DNA from: Obelidium mucronatum
Lineage: Eukaryota > Chytridiomycota > Chytridiomycetes > Chytridiales > Chytriomycetaceae
Assembly: GCA_025765595.1 (NCBI GenBank)
Contig: JAIVFH010000127.1
Span: 24,370-88,369 of the forward strand
Direction: 5' to 3'
DNA length: 64,000 nucleotides
Made by a program: the position numbers and the translations under genes. Below, one piece after another: positions 1 to 64,000 of this stretch; the first letter of the stretch is position 1, and each line of letters begins with the position of its first letter. Below the pieces are notes generated by a model that saw nothing but the letters and a program-made list of their open reading frames with translations, searched no databases and was not told where the DNA came from.

Positions 1-302
1 GATAATTGCCCTAAAGGTTCGAATGTTCGACACAAATTCTGAAATTGATTTTGTTGTATTATTAAGCCTTCGTCACTCTAGGTAAACTGATCATGGATGC
101 AGCTTTTCATCGAAGTTAAGACTCTAATCTTAACATGGCCTGCATGGCCTGAATTGTCAGGTACAACACTCAGAACTGTAGTTTGGCTGTGATTGTACTC
201 CATGTCAGAGCACCATCCTCACTGGCCAATCGATACCTCTGATACCTCAAGTCTAGTTACTACAACGAAGGTATTTGTCCATTTTCAATCTCCTTCACAA
301 TT
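1..302. other. Unresolved upstream sequence of the flippase gene
   Basis: I cannot define a confident gene here. The frame used by the flippase N-terminus is open from roughly 230-300 onward, so part of this stretch may be its first exon or an upstream intron. No start codon with a convincing context was found. No RNA gene or repeat is visible. Confidence 0.3.
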
Positions 303-3300
303 TGTAAACATTCGAAAAAGAAACCTCGTCTGCCTCCTATCAGCCCAACCATCGCTTACCCGCCGCCTGCCGCCAAAGCCCCCTCATTCTCTTCGCCAAT
401 CAGATCATCGCTTGCATCTTCGTCTCAAAAGTCTGAATTCCCGCCTGGCTCCTCGTACTCTCGTTTGACAAATTCAACTCCGAAACCAGCCTTAAGAATG
501 GAACAGCCAGCTCAGGAAAGGAAAGAAAAGAAGAAGATTAAGTTCCAAATGCCCAAGGGCTTCAGAAGGAACGAGGACGAAGATGTGGCCTGGGAGGTCT
601 TTACTCCTCTGCCTCCGGCACAGATAAAGAAGGGACACAACTACATCAGGACTACAAAGTACACCATTATAACATTCATTCCTCTCTTTTTGTATGGGCA
701 GGTGCAGAATTGTTGTTTGGACTTGTTTACGTTTGGCATTCATTTGCATTACTAACCCCTTGTATAAACAAATACATACTAGTTCCGACGCTTTTACAAC
801 ATTTATTTCCTCCTGGGTGCTCTATCAGTTCTCTATGGAAGTGCAGCGCTCTCTCCATTCTCTCAAATATCTCCACTGCTTACGGTTCTCTTCTTTGCTG
901 CATTGAAGGATATCATTGAAGATTACGCACGGTACCGAAGCGATTGTGAAGCCAACGGGCAGATAAAAACTATCGTCCGAGAAGGTGTGGAAATGCGAAT
1001 TAAAGCTCAAGATCTCATGAAGGGAGACTTGATCAAGGTCGTAAAAATGAGAAGCTCTCTGTTGACGCTATTATTATCTCTTGCGCGCACGAAGATGGTA
1101 CTTGCTTCATTGAAACTGCCGAGTTGGATGGGTTAGTTCATGATTCAACGTTTTATGAAATCAGCCAGCCACTGATTTTGTTTTCAGAGAAACGAATTTA
1201 AAACGACGTGCCGCCATCTCTGCTCTTACTCATTACAATACTTTGGAAGACGTGATTAGAATCAACCTCCATATTCAGTGTGAACAGCCAAATGAGAATT
1301 TGCTCTCCTTTGAAGGCCGTGGGAAATACACGGTCAGTGCTGGGCGAGCCCGTGCGGATCGCCGTCGCTCCTTCTTTGAGCCAGAGAAGCACACGGATCA
1401 ATCTCGGCGAGAAGGCCAGATTGTGGACGGACCTGGGGTTGTCCCATTGTCCTTGACACATCTCCTTCTTCGTGGCAGTGTCCTTAGAAACACGGAATAT
1501 GCTTGGGCGAGTGTTGTGTACACGGGTTCTGACACCAAAATTATCATGAACATGAAAAAACCGCCTCAAAAAGAATCTCGGTTGATGCGTTATCTGAATT
1601 GGTTTGTCATGGGTGTGTTTGTCTACAATGCCGTGTTGCTCTTTGGCTCGACTGTTTTAGAGCATCAAGATTACAAAACTGTGATTGGATCAAACACGCG
1701 TTGGTACCTGTATGGCGGAAACACTGACTCATTGGTAATTGGCTAGTGACTGAGACAGGCTGGCTTGGTCTAACCCATATTCGCCTCAGACAACAAACTT
1801 TCTTGGGGCCCTCTTTTCTTACTTTGGAATGTATACCTATGTAATTCCAATCTCTCTGTTCATTATGGTTGAAATGGACCGCCTGATGCAAGGCATGTTC
1901 ATGATGTGGGATAATAAGATGGCCTCATTGCGTCAACCTTCGGCCAGCGCCCCGCCTGACGAGCAACCTGAAATTGTCCACATGAAAGCCAACAACACCA
2001 ACCTCAATGAAGATCTCGCTACAATCGAATACGTTTTTTCAGATAAAACGGGTACCCTGACTAGAAATGAAATGATTTTGGCAAAGTGGTACGTAGACGG
2101 CCATGTCTTCGATGATATGGAACGGCCAGGCTGTTTTGGAGATGCGTTGAGGGTAAGCTGTTTTTGTGGCTACAATGACCAAATTCTTAAAAAAAAAACC
2201 TTTCTTACGTTTTAGGCTCCAAACACGTCAAGCAAACTGAGAAAACAGATGGACCTCTTCGCTCGGGTTATGGTTCTTTGTCACGGAGTCATACCTTCCT
2301 TCAACGAAATCTCACAAAAAATGGTTTACGAATCTCAATCACCCGATGAAACCGCACTTGTTGAAGCGATTGCTCGAAGCAAATTTTTTCTCACAAACCG
2401 ATCCAAATCTACGGTTACATTCACAACTCCGGATCTCCAAACAGGGGTAGCAACACCGCAAGTGTTCGAAGTCTTGCACACACTGGAGTTCAATAGTGAC
2501 AGAAAGCGAATGTCCGTGCTCGTAAAAGACCCAGAAACAGGAAAATATCACCTGTACTGTAAAGGAGCTGATAACATTATCATGGAACGATTGAGTCGGG
2601 ATCCAGCCGCCAATTCCCCAGCAACTATTGAGGCAGCCGTGGAGGCCTTGCATGGTTTTAGTGTCACAGGATTGCGTACCCTTTGCATTTCATACCGAGA
2701 AGTATCAGAGGACCTGTACCACACATTCAAAGATGCATTTGAAGCCGCTGAAACCGCACTTGTGGACCGTGACTTGAAAATGGCTGCTGCTTGTGAAAAA
2801 GTAGAGCACGATCTGACTCTCTTGGGATGCACGGCTATTGAAGACCGCTTGCAGGATGAAGTTCCGGAAACGATCGCCTTCTTGTTAAAGTGTGGAATTA
2901 AGGTCTGGCTTTTGACGGGTGACAAGCAGGAAACGGCAATTAATATTGGTCAGAGTTCCAAATTGATTCAACCGGGAATGACTGTGTTCAAGTTGAACTC
3001 AAAAACTGTCCCAGAATGTGGAGTCATGTTGGATGATTTGCAGCGACAGATGGATGAAAACAAGGACAAGGAGGACCAAGGTTTTACTCTGGTTGTAGAT
3101 GGTCTTTCTTTGGGACATGTTTTTGCCGGAAACCATGAGAAGAAGATGGTCGCAGTGGGAATTAGATGCCGTTCTGTTATTTGCTTGTCGAGTAACACCG
3201 CTTCAGAAATCAATGGTGGTAAATATGGTGAAGTTGGGATTGAACAAAATGACTTTGGCGATTGGTGATGGAGCCAACGATGTACCTATGATCATGTCGG

Positions 3301-4373
3301 CTCATGTCGGTGTCGGTATTATTGGACGTGAAGGAACTCAAGCAGTTCGATCATCGGACTTTTCTTTTGCTGAATTCCGATTTCTTAAACGGCTGCTTGT
3401 TGTTCACGGGAGGAACAGTTATCAACGGTTGTCATCACTCATGCTTTACAACTTTTACAAGAATATTGCGTTTATTACTCCACAGTTCTTGTTTGGATTC
3501 TACAGCGTTTGGTGTGGGCAGGTTTGTCTTTCCTCTTGATTCTAAAATTACACCCAGCAGATCTAACTTAAACACAATAGGTTATTTATGAAGAATTTTT
3601 CATGACGTGGTTTAACTTGTTCTACTCCTCCGTTCCACCATTGCTTTTGGGAGTTTTCGAGCAAGACGTGTCGGATGAGATAGCCGAGAAAATTCCACAA
3701 CTGTACTACCAATGCAGAGATGGGTTGTACTGGAACTGGACGTTGTTTATTGGGGTCTTGCTTGATTCTGTTTGGCATTCGCTAGGTAATACTCTTTTTC
3801 TCTGTTGGATGGGGGTTGCTAACCTGCAAGTCATTATCAAGTTGTATTTTACAGCGTATATTTGATGTTGGGCGATGGTGATATCGGTGGGCCAGGCGGT
3901 CGATGCATTGGTTACTGGATGATGACATTCATCTTTTCCAACGTTATTATGGCTGTCGTGTTTGCCAAACTTGCTATTGTTACGCATCGATGGGTGTGGG
4001 TAACTTGGCTGATGATTATTCTCAGTGTGATTGTCTTTGTTCTTGGGGCAATCATTATTGAGAGCATATCTTTCGGAAGTGTCAAGGGGACGTACGCAGA
4101 CTCTTATTCCATCCCAATCTTTTGGATTTCATTGCCGGTAATCGTCGCAATTTGTGTAGTTCCATCTGTGGCCGTCATGTTGTAAGTTGTTTCTCCTCTG
4201 AAGTATCTTGAAAGTTGAAAGTAAACTGTTGTCTTAGTGTCAGGCGGACGATCTGGCCGACGGATGCGGACGTTGTTGTGGAGCACGCGAAGCAAAGCGC
4301 GGCTGGAAGAACCGGCGCCGAAGAAGCAGCCGTTGAAATGGTGCAAATCGAGCCGCCGCTTCTTCAAGCTTGA
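303..4373 (+). CDS. P4-type ATPase (phospholipid flippase, DRS2/DNF class)
   Basis: Predicted to move aminophospholipids from the outer to the cytosolic leaflet, driven by ATP. Exons as read: (about 303)-701, 783-1131, 1188-1734, 1790-2152, 2216-3521, 3581-3785, 3842-4181, 4238-4373. Family signatures in order: an N-terminal [15 protein letters not shown] segment; DGETNLK, split by the intron at 1132-1187; the phosphorylation loop [11 protein letters not shown] near 2045; the [11 protein letters not shown] nucleotide-binding region near 2565; [14 protein letters not shown] near 2910; [10 protein letters not shown] near 3265; then several membrane segments and a short C-terminal tail beginning [11 protein letters not shown]. 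Two one-base frame breaks interrupt it: a missing base near 1041, before the [13 protein letters not shown] stretch, and an extra T near 3184, before CRVTPLQKS. All catalytic motifs are otherwise intact, so I favour sequence errors over a pseudogene. The 5' end is uncertain. The last exon was copied to 10.5 kb. Confidence 0.9.
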
Positions 4374-4426
4374 GAAACTTTCTTATAAAGACTTAGAAAT
4401 AAATAAAAACGTAAACGCTTGCAACC

Positions 4427-4620
4427 ATGGAATCATTCCGCTCTGCTGGAAACGCGTACCATCTGCAGCGGCAGTTTACGAAGCAGTCGAATGCTACTCG
4501 AAGGGACTCGAGGCTGATCCGTCGAATCATCTGCTGCTTGGAAGCAGGAGCGCGAGAATACAGGCAAGACTAAAAGAAAGACTTCGCAGTGAGGATGGAC
4601 AGTTGGGATATAATCAGTGA
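4427..4620 (+). pseudogene. Internally deleted copy of the TPR-DUF4470-like gene
   Basis: The first ~130 bp match the start of the gene at 10673 (AGNAYHLQRQF, then a TPR-like helix pair). The sequence then jumps directly to the last ~60 bp of that gene, the equivalent of about 13545-13612. Roughly 2.7 kb, including the whole DUF4470-like part, is missing. The frame also breaks soon after the first 17 codons. It lies directly downstream of the flippase, as the intact copy lies downstream of the duplicated flippase tail. It is non-functional as a protein gene. Confidence 0.8.
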
Positions 4621-5154
4621 ACCTTGCAGCGTTGTCGAGTTGAAAAGGATTTGAATAAATGCATTTTATTATTCGCCTCTGTTCAGGAGGACGTTTTTCC
4701 GTGGTTGTCGGGCTTTCAAAATCAAAACAAAAACTTCTCTCAAAACAAAAATTCGGGAATGCCTTCATCCCCCACATCTGCCAACTACGCGCCTACGCCT
4801 CCTGCCTTTCGCATCGCATAACACCACCCTATCTCGCTAGTTGTGTAAGGAATAGCTTCTCTTTTATTGACAAACCGCCAGTGTCCTAACCACAAACACA
4901 CTCATGCCATAGACTTCGTCCATGATCACAGCATCTTATAAACACGCCATCCGCAGATATATCAGGCACCTATAACCTCGAATATCGACCTCTGCTCAAC
5001 GCGGAAAATTTCAAAGACCATTCATTCATAACGGATTCCGTTCTCGGCAAGCGGCACGACTACTCCTGGAGAGCGCTAGACGCCCCTCCGGATACGTGAT
5101 GAATGGGTGTAGAAATCGAGCAATTTTTTCGAAACCTTTTCAGCTACTGGGTTG
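4621..5154 (+). other. Conserved leader region upstream of array 1
   Basis: No gene. This stretch is closely similar to 13613-14107, which sits in the same place before array 2. It ends with a diverged first array unit: the apical CGACTACTCCTGGAGAGCG sequence lies near 5055 and a splice donor at 5155. Because it is duplicated together with the array, it is the natural place to look for the array promoter. No specific promoter motif could be assigned by eye. Confidence 0.55.
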
Positions 5155-6215
5155 GTATTTACTTTTGATGTTCTTGTTCAGTTTTTTTTTTTTGCAACTA
5201 TTCTTTTGTTTATTTCCAATCATTTGAGACTAAATCGCGACTCCCATCGCCTTTTTTTCTTGCAGCTCTCGCGGCACTGGGCATTAACATCAGAGACCTC
5301 TCCACTCATTATCCGTCCTGTTCTCGTCTGTGCAACGACTACTCCTAGAGAGCGCTAAGCACTCCTCCAGGCGGTGATGAGTGGGAGCAGATGTTGTAGC
5401 GATATTCTTGGGGCCACACGCGTGTTCAGTGCTGGTAATTCGGATTTTTCGATTATTTTTGCAACTATTCTTTTGTTTATTCCAATCATTTGATACTAAA
5501 TCGCGACTCCCATCGCCTTTTTTTCTTGCAGCTCTCGCGGCACTGGGCATTAACATCAGAGACCTCTCCACTCATTATCCGTCCTGTTCTCGTCTGTGCA
5601 ACGACTACTCCTAGAGAGCGCTAAGCACTCCTCCAGGCGGTGATGAGTGGGAGCAGATGTTGTAGCGATATTCTTGGGGCCACACGCGTGTTCAGTGCTG
5701 GTAATTCGGATTTTTCGATTATTTTTGCAACTATTCTTTTGTTTATTCCAATCATTTGATACTAAATCGCGACTCCCATCGCCTTTTTTTCTTGCAGCTC
5801 TCGCGGCACTGGGCATTAACATCAGAGACCTCTCCACTCATTATCCGTCCTGTTCTCGTCTGTGCAACGACTACTCCTAGAGAGCGCTAAGCACTCCTCC
5901 AGGCGGTGATGAGTGGGAGCAGATGTTGTAGCGATATTCTTGGGGCCACACGCGTGTTCACTGCTGGTAATTCGGATTTTTCGATTATTTTTGCAACTAT
6001 TCTTTTGTTTATTCCAATCATTTGATACTAAATCGCGACTCCCATCGCCTTTTTTTCTTGCAGCTCTCGCGGCACTGGGCATTAACATCAGAGACCTCTC
6101 CACTCATTATCCGTCCTGTTCTCGTCTGTGCAACGACTACTCCTAGAGAGCGCTAAGCACTCCTCCAGGCGGTGATGGGTGGGAGCAGATGTTGTAGCAA
6201 TTTTTTGACTTTGGG
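5155..6215 (+). repeat. Tandem exon-intron array 1 (266-bp units)
   Basis: Near-identical units repeat every 266 bp. Exon-like segments start at 5266, 5532, 5798 and 6064, each right after a tttcttgcag acceptor. Exons are 169 bp and end at CTG followed by the donor gtaattcgg. Introns are 97 bp with a gatactaaa branch-like site. The first intron (5155-5265) is diverged. Exon length is not a multiple of three and each exon has stops in the relevant frames, so it does not code. Each exon folds into a long hairpin: AACATC (5286) pairs with GATGTT (5390), and CCACTCATTATCC (5302) with GGTGATGAGTGGG (5373). The array lies between the deleted TPR-DUF4470-like copy and a BTB-like gene. Confidence 0.85.
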
Positions 6216-6220
6216 TTTTG

Positions 6221-7988
6221 ATGGAGTTGTGGGAAAGAAAACAAATTATTCAGATGAAACAACAACCAACAGATGCAACTAGACTCACTGCTCGTCTTTT
6301 AAATGCTGCGCAATTCAGGGTGTCAGATATTCTCGTCTGCTTGAGGCGTTACTCTGGGGAAGAAGTGACGGTTTCAATGGATCAAGGATACCGAATTGCC
6401 CGTGTTGCGACCAGGTGGGAATGGCCCGTCTTCGCGGTGAGGATGCCATTGTGTTGACGTTAAATTCAATCTTTCTTATCAATATTGCACTGGTTAGAAG
6501 CCGCCGGCGTCAAGTCTGTGAGAATTGGTGGCATTTTGCTTAAACTCCAGTTCCCAGGTGACAAATGGTTCCTTGAAAGTAGAGGCTAGTATATTGCTGA
6601 CGGCAATTTAAGCGCGTGCGACTTGGGAAATTGTTGAGGACCCTGAATTGCCAGCTGTGCTATCTCGACCCAACGTGGCGCGCCTTCCCACCAAAACGCG
6701 TCTCAATCGGGCAAAAAACGCAAGCGCCTAGCATGTGAGTGATTTATTGTATTCATAAACTTTCGCTCAACTAACTTCATTCCAATGTTTCACCATTAGC
6801 GCCTCCTTCAGAAGAACCTCCCCGCAAGTACAGAAAAACTCTGCACCAAACTGATCAAGGTGGTGGTCCGAGCCAGACAATTAGACCTATCGCTGATGAG
6901 CTTGATGATGAAGCCTCTCTACGCACTGGTAACGCGGATGAATCGAATGATGTTGCCACCGCTTTCGTGAAGCTGACCGCTGATTTCGATGTATCGAGGA
7001 AGCAAGTGTCAGATTTGAAACTAAGAAACCAAAAACTGGAAACTCAAACTGCAGAGCTGTCCAGTACTTTGGCGTCTGTTGTTGCAGAACGCGATTCTCT
7101 TGCAGCCCTACTTGATTTAAACCGCAGCAAGGGACAATAAGCCTCTCCTCACGCACCAAAGCCCGGTAAGTTACCTTCCGTTCAAGAATGGATTCATTTC
7201 ATCTGTTTCTCAAGCATCGACAAATCCAGAGAGATCCATTGAACTACGATAGATATGTTCTACTCATTCTCCAACCTATGGAACAAATGGAAAGAGCCGC
7301 AATAGCGGAGCAACTCACTGAAGGCGACTCAATTTGCATTGACTACATAAACCAAGCACTTTACCGCCATCGAGTATTTTGTCCATGCAAGCTCCTCCTT
7401 GAAGTTGCTAAAATCGCAGCATTGGCTGGTCTTCAACAACTCGTAGAACAGTGCTTGGAATATTTTATGATATTGTTTTTGGAGGATTGCGATGCCTTCA
7501 AGTTTTGCTCTTTTGGATGGGAACTGAACTGCGCTAAATTTGACGATCAGGCAATAGAGATAGGCGCACGTGGAATGACGCGCTTATTTCCAGATTGGGA
7601 AAAGTCAGACTCAAGACGGGTGTGTCCTCGAGAGAACGGAAGGGAGATGTTGCAGAAGTTGAGCGTTCCTGCCTTCAAAGTGTTTGTCAATCGTCCTGTG
7701 TTTATCGTTCGCCATAGATGGATTCTTTTCATTAGTTGGATGAAGGTGCATGCAGACATACCAGGGCTGAAATTGAGAAGTGGATTGCAAGGGTTAGACA
7801 ACAGAACCACAGCGTGCTATCTCGAAATGGTCTTGCCACGATTTGGCGAGGAGTTAGCAGCGGCCAACGAGCCTGACCGCTTCTTTATAGAGCGGGTGGC
7901 GCCATTTCTTCCTGCCATTTCAGAGGGTCAGAGCGAGGTGACCAAACGATGCATCCTTGCATTCGAAAGATATTCCGATCCGTTGTAA
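6221..7988 (+). CDS. Coiled-coil protein with BTB/BACK-like C-terminus, copy A
   Basis: Paralogue of the gene at 22416-24553, with the same order of parts. It has an N-terminal segment (RVSDILVCLRRYSGEEVTVS), a VKSVRIGGILLKLQFP exon near 6495-6556, a Lys/Arg-rich linker, and a coiled coil (KLTADFDVSRKQVSDLKLRN, about 6970-7030). A C-terminal domain opens at about 7211. It includes a BTB-like YHR..CPCKLLLEVAKIAAL helix region and a long helical tail ending at 7988. Introns were inferred from GT-AG pairs and the paralogue. An in-frame stop at about 7138, after the coiled coil, is not seen in copy B, so this copy may be broken or need an extra splice. Function is unknown; BTB/BACK similarity is weak and structural. 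It is adjacent to the end of array 1. Confidence 0.55.
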
Positions 7989-8744
7989 TTCGTGACTTCT
8001 TTTCGTTGTTGCTGCACTTTTTTTTTGGGTGGACATTGAATGCCACCACACGCAAGCGATTTTGTTTCATGAATTATCAGTTTCAGTATCCTTTTTTTGC
8101 AGATTGTGAATAAGAAATTCATTTATCATGATTATATTTTAAAAGACTCACTTTTTGTAGGATGGAATTGAGTGCTTGATTAAAATTGATTTCAAAAAAG
8201 TAGCGATGTTATCGCGACATTCATTTAACACCAGTTTCGAGGCTATAAAAGACGCTTGATTCCGAAATGATATCAGCAGTTCAGCGCTACATACATACAT
8301 TAGATTCAACAAATTAATTATCAGAATACACAACCTTAGGCGTACATGAGAGCATGTCTTTTGTCTCAGAAGGAAAGGAGCCGGAATATCATGCGGAGCA
8401 TGCCCCGCAAATACTAGTAGCACCGCTCTCTTGGGACAGAAGCTATGGGGAAAAAATGAGTTGGAAGTAGCACAAACTAAAAAAGACACTGAAAGCATAC
8501 CTTCCACAATTATGTGCTTCGAGGATACCAAAGGGTGTAAACACAAAGTAATTTGAACAGACTGAAGACAATTTACTTGAGACGAGATGCTGGAATGCGC
8601 CGAATGGTATCCAGTTTTGAAAAATTCGTTTGGGTACTTTCCAATAAACGGAAAACAAACGAAAAACAATGAACATACCGGTTATACGAAGCGCATAGGA
8701 AGAATGAAACGATTTATTATGGCAGTTTGGCTGGTCCTGTCACG
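7989..8744. other. Duplicated 3' flank of copy A, no gene resolved
   Basis: The stretch after the stop resembles 24554-25300, the flank of copy B. Shared landmarks are a T-rich tract, ATCCTTTTTTTGCAGATTG and AAGAAATTCATTTATCAT, and the end near the GAAGAATGA motif. A minus-strand open frame at 8148-8669 is hydrophobic but its counterpart in the other copy does not keep the frame, so I do not call it. The right end is a duplication breakpoint with the PH-gene copy. Confidence 0.5.
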
Positions 8745-10490
8745 CGTTGAACATTAAACTGGTGTGAAGTTTGAGTTGACCGCTGAAGGCATCTGGGTCA
8801 TCTTCACTATTGAGAAGAGAAGAGTTTGCCGCAGGATTATACGAGAGCTGCGTGGTATGGATGGATCTTGACAGTGTTTGGAAATGCGGCGCGGGACTGC
8901 TCATGGATGGTGCTGTGGGAGTAGTTGACCGTTTCGAAAAGAATGATGGAGAGTTTGGGTCGCGGCTGGAACGGAGACGAAGGTCGGGGGATGTCTGCGG
9001 GCGCTTGAGGTGGTGGTGTTGAAGCATTTCTTTTGACCGTTGGCCGCTGGACAACAACGGAAGGCAGATCTGTACTTGCTCGACCGCTAGATCGGCTTCC
9101 TGTGCTACCGGGTGGTGAAGGAAAAAGAGAGAGGCCGGTTCGTTTCACAGTTCCGGTGTTTCGAGTTGGTGATGTTTGACTTCGAGGTGATGTTTGAATT
9201 TGTGGACTGGTTGGAGGCGATACAGACGCTGATGGATGAGGCATGGCTGCAGCATACCGACTGTCCCGTGAATCCAATCTAGCTGACGATAACTCCAGCC
9301 GCTTTTTTGCAACAGGTGCCAAGTTTGACAATTCCGAGGTCAAATCTTCAGTGACGTCTTCTTCTTCACGAACAGAGTCCATTCGTTCCATTCGTTCGTC
9401 CACAGCAATTTCTGAAGCAGTGTACACACTCGCGCGGTCTATATGCCGTACCAAATGTGCTGGATGTCTTGCCGCCGATGTTTGTGTGGCCAAATCAGGA
9501 TCGCTATTTCGTGATGTAGTTCGGTCCAATGTGTCGTACTGTTTTGTTGTTTTAGTAATACATCGTTTGGTACAATTAGTCTACGGTAGTTAAAAAGCAA
9601 TTCACAGCCTTCGGCTGTATAGAAAATTCACAGCCTTCGGCTGTATAGACAATTCACAGCCTTCGGCTGTATAGAAAATTCACAGCCTTCGGCTGTATAG
9701 ACAATCCACAGCCTTTGGCTGTATGCCATCGCCTTCGGCGATGAAGGCAAGACGATTGAACCACCGCCTTCGGCGGCACAATTCGCCTACGGCAGTAAGT
9801 ACTGAATAAAAAAAAAAGAAATTCACAGCATTCGGCTGTATACCATCGCCTACGGCGATGAAAAAGCAAGTCACAGCCTGTATAGACAATTCACAGCCTT
9901 CGGCTGTATACCATCGCCTTCGGCGATGAAGGCAATACGATCGAGCCACCGCCTTCGGCGGTACAACTTCCCCTTCGGCGCGCGCAATGCAGCCTTCGGC
10001 TGTACACCATCGCCTTCGGCGATTTGATTCCCAACTCACAGTAGTAGCAACCTCATCATCCCCTACATCTTCATCTTCATCTTCATCAAAACCCCAACCA
10101 TTCCCAACCAACTCCGTAGAAGAAATATCATCAAAAGAAGAAGACCGACTAGGACGATCCGATAAACCATCAGCTGATAAACCATCATCAGAACCACCAG
10201 CAGTTCCAAACATGCTAATGTCGGACATTACAGTATCCAATTCCAAAATCAATTTGGATGCATTCATTGTCGAAGCATGTTTCTGAATCGGAATCGACTT
10301 TTTTCACAGTCATTCTTCGATTCACGAGGGCACAGGACATTTGGAGAGTAGGAGGACGGTATTCGAGTTCAGCGGCGGTGAATGATATCGCGGATAGAGA
10401 GGGAGATATTGGAGAAGTAGTAGGGATTTGGAAAGGTCTGCGTGGCGGGTCGTGAATATCCGTGAAAACAGTGGGTTGTGGTTTTTCTGC
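8745..10490 (-). pseudogene. Truncated duplicate of the PH-domain gene (middle part)
   Basis: On the minus strand this matches the part of the PH-domain gene lying at about 28620-27160. From 5' to 3' it holds: KPQPTVFTDIHDPPRRP with EYRPPTLQMS (10470-10310); NASKLILELDTVMSDISMFG and an acidic stretch (10267-10040); an intron full of palindromes (about 10040-9541); and a Ser/Pro-rich exon beginning YDTLDRTTSRNSDPDLATQ (9540 downward). The last exon stops at about 8745, just after the first strand of the PH domain (GQLKLHTS), so the PH domain is absent. One frame break lies in the Ser/Pro-rich exon relative to the other copy. The gene start (GC-rich exon 1) is also absent: at about 10490 the sequence switches to the flippase tail. 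Confidence 0.8.
9600..10027. repeat. Cluster of about 17 palindromes with CCTTCGG centres
   Basis: Short perfect hairpins sit head to tail. Three stem types share the same centre: ACAGCCTTCGGCTGT, CATCGCCTTCGGCGATG and CCGCCTTCGGCGG. As RNA they give C(UUCG)G tetraloops, an exceptionally stable loop type. They are separated by short A/T-rich spacers such as atagacaattc. One unit near 9873 lacks its loop and right arm, and some have a changed loop (cctacgg, cctttgg). The whole cluster lies in one intron of the PH-gene copy. The equivalent intron of the other copy (about 27955-28176) has only about six. Confidence 0.9.
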
Positions 10491-10491
10491 T

Positions 10492-10640
10492 GTTGCTGTC
10501 TTAGTGTCAGGCGGACGATCTGGCCGACGGATGCGGACTTTGTTAAGCAAAGCGCGGCTGGAAGAACCGGCGCCGAAGAAGCGGCCGTTGAAATGGTGCA
10601 AATCGAACCGCCGCTTCTTCAGGCTGACTACAGAACGTAA
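10492..10640 (+). pseudogene. Duplicated last exon of the flippase gene
   Basis: Nearly identical to the final flippase exon at 4238-4373: [11 protein letters not shown], then [20 protein letters not shown]. It has a 12-bp deletion after TDAD and a changed end. The preceding sequence is from the PH-gene copy, so no flippase body is attached. It marks the left edge of the larger copy of block A. The junction shares the short sequence tcttagtgtcagg with the flippase intron end. Confidence 0.85.
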
Positions 10641-10672
10641 AATAATAAATAAAAACATAAACGCTTCCAGCC

Positions 10673-13612
10673 ATGGCAACATTCCGCACTGCTGGAAACG
10701 CGTACCATCTGCAGCGGCAGTTTGCGCAAGCAGTCGAATGCTACTCGAAGGGACTCGAGGTTGATCCGTCGAATCATCTGTTGCTTGGAAACAAGAGCGC
10801 TTCGCTGTTTGAAATGGGAAAGTACAGCGACAGTTCAGCAAGCGCAAAAGCAGCTCTTTCTCTCGAAGAAAAAGTGGAACTGAATCTGAAAAGTGGAGGT
10901 TGAAGTTGGTCTCAAGAGTTGTCTCGTGTGCAATCCAGTTGGGTCTCGGACAAAACTCTCTCCACGAACTGGACCCCGACTTGCTCCAGCACAAAGACGT
11001 GGCTTCTCTAGTGAATTTACTCGGTGTCAAGCGTGTCTCGGAGCTCGATCCGTTGCTTGTCAAAGCAACAAGTGTGTTTACACGTCCCACCATTGTTTCC
11101 ATGCCAACGGGATTCGAGTACTTTCCTGTCGGCCATGATCCAGCACGAAGTCTTATTGCTGGAAATGAGGGACTGAATGATCGGGAAACAACTCGCGACG
11201 CGTTGAAGCGTGTTCCAGTAGAGAAGCTCAAGAGTTTTTCTGTATTGATGGGGGGTGAGCAACAACACCACATGTATGTCCGCTGCTTACCAATTAACCG
11301 ACATGTGTGATTTTAAAAACACAAAGGTTGTGGCGATGCTCGTCATATGTATGCCACCTTGGATGATTTCAAGTTCCAGTTTGCAGAAAACAGACCAAAA
11401 GGCTTTTACTCCAACAATGTCAGCATGAAATTCCTGCTTAATGATTTGAATCCCACTATTCTCGCGCGCCAGATTTTGATTCTCACGTTCATCATGCGAT
11501 TGGGCAGAGCCAAACCATCTCGGACAAATCCAGACTTCACTCTCAATCTTGCTGTCTTGACATATTTATACGTTGGTATGGCCGTACCAACGCAGATCTT
11601 CGATGCCATCTACTCTGCTATTTGCGAATTTGCGGAAGATTTTGAGGCCTCCCTTGCGGCCCATCTGCCGTTTGTGTGCTTTTTCGACGTCCAGTCGTCC
11701 AAAGCTATTCATAAAGTCTTTTGCTTGTGGCGTGATAAATCGCAGGCTTATACGGCCCAGAAGATACTCCTCGGATACAACAGGGGATCCGGTTGTTCCA
11801 TCTCCAAACCAGACGGGTCGCCAAATGCAGACATGTCTGATGCTATGAAGAGTATTTACGAAAGAAAAAAGCAAGAGACTGCAAGCGAAAGGACCTCCGA
11901 TATTTCGGACCAGGAAGTCCATGAAATTCTTCCAGGCAGCGAGTCAGCAGATCGAAAGCGGTTGCTCATGTGCGCCTATCTATCGGACGGAGATCTTGAC
12001 GCTAGGGTCTTCGGCACTACCTTTAGCGATTCTCAATTTCTTCAATCTGAGAAGTGCTTGTTGCCTCCTGTCCAATTACCGGGGTTAGACTCGCGCGTGA
12101 AGAATGCCATCGAGGAAATACGGTTTGGGTTTTGTAAAGATGGGAAGATGGACATTGTTGCCGACAAAGATTGGAGGATTCTGAGGAATTATGTCCAACA
12201 ATACAAAGCAAATCCGGCGATGGTTGACTTCGAATATTTGGAATCGATGGGAGGCATTGTCGACCGAACTTTCAACGTAGAAGATGTCGTGAGAATGTTT
12301 AACCATCAGAGAATTGGCGAACGTGATGAAGCTGGAACCGATGTCTTTGACTTTTTTGGGATGGTTTTCTATTCTTCTTCGATTGCCTTGGAGCGCCTCA
12401 ATGTCAAGATTAAGCTCCACGTCGGATGCATGTTTTCGCTTGCACAAGAACTAGGCGAATCTTCTTCGAGTGACGGCCGATTTGATCGAATTACAGTCAA
12501 CAATGTCCCCGACTATTCCGGCTTGTTGAATTCACATCTTCTTCTCACACCGCTGCTCAAGACCGATAACCCAAAATATCCCGCCTTCATGATATCAAAC
12601 TGTCTTTTGAACACCGGTATCTGGACTGACTACAACGAGTATATATTTAGCAGCTCCATGTTTAGTGATAGGTCCGAGATGGAGTTCCTCCTGGGAATCA
12701 AGTTCTTGTGTGGCGATTTGTTTGGAGACGATGCTCATTGGCTGTTCAACCCGACTCCTGCAGTTGCCAATGCTTTTGACCAGCGCGATGTTCTTGTAAA
12801 CTGGCTGCATCGCCTACTTCTTGGAATAGCCTACCCTGCTCGACGCGCTCAAAAACGATACGCTGAAGTAAATCCTTTGACTTTAAACACCTTCCTAATG
12901 GCAGTTGAACGACTTTCCAAAACCGTTCCTAAGCATTGGCTTTCGCAAGTTCTTCAAGATCTACTGTTTTCAAGTTCTATTAAGACCAAGGCAATCCCAC
13001 CAAGGCACTCCCCCAACAAACCACCGCAAGCGAACTCCGCGGGACCAACAGCAACACATGTTCTTCACATCAAGCCAATACAGCCCGAACTCCTTGCGTT
13101 GACTACTTTATGGCATCATAACCACCCGGAAATCATTTCCGCGATTGCTTTTTGCGTTACCTTCAGTGTCTGAAATATGTGTCATCAAAACTCCCGAATT
13201 GGTCCTCAAATCCGCGTTTGAGTTATATGGATTCAACAATTGTTTGGGTCTTGCAATTGTTCCTTTGCGAATCGTGGAACAGGATAGTGAAGGATCTTTC
13301 GCGCAATTTTTTTCCCCATTGCGTTTCAATTCGTCGAATGCATTGTATCGCAGCGTCGTTGAAATGCAGGAAGGAAACTCGTATTTGTTTTCGAGCATTT
13401 GGAGGATAGAGCGAGGGAGGGATTTAGACGATAAGGGTGTGTTGCAATTAGGATTCACTGCTGAAAGAGAGTTTCTTGTTTTGCTGCAGTTGATGGATGA
13501 GGAGAATACTGGCAAAAAACAAAAAGAAAGACTTGTGGCTGTCGCAGTGAGGATGGATAGTTGGGATATAATCAGTGAACCTTGCAGTGTTTTAGAGCTG
13601 AAATTAATTTGA
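10673..13612 (+). CDS. TPR protein with DUF4470-like domain
   Basis: The start ATG at 10673 gives TFRTAGNAYHLQRQFAQAVE, a TPR unit with YSKGLEVDPSNHLLLGNKSA next. After an intron at 11255-11326 comes GCGDARHMYATLDDFKF, followed by a segment with SMKFLLNDLNPTILARQILI. This is the hallmark layout of DUF4470 proteins, found in fungal TPR/MYND proteins and in dynein-assembly factor DNAAF3. The rest of the ~930 residues has no domain I recognise. Two frame breaks are present: near 10891 (one base short) and near 13148 (one extra T in a T run). Both sides read as good coding sequence, so I favour assembly errors. The gene lies after the duplicated flippase tail and before array 2. Its function is unknown; a role in axonemal assembly is only a guess from DNAAF3. 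Confidence 0.75.
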
Positions 13613-14107
13613 ATAAATTCATTTTATTATTCGCCTCTGTTGAGGAGGACGTTTTCGCGTAATTGTCGGGCTTTCAAAATCAAAACAAAACTTCTCTCAA
13701 AACAAAATTCGGGAATGCCTTCATCCCCCACATCTGCCAACTACGCGTCTACGCCTCATACCTTTCGCATCGCATACCACCCCCCTATCTCGCTAGTTGT
13801 GTAAGTAAATTTCTCTTTTATTGACAAACTGTCAGTGTCCTAACGACAAACAAACTCATGCCATACAATTCGTCCGTGACAACAGCATCTTATAAACACG
13901 CTATCCGCAGATATCTCAGGCACCTATAGCCTCGAATATCGACCTCTGCTCAACGCGGGAAATTTCAAAGACCATTCATTCATCACGGATTCCGTTCTCG
14001 GCAAGCGGCACGACTACTCCTGGAGAGCGCTAGACGCCCCTCCGGATACGTGATGAATGGGTGCAGAAATCGAGCAATTATTCAAAATCTCTTGTGCAAC
14101 TGGGCTG
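13613..14107 (+). other. Conserved leader region upstream of array 2
   Basis: The counterpart of 4621-5154. It contains the AATAAATTCATTTTATTATT stretch that may supply the poly(A) signal of the TPR-DUF4470-like gene, then a region conserved in both loci. It ends with a diverged array unit, with the apical sequence CGACTACTCCTGGAGAGCG near 14015. In this unit AAATTTC and GAAATC replace the outer stem of other units and can still pair. The donor is at 14108. Confidence 0.55.
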
Positions 14108-16645
14108 GTAATTAATATATGGATAATGTTATTCTTACGCGTCTTATTTGCATTTTTACTAACTATTGATTCTCTCTACCAGCTTTCGCGGCACTGGGTT
14201 GGACATCCACATCCACATGCGTGGTCGGGGCTGGTAACATACTTTAATTTCAACTTTTTTCAGCGTTTCCTTTTATTCCCATTCATCTGATACTAAATTT
14301 CGCTTCTCCTTTCTACTACAGCTCCGGCAGCTCTGGCCATAAACGTCTCAGACCTCTCCACTCATCACCCTGTTGCCAGTGTCACGACTACTCCTGGAGA
14401 GCGCTAACATTCCCTTCAACGGTGATGAGTGGGAGCAGACGTTGTAGCAAAAGTCTTGGCGGCACATGCGTGGTCAGGGCTGGTAATATACTTTTATTTG
14501 ACACTTTTTCGCGTTTTCTTTTATTCCCATTCATCTGATACTAAATTTCGCTTCTCCTTTCTACTACAGCTCCGGCAGCTCTGGCCATAAACGTCTCAGA
14601 CCTCTCCACTCATCACCCTGTTGCCAGTGTCACGACTACTCCTGGAGAGCGCTAACATTCCCTTCAACGGTGATGAGTGGGAGCAGACGTTGTAGCAAAA
14701 GTCTTGGCGGCACATGCGTGGTCAGGGCTGGTAATATACTTTTATTTGAACTTTTTCGCGTTTTCTTTTATTCCCATTCATCTGATACTAAATTTCGCTT
14801 CTCCTTTCTACTACAGCTCCGGCAGCTCTGGCCATAAACGTCTCAGACCTCTCCACTCATCACCCTGTTGCCAGTGTCACGACTACTCCTGGAGAGCGCT
14901 AACATTCCCTTCAACGGTGATGAGTGGGAGCAGACGTTGTAGCAAAAGTCTTGGCGGCACATGCGTGGTCAGGGCTGGTAATATACTTTTATTTGAACTT
15001 TTTCGCGTTTTCTTTTATTCCCATTCATCTGATACTAAATTTCGCTTCTCCTTTCTACTACAGCTCCGGCAGCTCTGGCCATAAACGTCTCAGACCTCTC
15101 CACTCATCACCCTGTTGCCAGTGTCACGACTACTCCTGGAGAGCGCTAACATTCCCTTCAACGGTGATGAGTGGGAGCAGACGTTGTAGCAAAAGTCTTG
15201 GCGGCACATGCGTGGTCAGGGCTGGTAATATACTTTTATTTGAACTTTTTCGCGTTTCCTTTTATTCCCATTCATCTGATACTAAATTTCGCTTCTCCTT
15301 TCTACTACAGCTCCGGCAGCTCTGGCCATAAACGTCTCAGACCTCTCCACTCATCACCCTGTTGCCAGTGTCACGACTACTCCTGGAGAGCGCTAACATT
15401 CCCTTCAACGGTGATGAGTGGGAGCAGACGTTGTAGCAAAAGTCTTGGCGGCACATGCGTGGTCAGGGCTGGTAATATACTTTTATTTGAACTTTTTCGC
15501 GTTTCCTTTTATTCCCATTCATCTGATACTAAATTTCGCTTCTCCTTTCTACTACAGCTCCGGCAGCTCTGGCCATAAACGTCTCAGACCTCTCCACTCA
15601 TCACCCTGTTGCCAGTGTCACGACTACTCCTGGAGAGCGCTAACATTCCCTTCAACGGTGATGAGTGGGAGCAGACGTTGTAGCAATTAGTAGGCTTCTC
15701 AGGCGTGTCTGGAGCTGGTAAGATCTTTATTCTGTTTTCATCCCATTGTTTCTACATTTGTTCTCAGCTAAAACGCGCTTTTTTGACTACAGCTTGCAGC
15801 TCTAGGCATTAACATCCAAGACCTCCCCACCTTCTTGCGCGACCAGTGCCTGCCGTGCCACGACTACTCCTAGAGAGCGCTAGGTCATACCTCCTGGCGG
15901 CAATGGTGGGAGCAGATGTTGTAGCCGATTCCCTTTGTCTGTCAAGGTGGCGTGCTGGGAGCTGGTAAAACTTGCATTCTCGTTGTTTATCACTTCTGCT
16001 TTTATTTGCAATCACTGGTTACTAACTCGCGATTTTTTGACCACAGCTTGCAGCTCTAGGCATTAACATCCAAGACCTCTCCAATCATTGCGCGACCAGT
16101 CTCCGCCGTGCCACGACTACTCCTAGAGAGCGCTAGTCACGCCCGCTGGCGGCGATGAGTGGGAGCAGATGTTGTAGCAATTAGTGGGCTTCTCTGGCGT
16201 GCCTGGAGCTGGTAAAATCTTTATTCTTGATGTCTCTGCATTTATTCTCGGCTAAAACGCGCATTTTTTTAACCACAGCTTGCGGCTCTAGGCATAAACA
16301 TCCGAGACCTCTCCACTCATCGCGCGACCAGTCTCCGCCGTGCCACGACTACTCCTGGAGAGCGCTAGTCACGCCCGCTGGTGGCGATGAGTGGGAGCAG
16401 ATGTTGTAGCAAATAGTGAGCTTCTCTTGCGTTCCTGGAGCTGGTAAAATCTTTATTCTTGATGTCTCTGCATTTATTCTCGGCTAAAACGCGCTTTTTT
16501 TAACCAAAGCTTGCGGCTCTGGGCATAAACATCCAAGACCTCTCCACTCATCGCGCGACCAGTCTCCGCCGTGCCACGACTACTCCTAGAGAGCGCTAGT
16601 CACGCCCGCTGGCGGCGATGAGTGGGAGCAGATGTTGTAGCAATT
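14108..16645 (+). repeat. Tandem exon-intron array 2 (247-bp and 231-254-bp units)
   Basis: Exon starts after acceptor AGs lie at 14183 (short, hairpin missing), 14322, 14570, 14817, 15064, 15311, 15558, 15793, 16047, 16279 and 16510. Units from 14570 to 15558 are 247 bp and almost identical. The last four are diverged in sequence and length but keep every splice signal: CTG|GTAA donors, CTAAA/CTAAAAC branch-like sites and a pyrimidine-AG acceptor (aaag in the last unit). Each exon carries the hairpin, for example AACGTCT (14590) with AGACGTT (14685) and CCACTCATCACC (14606) with GGTGATGAGTGG (14669), around CGACTACTCCTRGAGAGCGCTA. There is no reading frame across units. The array ends about 80 bp before the convergent 3' end of SKI3. 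Confidence 0.85.
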
Positions 16646-16725
16646 AATAGGCTTTTGCCTGGAGGTTGGAGGAGCATTGGAGTTTTGTTTCTTGAGATAC
16701 ATAAAACTTCATCAGACAGTCTTTC

Positions 16726-19700
16726 TTATCGCAGATTAAACTCGTTCGAAAGCCAGAGCGCCCATTCACACTCCCCATCCTTTTCCATCACTACTGCCAC
16801 CACTCTCTTGGTCTTGTTCAACGCACCCGCATTCCCAAACTTCATCATGGACACACACTGCAACAGTCCAAGGTCAGAAGCACCACTACCCGCCACATCC
16901 AAGCTCTTCAGTTGTTCTAGAGCCGCTGTAGCCTCCTCTCGGTTTTCTTGAATCAAATAAAGCTGCGTCAAAACAATCGCTTGTGAAGAGACGGTATGGC
17001 AGTTTGAAAGCGCCTGCATCAATGAGACAACCGATTGTTGCCACAGATTCGAGTCTGCATAAGCTTCGTCAAGTTCCTGCCACATTTTTTCAACATCAAA
17101 GCTTGCCAAACAAACAAATGGAAAAAAAAACAACCAAAAAACAAACCTCCCACAAGGAAACCGAATCCGGTATACAAGTGATTGCATTCTTGTACGCACC
17201 CAACGCAGTTCATTGCTCCCCCATCGCAAACAACGCCAACAGCATACCCCGTCGCCATCACCCTCTAATCCAAGCATTCACTATCAGATCGCGCCGGTTC
17301 CGCCATTTCCAAAGCATTTTGAAAGATTCCCGTGGCTGCCTCTTCGTTCCCTTGAGCCAACTGTGCAACCCTGCGAATCACTCTGGAATCGGCAGATTTG
17401 ACCAGGATATATCAAGTGCAGTGGATCCCAATAGACTTGCAGCGTTGTTACACACAACTTCCGTTCCTCTCGTGGATGCGTCTACGTTATCTGGTTCCAA
17501 TAACTTGTCGGCATCCTCCATGGTTCGAGCGTGTAACCCCCAACCCCCAACGAGAGCCACATGCACGGATCCGATGAATTGCTGTGAACAGCAGAGTGGA
17601 AGCATGAGAGTGCTGATTTTGTGAACTTCTTTGTTGTTTCTTTGGTGCAACAGCAGAAACTGGAGGTCGCAGTCAACAAGGCATGTCCGAGTGTTTTTTG
17701 AATAGACGCAAGTTGAGGGCTCGAAATTGAAGATGACGATGTACCAGGTTTTAGAATGCTGAAGTAATGAAGCTGATGTCGCCACAGTCACCAGGGATTC
17801 TTGAATTTCTGGAGCATACCTTTTTAGAAAAAAAAAACAAACAGCCAAGGATATAAGCACACAAAAAACAGAACAACAATCAACACACAAAAAGGCATTT
17901 TTTACCTCGAAATATTGTCAGCTAGCAGCAACCAATTTGTAGCCTTCCAAGGCGCCTGATGAATACTTCTCGCCAAAAACCCTCTACTCAATTTACTACC
18001 TCCTTGCAACAAGAAATACCGACTCAACAGCATGTTCTTGTCTGCTTCTAGCCCGCCAATCATCATTGTATCTGGTTTCTCCTTGATCAACTCTGCCGCT
18101 GCTTCCTGTGCAAGCTCATCATTCTGCGAAACAATACCCAAGGCCAGTAGAGATATCAAAGCCTGGGGGAAAGAAACACCCCGCTGAAGACTAAACAAAA
18201 AAAAAAATGATGTTTTTTTTTTTTTTTTTTTGGTTTTTGGGGGTGAGAATTAGAACTGTTGGAATCGCAAAAATTCCTCTTACCACGCCAACAACTGCTC
18301 CTTCGCCAAACCCAAATGAACATCCGCACCCAAAGCAAACAACACTTGACTCAACAAAAGCCTCACATTATTCTGCAATGAAACATCCGGCGCCTTCATC
18401 CCCGACAGAATATTCAACGCCTCTTGAAACAAGGTCAAACTCTCTCCCTCGAAAAATAGTGCCAAACCAAACCAACTCTCGTCAACACAGTATCCCCGCC
18501 ACCGCCACTCACCTCAGAAACCCGCCGTAACTCCTTATACACTTCAATCGACTCGCCATACAACCCAGCCGAACACAACGCGCGCGAATAATTCGCCAAA
18601 CACTGCTCCAACTCCTCCTTTCCACCCCTCCCTCCATTCTTACGACAAATTTCAACAGCCTTCCCAAACGCTGCCACAGCCTCCCCAAACACACCTTGCT
18701 TCTCCCGCAACAACCCCAACAACGTGAACCCAGCCGCATCGTTTGCAGAGGCTTCACAGAATTAATCATGCTAAACACGGGGACTGCTAATACACTTGAA
18801 TCTTGCTCCAACAATGCCTTGAAGGACAAAGAGGACGTGTATTTTTGGTATTCAGATAACGCGTACGAATACCCGATTTCCAGGTTTTGACCCTGAGATA
18901 GGTCGTTTGCGTGATCAAACAAATCAAGAGCTGCAGCTGCGGTAGGTTCCTTGTTGCCATTGTTGCTGGTGCTGGCGGCGGCTGAGGCAGCGCTTTGGTT
19001 AATCAACGCCTGTCCATACCAGCTGAGGCAAGTTTCAAAATCTATCAATTGCGCGCGATGGAAGCATTGTTTCGCCAAATCAAAGTTCTCATTAAAGTAA
19101 TAAAAGTAACCCAAGTTTGTCCATGCCTCGGCATTCTAAAAGAAAAAAAAGTTGGTATTTTATGATATGTATGATGGTGAAACGATTTTTTTTTTTCTAC
19201 CTTCTCATTCAACTCTACAGCCTTAACAAACGCATGCTGCGCAACCTTCAAATTCACATGAAACACCACACAACCCAACGAATTCCACAACTCTTGATTC
19301 TCTGGATCCAACTGCAACGCTTTCCATAAACTCGCCAAACTGCATTTCAAGTGTTTCTCTTGTTTAGTCACGTTGTACAGGTAGTGATACGCCATGGCAA
19401 GGTCGTGGAGATACGCTGGTTTCATGAGGGTTTGGAAGGCGGCGGCGGTGGGGGTTGCTGCAAATGTGGATCGCGATTTCATAGGCTGCGATCGCGAGGA
19501 TCAAGTGCTCGAGTGTAGATACTCACGCTGTCGTCGTCGTTGTTGGTTTCGCTTTCCTCCGTGTCGTCGTCGTTGACCTCACACCATAGAACCCTGAGCC
19601 CATTTTCAAGAACCCCCAGATCCACCAATTCGGCAGCAGCCGAGACTTGAACACATAAATTGACATGGCAACGTCTCCCAAAATCTTGAAAATAGTTTGG

Positions 19701-21485
19701 TATTGATTACTCAGGGTTACAACCGTGATGCACGAGTCCATGCGTTCAACTGGTCTATGCAGATTCCAAAAGAAGCGAATGAGAAGGACTCGCGCCGCGT
19801 ACAGGTTGCATTCGCCCATGCTTTTCAAACATGGGACTAGGAATCCTGACACTTCTCCTCCGGATTCTCCTCCTTTGTTGTTGAGAAATAACTCCTTGAC
19901 TGATTTGAAGTCAGTGTTGGCGTCATTCAAAAGTCGCAGTTTGAATTTGATTTGTGCACTTTGGTAGACGGAGAAAATGCTTTTTGGCGCGGTCTCGATT
20001 CTGGTCTGCACTAAGACAGAATAGACCAGTCGCTGTGAAGGGGCCAGGGTTGAGTGGATCTTGTTTAACGGATTTGAGAAAGTAGGTGTATGCAGTGATT
20101 CTTGATTCTCCTGTAAATGTAAAAAAAAATTTAAAGTGAGTACAACCATCTGCGCAAGAAAAAGAAGAAAAAATATGAGCAAGGAGCAATGCAAAAAAAT
20201 AAATACCTCGGATCGCTTACCAGACTTTCTCAACCCTGTAATTATGCACCGCGCAATCGTTCAATTCCAAAGCACTTTGAAGTAATGCCAAACAATCCTC
20301 TAAACCGTCAACGCTACAGCCACTACCACCAGCAGCAGTAGCAGCAGGAGACGTTTGAAATTCAATCAATCCGATATCACTTATCGCAGAATCATTGGCC
20401 GCATCCAATTCAACGCCTTTATAAAGACGTTCACGTGTTTTCTGATACTTTTGTACAATAAAGTCCGCGTTCGAAAGACCAAGCAAAGCCACAATGTTAT
20501 CTGGTTCGCGATCAATAATTCTCGTATACAGTGCCACAGCGTCCTGATGGAATTTGGGCCCAATTTTGCAGTATGCTTGCGCAAGCGTCATTTTTATTGA
20601 TTGAGAAACTCTAAAAAAAAGTACAGCAAAGCATAGTTAAGGATATTCTGAAATAACACTTTCAAAAGATAAAAATAATTTACCTTTCCAACAATCCCAT
20701 AATCAGATTGAAACTGCGCTGCAGCAACCAACGCTTTTTCGGAAACTCCAATACACGAATCGTAATTTTGATTCGTGGAGCATCGTGGATTGGATGTGAC
20801 TTGTGAATACAGATTGATTGTTCAATTCGAACTGTTATATAAAATGAGTAAAAAGAAAAAAAGAATACACCTCATTTCGAAGAGAAGTAGTTGAAACAGA
20901 GTATGAATCCCTCCTGCGGCGCCTTGTTTTTTTAGGAAATAGGAAAACGCTTACATTCATGATATTTGCCGCCATCATGCCTTTCTCTTTAGAGTTTATA
21001 ATACGTTTGATTTTCATGTTCATGAATACAAGCCATTTTCCACGAATAGATGATGATGTAGAGTCAATAATGCTGCTGCTGGTTTCATTCGTTTCTTTTT
21101 GTTTTCCAAGAAAGGTCAGCAGCTGAGAATACTGATCCAATCGAGATTCAAGCACGATTTCAGATTCCACGATTCTTCTTCTCGTGTTTAGATCGGCTGC
21201 ACCCAGTCTTAAACAACGAAATTCTCAATGACTTAGGGTTGAAGAAAACAAGCTTCAAGTCCACACAGAAGTCATGCAACTACTTCTTGACTCTTCAAAA
21301 GAAAAGACGCACACCGTTCAAACATCTCTGAATCATGTGTTTCCGGTGCCTGAATCAATTTCCGTAACAAATGAATCTGAGGAGACTCGACAGATGCATC
21401 CACCGCCTTCAAGTACAATTTGAATTCATCCACGATAGCCTGAGAGTACCCTTTTTTGCTGCTGGATCCAGCTCAAATACAGCCA
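16726..21485 (-). CDS. SKI3: SKI3 / TTC37-like TPR scaffold of the Ski complex
   Basis: Ski3 is the TPR scaffold that links the Ski2 helicase to Ski8 and couples mRNA to the cytoplasmic exosome. Coding exons lie at about 21480-21320, 21180-20835, 20830-20690, 20591-20217, 20190-19523, 19482-18280 (several), 18198-17902, 17820-17175 and 17101-16726. Diagnostic stretches: a TPR run with NQELWNSLGCVVFHVNLKVA then AQHAFVKAVELNEK (19.3 kb); YFYYFNENFDLAKQCFHRAQ (19.1 kb); and the C-terminal LLSRYFLLQGGSKLSRGFLA with SIHQAPWKATNWLLLADNI (18.0 kb). A frame break is likely near 17290. I could not find the usual first TPR of Ski3. The 5' end abuts a kinase fragment, so the N-terminus may be truncated. 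Exon borders are approximate. Confidence 0.8.
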
Positions 21486-21539
21486 CATCACTACACATCG
21501 CGGCGTAATGCAAGCAGCGCGTTGAAGCGGTCAAACACG

Positions 21540-21869
21540 CTACTGTTTAAGCAACGCAATCTCCCTCAAAGCCGACAGCGGAAAGCCGTCAGCCTCCTGC
21601 TCCATGCGCAGCCGCTTCAAAGCGACAATGTCTTTGGTTCTCGAGTCGCGCGCGCGGTCTGAAGTCAGCGAAAAGAGAGGCGGTTGAGCAGTTGGCAAGA
21701 GTCACTTCAACACCAACTCACACACAACGCCGTACGTTCCTTCCCCGACGCGGCCGAGCTTCTCAAACACTTTGACCGACGTGCATTTGCCAAAGAAGTC
21801 GCTAGTAGGCGGGACGGGCTGGCGCGCGAGCGAGACGGATGTCAGGTGTGTCAGGTTCTTGTTGGACAT
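21540..21869 (-). pseudogene. CDK10/CDK11-like kinase, first two exons only
   Basis: It begins with ATG at 21869 and runs through exon 1 (21722-21869) and exon 2 (21540-21658), joined across a GTGAGT...TTCAG intron. The 88 residues include VKVFEKLGRVGEGTYGVVYR (Gly-rich loop), DIVALKRLRM (the ATP-binding Lys) and FPLSALREIALLKQ (C-helix, the CDK10/11 version of the PSTAIRE helix). A stop follows exactly where RHPNIV is expected. No other kinase segment is found nearby, so the catalytic loop is missing and it cannot be an active kinase. It lies head-on against the SKI3 5' end and next to a TPR-DUF4470-like relic, at a cluster of rearrangement joins. Confidence 0.8.
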
Positions 21870-21884
21870 TCTTTCCACTTTCAG

Positions 21885-22140
21885 TGAAGTTTTGTATTCA
21901 CCCAGTGAATTGTATCACATTGTTGTCTAAATGCAGGAAGGTAACGTGGATCTGTTTTTCGAACATTTGCGTGGATTGCGAAAGATTGGATAGTAAGCTG
22001 TGTACAATTGGAATTCACTCCTGAAACCGGATTCCTTGCGGGCAAGTAACAAAATTATTAACTTGCGGTGAGGATGGACAGTTCGGATATAGTCAGTAAA
22101 CCCTGCAACGTTATAGAGTTGAAGTTGATTTGACTAAATC
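21885..22140 (+). pseudogene. 3' relic of a third TPR-DUF4470-like copy
   Basis: A degraded match to about 13345-13640: ATGCAGGAAGG, a GAACATTTGCGTGGATTGCG-like stretch, GTGAGGATGGACAGTTCGG and GTTATAGAGTTGAAGTTGA follow in the same order. Frames are broken. It is followed by the BTB-like gene, as copy A of that gene follows the first block A. The array is absent here. Confidence 0.7.
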
Positions 22141-22415
22141 CGGTATATCATTATTCATCGGAGTCTAAATTGCGGCTCTTTTTCTTATCGTTCTGTTGCA
22201 GGTCGCACAGTGGTCGCACAGCATGAATTTCGTTTCTATTTCCTGAATTAATTTGTTCAAATATATAGAACAAATCCGCCGCAAACGCTTTTGATTGCCA
22301 TCGGTAGAGTTTGATAATTATTTTGTTGGTTGTCGTGTTGGGGGGAGATCTGTTTGGAGTGCTTGGGGAATCCGAATAAAATTGTTATCGAAAGTCAACT
22401 ATCCAGCCACCACCA
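22141..22415. other. Gap before the BTB-like gene, no array and no gene
   Basis: In block A at 5-6 kb this position is filled by the exon-intron array. Here there is only AT-rich sequence with no hairpin unit, so the array is not required for the BTB-like gene. No other feature is visible. Confidence 0.5.
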
Positions 22416-24553
22416 ATGAACGCATCTTCTCTGAATGTCCGGATTTTAAACGGCTCTGCATTTCTCGCGAATGACGTGCTTCGATGCTTGAAGCGCCTTT
22501 CTGGCGGCGAGGTTACGATCGGGTTTGATACTGAAGGACACAGAATTGCACGCATCGAAACTCAGGAAGGAATTGACTACCTTCGGGGTGAGAATGTCAT
22601 TTTATTTACTTTGAAACTCAGTCCAGTCATATTAATTAAGATTGCATGGTGACAGAGGCGTTCCGCGCGAAGTCTGTGAGAATTGGTGGCGTTGCCCTTA
22701 AACTCCAGTTCCCAGGTACAGAATGATTGCTGGAATCTAATTCATTACTGACGCCAAGTGTGCCAATAAAAAGCGCGTGCTACTGAAGCCTCAGTTGCCA
22801 CTCTTGCTCCTGCTCCCGCTGCCGAACCGTCTCTTGCCTCTCCCAACCAAGACGCGTCTCAATCGGGTGAAAAACGCAATCGCGTACCATGTGAGTAATT
22901 ATTGGTTTTATCTCTTGCCATTCAGCGAACGTCGTTTCCTCTTATATTTAAACCATTCAGCATCGCCCTCGGAAGCAGCCACCAAACCTCCCCTCAAGTC
23001 TACGAAAACTCTCCACCAAACCGTTCAAGGCGGCGGACCAAGCGGTTGGGTTGAGCCTATTATTGATGAACTTGAGGATAAAGACTCCGGTAAGCAAGAC
23101 GATATTTTAACTGAAATGTGGTTCCGACATTGACTAATGCTCTTTTCGATTCCAGGATCTTCCATCGATAATCCAAGTTCTGCAGTTACCGATGCTACTT
23201 TTCAACAAGGATTCGCTCAGAGCCAACAGTCCGCAAAAGCCGCAGAGGCATCCAAGCAACTTGAGATAATGACCCAAACTGGCGAATGTCTCACTACCGA
23301 ACTGGATGATCTCGCCACCGCTTTCAGCCAAGCTGACCGCCGATTTCGATATATCGAGGAAGCAAGTACACGATTTGAAACTGAGAAATGACGAGTTGGA
23401 AGACCAAGCTAAAAAATCCACCTCGATCTGGGAACATGAGAAGGCGGAATTGGAGGCTGAGCTGACGGCGCTTCAGAACTCAAAGGGATTGGAAATCGAA
23501 AGCCTTGAAAATCAAACGAAAGAGCTTTCAAGCGCTCTCGCAGTTGTTACAGCGAAAAGAGATTCTCTCTTGGAAAAACAACTGGAAGCGGTCCGAACCA
23601 CGGCTGATATTGAAGTCGACACAGCAATTTGTGCCTGTCCCTCCTGTCGTATTGGGGGTTCCTCCAGACGCAATCCATCCAATCCTCACTCTGGATGACA
23701 AAGTAAGCATGATTCAATATGTCGAGGGTTTGCATCCAACATTGACTATGATTCATTTTATCAGAAGGATGCATCCGCGACATATAGAAAAGTCCGTCTC
23801 ACAGTCACTGGTATGAGCGGCCAGAAGCAAAAGGAAAGGATAGCTGCAATCAGCAGCATCCACTGCATTGACGATTTCCTCTACGACCTCATGGTGAAAG
23901 CTGTTTACAGAGGGTATATTATTTGCCGAGTTGATCGCCTCCGTGACGTTGCCCACTTTGCCCACAAAATTGGTCTTCAAGAGCTCGTGAATCAGTGCCT
24001 GGAGTATTGCATCAAGTTTGGCACTGCAGACTGGTACTCTATCGGACTCTACTTCTTCTGCAAAACAGTAGGCGGGCAGAAATACTGTGGACAAGTGGCC
24101 GGTCTCTGTGCGCGTGGATTGACAACCCTGTTTGAAGCTTGGGAAAAGCCAATGTTCAGCGACCTCTGTCCGCTTGACATGGGAAAAGCAAACCTGAAGG
24201 AGGCAGGCTTACATGAAATTGTAGAGTTCGCGAATCACAAGGAGTTTTCAGTTCGCCATCGCTGGATCATCCTGATTGCCTGGGTGAAGGCTCAACAAAA
24301 TTTACCAGAGGTGCATGCGAGGGGTGGAACGCAAGGAATGAATGAATTGGCTGCAGCAGAGATTCTCAAGGGTGTTTGGGCCTCAGTGGGGAAGTCCTTG
24401 GCAGAGGCTCCTGAGCCGGACCGTTTCTTCATTGAGCAAGTTGCGCCATATCTCCAGTTGATTCCACCAGGTCCAGGGGGTCGAAACAGAGGGGTGGTGG
24501 CGGAAAAATGTGCTCGTGCTTTCGACAGACAGGCCGCCGCCGCGGCGTTGTGA
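22416..24553 (+). CDS. Coiled-coil protein with BTB/BACK-like C-terminus, copy B
   Basis: The better-preserved member of the pair. Starting at 22416, exons give SGGEVTIGFDTEGHRIARIE; then AKSVRIGGVALKLQFP (22660-22715); an Ala/Pro-rich linker (from 22773); a segment with TKTLHQTVQGGGPSGWVEP; a coiled coil around 23310-23580 (LTADFDISRKQVHDLKLRND onward); and PVPPVVLGVPPDAIHPILTL. An intron at 23703-23763 leads to the C-terminal domain, DASATYRKVRLTVTG to 24553. A BTB/BACK-like region (DFLYDLMVKAVYRGYIICRV, then LQELVNQCLEYC) is followed by a helical tail with EPDRFFIEQVAPYL, shared with copy A. A frame change near 23330 suggests a small intron or indel. Function unknown. I see no known enzyme motif. 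Confidence 0.6.
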
Positions 24554-25561
24554 TTTGTGGATTCTTGTTGTGGGTTTTGCATATTTTTTTTTGGTGGGCA
24601 CAATTGTCACCACGTGTAACCGCTTTCGTTTCATAACTTATCATTATCAGTATCCTTTTTTTGCAGATTGTAAATAAGAAATTCATTTATCATTATTAAT
24701 TAAAAGACTTACTTTTGAAGGATGCAATTGTGTTGATTTAACTTGATGTAGCTGTACCAAAATACCACATAGGAAAGAACACGTAAATGCGTGCGGTATC
24801 AGAATACCATAGCAGATGCCGATGCAGTAACGATAGCAAAGCAACAAGACGTATATGCGTGCATTGAGTTCCATTTCGAGGCGGATGATTCCGAACCGAT
24901 GTCGGCAGCGGATCAATAAGGAGCGGCCAAATGCGAGTAGCGCCAAAAACAAAAGCGGTCATAATGAAAAAGACGTCTTTTATGGAACGGAGCTAAGGGA
25001 ATAATTTGTGGTTAAATAGGTACAACAGCCTGATGCGAAACGAAAAACGAAAAACATACACAACAAATACGCTATGTGTTTGAGGTGGGAATAAGGAGAG
25101 ACCGGAAAAGATTTAATTATTGATAGATAGTAGTCGAAATTGTGCTCAGCAATGTAGTTGTTGCATTTCGGTTTAGGGGTAACAAGCTGTGTTGGTTTTT
25201 AAACCAACAAACGAAAAACTAACCAAGCATAAAGTGTATCCGAAACACTTAGGAAGAATGAGGCGGCGTCCTTAGGCGGTTTGGATGGTACTCATCTACA
25301 TCCTTGGGTTCTCAAGGATGCGACTTTGCAACACATGGTTTTTTTCGATTTTCGGACAAATTCCACCATCCAAAAGACAGAGTTCGCAGTCCTACCAAGA
25401 CTGAAAATCCGTCATCCCTAACTATCATTGCGTGAATTTACAGCTTCTATAACCACAAAATAAATCTATATTTCCAAAAACCAGAAAAATAAAAAAGAAG
25501 ACTATTATATTAAAAGCGTAAGAGAACTTTAAAAAAAAAAAGACTACAGAAAGGCCAAAAC
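24554..25561. other. Duplicated flank and intergenic stretch
   Basis: 24554-25300 matches the flank of copy A at 7989-8740. 25300-25561 is AT-rich and lies beyond the 3' end of the PH-domain gene. No open frame here is conserved between the two flanks. No RNA gene was recognised. Confidence 0.5.
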
Positions 25562-28500
25562 TTATTTGGTCGACTTTGACCTCCCAAACAAGGGAAACAT
25601 TTTCCGCTTCTCAGGTTTCGCAGCCACAGCTGCAGTTCCATCATACGGTTTGACCGCATTAACACTCGCCGCAAGTCCTACCCCAACTTTCCCCAACACA
25701 ACTGGAGACGCAGCCCGACTGGCACCCTAAATTCACACTCCTACTCCCACCACCACCTCCATTCACCATCGGCGACGCAGGTCGACTCATTGTCGTCGTC
25801 ACACCCGCAGTATAACTCCTCGTCCCCGGATTCAAAATAGGGCTCCCTGCACGCACACCCGCACTCATGGTCCTCGCCATCGGAACACCCACTCGATACT
25901 GCTGGTCCAAAGACACACCAGCAGAGGGCGACCCCACACGGTGAGACGACAAGTTTCCAGGCGAAGACCCCCCGCGTTGCATTGATTCGCCGTAACTACC
26001 GCTCAATTTTTGTTGACTTCTTCGTGTGAGTACGGGCGGGATGAATTCTTCCTCGTCAATGTTTTGGAATTGGTTTGTACTGCGTTTCCGGCCGAGGAGG
26101 TTATATGGGTCCAGGATATCTGAGGAGTTGTTGGAGGAGCGGCGGTCGCGTTCGGTTCGCGACATTTCGGGGTATGGGTGCAGGGGCTCCTTGTGCTGCA
26201 AATTGCCGTTGTGTGCCGCTATTGTTGTTGTTTTGGGCCGAGTTGGAGCTGGATGCGACAGAGTATTTTCGACCGTTTCCGCTGTTGTTTTGGGAACCGC
26301 CGATTCCACTGTCGGCACTATATCCAGGGAATGGCGGGCCGTTGTTGTTGTTCGTGTTGTAACCGTTTGTGGTATTATGCATTGAACCGCCGCTGCCGCC
26401 CGTATCTCCGGTTTGGATTGATAATCGTCGGTTGTCGTTCTGCGCCGCTTGTAGTTCAGCCGTTATTTCTTGTTGTAATTGGAGTTGTTGGGCAACAGCA
26501 GCCATGAGTGCCTTCTGTTGAGCCAACAATTTTTGCTGCTTTTGAAGTTGAATTCGAAATGTCTTCTTGTGTGAGAATCGATTGTTGGCGGCGCATGCTT
26601 TGGGAATAATAGTTTGGTGTGACTGGTCGCGATTCCTAGAAAGAAAAATAGGGTGTCAGCCAAACGCTTGTCAGACATAAAAAAACAGTAAACTCACAGA
26701 TTGCGTGAATGTATGAATACTAACTGACGCACTGGGTCGCGGTTGAGCCTCCTAGAACAAGCCACCAAATATTAGCAATTGACAACTTTAAGGGACAAGA
26801 GAAATAAAGAGGAAGTAAAAAAAACCCCAAACCAATTGCTTCAAAGACTCCACAAATCCTTGCATCGCATCCACCCAACGATCCCGATCCTCATTCTTAC
26901 TCGCCAAAAAGTAGAAATACTCTTTCCGCAACAACCCATTATCCAACTCCTTCACTTTCACAACTTTAAATGTCGGTTTCCCACGGAAACACATTGGCAA
27001 CACCGCCTTGGTTCCCAATACTTTCAACTTCAGTTCGATGGTTTAATTCAATGAATCCAACCACTTGCTCGGTTCTTCCGGCTCCTTTCCCGGTTTTGAC
27101 GTAGTAGAGGCCCGCGTTTACGAGGGGAAAGGACAAGCACGATTTCTTGCCATGCGTTGAACATTTTGCTGGTATGCAGTTTGAGTTGACCGCTGATGGC
27201 ATCTGGGTCATCTTCGCTGTTGAGGAGAGAGGAGTTTGCAGCAGGATTATACGATGGACTGTGCAGTATTGATGGATCTTGACAGTGTCTGGAAATGCGG
27301 AGCGGGACTGCTCATAGATGGTGCTGTAGGAGTAGTTGACCGTTTCGAAAAGAATGATGGAGAGTTGGGTCCGCGGCTGGAACTGGAGACTGAAGGTCGG
27401 GGGATATCTGCGGGCGCTTGAGGTGGTGGTGTTGATACATTTCTTTTGACTGTTGGCCGCTGAACAACTACGGAAGGCAGATCGGTGCTTGCTCGACCGC
27501 TAGATCGGCTTCCTGTGCTACCGGGTGGCGAAGGAAAAAGAGAGAGGCCGGTTCGTTTCACAGTTCCAGTGTTTCGAGTTGGTGATGTTTGACTTCGAGG
27601 TGATGTTTGAATTTGTGGACTGGTTGGAGGCGATACAGACGCTGATGGATGAGGCATGGCTGTAGCATACCGACTCTCCCGAGAATCCAATCTAGCTGAC
27701 GATAATTCCAGCGGCTTTTTTGCAACAGGCGCCAAGTTTGACAATTCCGAGGTCAAGTCTTCAGTGACATCTTCTTCTTCACGAACAGAGTCCATTCTTT
27801 CCATTCGTTCGTCCACAGCAATTTCTGAAGCAGTGTACACACTTGCGCGGTCTAAATGCCGTACCAAATGTGCTGGATGTCTTGCCGCTGATGTTTGTGT
27901 GGCCAAATCAGGATCGCTATTTCGTGATGTAGTTCGCTCCAATGTGTCGTACTGTATGTTGGATGTGGTTTAGTTGATTTAGTTATCAGTCGCCGAAGTA
28001 CTGAATAAAAAGATTCACAGCCTTAGCCGAAGTACTGATAAAAAGATGTTCACAGCCTTCGGCTGTATGCCATCGCCTACGGCGATTAAAACCAAGTCAC
28101 AGTCTTTGGCTGTATAGACAATTCACAGCCTTCGGCTGTATACCATCGCCTTCGGCGATTTGATTCCCAACTCACAGTAGTAACAACCTCATCATCCCCT
28201 ACATCTTCATCTTCATCTTCATCAAAGCCCCAACCATTCCCAACCAACTCAGTAGAAGAAATATCATCAAAAGAAGAAGTTCGACTAGGACGATCGGATA
28301 AACCATCAGCTGATAAACCATCATCGGAACCCCCAGCAGTTCCAAACATGCTAATTTCCGACATTACAGTATCCAATTCCAAAATCAATTTGGATGCATT
28401 CATTGTAGAAGCATGTTTCCGAATGGAATCGACTTTTTTCACAGTCATTCTTCGATTCATGAGGGCACGGGACATTTGGAGAGTAGGAGGACGGTATTCG

Positions 28501-29328
28501 ACTTCAGCGGCGGTGGATGATATCAGCGGATAGAGAGGGAGATGTTGGAGACTGTAGTAGGGATTTGGGAGGGTCTGCGTGGCGGGTCGTGGATATCCGT
28601 AAAAACAGAGGGTTGTGGTTTTTGGATAATGATATCCGGGGGGCTGAGGGGAGGCCGACACGGACCGCTCTGGCAGCACGGGCGGCTCGGCCGAGTCTGA
28701 GCGCAGCGGCACCGCAAAGCGCGGAATGACATGGCGCTGGAATGGGCGCTGGCGGCTTCCTGTCGGCGGCCTCGAAGTAGTCGTCGATCAGATCGAACTC
28801 GTCGTCCGCCGCCTTCGCCGTCACGATCGCCTTCGCCAGCGCATCGACGTCGGCGGCTTCGTTCGAGCGCATCGAGCGCAGCGCCTTGGACAGCATTGCG
28901 CTCTGGCGGATCGACAGGCGCGGCGACACGAGCGCCGCCGGGCGCAGCGGCGGCGACAGGCTCGGCGGGCTCCTAGGCGTCCTAAGAACCACGTCCGGGC
29001 TTCTAAGAACGACGTCCGGGCTCTTTGCGCGGCTCTCCCACGCGCCAATCAGCGAGCGCACGCCCGCAGCCGTCGACGCGCTCGCGCTCGACTCGCCGCT
29101 CGGTCGCCGCGGGAACAGGACGCTCGCGTGCTGCTGCAGCGTCTGCGCGACCCGCAGCGCCTCAATGTCGTCTTCGTCCCACACCGTCGCCGTCGCCGCC
29201 GCGTCGTGTCCGGACGCTTCGGACGCTTCGGACACGGCGTGGATCGCCGGCGCTGAGAGCTTGCGCGCGCCGGGCGGCCGCGCCGTGAGCACGTCGAGCT
29301 CGGCCTGGCTCAAGCGGCGAGAACTCAT
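25562..29328 (-). CDS. PH-domain protein, Ser/Pro/Gln-rich
   Basis: The full copy of the gene partly duplicated at 8.7-10.5 kb. The GC-rich first exon starts at 29328 (SSRRLSQAELDVLTARPPGA). It continues through a Pro-rich part and NASKLILELDTVMSEISMFG, then an intron with TTCG palindromes (about 28176-27955). Next are a Ser/Pro-rich exon from YDTLERTTSRNSDPD and a PH domain (about 27210-26830: GQLKLHTSKMFNAWQEIVLV, LPMCFRGKPTFKVV, RKEYFYFLASKNEDRDRWVD with the conserved Trp). A Gln-rich helix follows (26560-26430), then a Ser/Pro/Gly tail ending RKMFPLFGRSKSTK. Such proteins are usually lipid-binding or polarity adaptors. The frame changes near 28725, 28540, 27140, 27040, 26555, 26170 and 25735; several lie in homopolymers. 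This is either poor sequence or a decaying gene. Confidence 0.65.
28010..28165. repeat. Smaller cluster of CCTTCGG palindromes in the intact PH gene
   Basis: About six hairpins of the same types as at 9600-10027, for example ACAGCCTTCGGCTGT then CATCGCCTTCGGCGATT near 28125-28160. They lie in the homologous intron of the intact gene. On the minus strand the intron runs from GTGAGTTGGG to ...CATACAG. Confidence 0.85.
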
Positions 29329-29639
29329 TTCACGCCAATTTAATCAAAATTTTTTTCAAATATCGAAATACTGAAATAAAAGCTAATAAAAGTAAATAAA
29401 AATAGATGATATCCCTCGCGGTACAAGCTGAGTGCTGATAACAAGACTGTGAACACTTTCAAAATTAAAGAAAATGTATTCAGGCATTCATACAAAAAAG
29501 AAAAAGAAAAAAAAGATGCAGAGTCACTAAGCACTAAGGGGGGTTGAAATGGAATCTTCAAGAAAGAAAAGTGATTTTTTATATAGTTCACTGGATAGCT
29601 GATAGCGTATTCTAAGGATATTTTTTGGGACGATGGTTA

Positions 29640-31055
29640 AGAGCCCAAATGTGTTGAGTGCAGGTTTCCCTCAAACATTTGGCAGAGTTACTCACCGATT
29701 TCCAACGTGTCTTTGCAAGGAACGGGGAAGGGGACTTGAAAATCATCAATCAGCTGAGATGCAAACTTTTGGAAAACAAAAAAAAAGAAAGCCAAGTCAG
29801 AGCTGGTTTGAAAAAAATAAAATTAATTTAAATATTACTAACTTCGTTCAAAGTCTGATTGTGCTGGTGCTGGTTCATCTTCTTTTCTCTCTTGAGGCGC
29901 CATATCTCTAACCGTGCTTTGATGGTTTCGTTGAGGAGATACTAGACATATATATAGTTTAGTTAAGAACCGCTAAAAATTGGTTTACATCAACTTTGGC
30001 CTTTTCATTGATCAATTCTCTTTCCAAGAAACCTTGGAAATTGTCGGATTTCTGTGGCATATATTGGTTACCATGACTGCGCCAATTAAAGATAACCAAC
30101 GGCAATACTAAACCTTCACGGCGTTCGCTGGCATCTCGCCAGCTTCACTCAATTCTTCACGCTTATTATCGGCGTCCGATGAGTTCTTGCTTTTAACATG
30201 TCTACCATTTGCGTCAAATCCTTCCAAAAAAAAAAAAAGAAAGAAAGAAAAAAAAACCTAATTTTAGTCAAACTAAACTTAACACGTTGACTTTTTTTTA
30301 ATACATTGATAGTGCTTGTTGCTTTGGCGATGGAATCAGCTTCACTCAAAGTAGGACTCTTGCAGCTTTCTTTTCAAAATCATGTTTGTGGACGCCAACT
30401 CAGCCGCTTCCGCTTCTTTAATCTGGAAAGTTTAATTTTTTTCTTTACAATGTAGGTACATAGGGGGCAAACAAGACTCAGGATACCTTCAACAAATCTG
30501 CCATTTCTTGAAAGGCAATTTTTCCAGCAATAATCTGGGGAAAATAAATAAATAAATTTTATGAAAAGTCGGAATATTGTGGAGGTATGCTTTTGTTTAC
30601 CTCCTGTTCCTTTTTTCTAATGGTTTGGTCCATTTTAGACGACAAGTTCTATTTTTTTTGGTTAATTTTTCATTTTGGGTTAACCAAGTGGGCTATTAAA
30701 TGATGTGCAAGTTTGTTTATACCTTATTTTCAACGCGTTCATGGGTTATCGCTGCTTGCAGCGATGAGATCATTCTGACATTCTTGTGAAACTGTGTTTT
30801 GGTAACTTCTTAGCAAAACACATTATTTTGACAAGAGTTAGTATTGCACCTTTATTGATACTTGCTCGTGGAGGCTTCCCTGATCGCGATCGTGGGATGG
30901 AGTTGGAGATCTGAGCATGGAGACGGAGGTGGTGGCATGTCGTTGAGGCACTGGGGCGCCAAGAGAAGCGGCGTAGGTTGAGTGAGAGACCTGAAAACCA
31001 TTTCTGGATCTTTTGGCTGTTTGAGGACGCGTTTGGGGTTGTAGTAGCAGGCATT
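29640..31055 (-). CDS. Coiled-coil protein of many small exons
   Basis: Not recognised as a known family. Exons read on the minus strand: a Ser/Thr/Pro-rich start (about 31015-30858, ending GSLHEQVSIK), RMISSLQAAITHERVENK (30780), NLSSKMDQTIRKKEQE (30640), IIAGKIAFQEMADLLK (30530), IKEAEAAELASTNMILKRKL (30420), SEADSIAKATSTINVLKKSQ (30345), GFDANGRHVKSKNSSDADNK (30220), KSDNFQGFLERELINEKAKV (30050), LLNETIKARLEIWRLKREKK (29935) and ASQLIDDFQVPFPVPCKDTL (29770). Each is bounded by GT/AG and most join in frame. A frame break lies near 30355. The heptad-like Leu/Ile/Lys/Glu pattern suggests a long coiled-coil structural protein. Start and stop are approximate. Confidence 0.55.
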
Positions 31056-31330
31056 TGATCGTGTCTTGTATTTTTTTGGGGGTACTTTTTTTTCGGTTTT
31101 TGGTAAATCTTGAAAGTTGACAATTACTTTTTTTTCCTGTTCACAGGTGAAGTTCTACTTTAACCAGATTCAAGAGTACTGATTTCATGCTGTCGAATTC
31201 GATGCATCCACAATTAATTCTGCATCTATGGAATTAAACCACTTTATATACACACAATCGAGAAAACAAAGACAAAGCTGGAGAAACGAGCTGAAAAAAA
31301 CAAAACCGAAAATGCAACTAATTAATATCC

Positions 31331-34300
31331 TCAACCTTCTTTGTCGTCGTCATCATTGCTCATCACCACCTGCATCCCTCGAGAAGCCAACTCTGCCTCC
31401 ATGGCCAGATTCTTTTCCTTCATCGCCACCAACTGCTCCAACAGCAAACTTACATCATTCTCAAGCTCCATAATTCGTACTTCTTTCGTATCACTTCCCT
31501 TCCTCATTGTCATTCTCCCCATCTTCACTGATTTTGTTTCGCAGACTGTGATTGCGGGGAGCTCGGTTTATTGCATTGGCTATCGAAATTGGTGGCGTTC
31601 CTACAATAGTTGAGTTTTCACTAGTACCAAGTGGAACAGAAGGGGAAACTAGAGGATGCGGCAGCGGTGGCGGAGTGCTAGTGCTTTCAGCTCGACTGCT
31701 TGGAATCACATGAAAACTTCTCCCTCCATCCAACCCTTGATTTATATGATAGCTCCCACTGGTACTACCACAGCTTTCCATGATTGATGACGCAAGTTCT
31801 CCATGCCGTTCGCGAGTTCTCTGCGAGAGTGAAGACGACCTCGTTGATAAAGCCAACGAATGATTTGAATTTGAATGTCGCATTGAATGAAAGGTATCCG
31901 TTGCAGCATTCCCAGAGTACGCAGCTCCATGATGCACTGCTGGTCCTTCAAATGTAGTAGAGACAGGTGACTCCACTAGTTCTTCTGCCGACTTTAAAAT
32001 GGATTCACTGCTACCACCACCTTTTGGTTTCGTCACATTCTTGATCATTCCCCATAACTGAGAAAAAGCATTGACGGCAACGATAGGTTTCGATGCCACT
32101 GCCGCCGCCTCTGCCAAAGAAGTGACTGCATTTTCAGAACTAGTAGTACCGCCAGTGCCTCTGCTACTCTCAGCCTCTTCTGACATGTGAGACTCCCGCG
32201 AGCTGCTCCGACTATCCTGCAACATTTCAATTGCATCTTTTCGATTTGACAGCATCGGAATCGGAATCAACGGCGGTCTGCTACCAGATCTGATTCTACT
32301 GCCCCCAACACTACTGCTGCTCGACCCTGCCGAAGATTCTTCCTCCCCAATCACGTAATCACTTCTTTTACTAGATTCATTCAAAGAATCATCTTGAGAA
32401 GCCGCCAAAGATGGGAATTTATACGCTGGGAGGGATCTCGGCATCAGATTGGAACTCCCAATGCCTGCTGCTGCTGCTGCTGAGATAGAAGACGTGGGAC
32501 TCTTGCCATACATCATCATCATTGCACTCGCCGAAATTGTAGCCGACGACGCCCGCTGTCGAATGAAATGATGCTGATCCGAGACAAAAGATCCACCACC
32601 TGCACCTCCAAGAGAAGGTTTCAAGGTGAAACTTGACGATGAAGGTCTCCTCATTGTGATAAACGAAGAACTCATTGATCCCGAATGATGAGGCGAAGAA
32701 ATGGACATCCCAACAGCACCACCACCCAAGTACAACCCATCGAACAACGGATCCAACAAGATTTCCAACGCGGTAGGTCTAGAAACCGGATCCATTGCTA
32801 AAAGGCGAACAATCATATTCGATACATCCACAGGAATCCCTTTCGCCAAAAAAGAATGAGACAGGGACAGTGGATTCTTTTTGATATCTGTAAGCGACAA
32901 GATGCGTTCCATCTCTGTCCCAAAAGTATGAAACAGTTCAAATAAAAGAATCCCGAGCGAGTAAATGTCGCTTTTGGATGTGTAGACTTGTCTGTCGAGG
33001 AGTTCTGGGGCCATGTAGAAATAAGTTCCTTCATCTGTGCTGGCTTGGATGGATGTTTCTTTGTTTTCGAAATGAGGTGTTGCTGTTGCTGTTGTGGCTG
33101 CGGCCGCGGCTTCGGGGGATATTGCATGTCCTGATAAGCTTTTGGCTAGTCCGAAATCACCAACAAGGACATGCATGTTCTCTTGAATAAAGATCTAATA
33201 AATGAGTTAGGAGGAGAGTTTTTTCTTAGAAAAAAAGGAGGGATCGATTTCCTATTTTCCTTACATTATCTGGTTTGATGTCTCTATGTACCACCTGCTG
33301 TTCATGAATATGAAGCAGGGCTTCAACAACTTGTTTGAATATATGCAAGTTTGTTGACCGCGTTTTCTCTTCTTCATAATCATTATCATCAGTATAGCCA
33401 TCGTATGTTGACGAGTGTGTTGATTCCAGGTCATCCACAGCGAATATGTGTGCCTCTTGGTGAGGACCCACACCTCGTCGAATAGTGTTTCTAGGAGACG
33501 GAGACGGATTTGAGTGAGTTAATCGGCGTTTGTTGAGCATGGTTCTGAGATCCATGTAAGGACAGAGCTTTTGGGGGAAAGGAGTTAATAACAAAGCAGG
33601 AAAAAAACATATAACAAACCTGCATCTGGATATATAAAGTGGCCTTATGTTGCTTCCCTGATTGTTTTGCCCCGGGGCCTGGCAAGGGGGTCTGCTGGTC
33701 CACCTCGAATCCAGCCGAGAACAGCTCCGACGACCCCCCTGTATCATCAAACCGCTCTTCCTCATACTCATCATCTTCAGTAATAGCAGCAGAAGATGAA
33801 GAAGATGTTTTCGATTGGAGTGAGAACTCGGATCCAAACCTCCTTGACGCAATTAACCTGGAAACACGATACGTATCCACATCGCTTTCACAACCACCAC
33901 CGCCAGTTCCTGCAACAATTGTGCTTTCAGTTGAAGCTAACCGCTGACTACGATTCAAATGCGTTGGCAAACTCGCAGATACCATTTGTTTGTTTCCACG
34001 AACAGGTGCTGGCGGTTTTCTGATGGTAACACCACCACCAGCGCCTCTCCCGCCTCTCCACACAAACCTTCGCAAATCTTCTCCATCACTATCCTCACTG
34101 TCATCATCGTCATCCGTAGTCATACTCTGCTTTGAAGACGCTTGCGAAGATCTGTGCGGACGGTTGTTCGACGACCTAGCTGAAGTCGGAGACGCGAATT
34201 CGATCAGATCTTCATCGTTAGTTGTTGATAGTCCACGGCTCAAGGTGGATTGGTTTGTTCGAATGGATAATTGCGACGGTGGTCGATTAAAGAGCGTGTA

Positions 34301-35657
34301 TTCGGGTAAAGGGGCTGCAGAAAGTGCTGCCGTTGTTGTTGCTGGTCTAATTGGATTAGATCCGTCAAGTCCAGCAGACCGTAGACTGGCGCTGAGTTGC
34401 GATGTAACTGACTTGGGAGCAGCAGGAACCGCAGCGCCAGTAGCAACGACAATACTTGAATCGGTACTGTTTGTTCGAGTGCTGACACTTGGGGGGTTTT
34501 GATTTGGTAAGGATAATGGTGGCAGGAGTAGCGGGGTATATGGTTTCGGAACGCGTATTTGGTGGTTATTTGGTTTGACAGCGGGAACTTCGGGTTCGGG
34601 CTCTATCCAAGCGGTATGGTAGCTTACAACATTTGGATGTTGTGATAGTCTGTTTTTGAAGGTTCAGTAATTTGTATGCAGGAGAGTGCATATAATGAGA
34701 AAAACAAAACCTAGCAAACAGCTTAATCTCATTTAAAAGTCTCGCATCCGAAACTGAAATGCTGTTTGGTTGTGAGGTTGACACACTTGAGCTCGCCAAG
34801 GTCCCCGCCGCAGACGACAACGCAGTACCGTCAGAGGCAGATGCAAACAGCGAAAACTGATTCAAAGTACAAGAAAGCTTCACTTTTTTGATTGCATATT
34901 CAATTCCATCCAGTCTGTTTCTCGCACGATAGACAATCCCAAATCCGCCCTTTCCAAGACAAGAGAGTTCTTCGAATTCATTCTTGTACCGTGAGTAAAC
35001 CAAATGTGCATTATTGACGTTCAAATTTTTGCTGTTGGTGGAGTTTTCGCTTGATGCGTTCGCAGTTTGTTGGTGTGGTGTATCTCCTTTTGCCTGTTTC
35101 AGCGTCAATACCAATGGACACGCAGTCTCCTCCCGCCCATCATCCTCTCGTGGCACCAAAGCGTCTCTAGACAATTGAGAAATGGTCGCGTCTACTTGGA
35201 ATACACTTTCTGGCTCGGAAACAGACTTTGCGTTTAATTTGAGTTTGATTGTCGGGATTGAGTCATCTGCCGAGTGTTTTCGATTCACATTCAAATCTTC
35301 GAATTTGGACACGATCAATGAGATATCAATAGGCAAGCGACATGCCGCTGGTGCTGCTGTTGCTGGAGATGGACTGTCAAATAAGATTGAACAAAGGGAG
35401 ACGCCCTCAAATGCCCTTTGAAGGACAGCGTTTGATGAATTAAATCCAAGGAGCTTGAGTGCGGCTGAGTTTGCAAAGAGAATTCTGGCATCAACTTTCA
35501 TTGAACCAGTTGCTGTTTTTGGTGTAAAGGGGAGGGCGACGAGAACGGCATCTTCCACGACTTCGTAGGCTGATCGAAGGACTGGAAGAAGAATGAGAGC
35601 GGGAGTTATCTGGGGAAGGTGGTCGCTTGCCCATTCAAGAAAGTGGTTTGGTGGCAC
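31331..35657 (-). CDS. PAS-domain protein kinase of the eIF2-alpha-kinase type
   Basis: Exons: 34711-35657, 33620-34649, 33265-33567, 31331/31491-33194. An N-terminal PAS-like domain (about residues 25-200: [35 protein letters not shown]) precedes the kinase. Kinase motifs: [20 protein letters not shown], the catalytic Lys in [21 protein letters not shown], a ~330-residue Ser/Asp-rich insert, [34 protein letters not shown] and [12 protein letters not shown]. The large insert before YIQMQLC and the HTAWIE segment are typical of the PEK/GCN2/HRI family, which phosphorylates eIF2-alpha under stress. A Ser-rich tail follows. A Leu-rich coiled coil ([15 protein letters not shown]) lies in another frame after a GGGG run near 31522 and is probably the true C-terminus. 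No ATG was found before the PAS domain, so a short upstream exon is likely. Confidence 0.8.
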
Positions 35658-36288
35658 ACACTCGCTGATTTCAATTTTTGCACCTTGTTCTTAAATTTGC
35701 GTTCATCAATTACAACCAAATGGTTCACGATAGCGGCTGAGTGTTATTCTGAGGTGTCATTGTATTTGTGTTGTGTTCACAGTTGCTTCCATTTCGTTAC
35801 AAGAGTACCCAGCCTTATCTATGAGCTAACCACGATTATAATCAAACAGCAATTGTTTTTAAATGTAATGTTTATGAACATGACGTTTAATCGTGATTCT
35901 TTCTTATTCTTCCCTATTCTTCTTCAAACACAGCGCGAAACGTGATGTCTTCAACTATTATCTACGAGTGTGCCACAAATAAGACATGAACGTTGAACAA
36001 CTTGTACATGAACAAGAATGAATGCAATGCTTTGTCTTTTGGTTGCCTTTCTGAACACTGACCGTCTGACAAGGACGTGTCGTTTGAGGTGTCGAGATTC
36101 AACATCGTTAAGCTGCCCGAGTGGCGGCAGCGCGTCGGACTTCCTTTTAGAAAACGCCGGAAATAGCTGCCTTTTAAATTTCAATAATCAACTCTTTTCG
36201 GAGTTTTCGGTGTCGCTACCTCTTTATTGACTTTGATCCAGAAGGCGACACTTTCCAGGAAACAAGTTGCGAATACGCCGCTGGACAA
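35658..36288. other. Intergenic between two minus-strand genes
   Basis: This stretch probably holds the promoter and any missing first exon of the PAS kinase; an acceptor-like tcag lies just upstream of 35657 on the minus strand. A minus-strand frame at 35951-36184 is Arg/Lys-rich and starts with ATG, but I see no splice connection. The plus strand near 36107-36175 has the A-box-like CTGCCCGAGTGGC but no T-arm. Confidence 0.35.
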
Positions 36289-37003
36289 TTAGAATGAGTG
36301 AAAACCAGACAAAAAAAATAAAACATACAGTAGAGCCGCTCTCCCCAGAGCAGGTTTTTTTGATGACTTGAAGGCAACTGCAAACTTGGGAAGCGGCGGC
36401 CGCTGGTTTAATTCCGCTTTTGACCCATCTCCAAACAACCCAAAAGCCTTCAATGGAATTAATGAGTAATATTCAAAATTAACCTATTACGAACCTTTTT
36501 TGCCATTGTTTCTCGAGCGTCTGTGTGAAATCGGCTGGATTCACGGAGTAGATGATCTTTGCCATAATGTCAGCATCTACTCTTGAAGCTGGATGAAAGG
36601 AGATGAGAATGTGGATGTGAAAGTGTGTCTCACTACTCTCACCAAACTCGTTCAGCGTGTCGACCATTATCGCCTCAGGATGCGCATTTGCGTGAGCCAG
36701 CATAGCGTCAAACAGGTCTCTGTCCTCGTTGTACATAAAGCGCACCTGTGTCCGCGCGCGTTAGCCAGGCGCCCGCACGAAGCGCCGCACACTCACGCAG
36801 CGCGCGCCGAAGAAGCGCGTCAGAATCGCGCCGTCCGCGCCGCCGAACGCCGCGTCCAGCGACCCGTACGCCTCGTGCGCCAGCCCCCGCGCAATCTCCT
36901 CGTCTGCCGCTGCCGCCGCCGTCGCCGCATCGATGCTGACCACCGTGTCCTTGCGGCCCGCCGCGGGCTGCACGCGGTTGGCTGTTGCTGTCCGGTGGAC
37001 CAT
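36289..37003 (-). CDS. 185-aa hypothetical protein with GC-rich first exon
   Basis: Three exons join in frame: 36797-37003, 36491-36745 and 36289-36384. Exon 1 is very GC-rich and Ala-rich (ATAAAAADEEIARGLAHEAY, then GSLDAAFGGADGAILTRFFG). Exon 2 reads VRFMYNEDRDLFDAMLAHAN and SSETHFHIHILISFHPASRV. Exon 3 is short and ends in a hydrophobic stretch (RAALLYVLFFLSGFHSF) that could be a tail anchor, but it depends on the second splice (GTAATA donor) and is less certain. No family recognised. Confidence 0.6.
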
Positions 37004-37983
37004 TTCTCTTTTCTCTTATTTCTTTTCTGCTCAATTCCATGTCCTAAAGCAGCGATTTTCCGCTTCGTCACCGGTGGGAGGTTCGGCTGAACAGGACATT
37101 AGGTAAAGTTGAAGCAAGAACACAGAGCTTACCAGAACACATTCGAATTCAAAAGGTAAATAAGTGGCGTCTTCGTTTTTTCCCTTGGAGTTTCAAATTG
37201 CTTAGAACCCAATAAAGCTCCTACATTAACTTACAAACGTGAGTCTTGGCACTGAAGGGCACCGCAGATGTTGTCGGCCTTGGTAGCTTCATAGCGTCTC
37301 GCCAATAGGCCGACCTTGGATCATTTTTAACATTCTTTTGAATTCTTCTTCATTTTTCTGAATGAGCGATTGCGTCATTCAATTTTATTTTTATTTTATT
37401 AATTTTTTTTATCCCCACAGACGAAGACACAACTAACACAACTATCGCTCACGATTCTCCATTTCGATTGGAGAGACATCATACAGCAACAAACACAATT
37501 TTTTACAACATCCTGCAGAAATGTTCACAGTATCAATAAAGTCAAGAATGATACAAAAGCATTGACTTTTGTGTTTGAAGTATCTTTATTAACTAATATT
37601 AACTTAGCAACAGCGGCGGGCGACTTACATGAAGGAAACATTTATAGTTAAAAACAAGCAAAAGTAAAAAGTTTTGTAGCAGAGCGGCAACGCCTGTGTC
37701 AGTTGAAGCGCCCGGTTCGAGGCTCATGTTGCGTTGTTCTCTTTTAGCCTTGAACCAAAAATGGGGTCATTCCGTGGAATCTTCGACGGAATGTTGCGAT
37801 GGTACGTTCGATTGCTCCATCTCCTTCCTGTCGAAGTTCCACGGAATGAATTCTGTAGAAATTTCCATGTGAAATTGCGATGGAATTGCGATGGAATTGA
37901 GGTTCCGTCGCAATTCCATCGCCAAAAGTGGTTAGGGGTGTGTTAGGGGTGTAACTCTTATTTGTTTGCATTCGAACCCCGAA
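37004..37983. other. Intergenic with a fold-back sequence
   Basis: No protein gene is supported. Two items stand out. First, 37763-37925 has nested inverted repeats: TCATTCCGTGGAATCTTCGA pairs with TCGAAGTTCCACGGAATGA, and GCGATGGAATTG pairs with CAATTCCATCGC. Second, at 37678-37725 TAGCAGAGCGG and GGTTCGAGGC resemble Pol III A and B boxes about 38 bp apart, but the T-stem does not pair. Also GTCGGCCT...AGGCCGAC near 37273-37313 is an 8-bp inverted repeat. Confidence 0.4.
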
Positions 37984-39628
37984 ATGCCACTCTTCAAACG
38001 AACGCCGCCGCAGCAAAAGCCGCTGGCGATCCCAAACGCCCACGCCCTCTCCCGCATCGACAATGCAGTAAGTGGAAATGCGCCGCTATCTCCTTACGAA
38101 GCCGCTAACACGGTGTGCGATTTTGTTAGACGCTTCTTGAGCTGGAACGAGTGGCAAGAACAAACCACAAAAAGGCAATCGCCAAAGCAGTTGGATCATC
38201 ATCAAAGCTGATTTATAAGTCCCCCATGTCCATCTTTTCAGTGGCAAAGTCGGGTCTGGCGACAAAGGAGACGTTTATTCAGCATTCGGATGTGCTCAAG
38301 GAGGTCCAACGGAGAGGATTGACGCCTTTGGAACATGTAAATTGATTTTTTTGGCGATTATCTGTGTGCTATACTTTGTGATGCATTGGTGCGCTACAGA
38401 CCAATAACGCTTGTTCCAATTTTGTGTCTTCAAACAGGCACCTGATGAAAACCTTTATGTCATGATCGCTGGACAGCTCGTTTCCGTCGTTCTAGGACAT
38501 AAAATGGGAGACACCGTGACTCACACTGTTGTGGAACCATTGGTTACTCATTTCGGTGGAATTGCAGTTCAACAGCTCAACAAGAAGTTTGCTCAACGGA
38601 ACGCGGAGAATCCTGGCGCCAACGCTGCTGGTGGAGAATATCATCCTGGTGCATTTGATATCAACATGTTTCAGGATATTCTCTCTCGTGCGAATATCAA
38701 GATTCCAGGGTTTAATGCTGCGAAACGATCAAAGACTTCAGCGGCTGCGACTGCTCCTGGTGGTGCTGCATCTACACCGCGCTCGGTTGATCCAACAACT
38801 CCAGCCGGGGTTCCCCAAGAATCTTCTGCGCACACAGCAGATGTCGGTCTACCAGAGTACAGCCCACCACAAAACCCGCCTTCATCGACATACAACGAAT
38901 TCCCCGTCCTTTCCCCAATCCAAAAGTCGCGTTCCCCAACGAACCCAGAACCACCCGCCACCGCTCCAAGACCACAATCAACCACCTCCACAACATCAAG
39001 CACACCCACACCCTCCGCACCAACACCTGGAAAACTCTCGCGCACCCAAACACTCGTCAAATCCACCGTCGCCCTCGCCTCAACCGTAATCACAACCGGA
39101 CTCGCCACCGCAACACAAGTCGCAAACACAATCAAACCCGGCTCCGTCTCCAACCTTTCAACCGCACCCACTCACACAGACCACAACAACGGTTCCAAAA
39201 CCCAACACTTTAATGGAACCTGGGTCGGTTTCGGTGAAGAACTTGAAATCGTGGTTGTCGACCAACTCGACGCTGACGAAGACAAGGAACTCGCTTCCTT
39301 GAAGGCCAAAATCGGGACCCCGGATGCAGATGAAAAGGGTGGGTTGGAAGGAGTTTGTGTGATTGCGCGGTACAGAATGAAGTTTGAGTTGGCGTTTGAT
39401 CCTGTTTCTGGAAGTTCCTTTACGGGTGAGAATGTGGTGGATGAGTTGAAGGTGGATGGAGTTGTTTCTGAGAATGGGTTCTTTGTTGATTTTGGGGAGA
39501 CGGCGATTGGTGCTGATGGGCAGGAGGTGAAGGTTGCGTATCGTGGAAGGATTGGAGGGGGTTTGTTGATTGGGGAGTGGATTAGTTCGGATGGGAGACA
39601 GGGCTTGTTTAGACTTAAGCATGTGTGA
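37984..39628 (+). CDS. 493-aa hypothetical protein with beta-rich C-terminal domain
   Basis: Three exons join in frame: 37984-38067, 38130-38336 and 38438-39628. The N-terminal half is helical (KAIAKAVGSSSKLIYKSPMS, TKETFIQHSDVLKEVQRRGL, MIAGQLVSVVLGHKMGDTVT). The middle is a Pro/Ser/Thr-rich linker. The last ~140 residues look like a small beta-barrel: FNGTWVGFGEELEIVVVDQL, VVSENGFFVDFGE, VKVAYRGRIGGGLLIGEW. No known family was recognised. It is transcribed towards the convergent FMN-reductase-like gene 135 bp away. Confidence 0.75.
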
Positions 39629-39762
39629 GAAGAGACGGAGACAGGGGTTAAAAGGGCTTGCAATTGTCTGTATTTTGATGAATAGATTGTCAAATATTCA
39701 GAATCACTTGGTTTCTTTGCAGGAATGCTTTTTGGGACACACTGAAAACAATTTATTCTAGG

Positions 39763-40693
39763 TCACACCGCCACTGGCTTATAATCCGTCGTAACAACTT
39801 CTGTTTTTGTTGTAACACCCCCAATTGTCACTGTTGACGTCTTTGTTGTGATAACCTTGTTCAACATGTTTGATTCCCGAGATCTGAGGACAGGCACAGC
39901 AGAGCGATTTTCCCGCGGTGGTACAGTTGGAATAGGAGCGACTGCATTCACCGTCTTAAACTCCTGATCAACCGGAGAATGCGCCTTTGCTGTTTTCAAA
40001 GCCCTCGCAGTCCAAATCAATTCATCAGCAAACGCGTTAAACAGTTCTCGAATATTTGGAAAACTCGTTGAATCCGGGACTTGCCCGTCTTCAGACAAGG
40101 CCTTATGAATGTAAGGGACGGGAAAGACTTTTGGGATGGCGACAAGCCCCAGACTTTGGAATAATGGGAGGATGGCAGCTTCCGCCCGGACTCCTCCGAA
40201 AGACCCAACAGTGTAAGTGGAAACGCCCGCTGGTTTCAAGTAGAACTCGGATTCCCGAAAGTAGTCTGAGTGTTATGGGGTGAGTTTTTTATCGTTTTGT
40301 GAAAATTCTCCCAGTCGTGTTTTTCTCACTCAATGTATTGCCAACTGCTGGGGAGTAACTGTGACTATATTCGGGTGTAACTACCAACAATGCATCGATA
40401 GATTGAAACACTTTTTGAAGTTCTTTCAAAGCAGGAGGACCTTATTTCAAGGACATTTAAAAAATTCTGCCCGCCCCAAACTGTGGTTAACGAAAAATAG
40501 ATTACTCACAATCCGGAGAGTCCTTGATTTTAGCATATGTCCCAGTTATGATTGGTAGATTCAGCTCCAGCGGATCAATCAAAACAACTTGGACGTCATG
40601 CTTCTTTTCCAATTCGTCTTGGATGAATTTTGCAAGTCTGAAGCCGTTTCTGCCGGGTCTGACTGAGCCAATGAGAACACCTATGAGAACCAT
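39763..40693 (-). CDS. NADPH-dependent FMN reductase family protein
   Basis: Three exons: 40510-40693, 40330-40440 and 39763-40265, giving 265 aa. The N-terminus VLIGVLIGSVRPGRNGFRLA is the flavodoxin-like FMN phosphate loop of this family. DALLVVTPEYSHSYSPAVGN carries the conserved PEYxxS motif, and GVSTYTVGSFGGVRAEAAIL the GxxGG segment. About 65 residues at the C-terminus, after IWTARALKTAK, are extra and Thr/Val-rich. It likely reduces FMN or quinones with NAD(P)H. It is divergently placed next to a nitroreductase-like gene 219 bp away, so the two flavoproteins may share a promoter region. Confidence 0.9.
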
Positions 40694-40912
40694 TATAGTA
40701 ACGAGATGGTCTTCTTTTTTGTATTATTATACTTTTTTTTTACCCTTGCTTTTGCGTTCTGCTTGTTCACTTCATTTCAAATTTACCATGCAATGATGCA
40801 ATATATCCTCTCTCAAGAGCATCTTAGGACCTTTTTTTCGACCAATTGGATCTATTTTTGAAACAGTGATTTCAAATTACCCATCAAAAGAAGTCAAAAA
40901 AAAAACAACTAA

Positions 40913-41604
40913 ATGTCTTCCTCAACTCCTTTCGGTCAAGCACTCCTTGCACGTAGATCGCACCGCGCAATCACTGCCAACTCTCCCCTATCTGACACTG
41001 AACTCGAAAACTTGGTCAAATTCGCACTCATCCATGCCCCTTCCTTTTTCAACTCTCAGTCCTCCCGCGCAGTGCTTCTTGTCAAGGATGATCACATCAA
41101 GTATTGGCAAACTGCGATTGATAACGTCAAGAAGGTCCAATCCGGTGATCATGTGAGTTTTTGGCGTGATGATCATTCATCCAACTCAATTTAAACCATT
41201 TAAATCCCTTCACCAAATTCGATTCATAGTTAACTGGCACAATCGCCAAATTATCATCCTACCAAAAAGGATACGGAACAGTCCTCATTTGGGAAGACGA
41301 CGCCGTCATCCAAACACTCTCTGAAAAATTCCCTGCCGCCAAAGCTTTATTCCCAGAATTCCAAGCACATGGGAGCGGGATTCTGCAATTTGCAATCTGG
41401 ACGGCACTTGCGGAAGCCGGGCTTGGCGCGTCGTTGCAGCACTACCAAGCGCATACGGAGAAGGATACGGTTGCTGCGTATGGGTTGCCGGAGTCGTGGC
41501 GGATGGTTGCTCAGATTCCGTTTGGGGTTGTGGATTCGGGGGTTGTGCTGCAGGATAAGGTTGTTGCGCCGATTGAATCGCGGTTCAAGTCGTTTGGAGT
41601 ATGA
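40913..41604 (+). CDS. Nitroreductase family protein (fungal HBN1/FRM2-like)
   Basis: Two exons, 40913-41152 and 41230-41604, give 204 aa. ALLARRSHRAITANSPLSD is the usual N-terminal flavin-contact region (RRSxR). FNSQSSRAVLLVKDDHIKYW and FAIWTALAEAGLGASLQHY match the fungal single-domain nitroreductases. These FMN enzymes reduce nitro compounds and quinones. The stop at 41602-41604 is followed four bases later by a run of 33 G. Confidence 0.9.
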
Positions 41605-41608
41605 AGAA

Positions 41609-41641
<33 letters not shown>
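41609..41641 (+). repeat. Homopolymer of 33 G
   Basis: An uninterrupted G run immediately downstream of the nitroreductase stop, in an otherwise AT-rich 3' region. It would form a G-quadruplex-prone 3' UTR if transcribed. It could equally be a sequencing or assembly artefact, since the exact length of such runs is unreliable. Confidence 0.9.
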
Positions 41642-41642
<1 letters not shown>

Positions 41643-41726
41643 AATTCCATTTGTGTTTGGTTGATAATAAATATTAGAATTGTATTCTATTTTTTTTATC
41701 GTATGATGTACTGCTATTTTGAGAAA

Positions 41727-42676
41727 CTATACTATATCCTTGACGCCTTTGTCTTGCTTGTGAATGGCTTGCTGTTGGTCCAATATACACTCTGCCCGCA
41801 GAAACAAATTCAACTCCTATCGAAGAACAAAAAAGGAATCACGTTTTTAAAAAAAGCGATTCCGAAAGAGTAGGTTCTCACCTTTACAAAGTGCACCAAC
41901 CGCACCAAAACAATCCCAAACACAACAACTCCAACAACAAGCACCTTCTCCAGCAAACCCATGTAAGAACCAAATTCCTCGTCATCCTTCTCCTCTTTTT
42001 CTCCGATTGCATGATGCAAGGTACCCATCACTCGCCAACAACTTGTCAAGACAACAAGGACACCAAAAGGGGTTCCCAGATTCACCCAAACTTTCCAGGA
42101 GATGAAACTTTGCTTGTTTAATAAAGTTGTCTATTCATATTATTTTTTAGAAAGAGAATGGATTTTCATCAAGTGCAAGATCCCAACCTGAAACATTTGC
42201 CCAGTCACAGTTGCAACGAATTCGCAAACCAACAAGTGCTCAATATACACCAAAAGAGATTGAAGAGATTCGGAAACAGTAGTAGTAGCTTCGAAACAGT
42301 CAGATGCATATTGGCAGTCCGCCGCTTGGTTGTTGGTTGTTGTTGCACCAGCCAGCCACTTTGATAGTGCGAAACGACTTGCCATAGACAATGCGAGATA
42401 GCTTTTAACGAAGGTGATAAAAAGGATGATGATGAGCACATGGGGATTCAAGAATGAAGGAAACGGAACTCACATGTACAGCCACTGATCCAGAGATGCT
42501 GGGCGCAAGTTGTCTAGGAAATGCAGCGATACTAGCGATCCAATCAAGTATACCAGTGCTGCGCCGCAGACTATGGTATTTATATGGAGCAGAGGAAAGT
42601 TGTCCAGGAAGAAGGCGAGTGAGATGCTGTGGAGAAGAAGCAGGACTGCTGCCGTTATGGTCAACAGTAAGCCCAT
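41727..42676 (-). CDS. 245-aa multi-pass membrane protein
   Basis: Four exons join in frame: 42474-42676, 42188-42401, 41882-42112 and 41727-41816. Hydrophobic segments include GLLLTITAAVLLLLHSISLA, TIVCGAALVYLIGSLVSLHF, LQSLLVYIEHLLVCEFVATV, LGTPFGVLVVLTSC and VLVVGVVVFGIVLVRLVHFV. It has about five membrane spans with a short polar C-terminus ending KQDKGVKDIV. No family was recognised. It overlaps no neighbour and is divergent from the SWIRM gene. Confidence 0.7.
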
Positions 42677-42900
42677 TTTCAAAACAAATAGCAAGCATTA
42701 AAATTAATTCAATTGTACATAATTACTTTTACAAAAAGTGTTTTCAGGAGTTCAAAAGCAATTGCACATTTAATATTAATATGGTTTATCACAGCAGGAT
42801 TTGGACTATAGCCGCTCGTGTCTTTTAAGATCTGCTGACACTTTTGACTGGGTTTTACTTTCAATTCTTTATACTTTATATTTATTATTAATATGATGGG

Positions 42901-45267
42901 ATGAATAAGGCAATACACATGATTTTTGGAGTGATGAATGAGAGAAAGTTGAGAAAATTGTCGCAGCACACACAAATCAATGCCCACGACATCGACGACG
43001 GCATCCACGACGGACAGTGCAGTCTTCCAGGTAACGCCGACAAAAAAAAGAAAATAACGAGACACTCACGCGCCTTACGTAAGCCGGCGGTGTTCCCGGT
43101 CCCGCGCACGCAGACGCTCGCGAAGCAGTTTGCAGAGATCGCGGTGCCCTCGCACGCGGCGTGGTTCTCGCTCGCGGGCGTTGCGGGCGTGGAGCGGCGC
43201 GCGCTGCCTGAGTTCTTCAACGGCCGCCACGCGTCGAAGACGCCGCAGCTGTACGTGCACCACCGCAACTTCATGGTCAACGCGTTCCGCGCGAACCCGC
43301 ACGAGTACCTCTGCGTCACCGCGTGCCGCCGCAACCTCGTCGGCGACGTCGCCGCCGTCGTGCGCATCCACGCCTTCCTCGAGCAGTGGGGCCTCGTCAA
43401 CTACCAGCTCGAGCCGGACGGTCGCCCGAGTCGCGTCGGCCCCGTCTTCCACGGCCACTTCCGCATCACAGCCCATACGCCCGTCGACGCGCTTTCGCTG
43501 GTGTCGGCTCCGTCGGCGGTTGACTGTGAACCACCCAAGGACACTCTACAGTCTCTGCCGCCTGCTACCGATCCAAGTGATCCAAGTGATCCAACGCATA
43601 CGAAGCCCCTCTCCTCCAGCCAGCACGACAAGGACGTCGTGGCCCGGCTGCGCCAGCGTCTCGCTGGCTTGCAGGAACAACGAATCCAGCGCTACAAACG
43701 TGCTCCACCCATAACATGCAGTTCATGCGGCGTCTTGTGTGGTCGCAGTGCCAAACTAGCCAAAGAGTCATTAAGCACCAATCCCACGAACGACCCTGCA
43801 GCTACGACTACTACTGCAACCACAACAACAACCACAACAACAAGCACACCAACTACTACTTCATCAAAACGAACAAAACAAACTGAAACCAGATGGCACT
43901 GCATCAAAGCCATCTCTCTCGACGTTTGCGGAGGCTGTTTTGAAGACGGTCGATTCCCATCCCACCTCCTCAGCTGCGACTTTGTGAAAATCGGGCACGG
44001 CTCAACACCCGAAGAAATCGCACTCCGGAGACTCAACAACGGCGGCAGCAGCGGCAACGACCCAACTGAACCGGAAGAAGAAGAAGACGAAGACGACTCT
44101 ATCGACCTCGAAGAACTCTACGACAATGAATCCGAAGGCGTCGACAAACAACGCCTCCCATGGACCCAAGAAGAAGTGTTTTTGTTGTTGGAAGGGGTAG
44201 AGCATTTCGATGAAGATTGGGGGAAAGTTGCGTTTCATATTGGAACGCGGAGTAAAGAGGAATGTGTGGAACGGTTTCTGGGCATGACGATTGAAGAGCC
44301 GTATTTGGTCGAGGGTGGGGGTAGTGGTGGTGGTGGTGGTGGGGTGGGTGTCTTGGCGTATCGGAATGCGACAGAGTTGTTGAATCGAGTGGAAGAGGGT
44401 GAGAGTTCTAGTGCTCCTACTGGTACTACTACTACTACTACTACTACTACTACATCAAAGAAGAGAAAGAGAAAGTTGAAGGACGTGAAACCAATGTGGC
44501 CCGTCAGTGTATTAGAATCCTTACCAGTAACACCCGTAGAAGATCCTGGAATGGCGCTCTCTGCACTCTTGGCATCCGTAGTAGACAAGGAACTTGGGAA
44601 AGCAGTTGCAGATGCTGGGATTCGAGCATATACACACCATCATCACCACCATCATCATACATTGTCGTCTACCGAAAAAGCGAAGCATCGACGTGGTTCA
44701 ATAGCCACGTCTCCAACCAAAAGTCCTAAACTGTCAACACCGTCATTATCGAATACCGTCGTGGGTCCTCCGTCTTCTTCTGAACTAGAGGTCCGGGCGG
44801 CTGAATTACAACTCAAAAAAGTCGGGCTTGTTCTCGCGAGGTTTGAGAAAATGTCTGCGTTGGTGGAGCATGAGCGGTGTCGACTTGAAACGGATCGGCG
44901 GTCTAATATTATTGAAGGGATTGCGCAGAGAAGAGAGATGCGTGAGATTCGAAAAAAGTTGAAAACTGATGAGGAGGAAGTGGAAGGGTTAGGTGGAGGA
45001 GGAGGTGAACAGTTGGGTGAAGGTGGGGCTGAATTGGCTGGAACTGGAGGTGGGGATGGTGATGAAGAAGAAGAAGATGAGGATGATGATGGTAGTGGTG
45101 TTGGTGATGAGGATGATGATTCTCAGGATGTTGGGACCCCACCAAACGCGCAAGGGTCCAATGAAAGCAATTTTTCCCATGGGGCTGGTGGGGATGGCGA
45201 TGACGAGAACGAAGAGGATGGCGACGGTGAGGAGGAGCAGGAGGAAAATGGAATGGATTTGGGATGA
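42901..45267 (+). CDS. SWIRM-SANT protein (RSC8/SWI3/SMARCC subunit of SWI/SNF-type remodellers)
   Basis: Core subunit of chromatin-remodelling complexes. The SWIRM domain (about residues 70-175) has IAVPSHAAWFSLAGVAGVER, RRALPEFFNGRHASKTPQLY, VTACRRNLVGDVAAVVRIHA and FLEQWGLVNYQLEPDGRPS. A Cys pair region follows (ITCSSCGVLCG ... DVCGGCFEDG, ZZ-like). Then comes an acidic stretch, the SANT domain (about 415-465: PWTQEEVFLLLEGVEHFDED, IGTRSKEECVERFL), a SMARCC-type MALSALLASVVDKELGKAV, a run of eight His, and an acidic Gly/Glu/Asp tail. The SWIRM exon at 43078-43480 is strikingly GC-rich. The first ~45 residues look weak; the true start may be an upstream exon or nearer 43080. Confidence 0.9.
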   Translation: MNKAIHMIFGVMNERKLRKLSQHTQINAHDIDDGIHDGQCSLPGNADKKKKITRHSRALRKPAVFPVPRTQTLAKQFAEIAVPSHAAWFSLAGVAGVERRALPEFFNGRHASKTPQLYVHHRNFMVNAFRANPHEYLCVTACRRNLVGDVAAVVRIHAFLEQWGLVNYQLEPDGRPSRVGPVFHGHFRITAHTPVDALSLVSAPSAVDCEPPKDTLQSLPPATDPSDPSDPTHTKPLSSSQHDKDVVARLRQRLAGLQEQRIQRYKRAPPITCSSCGVLCGRSAKLAKESLSTNPTNDPAATTTTATTTTTTTTSTPTTTSSKRTKQTETRWHCIKAISLDVCGGCFEDGRFPSHLLSCDFVKIGHGSTPEEIALRRLNNGGSSGNDPTEPEEEEDEDDSIDLEELYDNESEGVDKQRLPWTQEEVFLLLEGVEHFDEDWGKVAFHIGTRSKEECVERFLGMTIEEPYLVEGGGSGGGGGGVGVLAYRNATELLNRVEEGESSSAPTGTTTTTTTTTTSKKRKRKLKDVKPMWPVSVLESLPVTPVEDPGMALSALLASVVDKELGKAVADAGIRAYTHHHHHHHHTLSSTEKAKHRRGSIATSPTKSPKLSTPSLSNTVVGPPSSSELEVRAAELQLKKVGLVLARFEKMSALVEHERCRLETDRRSNIIEGIAQRREMREIRKKLKTDEEEVEGLGGGGGEQLGEGGAELAGTGGGDGDEEEEDEDDDGSGVGDEDDDSQDVGTPPNAQGSNESNFSHGAGGDGDDENEEDGDGEEEQEENGMDLG

Positions 45268-45469
45268 TTGAAAATGCGGCCTTCAACGTCTTCAACTCTT
45301 TCCCCCCGAGTCTGCACACATTTTAATATGTAATAAAATAAAGACTTGTATTCACAACTTTGAAATAATTGAAGTAACGTACAAAAGTAAATGATCCCGC
45401 CGGAAAAAAAAATACTGAACTCGGTATTCAGAGGCCAAAAAAATTAACAACCACAAAAAAAAGCCACTC

Positions 45470-46985
45470 ATGCATTTTTTTGGATTTCTCATTGTTGCAT
45501 GTACCGTTACCACTAGCATTCACAGCGCCGTCACATATGAGTTGAGTATAAAAAATTCGCCACTCACTCTCTGCTCATCTAAACCGACTGACAAAGCATT
45601 ATTATATAAAACACACACACACACTGTACAGTTTCAGTAAATATCCACCAATCAATCAAGTTGGTCCCGCCCCGAAACTCGGCTGGGTACAAAAATACCT
45701 ACATTCCTCTTCCTCCAACACCACCACCACAATCCCAACCACACCCGTGAAAATGACGCCAGCATTGCACCCAGACTGGTCCCCCGACATTACATCCTGC
45801 AACAACGCGACTTCATGGGCGATTACGTATGACGATGGGCCTGGGCCTTTTACGGCTGGGTTATTGGATCATTTGAAGTCTGTGGGCGTGAAGGTTACGT
45901 TTTTTGTTGTAGGGAGTAGAGTGAGGGAGGGGAAGGGGCAGGCGGCGGAGGTGTTGTTGAAGGCTTATAAAGCGGGTCATCAGATTGGGTAAGTGGGGGC
46001 TTGTTATTATTCTTATTCTGAAGTAAACTAAAAAATGAATACTACACTATATATAGCATTCAGTAAGTACTTGCGTGGGGTATCGATTATTATGATTAAT
46101 AACCACTTTGCAAACAGCACGTGGAGTCATAAACCAATAACGCTGTTGACAAATGAGCAGCTATTGGGAGAGGTAAGGGGGATTTTTCTTGCGAAAATTA
46201 GTTTTTTTTTTTTTACCGTTTCATTTTTATTTTACTGACTTGTAGATTCTATGGACGGGCAAAATAATACAAGATGCGATTGGCGTGTTTCCAACCTATT
46301 TCAGACCACCGGGGGGAGATATAGATGATCGAACTCGAGCTGTTATTCAATCTGTTGGACTTAAAACTGTTATTTGGAATCAGGTAATTCATTATCAAAA
46401 TCCAAAAAACCTTATACACGCGCTTTTTTTCAAACTCATAATACTCTGATATAGGACTCCAACGACTGGTTCTTTTCAACTGAACCGCCACAACAAAACT
46501 ACACTGAACAGCAAGAACTGCAAAAATTCAAAACCTGGACAACCTCGAAAAAGAAGAAGCCGTCGAATCTTGAAAACCAGCAGCAGCAGCAACCACAGAA
46601 ACCACCTGGAATCATATCAATACAACACGACTTGTTTGCGCGGTCTGTCAAACTAGCGGCTCCGACATTAGAACTTGTGATGAAGACCGGGTTTAAAGTC
46701 ATGCCTGTGGGGCAGTGTATTGGGGATACCCGGGCTAAGGATTGGTATACGCGGTTTGATGATACTTGGCCAGATGAGTTTTTCAAGGTTACGACGAGTA
46801 CTGCTGGTGTTGTTGGGGGAGGTGCTGTTGCGACGGGTGGAGGAATAGAGGCTGAGAATGGGTATCCGCGGGCGGTGGCTGTTGTTACGGATGATGAAGG
46901 GTTTATGGATAATGTGTCTGCGGGATTAATGTTGGTCTGCACGCGAATTTTTGTATTTGTTTGGGTTGTCATTATTATGCTTTAG
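45470..46985 (+). CDS. Chitin/polysaccharide deacetylase (CE4)
   Basis: Removes N-acetyl groups from chitin at the cell surface. Exons: 45470-45540, 45638-45988, 46057-46062, 46118-46172, 46246-46383 and 46455-46985. They join in frame to 383 aa. A signal peptide comes first (HFFGFLIVACTVTTSIHSA). CE4 motifs: TYDDGP (motif 1, the catalytic base and a metal Asp); HTWSH (motif 2, the metal His pair), completed only if the 6-nt micro-exon CATTCA is included; FRPPGGD (motif 3); and VGLKTVIWNQDSNDW (motif 4). The late motif IISIQHDL is present. The C-terminus is hydrophobic (CTRIFVFVWVVIIML) and could be a membrane or GPI-type signal. Confidence 0.9.
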
Positions 46986-47132
46986 TGGAATTCAATTGTA
47001 TATATAAGTATATATTTTTTTTCGGCTTACCATGCAACAATTACTCCTGAATATTCCTTGTGGGAAGGTCGTTGACGTTTTTTAATTGGGTTTGTTTTTC
47101 CCCCAATTACTTCCCAATTCCAAGAAACCAAA

Positions 47133-48475
47133 ATGGAACTCTCTTCCATCGCAGCGCTTTTGACGCATTCGAATGCGACAGTTTCTCAAATCGCGACTTT
47201 TATTCTTTCGACTTCTGCGGCAGCGTCGACAGGTCAACAAAGGAAGAGAGGTCGACAGCGACGGAGCAACAGGAACAGCAACACCTACAACTACAACAGC
47301 AACGAAACAAGAGAATTGTCTGTAAATGAATTAGTTGAAAATGAGCAAGAACTAGTTGGCGGAGATGAAGAAGATGAGGATGAAGAAGTGGATGAGATGG
47401 ACTGCGGCTCAGTCACGGACGATGATGACGGCAATGATGATGAGGATGATGACGTTGAACAAGAAGAACAAAGTCTCTTCCCTTCTTCAACAACGCAAGT
47501 CTTGGCTGGCGACGACATTTGGGCGTGGCAATACCAACAGGAACTCAACGTGTTCCACCAACTACCTGCTGAAATCGTTCTGCAACACCCTGAAGACACC
47601 GACAAGCGACATTCAACTTGCAATTGCTCAAATGTGGGAACCTAACCGGAACGCATATGGATCCCATTCATGGTGGGCTTGGGATCAAGAACAAGATTAT
47701 ATTCCTCTGGAATCCTGGGTCCCCACTTGCTCCAGAATTCTCTGTCGGGCAAACTTTCACCGTCACCGAACTCCTTCAGCCAGTCTCATCATCATCATCA
47801 TCATCTAAATCCCGGAAACGAACGAGAAAATCACAACAAAACGAGTCCAACGACGACGATACCCTCATTGGAATGGAAGTAGACCGAGACGCCATCTACG
47901 ACGAATCCGAACTAACCCCTCAAGAAATCGAAATCCAACGATTCTCAATCGCCTACAAGGCCAAACGCGCCGCCGAACTCGCTCAAGAACACGAACAAAC
48001 CCTTCAATCCCAATACCTAAAAAAGGAGCAAGATCGAGTGGCACTAGAACTTGCATTGCACCAACAATCGTATTCCTTCAAATCGGAAACGTATGCGAGT
48101 GTTTATGGGTCTGTTGAGGCTGCGGAATTGATTATTGAGATGGAAGCGGATTTGCAGGGTTGTTTTGAAGAGAGTGGGGGGATTGGGTCTGTTCCTTTGG
48201 TTATTCCTGTTGGGTTGGAGCCGGAGGTGTATCGAGATATTCAGAGGACCCATCAAAAACGAACGCTTCTTAAATCGGAGGCCTATGCGAAGGAGGAAAG
48301 TGGCCTACAGTGGTGGAAAAGGCTGCTGATATTGAACTGGAGGAAGGCGAAGAACAAGAAGAGGTTTTGGAAGAAGGGCAAGGTTCAAGAAGATGGTGCA
48401 GACTTTGACGAAAATGACTTTTGTCCTATATCAGCAACTCGTGTTTTGTGGCCAGTATTACCAATTCGAAAATAA
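47133..48475 (+). CDS. Acidic hypothetical protein with internal frame changes
   Basis: Starts at ATG 47133 (ELSSIAALLTHSNATVSQIA). It has an acidic Glu/Asp region and GDDIWAWQYQQELNVFHQLP. After a frame change near 47610 it reads LLKCGNLTGTHMDPIHGGLG and FLWNPGSPLAPEFSVGQTF. A basic/Ser stretch follows, then a charged helix (RFSIAYKAKRAAELAQEHEQ) and VPLVIPVGLEPEVYRDIQRT. Two compensating breaks near 48310 and 48385 hide an acidic ADIELEEGEEQEEVLEEGQ segment. It ends PISATRVLWPVLPIRK. No family recognised. The three breaks suggest base errors, or a pseudogene. Confidence 0.55.
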
Positions 48476-48864
48476 ACTTTAAATGAAATCAGAGATCGGA
48501 AATGAAATATTTATATTTCCTTTATCATGATTCTGAATCAGCCCGTTGCAGATGACAATCCGAAACGAAATCAACGACCTTGTAACACGTTTGTCATACT
48601 TTACTGATCTAGAATTATAAAATTTAGTTATTATTTACTGGATAATTATTTAATAGTCCCTTATATTATTTTTTTTGACCCCATTTCGTGTCAATGAATC
48701 TAGTTGAGTCTTCGAGATGACCCCCTTCGTCTCCCGGCCATCAGCATCCCGACCAAAGCAGCATTCTCTAGCTGAATGATGCCGATCCCATGAAATACGC
48801 ACCTTCTCAATAACAATCCTTCACTCTGTCATACTTACCAAACCCTCTCATGGCAGACTCCCCC

Positions 48865-51800
48865 TGAAGAAACAGTCGCAACGACGACTGTTCTGGCTGG
48901 AGACCCGGAACCTCATCATGATACCATTACCACCACTACCACGACCGTAGATGGTGCTGAAACTATTACCACAAAAGTGATTACAAGCGTTATTGAAGTG
49001 AGGAAAAACCACACCCTTATTATTAGCTTTCAAACCTACACACACACACACACCACTGAATTGATTCATTAACAAAAATAAAAACAGAACTCATCAGATG
49101 AAATCTCATCTTCCCGCACAAGCGACACACCAGACCCCATCGTGATCCAAAACGAATCAACCATCATTGGAGAAAACGGCGAGATTGTGAAGGAAATCAC
49201 AGTCACCGAAACCCACCAAGTTACGTCCTTGAAACCAGTCGAGATTGTTGTCGAGGAAGCTGAGAAGCGCTATGAAGAGACTGTTGTTGAAGAAGGAGAG
49301 TTGGATATTGTTTGGCTGGCTGGAGAGATTCGAGCCAATGTTGGAATCGCGGCTTTAGAGCTGAATGATAATGAATTTACAAGTGCGGATATTCTTCTTA
49401 TTTCGGAGGTTTGTGACTGGGGATTTCTTGTTTTTGTCTTTGTGTTTTTGGAGACTCACAAGCTTCGATTTGATAAAAAAGGCACTCCACACAAACACAA
49501 CCTTGGAGAAATTGGATCTTCAAGGAAACGAAATCAAAGATGATGGACTCCTTGCGATTGCAACTGCACTTGGAATCAACGAGCATTTGCGAGAACTCTA
49601 TATTGGTCAGCAGCAGCTGATCGCTAGTCCCGAAGTCGAAGAGGCTTTGGCTGCAGCCATAATCAAGAACCAACAGTAAGTTGGAAATATTATACTCCAA
49701 TGTCCCAGCCATCTTGACCCTTTTTTCATTTTCGATCAGTATTCTTGTTTTCACATACACGTTCCAAAACGTTTCTCTGCGCACACAAGTGGACGAAGCA
49801 CTCTCTCGGAATGCTGCAGCTTATGCTATTTATAAATCTCGGAAACACGTGAAAACCATCTATGTTGAAGAAACGACAGAAGTTACCACTGTCAAAAAGG
49901 AGCGAGAAGTTGTGAAAACGGCAGAAGAAGCTCATGCAGAGGCTCTTGAATTGGAAGCAGCAGCTGCAGCAGCAGCAGCGGCATCAAAAACAAAACAAAC
50001 TGAATCTGTGGAAATCCTAGACGGCTGCCTAAAACCAACCGAGGAGACGTGCGAGGGGGTGGTAGTTGATGCACCGGCTCCAACTGATGTCACCATTGAG
50101 GAACTACCAGTAGATCCTATCCAAGAAGCTGACTCTGCGGTCGCACGCTCTGTAGAAGTGGTGCAACCTGTTGAGGAAGCATGTGTAAAGCCAACTGTGC
50201 TCGAAGTTGAAACGGTTGCAGAAACCGCCCGAACTGTTCGTACCAATCATATTATCCACTGTCCGTTGACTTTCGATTATTATTGTCTCTAGGAAACTGT
50301 TTTGGCTGAAGTGTGCGAGACTCCTGCCGAAACGACTGTTACTGAAGTTGTGGTCGAGACCGTCTCTACTCCAGCCGAGACTATTGTCTCCGAGACTGTG
50401 GTAACTGAGACTATTGTTGTTGACGCGTGTGTGGATGCTGCTCCAGCGGAAACACGCGATATTGTTGTCATTGAAACTGCCGACGCGCCAGCTGAATGCG
50501 CCACTGCTGAAGCTGTCACTGAATGTGCGCCTGTTGAAGTCGTGGAAGTTGCTCCAGTTGAAGCCGCCGTTGCTGAAGTCGCCGCTACTGAAACCATTGT
50601 GGAGGAGGTCCCAGCTGAAACCAAGGAAGTTGTTGTTGAAACTTACACCGAGTCAACGTACACTCCAGTCGCCGAGTCTGCTCCAGTTGAAGCCGCCGTT
50701 GCTGAGGTTACCACCACCGAAACCATTGTGCAGGAGGTCCCAGCTGAAACCAAGGAAGTCGTTGTAGAGACATACACGGAGTCATCGTACACTCCAGTTG
50801 CGGAAACGGCTGCTCCAGTCGTTGATGTGGTTGAAGTTGCCGTTTCTGAAGTTGCTGTGCCACTCGAGACTGTCACGGAAACCGTCGTTGTTGCTGAAGA
50901 GGCGCCCAAGAAGCTGGGTCTCTTTGGCTCTCTGTTTGGCCGCAAGCCATCTGCTAGCACCACTACTACCAAGACTACCACCACAACCACTACCACTACC
51001 ATCACTTCTGGTGGCGAGGAAACTGTTGCTGTCGTTACAGACCAGCAAGTCACCGAAGCTGTTGAGGCGCCATGTGCTGTGGAAACAATTGTTGAGGAAA
51101 CTCCAGTTGTTGAAACAGTTGTGGAAAAGGTGGCCGTTGTGGAGACTGGTGAGTGCGCTGGAGAAGCTCGTGATACAGTGAATGAAGTTGGCTCTGTTGC
51201 TAAAGTTTCGACTTTAGAAATGGCTTTAGTAGCAGATGAATGCGTTGGTGTTGATGCTTCATTAACCAGTACATCCGCTGATGATGGTCAAATGACAGAG
51301 GAGATTTGTGCACAACCAAGTTTGGCTCAAACTGTTACATCGGATCAGTCGGTTTCATTTCCCGAAACGAAGCTCCCGAAACGTCGCATTATCATCGAAA
51401 GAATTGTGGGTGATGTTTCGTCGCAGCCAAGTGCGTCTCATGGAACTGTTTTGTCTGGAGTCCAGGCACAGACCGAATTTATTGCCGAGGATTCTGGTTT
51501 GGATGTAGTTCAAGAGCGGAGTTCATTGGCGCCGGAGTCAGATTATATTTTGGAGCCTGGAACTCTCCACGCAAATCACGATTCTGTTGATTTTATTGAT
51601 CAAGAAGCGAATCAAGAGACTATGGAAGTTTCTGACGATTCATACCCAATAGAGGAAGAGCGCACCCGACTTTCCTTAGGCGATGTAAAGGAATCTGATT
51701 TTGACACCTATGAGGAATACCTTTCTGCCCAAGATTCTGCGTCTTTGCAGATTGTTGAACGTGAATCCATGTCAGAAACTCCTTGTGTACCAGATGAGGT

Positions 51801-54800
51801 CGAAAATTTGGAGAATGGCTTTATCGGTCAAGAGACGCTTGAATTAATTGAAGAAGAGGACGTTGACGTGGGAATGGATGTGGAAGACGTTGTGGCTGAA
51901 TATGCCGTGAATGAAACCTCGCTCGATGATGTGGAAGCTGAGCAAACTGGGAGCGCAAATGACGAAGTTGTGAACAAAGGAAAAGAACCCGCTCAAGTCT
52001 CCCCAAAGCCAAAGAAAATGACGTCGATTACGCAGTGGCCCAAAGTCAAAGCAATGGCGAGAAACTTTGAAGCCGTTGCTGAAGCGACTGTCCAAAAGCC
52101 GTCAGCTCCCGCTTCAAGGAAACCTGTCACCACGAAAAAACCGTCAGTCTCTACGATTCCCAAATCTTCGTCTGTTACGAGGCCTACATTGTCATCTTCA
52201 AGCAAGTCAACAACAACCGAATCCTCGAAGCCATCTGTAAAGGCGTCTCAATCATCCTCTTCTTCTCCAGCTAAGCCACTGTCTGCCAAAACAAGTGTCA
52301 CCACGAAAAGAGTCTCAGCCGCCTCCATCCCAGTGCCGTCTCGCAAGCCGACTCCCTCCTCCCCTTCTTCCAAAGTCCCCACCGCGCCCGTGATTACGCG
52401 GGCCACTGCGGGATCCCTGTCCCCTGCGGTCAAAGTTTCTTCCACAAGATCCAATGCCACACTATCACCCACACCATCGCGTTCCACTTTAAAGAAAACA
52501 ATTTCAACCAAAGCCCCACTGGCTCCAGTAACCTCGGCCACGTCTGTCACAACCAAGGCATGTGCCTTCCCTTTAATTCTCCCAAATCTTCTTAAAAACC
52601 TCTGAAATATACAGGTTGCGACATCTACCAAGTCCTCGAGCAGCGATCCTGCAGCTAACACACGCCACATTGTTGTCATTGAAACTGCCGACGCGCCAGC
52701 TGAATGCGCCACTGCTGAAGCTGTCACCGAATGTGCGCCTGTTGAAGTCGTGGAAGTTGCCCCAGTTGAAGCCGCCGTTGCTGAGGTTACCACCACCGAA
52801 ACCATTGTGCAGGAGGTCCCAGCTGAAACCAAGGAAGTCGTTGTAGAGACATACACGGAGTCATCGTACACTCCAGTTGCGGAAACGGCTGCTCCAGTCG
52901 TTGATGTGGTTGAAGTTGCCGTTTCTGAAGTTGCTGTGCCACTCGAGACTGTCACGGAAACCGTCGTTGTTGCTGAAGAGGCGCCCAAGAAGCTGGGTCT
53001 CTTTGGCTCTCTGTTTGGCCGCAAGCCATCTGCTAGCACCACTACTACCAAGACTACCACCACAACCACTACCACTACCATCACTTCTGGTGGCGAGGAA
53101 ACTGTTGCTGTCGTTACAGACCAGCAAGTCACCGAAGCTGTTGACGCGCCATGTGCTGTGGAAACAATTGTTGAGGAAACTCCAGTTGTTGAAACAGTTG
53201 TGGAAAAGGTGGCCGTTGTGGAGACTGTTGAGTCTGTCACGGAAGCTCCAATTCATGCTGAATGCGCTGTTGTTGAGACTCCAGCCGTCGAAACTATTTC
53301 CGCTGTTGGTGAGCCACTGGAGGCTGTTGCCGAAGCTCCAGTTGTTGCTGAATGTGCCGTTGTTGCTGAGACTCCAGCCGTGGAAATCTCAGCGGTTGGC
53401 GAGCCGCTTGAAGCTGTTGCCGAGAGTCCAGCTGTTCCAGAATGTGCTGCCGATGAGGCTCCAGCAGTAGTTGTCGAAGTCGTTGATATTCCTGTTGAGC
53501 GCGCGATTGAAGCGACACAGCCAGTTGAAGACGCGTGTGCTGAGTCTGCTGTGGCTGAAGTTGCTGCTGTGGAGGAAACCGTGGTTGTCGAGGAAGTCGA
53601 AACTGTCCGCCGTCACGGTATTCTGGAGCGCATTGTGGAATCTGTTGGAAACGCAGTTGAAACCGTGGAACACACGATTTCAGACCTGATTCACACGGAA
53701 CCGGCAGAAACCGTTGTTTCTGTGAGTATACTTTTTTATTGTTGTGTTTTTCTGATCTTCCCTGTTTTCCCCTATTCCAGGAAACTGTTGTGACTGAAGT
53801 GTGCGAGACTCCTGCTGAAACGACTGTTACTGAAGTTGTGGTCGAGACCGTCTCTACTCCAGCCGAGACTATTGTCTCCGAGACTGTGGTAACTGAGACT
53901 ATTGTTGTTGACGCGTGTGTGGATGCTGCTCCAGCGGAAACACGCGATATTGTTGTCATTGAAACTGCCGACGCGCCAGCTGAATGCGCCACTGCTGAAG
54001 CTGTCACCGAATGTGCGCCTGTTGAAGTCGTGGAAGTTGCCCCAGTTGAAGCCGCCGTTGCTGAGGTTACCACCACCGAAACCATTGTGCAGGAGGTCCC
54101 AGCTGAAACCAAGGAAGTCGTTGTAGAGACATACACGGAGTCATCGTACACTCCAGTTGCGGAAACGGCTGCTCCAGTCGTTGATGTGGTTGAAGTTGCC
54201 GTTTCTGAAGTTGCTGTGCCACTCGAGACTGTCACGGAAACCGTCGTTGTTGCTGAAGAGGCGCCCAAGAAGCTGGGTCTCTTTGGCTCTCTGTTTGGCC
54301 GCAAGCCATCTGCTAGCACCACTACTACCAAGACTACCACCACAACCACTACCACTACCATCACTTCTGGTGGCGAGGAAACTGTTGCTGTCGTTACAGA
54401 CCAGCAAGTCACCGAAGCTGTTGACGCGCCATGTGCTGTGGAAACAATTGTTGAGGAAACTCCAGTTGTTGAAACAGTTGTGGAAAAGGTGGCCGTTGTG
54501 GAGACTGTTGAGTCTGTCACGGAAGCTCCAATTCATGCTGAATGCGCTGTTGTTGAGACTCCAGCCGTCGAAACTATTTCCGCTGTTGGTGAGCCACTGG
54601 AGGCTGTTGCCGAAGCTCCAGTTGTTGCTGAATGTGCCGTTGTTGCTGAGACTCCAGCCGTGGAAATCTCAGCGGTTGGCGAGCCGCTTGAAGCTGTTGC
54701 CGAGACTCCAGCTGTTCCAGAATGTGCTGCCGATGAGGCTCCAGCAGTAGTTGTCGAAGTCGTTGATATTCCTGTTGAGCGCGCGATTGAAGCGACACAG

Positions 54801-57800
54801 CCAGTTGAAGACGCGTGTGCTGAGTCTGCTGTGGCTGAAGTTGCTGCTGTGGAGGAAACCGTGGTTGTCGAGGAAGTCGAAACTGTCCGCCGTCACGGTA
54901 TTCTGGAGCGCATTGTGGAATCTGTTGGAAACGCAGTTGAAACCGTGGAACACACGATTTCAGACCTGATTCACACGGAACCGGCAGAAACCGTTGTTTC
55001 TGTGAGTATACTTTTTTATTGTTGTGTTTTTCTGATCTTCCCTGTTTTCCCCTATTCCAGGAAACTGTTGTGACTGAAGTGTGCGAGACTCCTGCTGAAA
55101 CGACTGTTACTGAAGTTGTGGTCGAGACCGTCTCTACTCCAGCCGAGACTATTGTCTCCGAGACTGTGGTAACTGAGACTATTGTTGTTGACGCGTGTGT
55201 GGATGCTGCTCCAGCGGAAACACGCGATATTGTTGTCATTGAAACTGCCGACGCGCCAGCTGAATGCGCTACTGCTGAAGCTGTCACCGAATGTGCGCCT
55301 GTTGAAGTCGTGGAAGTTGCCCCAGTTGAAGCCGCCGTTGCTGAGGTTACCACCACCGAAACCATTGTGCAGGAGGTCCCAGCTGAAACCAAGGTAGTCG
55401 TTGTAGAGACATACACGGAGTCATCGTACACTCCAGTTGCGGAAACGGCTGCTCCAGTCGTTGATGTGGTTGAAGTTGCCGAAGAGAAGGAGGTTGGTTT
55501 CGCGGAAGATTTTAATGAGTTTTTCTTAACTTTTTCTTATAGGACGCCGATTGTTTTACTGATACAATTGACGATGTAACGATTCCAATTGCACCCGTTA
55601 TGGATACCTTGGTTCCCGTAGCGGACATTGGCGCCGTTGAGCCAAGAAGTAATTTAATTGAGACTCGAGAAGGATATGCTGATATTGGGTTGCTTATTGA
55701 AGAAATTGCTTCCAACTCTGGGATCGACAGTTTAGATCTGTCAAGCAATCAATTGACAACAGAAGATATTGTTGCGATTGCACAGGTATGTGGTTATTAG
55801 TTTTTCATGGCTATGTTTTGTTGATGTATTTTGATTCCAGTCCCTTGAAGTCAATGTTACTCTGGAAAAGCTGAATTTGGAGGGTAATGAGGTTACTGCT
55901 GAAGGGATTGAAGCTTTAGCCTCCGCTCTTACAATCAATCAAACTCTGAGAGAATTGAGAATCGGTCAGATTAAGCCAATTGGTTTACTCTCCGAGAAGT
56001 GCTTGGCCAACGCGATTTCCGCGAATACGACGTATGTTCTCTATTATTTGCGGCAAAGGCTCGTTGCTCAACATTTTTTTGTTGGTATAGAATCATTCGA
56101 TTTGTTTGTTCAATCGAAAACATGGAATATCGTGAAGTGATTGAACACGCTCTTGCCAGAAACTTGGAATCATTCACGCTGTTGAATACTGCGAGAACAG
56201 TGTATGCCACTGAATCTGCAGAAGTCCACGTTGAAGGCGAGGTGGCGGAGATCCATCGGGAAATCAAGGATTTAGCTGACGAGATATCACACGAAGGCGT
56301 GTCAGGTGTTACTTCCACTGTGATTACAACGACGACAATTACAACAACCACAACGTTGATACAAGAGGGCGAAAACGTTGTTGAAACCCAAGAGATTGAA
56401 AATGAGGTTACGATTCAAGAGGATGAGGAAGGTGACGCATGCGAGAAAGTGATTTCAGTTGCTGATGTCGCGGAAACTACTACATTGATTCAACTGGACA
56501 AGGAACCCGTTGAAACTGAGAGGGTGGATGTTAAGGAAACTGCGATGTTGATTCAAGAGGACAAGAAAGCCTTCACAGCTGAGAACGTGGCTTCGGTTGC
56601 AGAAGAAGATGGTGTCGTGGAAACAGCTGATGGGGTGGCTGTAGTTGCAGACATTCCCAAGAGCTGCGAAATAACTGTTGATGAACCGATCGTCATTGTT
56701 GTCGAGCAGACAGTTGTTTCAGAGTCCGCTTGTCATGAAGCCAATACTGCAAGTGATAATGAAATTTCCAAGAGTTTGGCTACAGTGTCTATTGACTGTG
56801 GAAACCATGTCGATGAAAGCTTGGCCGTTGCGGCTGAAAGTGTTCCAATGACCAACGGCGAGAATCTGGAAGGAGCTGTGGAGGAAGCTTGTTTGAATCG
56901 GGAAGCTCCCAACGAGCGTGTTCACAAGAAACCGATTGAAACCGTTCCTTTGAGCAATGTTGCTGAAAGCACTGCTGTACCTGAATCTGATGCCGTTGAC
57001 TCTTTGGATCAAAACCTGGTTATCGTTGAAGTTACTGAAGTCACTACTTGTGAGGAGCTTCAGGATGTTATGGTTTCCAAAGGAGTTACCGCTGTTGCCG
57101 AAAGTGTCGCTATCAATGGAAATGATGGTGCAACCGACTGTGTGTCAAAGGTGATTGTGCAAGATTCTTGTGTTGAAGAGGCAAGTCAAGTTACTTCCGA
57201 TAACATCGAGAAACTTTCTCCTGTGGCTGAGGAAGCCATCGTTGCGGAGATTGATGGTGCCACTGTGCCTGCTGAACGGGCGATTGTTCTTGCTGACGGA
57301 TGCGATGCAAACCAAGGTACTGCTTTTACAGAAACGAGTTCAGAAGCAGTCGTTACCAGCGATCCGACTGAAATTAAACAAGAAACCGAAAGTATCGTTC
57401 CTTCAGTTTCAACTTCAAGAGATATCTCGGTGACAGAAAAGGAAGTCACCACGAAATCGAGCTCCTCTGTTCCAATTATCATCAGTGTCATCCTAGTCCT
57501 GGTCGTATTTGCTGTAGTGGTGGTTGTAGTATTGATTCCAGCCGAAGATACGTTGATTCTCGCTGCGGGTGGAACTTGCGCTTGCACCAACTTGATTGTT
57601 TGGTCCAACGCACATCATTCGACTCCAGATTCTGTTCTGCCACATGTTCTTTCGATCGTGGACAAGTCTGTCTCCTGTAAGAACGTGACCATTGTTGAGT
57701 CGGTAGAAGGACTTGATATTGCTGCACAAAATGGCAATATGAATGAAACTGTCGTTCTGTGTCTTGGATCAGAGGATTGCAACAATGCTCTTTTGTACCA

Positions 57801-58068
57801 GGAAACAGTTGTTGACGGAGAGCAGGCTGAAGTGTTCTATGTTCGAACCCAAAAGTTGGAGTCTGGAGCTACAGTAGTTGCAGTGGATGGAATCGAATCA
57901 TTCAATGACGACGTGTTTATCGCGACTTTTAAGGCTGCCGTTTGCCAACAAAAGGAAGCTGTTGAAACTGAGACTGTTGTCGCGGCGAGCAATGAAACTG
58001 TTGAAGTTGTCGTCATTAATCGTGAAGCGGAGCAGACTTTTGTTCTTGAAGAGGACTTTGACCTTTGA
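48865..58068 (+). CDS. Giant repeat protein with two tropomodulin-like LRR modules and a membrane span
   Basis: Exons join without a frame break: (about 48865)-48997, 49088-49408, 49482-49675, 49740-50235, 50293-52557, 52615-53721, 53781-55001, 55061-55492, 55543-55785, 55841-56031, 56091-58068; at least 2,860 aa. The first LRR module reads NVGIAALELNDNEFTSADI, TTLEKLDLQGNEIKDDGLLA and FQNVSLRTQVDEALSRNA. The end resembles the last helix of tropomodulin-type LRR domains. The second module at 55.6-56.2 kb is similar: SLDLSSNQLTTEDIVAIAQ, EKLNLEGNEVTAEGIEAL and ENMEYREVIEHALARN. Between them is a Val/Glu/Thr/Ala repeat region with LGLFGSLFGRKP modules. Near 57475 lies a single membrane helix (VPIIISVILVLVVFAVVVVV), then a ~190-aa tail. 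An adhesin-like or actin-linked membrane protein is possible; function unknown. An upstream first exon is needed. Confidence 0.8.
50293..55488 (+). repeat. Near-identical internal repeats (about 1,280-bp period)
   Basis: Copy 1 is 50293-51147, followed by a unique 1.5-kb Ser/Pro-rich insert (51148-52660). Copy 2 is about 52660-53780, copy 3 is 53781-55060, and copy 4 (partial) is 55061-55480. Copies 2 and 3 differ at only a few bases, for example gagagtcc versus gagactcc near 53434 and 54714. The intron at 53722-53780 is repeated exactly at 55002-55060. Within each copy, short VETVVxE-type repeats, a Lys/Phe/Gly block (KKLGLFGSLFGRKP) and a poly-Thr run occur once. Confidence 0.9.
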
Positions 58069-58291
58069 AGGACCTTTGAAACAAGGCATGACTGCTGCTC
58101 TTCATCTTTTATTTTTATTCCTAAACCTTTTTTTTGTCCCTAATTTACCTTATTGCTATTATTCATTACTTTTGTTTCCTTCTTCTTGGAACCTCATTAT
58201 CCTTACCTTATCCTTATATTATTTTATCCTCATGAATTAAAGGAAGGCAATTGTCCGGACTTTTTGAAAACATTTATTAATTAAAAATATT

Positions 58292-59162
58292 ATGGAATAT
58301 AGTACTTTTGTCGATGTCTTCATTGACTTTGCCGAAGTTGCAATTCACTCAATTTTGGCAGAAAGAAAAGTTTACCCTGCAGGTGTGTGTTTTATGTCTC
58401 ATTAAGGGACTCTCTGTTCTGTACACTCAATACACTCAAACAACAAGCGCTCTTTACGAAATGCCAAAAGTACGGCCTTCTGGTTCGAAAGTCAAGACAT
58501 CCTTCTCTAAATGGTTACATCAAAGACTTTCTTATGGGCATTCGTCAGGACTTGCTCTGTGGTTTGGTTCAAAAAATACACATTGTCATACTCGATCCTG
58601 GCTGTAATCCGGTCGAAAAGTTTGTGATTCGAATTCGCGATGTTTACGATCATGTCACGCAAGTGTCGAAGCAGAGGTGCGATTGTGGTCTATTATTGAT
58701 TACTCATCAATCATTTCAGCGCTGTAACATGCATTACAATCCCGGAATGTGAATCTTTCTTCCATACTCTGATACAGAAGCTTCTGTTCTTGGAATCTAG
58801 TTTGGGCGAAAATCCTGCAGGTACGGAGGAACAAGCCAAATACTACCTCGATGTTTGATATTATATTCCAAGACTAAATACACACGCAATGTCTTGTTGT
58901 ATTTATTTAAATAGATTGTACCTTCGAACTTCTGTGTGAATTGGTTGATGGTAGGGACTACCCACAATCTTATGAGGAGGTAGAGTACCAGTCACCAACC
59001 AAAAAAAAACACGTCACCAATTATAATTATCCTGCTTAGAGGGTGCCTTGGATTCAAGCAGAGTCCTCTATACTACATGTATCGGACAGCACCATTTCTC
59101 CATTAAAATCTTTGGATGTGGGTGTTGTGAAGATCGACATGGTTGTCGAACGAGGCTCTTGA
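58292..59162 (+). CDS. REV7: REV7 / MAD2L2 (HORMA-domain protein)
   Basis: Five short exons join in frame to 202 aa: 58292-58382, 58448-58676, 58720-58820, 58915-58979 and 59040-59162. Human MAD2L2 is 211 aa. HORMA hallmarks in order: FIDFAEVAIHSILAERKVYP; ALFTKCQKYGLLVRKSRHPS; LNGYIKDFLMGI; IHIVILDPGCNPVEKFVIRI; a helix with FFHTLIQKLLFLESS; NPADCTFELL; and the C-terminal safety-belt VPWIQAESSILHVSD with ISPLKSLDVGVVKIDMVVE. REV7 bridges the catalytic REV3 and REV1 in translesion synthesis by polymerase zeta. No single exon reveals the gene alone. The start ATG is at the expected place. Confidence 0.92.
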
Positions 59163-59942
59163 GGCATGACATGAGTTTGTAGTAGACCTATTAAACATTT
59201 TTGTGGAGCCTTATAACCCTTTCACTTGTGAGTCATGACTGCCCCCTGACTTCTCAATAAATTCAAAAACACTGATGGAATACAGCAGCTTCAGCAGGGA
59301 CACTAATTCCTGGAACTTGCGTATTGACTGTTGGCAACTCAACCAGTGGTAACTGACCACCATCAGGAGCTCAACTTGGCTCTCAAGGTTGGGCCAGCAG
59401 TCCAAATGTCGCGTGTTGTGACACCCTGATAAAAAAGAATACAAAAAACGAGCTCTATGAACAAAACAAGAACACTTAAATAGTGAAAACTCACTGAGAA
59501 AGAAGCTGCAGTGGGGCTGCGAATCAAGGCTCCACCAATCGCGTATCAGAACAGCAAGCTCGGTATCTTTCTTTCAAGGCTGTCACACGCACAAGCCAAA
59601 TCCCTGAATAAGTCACTAGTAATATTTCTCAAGCAATTATGTAAACTTTTTCTTCTGAAATTTGTCTTTTCGGATGTAAAGAAAGTTGAAACAAAACTCG
59701 GACAATGCATTCGACCAAACCAGACCGGTTTGACCAGCTCTTCCTTGAGCATCGCCGAATCGCCGATTCTTCCCCAACGAAGATTTTCTATGAAGCAATT
59801 TGCATGCCTATCTGTTTTTTTATTGCGTTTTTGTATTATAATCACAATTGTCGTGAATAAAAACCCGAATTTCTGAATACTTAAAATCAAACATGCATTA
59901 ATGGAACCCACACTTTTATTTATGCTTAAAACATGACTTTAG
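59163..59942. other. Mostly non-coding; weak coding trace on the minus strand
   Basis: On the minus strand GGALIRSPTAASFS (59530-59495) can be spliced by GTGAGT...TATCAG to GVTTRDIWTAGPTLRAKL (about 59425-59370), which then meets a stop. This looks like a gene remnant but is too short to name. The rest, to 59942, carries no supported gene. Confidence 0.3.
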
Positions 59943-61087
59943 TCAGTCTTTGACCAAAATGGAGGCATAAAACTCGTTCTCTTGATCATCTTCTACGTGT
60001 TGTCCAGCCGGGGCTCTTTCCTTGAACTGATAGAATGCGAATGCCAGAAATATCAACGAACTCAAAAGCCCACGAGAAGGTGCTAATTTAAAAAAACTTC
60101 AGCTTTGTTTTCTCTTTCCAAAAAGTAAAATAAAAAAAAAAGACTCAACTCGCAACTCCATGAGCCATTCGTAACCACACAGGAACAACCAAATCTGTAA
60201 TCTCCATTATCCGGACAGCAGTTCCAGGAATCCAGCCTATCCCAAAAGCTATGGCAATTGCAGTCGTCTTATATATGATCCTTGTTTTCGCCGTTATTAC
60301 AACGGTGGTTTTTAATTCCTTGCATGTTTGGGCAATCTTGATGTAAATTGCAATGTAAATCCCAACAAGAATAATGTAGTGGGACCAGATGATTAAATAG
60401 TATAAATAGATTCGATAAATATCGTAATTATTGGAAATCCTAAATGAAATGGGGGTTAAACGATGAGAATTGAGAACATGGTTATTTTTTTTCGTATAGT
60501 CCCTCCAACTTACCAGCATCCCATCGTTGAGTCCCCCATAACGGGACCGAGATTACTAGACGCTTGAATAAGAAACAGCACTACTATCGTGAATATCGGA
60601 GTTCCCCAAGCATAAATGTGGTACCAACGCCAATTCTTTGTCAAATCAGGAATCTCGCCAACACTTGTGATTATCCAATAGCTATGTAAAGCAATCAAAA
60701 AGTCCCATAGATAGCCAGATATAGTAAACAGTTGAACTATCAATCCTGGGGTTGTTTTTTTTTTTTTTTTTTGGTTTGAAAGTTCAGCGCTTTTCAATAA
60801 GCCTTGATTAAAAAATACTGAAGAACCTTGGATGGTACATGGTATCATCTCTGAAGGTATCCATCATTGATATTGCTTCGAGGAGCGAAAGATCCCATAG
60901 AGTAAGAGACTCCAGTGACGAGGAGACAGAACAGGAACCAACAGATCATCCAATTGACTTGGGTGTGAAGACGAGGCGTCCGGTAGACGGTAACGAGTGC
61001 GCCGGTGCATGCTACTGCAGAGAGTGCTCCAAATATATGGAGAAGGAGGTTGAGGGTATCAGTGTCTTGTTGTGAGAGTGACGGCAT
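59943..61087 (-). CDS. cAMP-receptor-like 7TM receptor 1
   Basis: Exons: 60827-61087, 60514-60745, 60150-60439 and 59943-60082. Seven hydrophobic spans start with LLLHIFGALSAVACTGALVT. PCTIQG, the loop Cys, is split by intron 1. YLWDFLIALHSYWIITS, WRWYHIYAWGTPIFTIVVLF, YYLIIWSHYIILVGIYIAIY and TTAIAIAFGIGWIPGTAVRI follow. The YHxxAWG span fits the Dictyostelium-type cAMP-receptor (Dicty_CAR) family found in many fungi. A one-base deletion near 60855 shifts the frame before the MIPCTIQG segment. With that base restored the length equals that of the neighbouring receptor. Confidence 0.8.
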
Positions 61088-61265
61088 GGATGGCGAAATA
61101 CAGATTTGGGCTGTTTCTTTTTTCTGCTTATCAATCAAATGAAATATAACTTTGCCAAGTCAGCCAACTGCCAAGGACTCAGGAAAGATCTTGCTTCATG
61201 ACAATCCCCTAGTTTATTGTATACACAAAAGAATCATCATTTTTCTTTCTTCTTCATTCTTTTTT

Positions 61266-62406
61266 TCAAGCTGAAATATAACCGGGTCCGATTTGCGACG
61301 GCACAGTCTCATAAATAACCATTTCCGAATTTTCACCGTCTTTGGCAGTTTCGACTTTAAACTGGTAAAACGTGAAAAACAGAAAGATGATGGAATCTAT
61401 CAGAGCGTGTGATGAAACTATAATAAAATCACGAATTCAAGTCAGTTAACAAAAAAAAAAGGACTTGTTATATGCGCCAACTACTTACTAGCCGCGCATT
61501 GTGTTGCCAACAGCCAAAACGGGGGATCTAATCCTCCTGAAGTAAACGGGTATAACCGGCTTACCGTCCCCGGAAGCCATGCAATCCCAAACCCAACACC
61601 AAGCGCAACCGTCTTATACACGACGCGTAATTTCGCCTTCATTAACTCGCAGCTTGTGGCATTTTTCGCAAACACTTGCTTAATCTTCCACGTGATGGCA
61701 ACGTAAATCGCAATAAGCGCGACATAGTGCGCCCATACTATAACGTACATGAAATATATCCGAAACTTCTTGTAATGATCGGATATCCTGTTGAAACCAA
61801 AAAAAAACAGAAAGAGGGGGGGTTGTCAGCGTGCGAGACTCAATTTTTTTTTTGGTCTTTGCTTACCAACACTCTAAAACGGCATCACCAATAACCTCGC
61901 CCCGATTCAACGTCTTTTGAACCACAAACAGCGCCCCCGTGAATATCGTTGCTACCCCCCACGCATACATGTGATAATAAACCAGCCACCGCCGATGCGG
62001 GACCTCCGACGAGAAAACTATAAGTCCGCAATGCAATGCAATCAGGAAATCCCAGCTATACGTTGCAAGGCCAAAGAACTGAGTCAAGATTCCTAAATCA
62101 ATAAGGATATTTATCATTGAGATTGTCGAATTCCCCTATATGAGGTAAAAAAAAAATACCTTGAATGTAACATGGAACATTACTGCTGAAAAGCGCATGC
62201 GGTGCATCTGGATGCAACGTACCAAACACCATGACCAGCGACATTGTCAACTTGGTTCCAATCATCCAGCAAATGAGTAGATTGATTGTGGTATGCAGAT
62301 GTTTGTAGCGGTAGACAACTGTCAAGACGGCAAGGCAGGCAACGATCGATAGACTGTTGGCTATATGCATGATCATGCTCAGTTTATCGAATTGGTCTAT
62401 TGGCAT
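61266..62406 (-). CDS. cAMP-receptor-like 7TM receptor 2
   Basis: Exons 62160-62406, 61867-62092, 61489-61787 and 61266-61417 join in frame to 307 aa. Spans include IANSLSIVACLAVLTVVYRY, INLLICWMIGTKLTMSLVMV, FGLATYSWDFLIALHCGLIV, YHMYAWGVATIFTGALFVVQ, YVIVWAHYVALIAIYVAITW, VALGVGFGIAWLPGTVSRLY and ALIDSIIFLFFTFYQFKVET. All three introns are at the same codon positions as in receptor 1 (after PCxIQG, in the Trp of ECW, and in the last loop). The two are therefore a tandem duplicate pair. A GTG-led extension upstream of the ATG at 62406 is not supported. Confidence 0.85.
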
Positions 62407-62868
62407 TCGGTTGGACGGTGATAGCGGTGGTGGTGTTGCAGCTGCGCCATTTTTTTTTGGTCGGTTTGAACGTAAAAACTGCACAGCCACAATCCAGCCT
62501 CAAAACGCATCACCATATCACTAGAAAAAAAAGAGGAGTCAACTAAAAGTTAATATTGGACATGTTGCTGACATATTCATCCTAAAGAAAGGAGGCAATG
62601 TTCCCCGAAGCCAACAAACAATTCAACTACCAACCAAAGATTTCTTGTAAGGTTTTAAAAGTTATGTGTAAATTTAGTGTCCTTTTCAACAGAAATGAAT
62701 CATCTTAAAAATTAGTATTTTTCTAGTAATATCATCCCTTTGAAACTAGTTCTCCCTTTCTGCTAATAAACTATACCTCAAAAAAAAACATGTATAACTT
62801 TAATAAAAATAATTAAAAAAACGCATAAATTACAGTTCAACTTGACCCTCCGTCAAAAAAAAAATCAC
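62407..62868. other. AT-rich intergenic stretch
   Basis: Lies between the receptor 2 start and the 3' end of the last gene. It is A/T-rich with no supported gene, RNA or repeat. It probably holds the receptor 2 promoter and the poly(A) region of the last gene. Confidence 0.5.
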
Positions 62869-63978
62869 CTAGGTACCACCTCTCTTTCGACTCAAAACCA
62901 ACGGTTCATCATCATCATCCTCCTCATCCTCCTCAACATTTTGTTTCCTCCCACCGCCTTTTACACCACTTTCACCAACACCACCAGCACCAGCAGCAGC
63001 ACCCTCCAACTCCTTCCTCAACCCTTCAAAAGCACCAATAGCACTCCTCACAGCCCCATCACCCCCAGAATCCGCAGGCACCAGCACAGAAACAGGACTC
63101 CCCCTAACTGATGGCGGTGGCGTCGACAACACCACAGGTTCCATCTTTTGAAGCGTCTGTGTCAGTGCAGCGGCCGCGAGGATCACTTTCTCGCGATCTG
63201 ATTTGCGTTGTTGCGCGGCCACGTTTTTCTGGTAGGCTGGGGAGGATTGGAGGGATTGCATGAGTGTTTCGTGGAGGGATCCAATGTTGGCGCTCATTCT
63301 TGTGTTGCTGCTGCTGGGGCTGGACCGGGTTCGGGTCGTTATTGGGGGTGGTCCTGAGGGTGGGGGTGGGGTTGTTGGTGTTGTTGTTGTGGACAGAGGA
63401 GTTTTAGTTGGTGATGTACTGTGGTTGGTTGTTGTTGTGACAACTGTTGTTTTTGTTGTTGTCGCTGCCGGCGATGAAGATGTTGATGTAGTTTGATGGA
63501 GTGATGGACTACTTGCGGGAGGGCTGGTTGCCGAACTGGATGATGATGAGGAAACGAGCCGCTGCTGCTGCGTAGGAGATTTTTCCTTCTGTGCAGGTGC
63601 TGGTGCAGTTGGAGACTTTGGAACTGTTGATGAAGATTGAGACTCCGTAGTCGTCGTAACAACAGCAATCGTCTTCTGTACAGCCCTCTGTTTCCCTCCG
63701 CTGGCGGCGCCTCCCACATCTGCACCATCGTCAACCGAGGAATCACTATCTTCCAATTCTGGATCCCGAACACCAACTCGAGCGCCGCCACCACCACCCT
63801 TTTTGACTTGGATAACCACTTTCTCAGGACCCCCGTCATTCATTGCATCATCGTAAAACCCAAGAGAACTCGCGGTTGCACCAACAAGTCCTTTCACAGT
63901 CGCTTCATTTGCCCGCATCTCTTCCAGTTTTTTAACCATTTGATCGTCGAGGAGGTCAATGTGTGTTGACATTTGCAT
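62869..63978 (-). CDS. Ser/Thr/Pro-rich protein, possibly continuing beyond the window
   Basis: A 369-codon frame starts at ATG 63978, only 22 bp from the window end, so an upstream exon may be missing. The N-terminal ~45 residues are a short helical segment (DLLDDQMVKKLEEMRANEAT, VKGLVGATASSLGFYDDAM). A long low-complexity Ser/Thr/Pro region with Thr runs follows. Then comes a conserved-looking helical stretch (SANIGSLHETLMQSLQSSPA, then KSDREKVILAAAALTQTLQK) and an acidic end with PLVLSRKRGGT. No family recognised. Confidence 0.6.
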   Translation of the reverse strand: MQMSTHIDLLDDQMVKKLEEMRANEATVKGLVGATASSLGFYDDAMNDGGPEKVVIQVKKGGGGGARVGVRDPELEDSDSSVDDGADVGGAASGGKQRAVQKTIAVVTTTTESQSSSTVPKSPTAPAPAQKEKSPTQQQRLVSSSSSSSATSPPASSPSLHQTTSTSSSPAATTTKTTVVTTTTNHSTSPTKTPLSTTTTPTTPPPPSGPPPITTRTRSSPSSSNTRMSANIGSLHETLMQSLQSSPAYQKNVAAQQRKSDREKVILAAAALTQTLQKMEPVVLSTPPPSVRGSPVSVLVPADSGGDGAVRSAIGAFEGLRKELEGAAAGAGGVGESGVKGGGRKQNVEEDEEDDDDEPLVLSRKRGGT

Positions 63979-64000
63979 GGGCGGGTGAGAGGTTGTGGTG

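Follow-up and report, generated by a model that had tools for sequence, protein, structure and literature searches.

Several noncoding RNAs are known to carry repeated elements, and the excerpts of the sources cited here describe them as follows. The exonic repeat RRD of the mammalian RNA Firre occurs in 7 of 13 human and 11 of 23 mouse exons, binds hnRNPU and acts as a nuclear retention signal (PMC4820808), and the local repeat of Firre measures about 156 nt (PMC7151548). In the Drosophila roX RNAs, repeated small stem-loops are a conserved functional feature and repeat number correlates with chromosome occupancy (PMC4719309). Hsr-omega is noncoding, holds 280-nt tandem repeats over a stretch of about 10 kb and gathers RNA-binding proteins (PMC7151548), while the fission yeast meiRNA bears several copies of a protein-recognition motif and is a proposed decoy for Mmi1 (PMC4077057).

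Here we describe tandem arrays of exon-intron units in the chytrid Obelidium mucronatum, which most likely, at about an even chance in our judgement, encode a spliced noncoding RNA that strings together identical structured modules as a multivalent protein-binding platform. The meiRNA carries short linear motifs rather than structured modules and is not known to have a tandem of exons. It nevertheless resembles the arrays as a fungal noncoding RNA with a repeated recognition motif (PMC4077057, in excerpt), as Hsr-omega does in its tandem repeats and the roX RNAs do in their repeated small stem-loops. The roX element is the roXbox, of another sequence, with the repeats of roX2 on one exon and those of roX1 in a domain (excerpts of PMC4719309), and the excerpted text of PMC7151548 gives no exon-intron period for Hsr-omega. 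The closest known layout is that of Firre, a spliced noncoding RNA with exonic repeats and thereby many copies in the mature RNA, features that the genomic layout predicts for the chytrid; repeats in the exons of a spliced noncoding RNA are thus already known from Firre. In the chytrid every unit is an exon plus a short intron, in tight tandem, in 11 arrays. A covarying module in each exon and the predicted seam hairpins set these arrays apart, as the excerpts of PMC4820808 mention neither seam hairpins nor a covariation-backed module.

The window, the whole 64,000-nucleotide stretch analysed (C127:24370-88369, in a 48.3-Mb genome of 694 contigs), contains 16 modules, 11 in array B and 5 in array A (Table 1). 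The initial annotation had reported two arrays of exon-intron units with splice signals, of about 10 and about 4 units. Both are present and belong to a larger set than claimed, with 81 modules in 11 arrays found genome-wide by a core motif search (at most 5 substitutions), besides a 12th lead truncated by the end of contig C458. The unit counts stand for full units, 10 in array B (exons of 160-172 nt, introns between full units of 66-87 nt) and 4 in array A, which has its own leader module; the leader modules and a 51-nt exon had been overlooked. Core-to-core spacings of 240, 253, 232 and 231 in the last four units of array B lie close to the 231-254 bp first given. With at most 1 mismatch, a 19-nt core pattern matched 80 times in the 48.3-Mb genome, 79 times exactly and always within arrays, versus 0 matches for its reversed control, so the arrays are not due to chance. 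A covariance model made from 61 distinct modules detected 16 modules in the window and retrieved 81 of 81 in the array loci, a recovery by construction. The exact core pattern (22 places) had 0 matches in viral contigs and prokaryote genome contigs, and one class T exon found no match among phages and plasmids.

Table 1. Coordinates of the parts of arrays A and B and of the adjoining gene, in window positions.
Feature	Position	Strand	Remarks
Lead element, array A	4677..4764	+	C127:29046-29133; 92% to array B lead
Leader module unit 0 exon, array A	4957..5154	+	core 5057; covariance-model match 122.7 bits
Unit 1 exon, array A	5266..5434	+	covariance-model match
Unit 2 exon, array A	5532..5700	+	covariance-model match
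Unit 3 exon, array A	5798..5966	+	covariance-model match
Last exon, array A	6064..6228	+	3' end arbitrary; covariance-model match
DUF4470/TPR protein gene, near full length	10673..13609	+	adjoins array B; host context, not part of RNA
Putative exon 1, array B	13630..13800	+	start inferred; donor GTAAGT at 13801; lead alignment
Lead element, array B	13635..13720	+	promoter/5' end candidate; directly 3' of DUF4470 gene
Leader module unit 0 exon, array B	13911..14107	+	core 14011-14029; covariance-model match 126.4 bits
51-nt exon, array B	14183..14233	+	hairpin absent, both exon ends retained
Unit 1 exon, array B (class B1)	14322..14482	+	core 14385; covariance-model match
Example intron, array B	14483..14569	+	GTAATA...CTAAAT...CTACAG
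Unit 2 exon, array B (B1)	14570..14730	+	covariance-model match
Unit 3 exon, array B (B1)	14817..14977	+	covariance-model match
Unit 4 exon, array B (B1)	15064..15224	+	covariance-model match
Unit 5 exon, array B (B1)	15311..15471	+	covariance-model match
Unit 6 exon, array B	15558..15717	+	chimera: B1 body + T-class 3' end
Unit 7 exon, array B (class T7)	15793..15964	+	covariance-model match
Unit 8 exon, array B (class T)	16047..16211	+	covariance-model match
Unit 9 exon, array B (class T)	16279..16443	+	covariance-model match
Last exon, array B	16510..16671	+	module retained, without donor; 3' end arbitrary

All arrays follow a common plan, in which a conserved upstream element is followed by a divergent leader module (unit 0) and then by exon-intron units, numbering 4-11 in the ten arrays that no contig end cuts. 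Unit 0 has 11 copies in the genome, one per array. The lead element occupies 13 genomic places, namely the 11 arrays, the C458 contig end and an array-less relic at C12:10338, the last two having 0 modules by the covariance model at E ≤ 10. Upstream, distantly related loci can still be aligned over some 120 bp of unit 0 and over short segments of the lead, the parts retained between otherwise diverged loci, and similarity 3' of the last module ends about 60-80 nt past the core start. A transposable element would show dispersed copies with abrupt ends, target duplications or a coding gene; the 11 array loci are spread over 5 contigs, C12 having 5 loci, and several loci have duplicated flanks. 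Two coding stretches of C127 match C12 at 100% and 96% identity, in reversed order, so that C127 is probably either an allele or a recent duplicate. Contigs C134 and C418 present a similar picture by flank identity, and the 11 arrays may therefore represent about six independent loci. The comparisons below cover paralogues and probable alleles of this one species, in an estimated 6-8 sequence classes.

We scanned all loci for preset forms of the splice signals, and 70 of 70 inter-module gaps contained a donor, a branch site and an acceptor, in the sense that none failed the scan (in the first gap of L009 it picked an AG earlier than another parse did). The GT donors comprise GTAA (54), GTGA (8), GTAG (6) and GTAT (2), the branch sites are CTAA (68) or TTCAAC (2) and start 21-36 nt upstream of where the AG ends, and GT, branch site and AG stand at positions consistent with U2-type introns in all 70 gaps. 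In the 66 gaps that contain no partial exon, introns measure 54-111 nt; 4 gaps, of 200-214 nt, each hold a hairpin-less exon of 51-52 nt. Mean identity among six class representatives was 0.75 for exons, 0.57 for introns and 0.50 for shuffled introns, and the intron was as similar as the exon in 1 of 15 class pairs (B1 versus R: 0.67 and 0.66). Exons and splice signals are thus, on the whole, kept and intron bodies are not, which bears out the earlier remark that the signals persist despite intron divergence. With signals in every gap and introns across classes little above the shuffled level, the comparison supports the array units as spliceable.

The exon carries a predicted elongated hairpin, in which the apical 19 nt, YGACUACUCCUNGAGAGCR, are almost invariant and substitutions in the stems compensate each other. 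The apical hairpin, Y-G-[A]-C-U-[A]-C-U-C-(CUN)-G-A-G-A-G-C-R, has two bulged A, and its core is closed by C-G in 43 of 61 modules and by U-A in 18. Stem A, the outermost, reads ACAUC/GAUGU, ACGUC/GACGU or AUUUC/GAAAU and is separated from stem B (for example CCACUCAU/AUGAGUGG versus CAUUCAUCACG/CGUGAUGAAUG) by an internal loop of NNAGAC over (C/U)A; stem C reads CCAG/CUGG, CCUG/CAGG, UCCG/CGGA or, by eye, GUUG/CAAC, and stem D reads GUG/CAY or GCG/CGC. On alignment A1, RNAalifold recovered the apical hairpin and stem D unaided and missed stems A, B and C, with a CCC/GGG helix rivalling stem B and a total of -4.55 kcal/mol; stems A-C were therefore drawn by eye and afterwards counted. This hand parse fits 77 of 81 units, 41 of them distinct (L010_7, L012_0, L014_0 and L017_2 were dropped), and places standard pairs in 1186 of 1231 cells of the 41 distinct units, versus an average of 1099 and a maximum of 1118 in 1000 shuffles. 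The parser apparently mis-set stem C for one class, which depresses the observed count. Both partners had changed in 9 of 31 pairs.

In the unfitted alignment A1, 87.9% of 1992 cells were paired, doubly changed cells numbered 90 versus 21.2 when shuffled, and the covariation score was 0.159 versus at most 0.106 when slid; the 8 doubly changed pairs equalled the shuffled mean, and the 22 extra pair types fell below the shuffled 29.4. The model-fitted alignment A2, which leans towards structure, had 91.7% of 1997 cells paired, a covariation score of 0.229 versus at most 0.111, and 13 of 34 pairs changed on both sides versus 10.1 when shuffled. When arms were swapped among ten class representatives, own duplexes averaged -38.4 and foreign ones -29.5 kcal/mol, with the own arm beating all foreign arms in only 3 of 10 rows. 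Within the module stems, G.U exceeded A.C by 43 to 14 in 978 cells, a strand asymmetry that rests on cells, as the count by position is even (8 versus 9). Since single-module folding z scores (-2.4, -1.2, -1.6, -3.3, -4.7 and -0.2 in six classes) are not exceptional in every class and, of 10 class representatives, only 5 show the core hairpin when folded at minimum energy, the evidence for the module is compensation and not raw stability. These compensatory changes in stems A-E support the structured exon that the initial annotation had proposed. Two known kinds of RNA were considered and rejected. In microRNA or milRNA precursors the arms are conserved more than the loop, and here conservation is highest in the apical hairpin and the arms vary by compensation. 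Spliced-leader RNAs have a donor without a downstream acceptor of their own and an Sm-binding site, and here a branch site and an acceptor follow the donor in every inter-module gap.

Complementarity also links neighbouring exons. The last 12 nt of an exon pair with the first 17 or so nt of the next, and splicing would create a hairpin of 9-13 bp with its loop at the junction (UGGUCAGGGCUG joined to CUCCGGCAGCUCUGGCCA in class B1, UGCCUGGAGCUG to CUUGCAGCUCUGGGCA in class T, UGUUCAGUGCUG to CUCUCGCGGCACUGGGCA in class A). All 63 post-leader junctions are bridged by at least 9 bp, with a mean of -18.1 kcal/mol, compared with -9.9 over the 11 first junctions. The 63 seam loops comprise cUCCGg (13), gCUUGc (12), cUCUCg (12), gGUCUCGc (9), gGUUUCGc (8), cUUCUg (6) and three single types, and tetraloops of the UNCG and CUUG types are known to be stable. 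Global folds of the RNA spliced in silico placed seam hairpins at 3 of 3 post-leader junctions in array A and 8 of 10 in array B, with total energies of -347 versus -324 (sd 8) and -859 versus -721 (sd 14), respectively, against 15 mononucleotide shuffles each. Across 10 gapless pairs of classes B1, T and A, out of 31 distinct pairs, junction stem cells comprise 100 Watson-Crick, 24 G.U, 1 A.C and 1 other, and this excess of G.U over A.C points to the sense RNA as the strand kept paired. Class differences compensate within the stem, the third pair being G-C, C-G or U.G and the eighth G.U, A-U or U-A. Of the 6 class rows, 3 (B1, A and N) had the own junction half as the best one and the others (T, R and R2) did not, and for ends cut to 9 + 15 nt in the 31 distinct pairs, own halves gave -10.4, foreign -9.1 and shuffled -4.4. 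Because such complementary exon ends meet only once the RNA is spliced, they offer evolutionary support for splicing.

Anatomy, copy number, compensatory evolution, exon-end complementarity and splice-signal conservation are the observed basis of the multivalent platform proposed above. An invariant apical hairpin on stems that keep pairing over sequence is the pattern of a docking site, here repeated within one molecule. Each array would be one noncoding RNA gene, transcribed from a start near the conserved lead element, and the spliceosome would connect its leader module with a run of near-identical exons to give, as mature RNA, a chain of elongated hairpins, each bearing the identical apical hairpin with its two bulged adenosines, and joined at seams whose hairpins could fold locally only after intron removal. 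Many copies of one protein or RNP might bind one such RNA through its invariant apical hairpins, and the RNA could serve as a decoy, scaffold or condensate seed with a valency set by array length as unequal exchange alters it. It is somewhat short of an even chance, we believe, that splicing here acts as the assembly of an RNA polymer, with the spliceosome chaining the modules, splicing itself making the connecting hairpins and their super-stable tetraloops across the junctions, and array recombination tuning the copy number; the spliced state would then be structurally marked at every post-leader seam. The readings weighed here overlap, so that their probabilities may add up to more than one. 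Should transcription and splicing proceed as predicted, this early-diverging fungus would have a family of structured RNAs not described before. As complementary hairpin halves flank each intron, comparative data alone would then report on splicing. The arrays would also be a natural model for studying RNA multivalency, each RNA having a leader and 4-11 modules where no contig end cuts the array, and the ordered splicing of tandem exons, with the apical hairpin as bait for a protein partner.

The paired exon ends might instead act before splicing. By keeping the two splice sites of an intron close to each other, they would ensure that each exon in an array of identical exons is joined to its neighbour, and the spliced noncoding RNA would have some other role. 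We consider this rather unlikely while giving it real weight, as the same helix would close each of the short introns and is found at all post-leader junctions. Against it, the exact UNCG/CUUG-type seam loops (25 of 63) matter only once the intron is gone, and at 4 of the 11 first junctions the splice signals are intact with just 0-1 pairs bridging them. An effect on splicing order is partly compatible with the binding platform.

Alternatively, the long transcript could be a precursor, whose modules are excised or back-spliced into single-exon circles to give many small structured RNAs. Each exon is indeed a self-contained folding module, and because neighbours are near identical an exon might also be closed by pairing between its own two ends, so that a back-spliced circle would bear the same seam hairpin. 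Among the 13 exons in which the two pairings differ by more than 2 kcal/mol, pairing with the next exon is the stronger in 10 and pairing within the exon in 3. Hairpin-less exons point the same way, with successor pairing of -24.9 versus self pairing of -11.3 in L012, L014 and L019 and -18.6 versus -12.3 in L010; in the 51-nt exon of array B, the 3' end forms 13 bp with the next exon (-24.9 kcal/mol) and reaches -11.3 with its own 5' end. This preference is support and not proof for seam pairing between neighbours, since linkage of the halves across a short intron partly expects it. Rfam 15 gave 0 matches at or above the gathering threshold in the whole window, and its best weak match at 13600-16750 (E ≤ 10), to the microRNA family mir-4868, scored 20.2 bits against a threshold of 70, and no processing signal came to light in this Rfam search; both results also tell against small RNA products. 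We judge the precursor unlikely. The Rfam result agrees with the earlier statement that no described fungal RNA family was known with this design, and titles and abstract starts of open-access papers yielded no description of such an RNA.

A neutral satellite, that is, a functionless exon-intron block duplicated and amplified by unequal crossing-over, would fit the copy number that varies between probable alleles and the near-identical units inside each array. It would leave unaccounted for the compensatory substitutions and the invariant core over exons that are 75% identical, beside introns near background, as well as the excess of G.U over A.C in the junction stem, and we hold it to be improbable.

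Internal exons across all loci are 160-177 nt long, a multiple of three in 22 of 59, so the initial claim that exon length is not a multiple of three applies to the remainder. The claim that exons contain stops likewise stands for the 42 of 59 that are closed in all three frames and fails for the 17 that have one stop-free frame; in 6 of 59 the open frame would carry on through an identical exon that follows. The differences between loop lengths are not multiples of three. The longest ATG frame after splicing in silico encodes 87 aa in array B and 46 aa in array A, and a 135-aa array frame that reads through an intron had no match at E ≤ 0.001 among 5.8 billion proteins, with 9 candidates sharing words. 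A protein-like B1 frame (HDYSWRAL...) was rejected as the frame does not persist across classes and 42 of 59 internal exons have no open frame. The stop-free frames and the 87-aa frame could be cited for a gene with repeated exons that codes, or until recently coded, for a protein; the mixed exon lengths, the closed exons, the non-triplet loop differences and the unmatched 135-aa frame make this highly improbable, and a protein product is unlikely, as first proposed.

Array B adjoins a gene for a DUF4470/TPR protein, whose domains were determined on the C12 copy P0001. The protein match ends at 13609 and includes one in-frame TGA, AATAAA lies immediately past the end of the frame, and the neighbour gene has 94% identity to hypothetical protein BDR26DRAFT_916160 of Obelidium mucronatum (C12: 98-100%). 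A DUF4470 gene or fragment lies upstream of 6 of 12 leads (C12:105.7k, C127:35k, C12:116.5k, C127:28.8k, C12:159.3k and C458), was not reported before five further leads, and the remaining lead begins at a contig edge. DUF4470 was rejected as a host gene and treated as co-duplication.

Stems A and B are separated by an internal loop, C-NNA-G-A-C over G-(C/U)-A-G, that resembles a kink turn in its 3-nt bulge, possible G.A and C-G ends (compared with excerpts of PMC3985660). By sequence, the bulge and the G.A at 1b-1n are present in all 77 parsed units, where the parser required them, and by eye in the 4 unparsed ones. The A.G of the standard kink turn at 2b-2n is absent, the standard 2n being G and the chytrid 2n being C, or U in leader modules L010_0, L011_0 and L018_0. 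As U is the commonest 2n in Kt-23 (excerpts of PMC3985660), this internal loop is a possible non-standard kink turn.

Module number, with the leader module (unit 0) included, differs within each of three probable allelic pairs of hairpin-exon arrays: 8 and 11 (L010/L019), 12 and 5 (L011/L018), and 7 and 5 (L012/L014), a sign of rapid unequal exchange. The lead, the conserved element upstream of each leader module, also occurs in decayed form on another contig, C12 (see table); a covariance-model search at E ≤ 10 found no module downstream of it, and the site is probably a dead array locus.

Sequence matching the DUF4470 protein precedes both hairpin-exon arrays of the window, A and B. The match before array B contains one in-frame TGA, and fragments like that before array A also lie upstream of the C12:116.5k array and of the lead on C458.

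A second, distinct type of hairpin array in the window consists of short tandem palindromes with TTCG loops (ACAGCCTTCGGCTGT, CATCGCCTTCGGCGATG, CCACCGCCTTCGGCGGT). Searching the whole genome with one of these, allowing ≤1 mismatch, returned 71 matches, clustered on C36, C142, C239, C127 (the window's contig) and C12 with singletons on C25 and C31, and 0 for a reversed control pattern. Two minus-strand reading frames, ~18 kb apart, are highly alike, and each has a palindrome array alongside: the segment is duplicated. The long Val-, Glu- and Thr-rich frames, which carry long near-identical repeats, likely represent a recently amplified repeat protein gene.

Features in the window (part of C127) and on C12
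Feature	Position	Strand	Context
DUF4470 fragment, N- and C-terminal ends joined	4480-4651		precedes array A
Reading frame (SRNSDPDLATQTSAARHPAHL...)	8837-9580	minus	adjoins short-palindrome array
Short-palindrome array, TTCG loops	9598-10026		
DUF4470 protein gene, near full length	10673-13609		precedes array B
Reading frame (SRNSDPDLATQTSAARHPAHL...)	27247-27969	minus	adjoins other short-palindrome array
Short-palindrome array, TTCG loops	28049-28160		
33-G run	41609-41641		inside or beside reading frame
Near-identical long repeats	50293-55579		long Val-, Glu-, Thr-rich reading frames
Decayed lead, 78%	C12:10338-10421		within L050 (C12:5500-11500)
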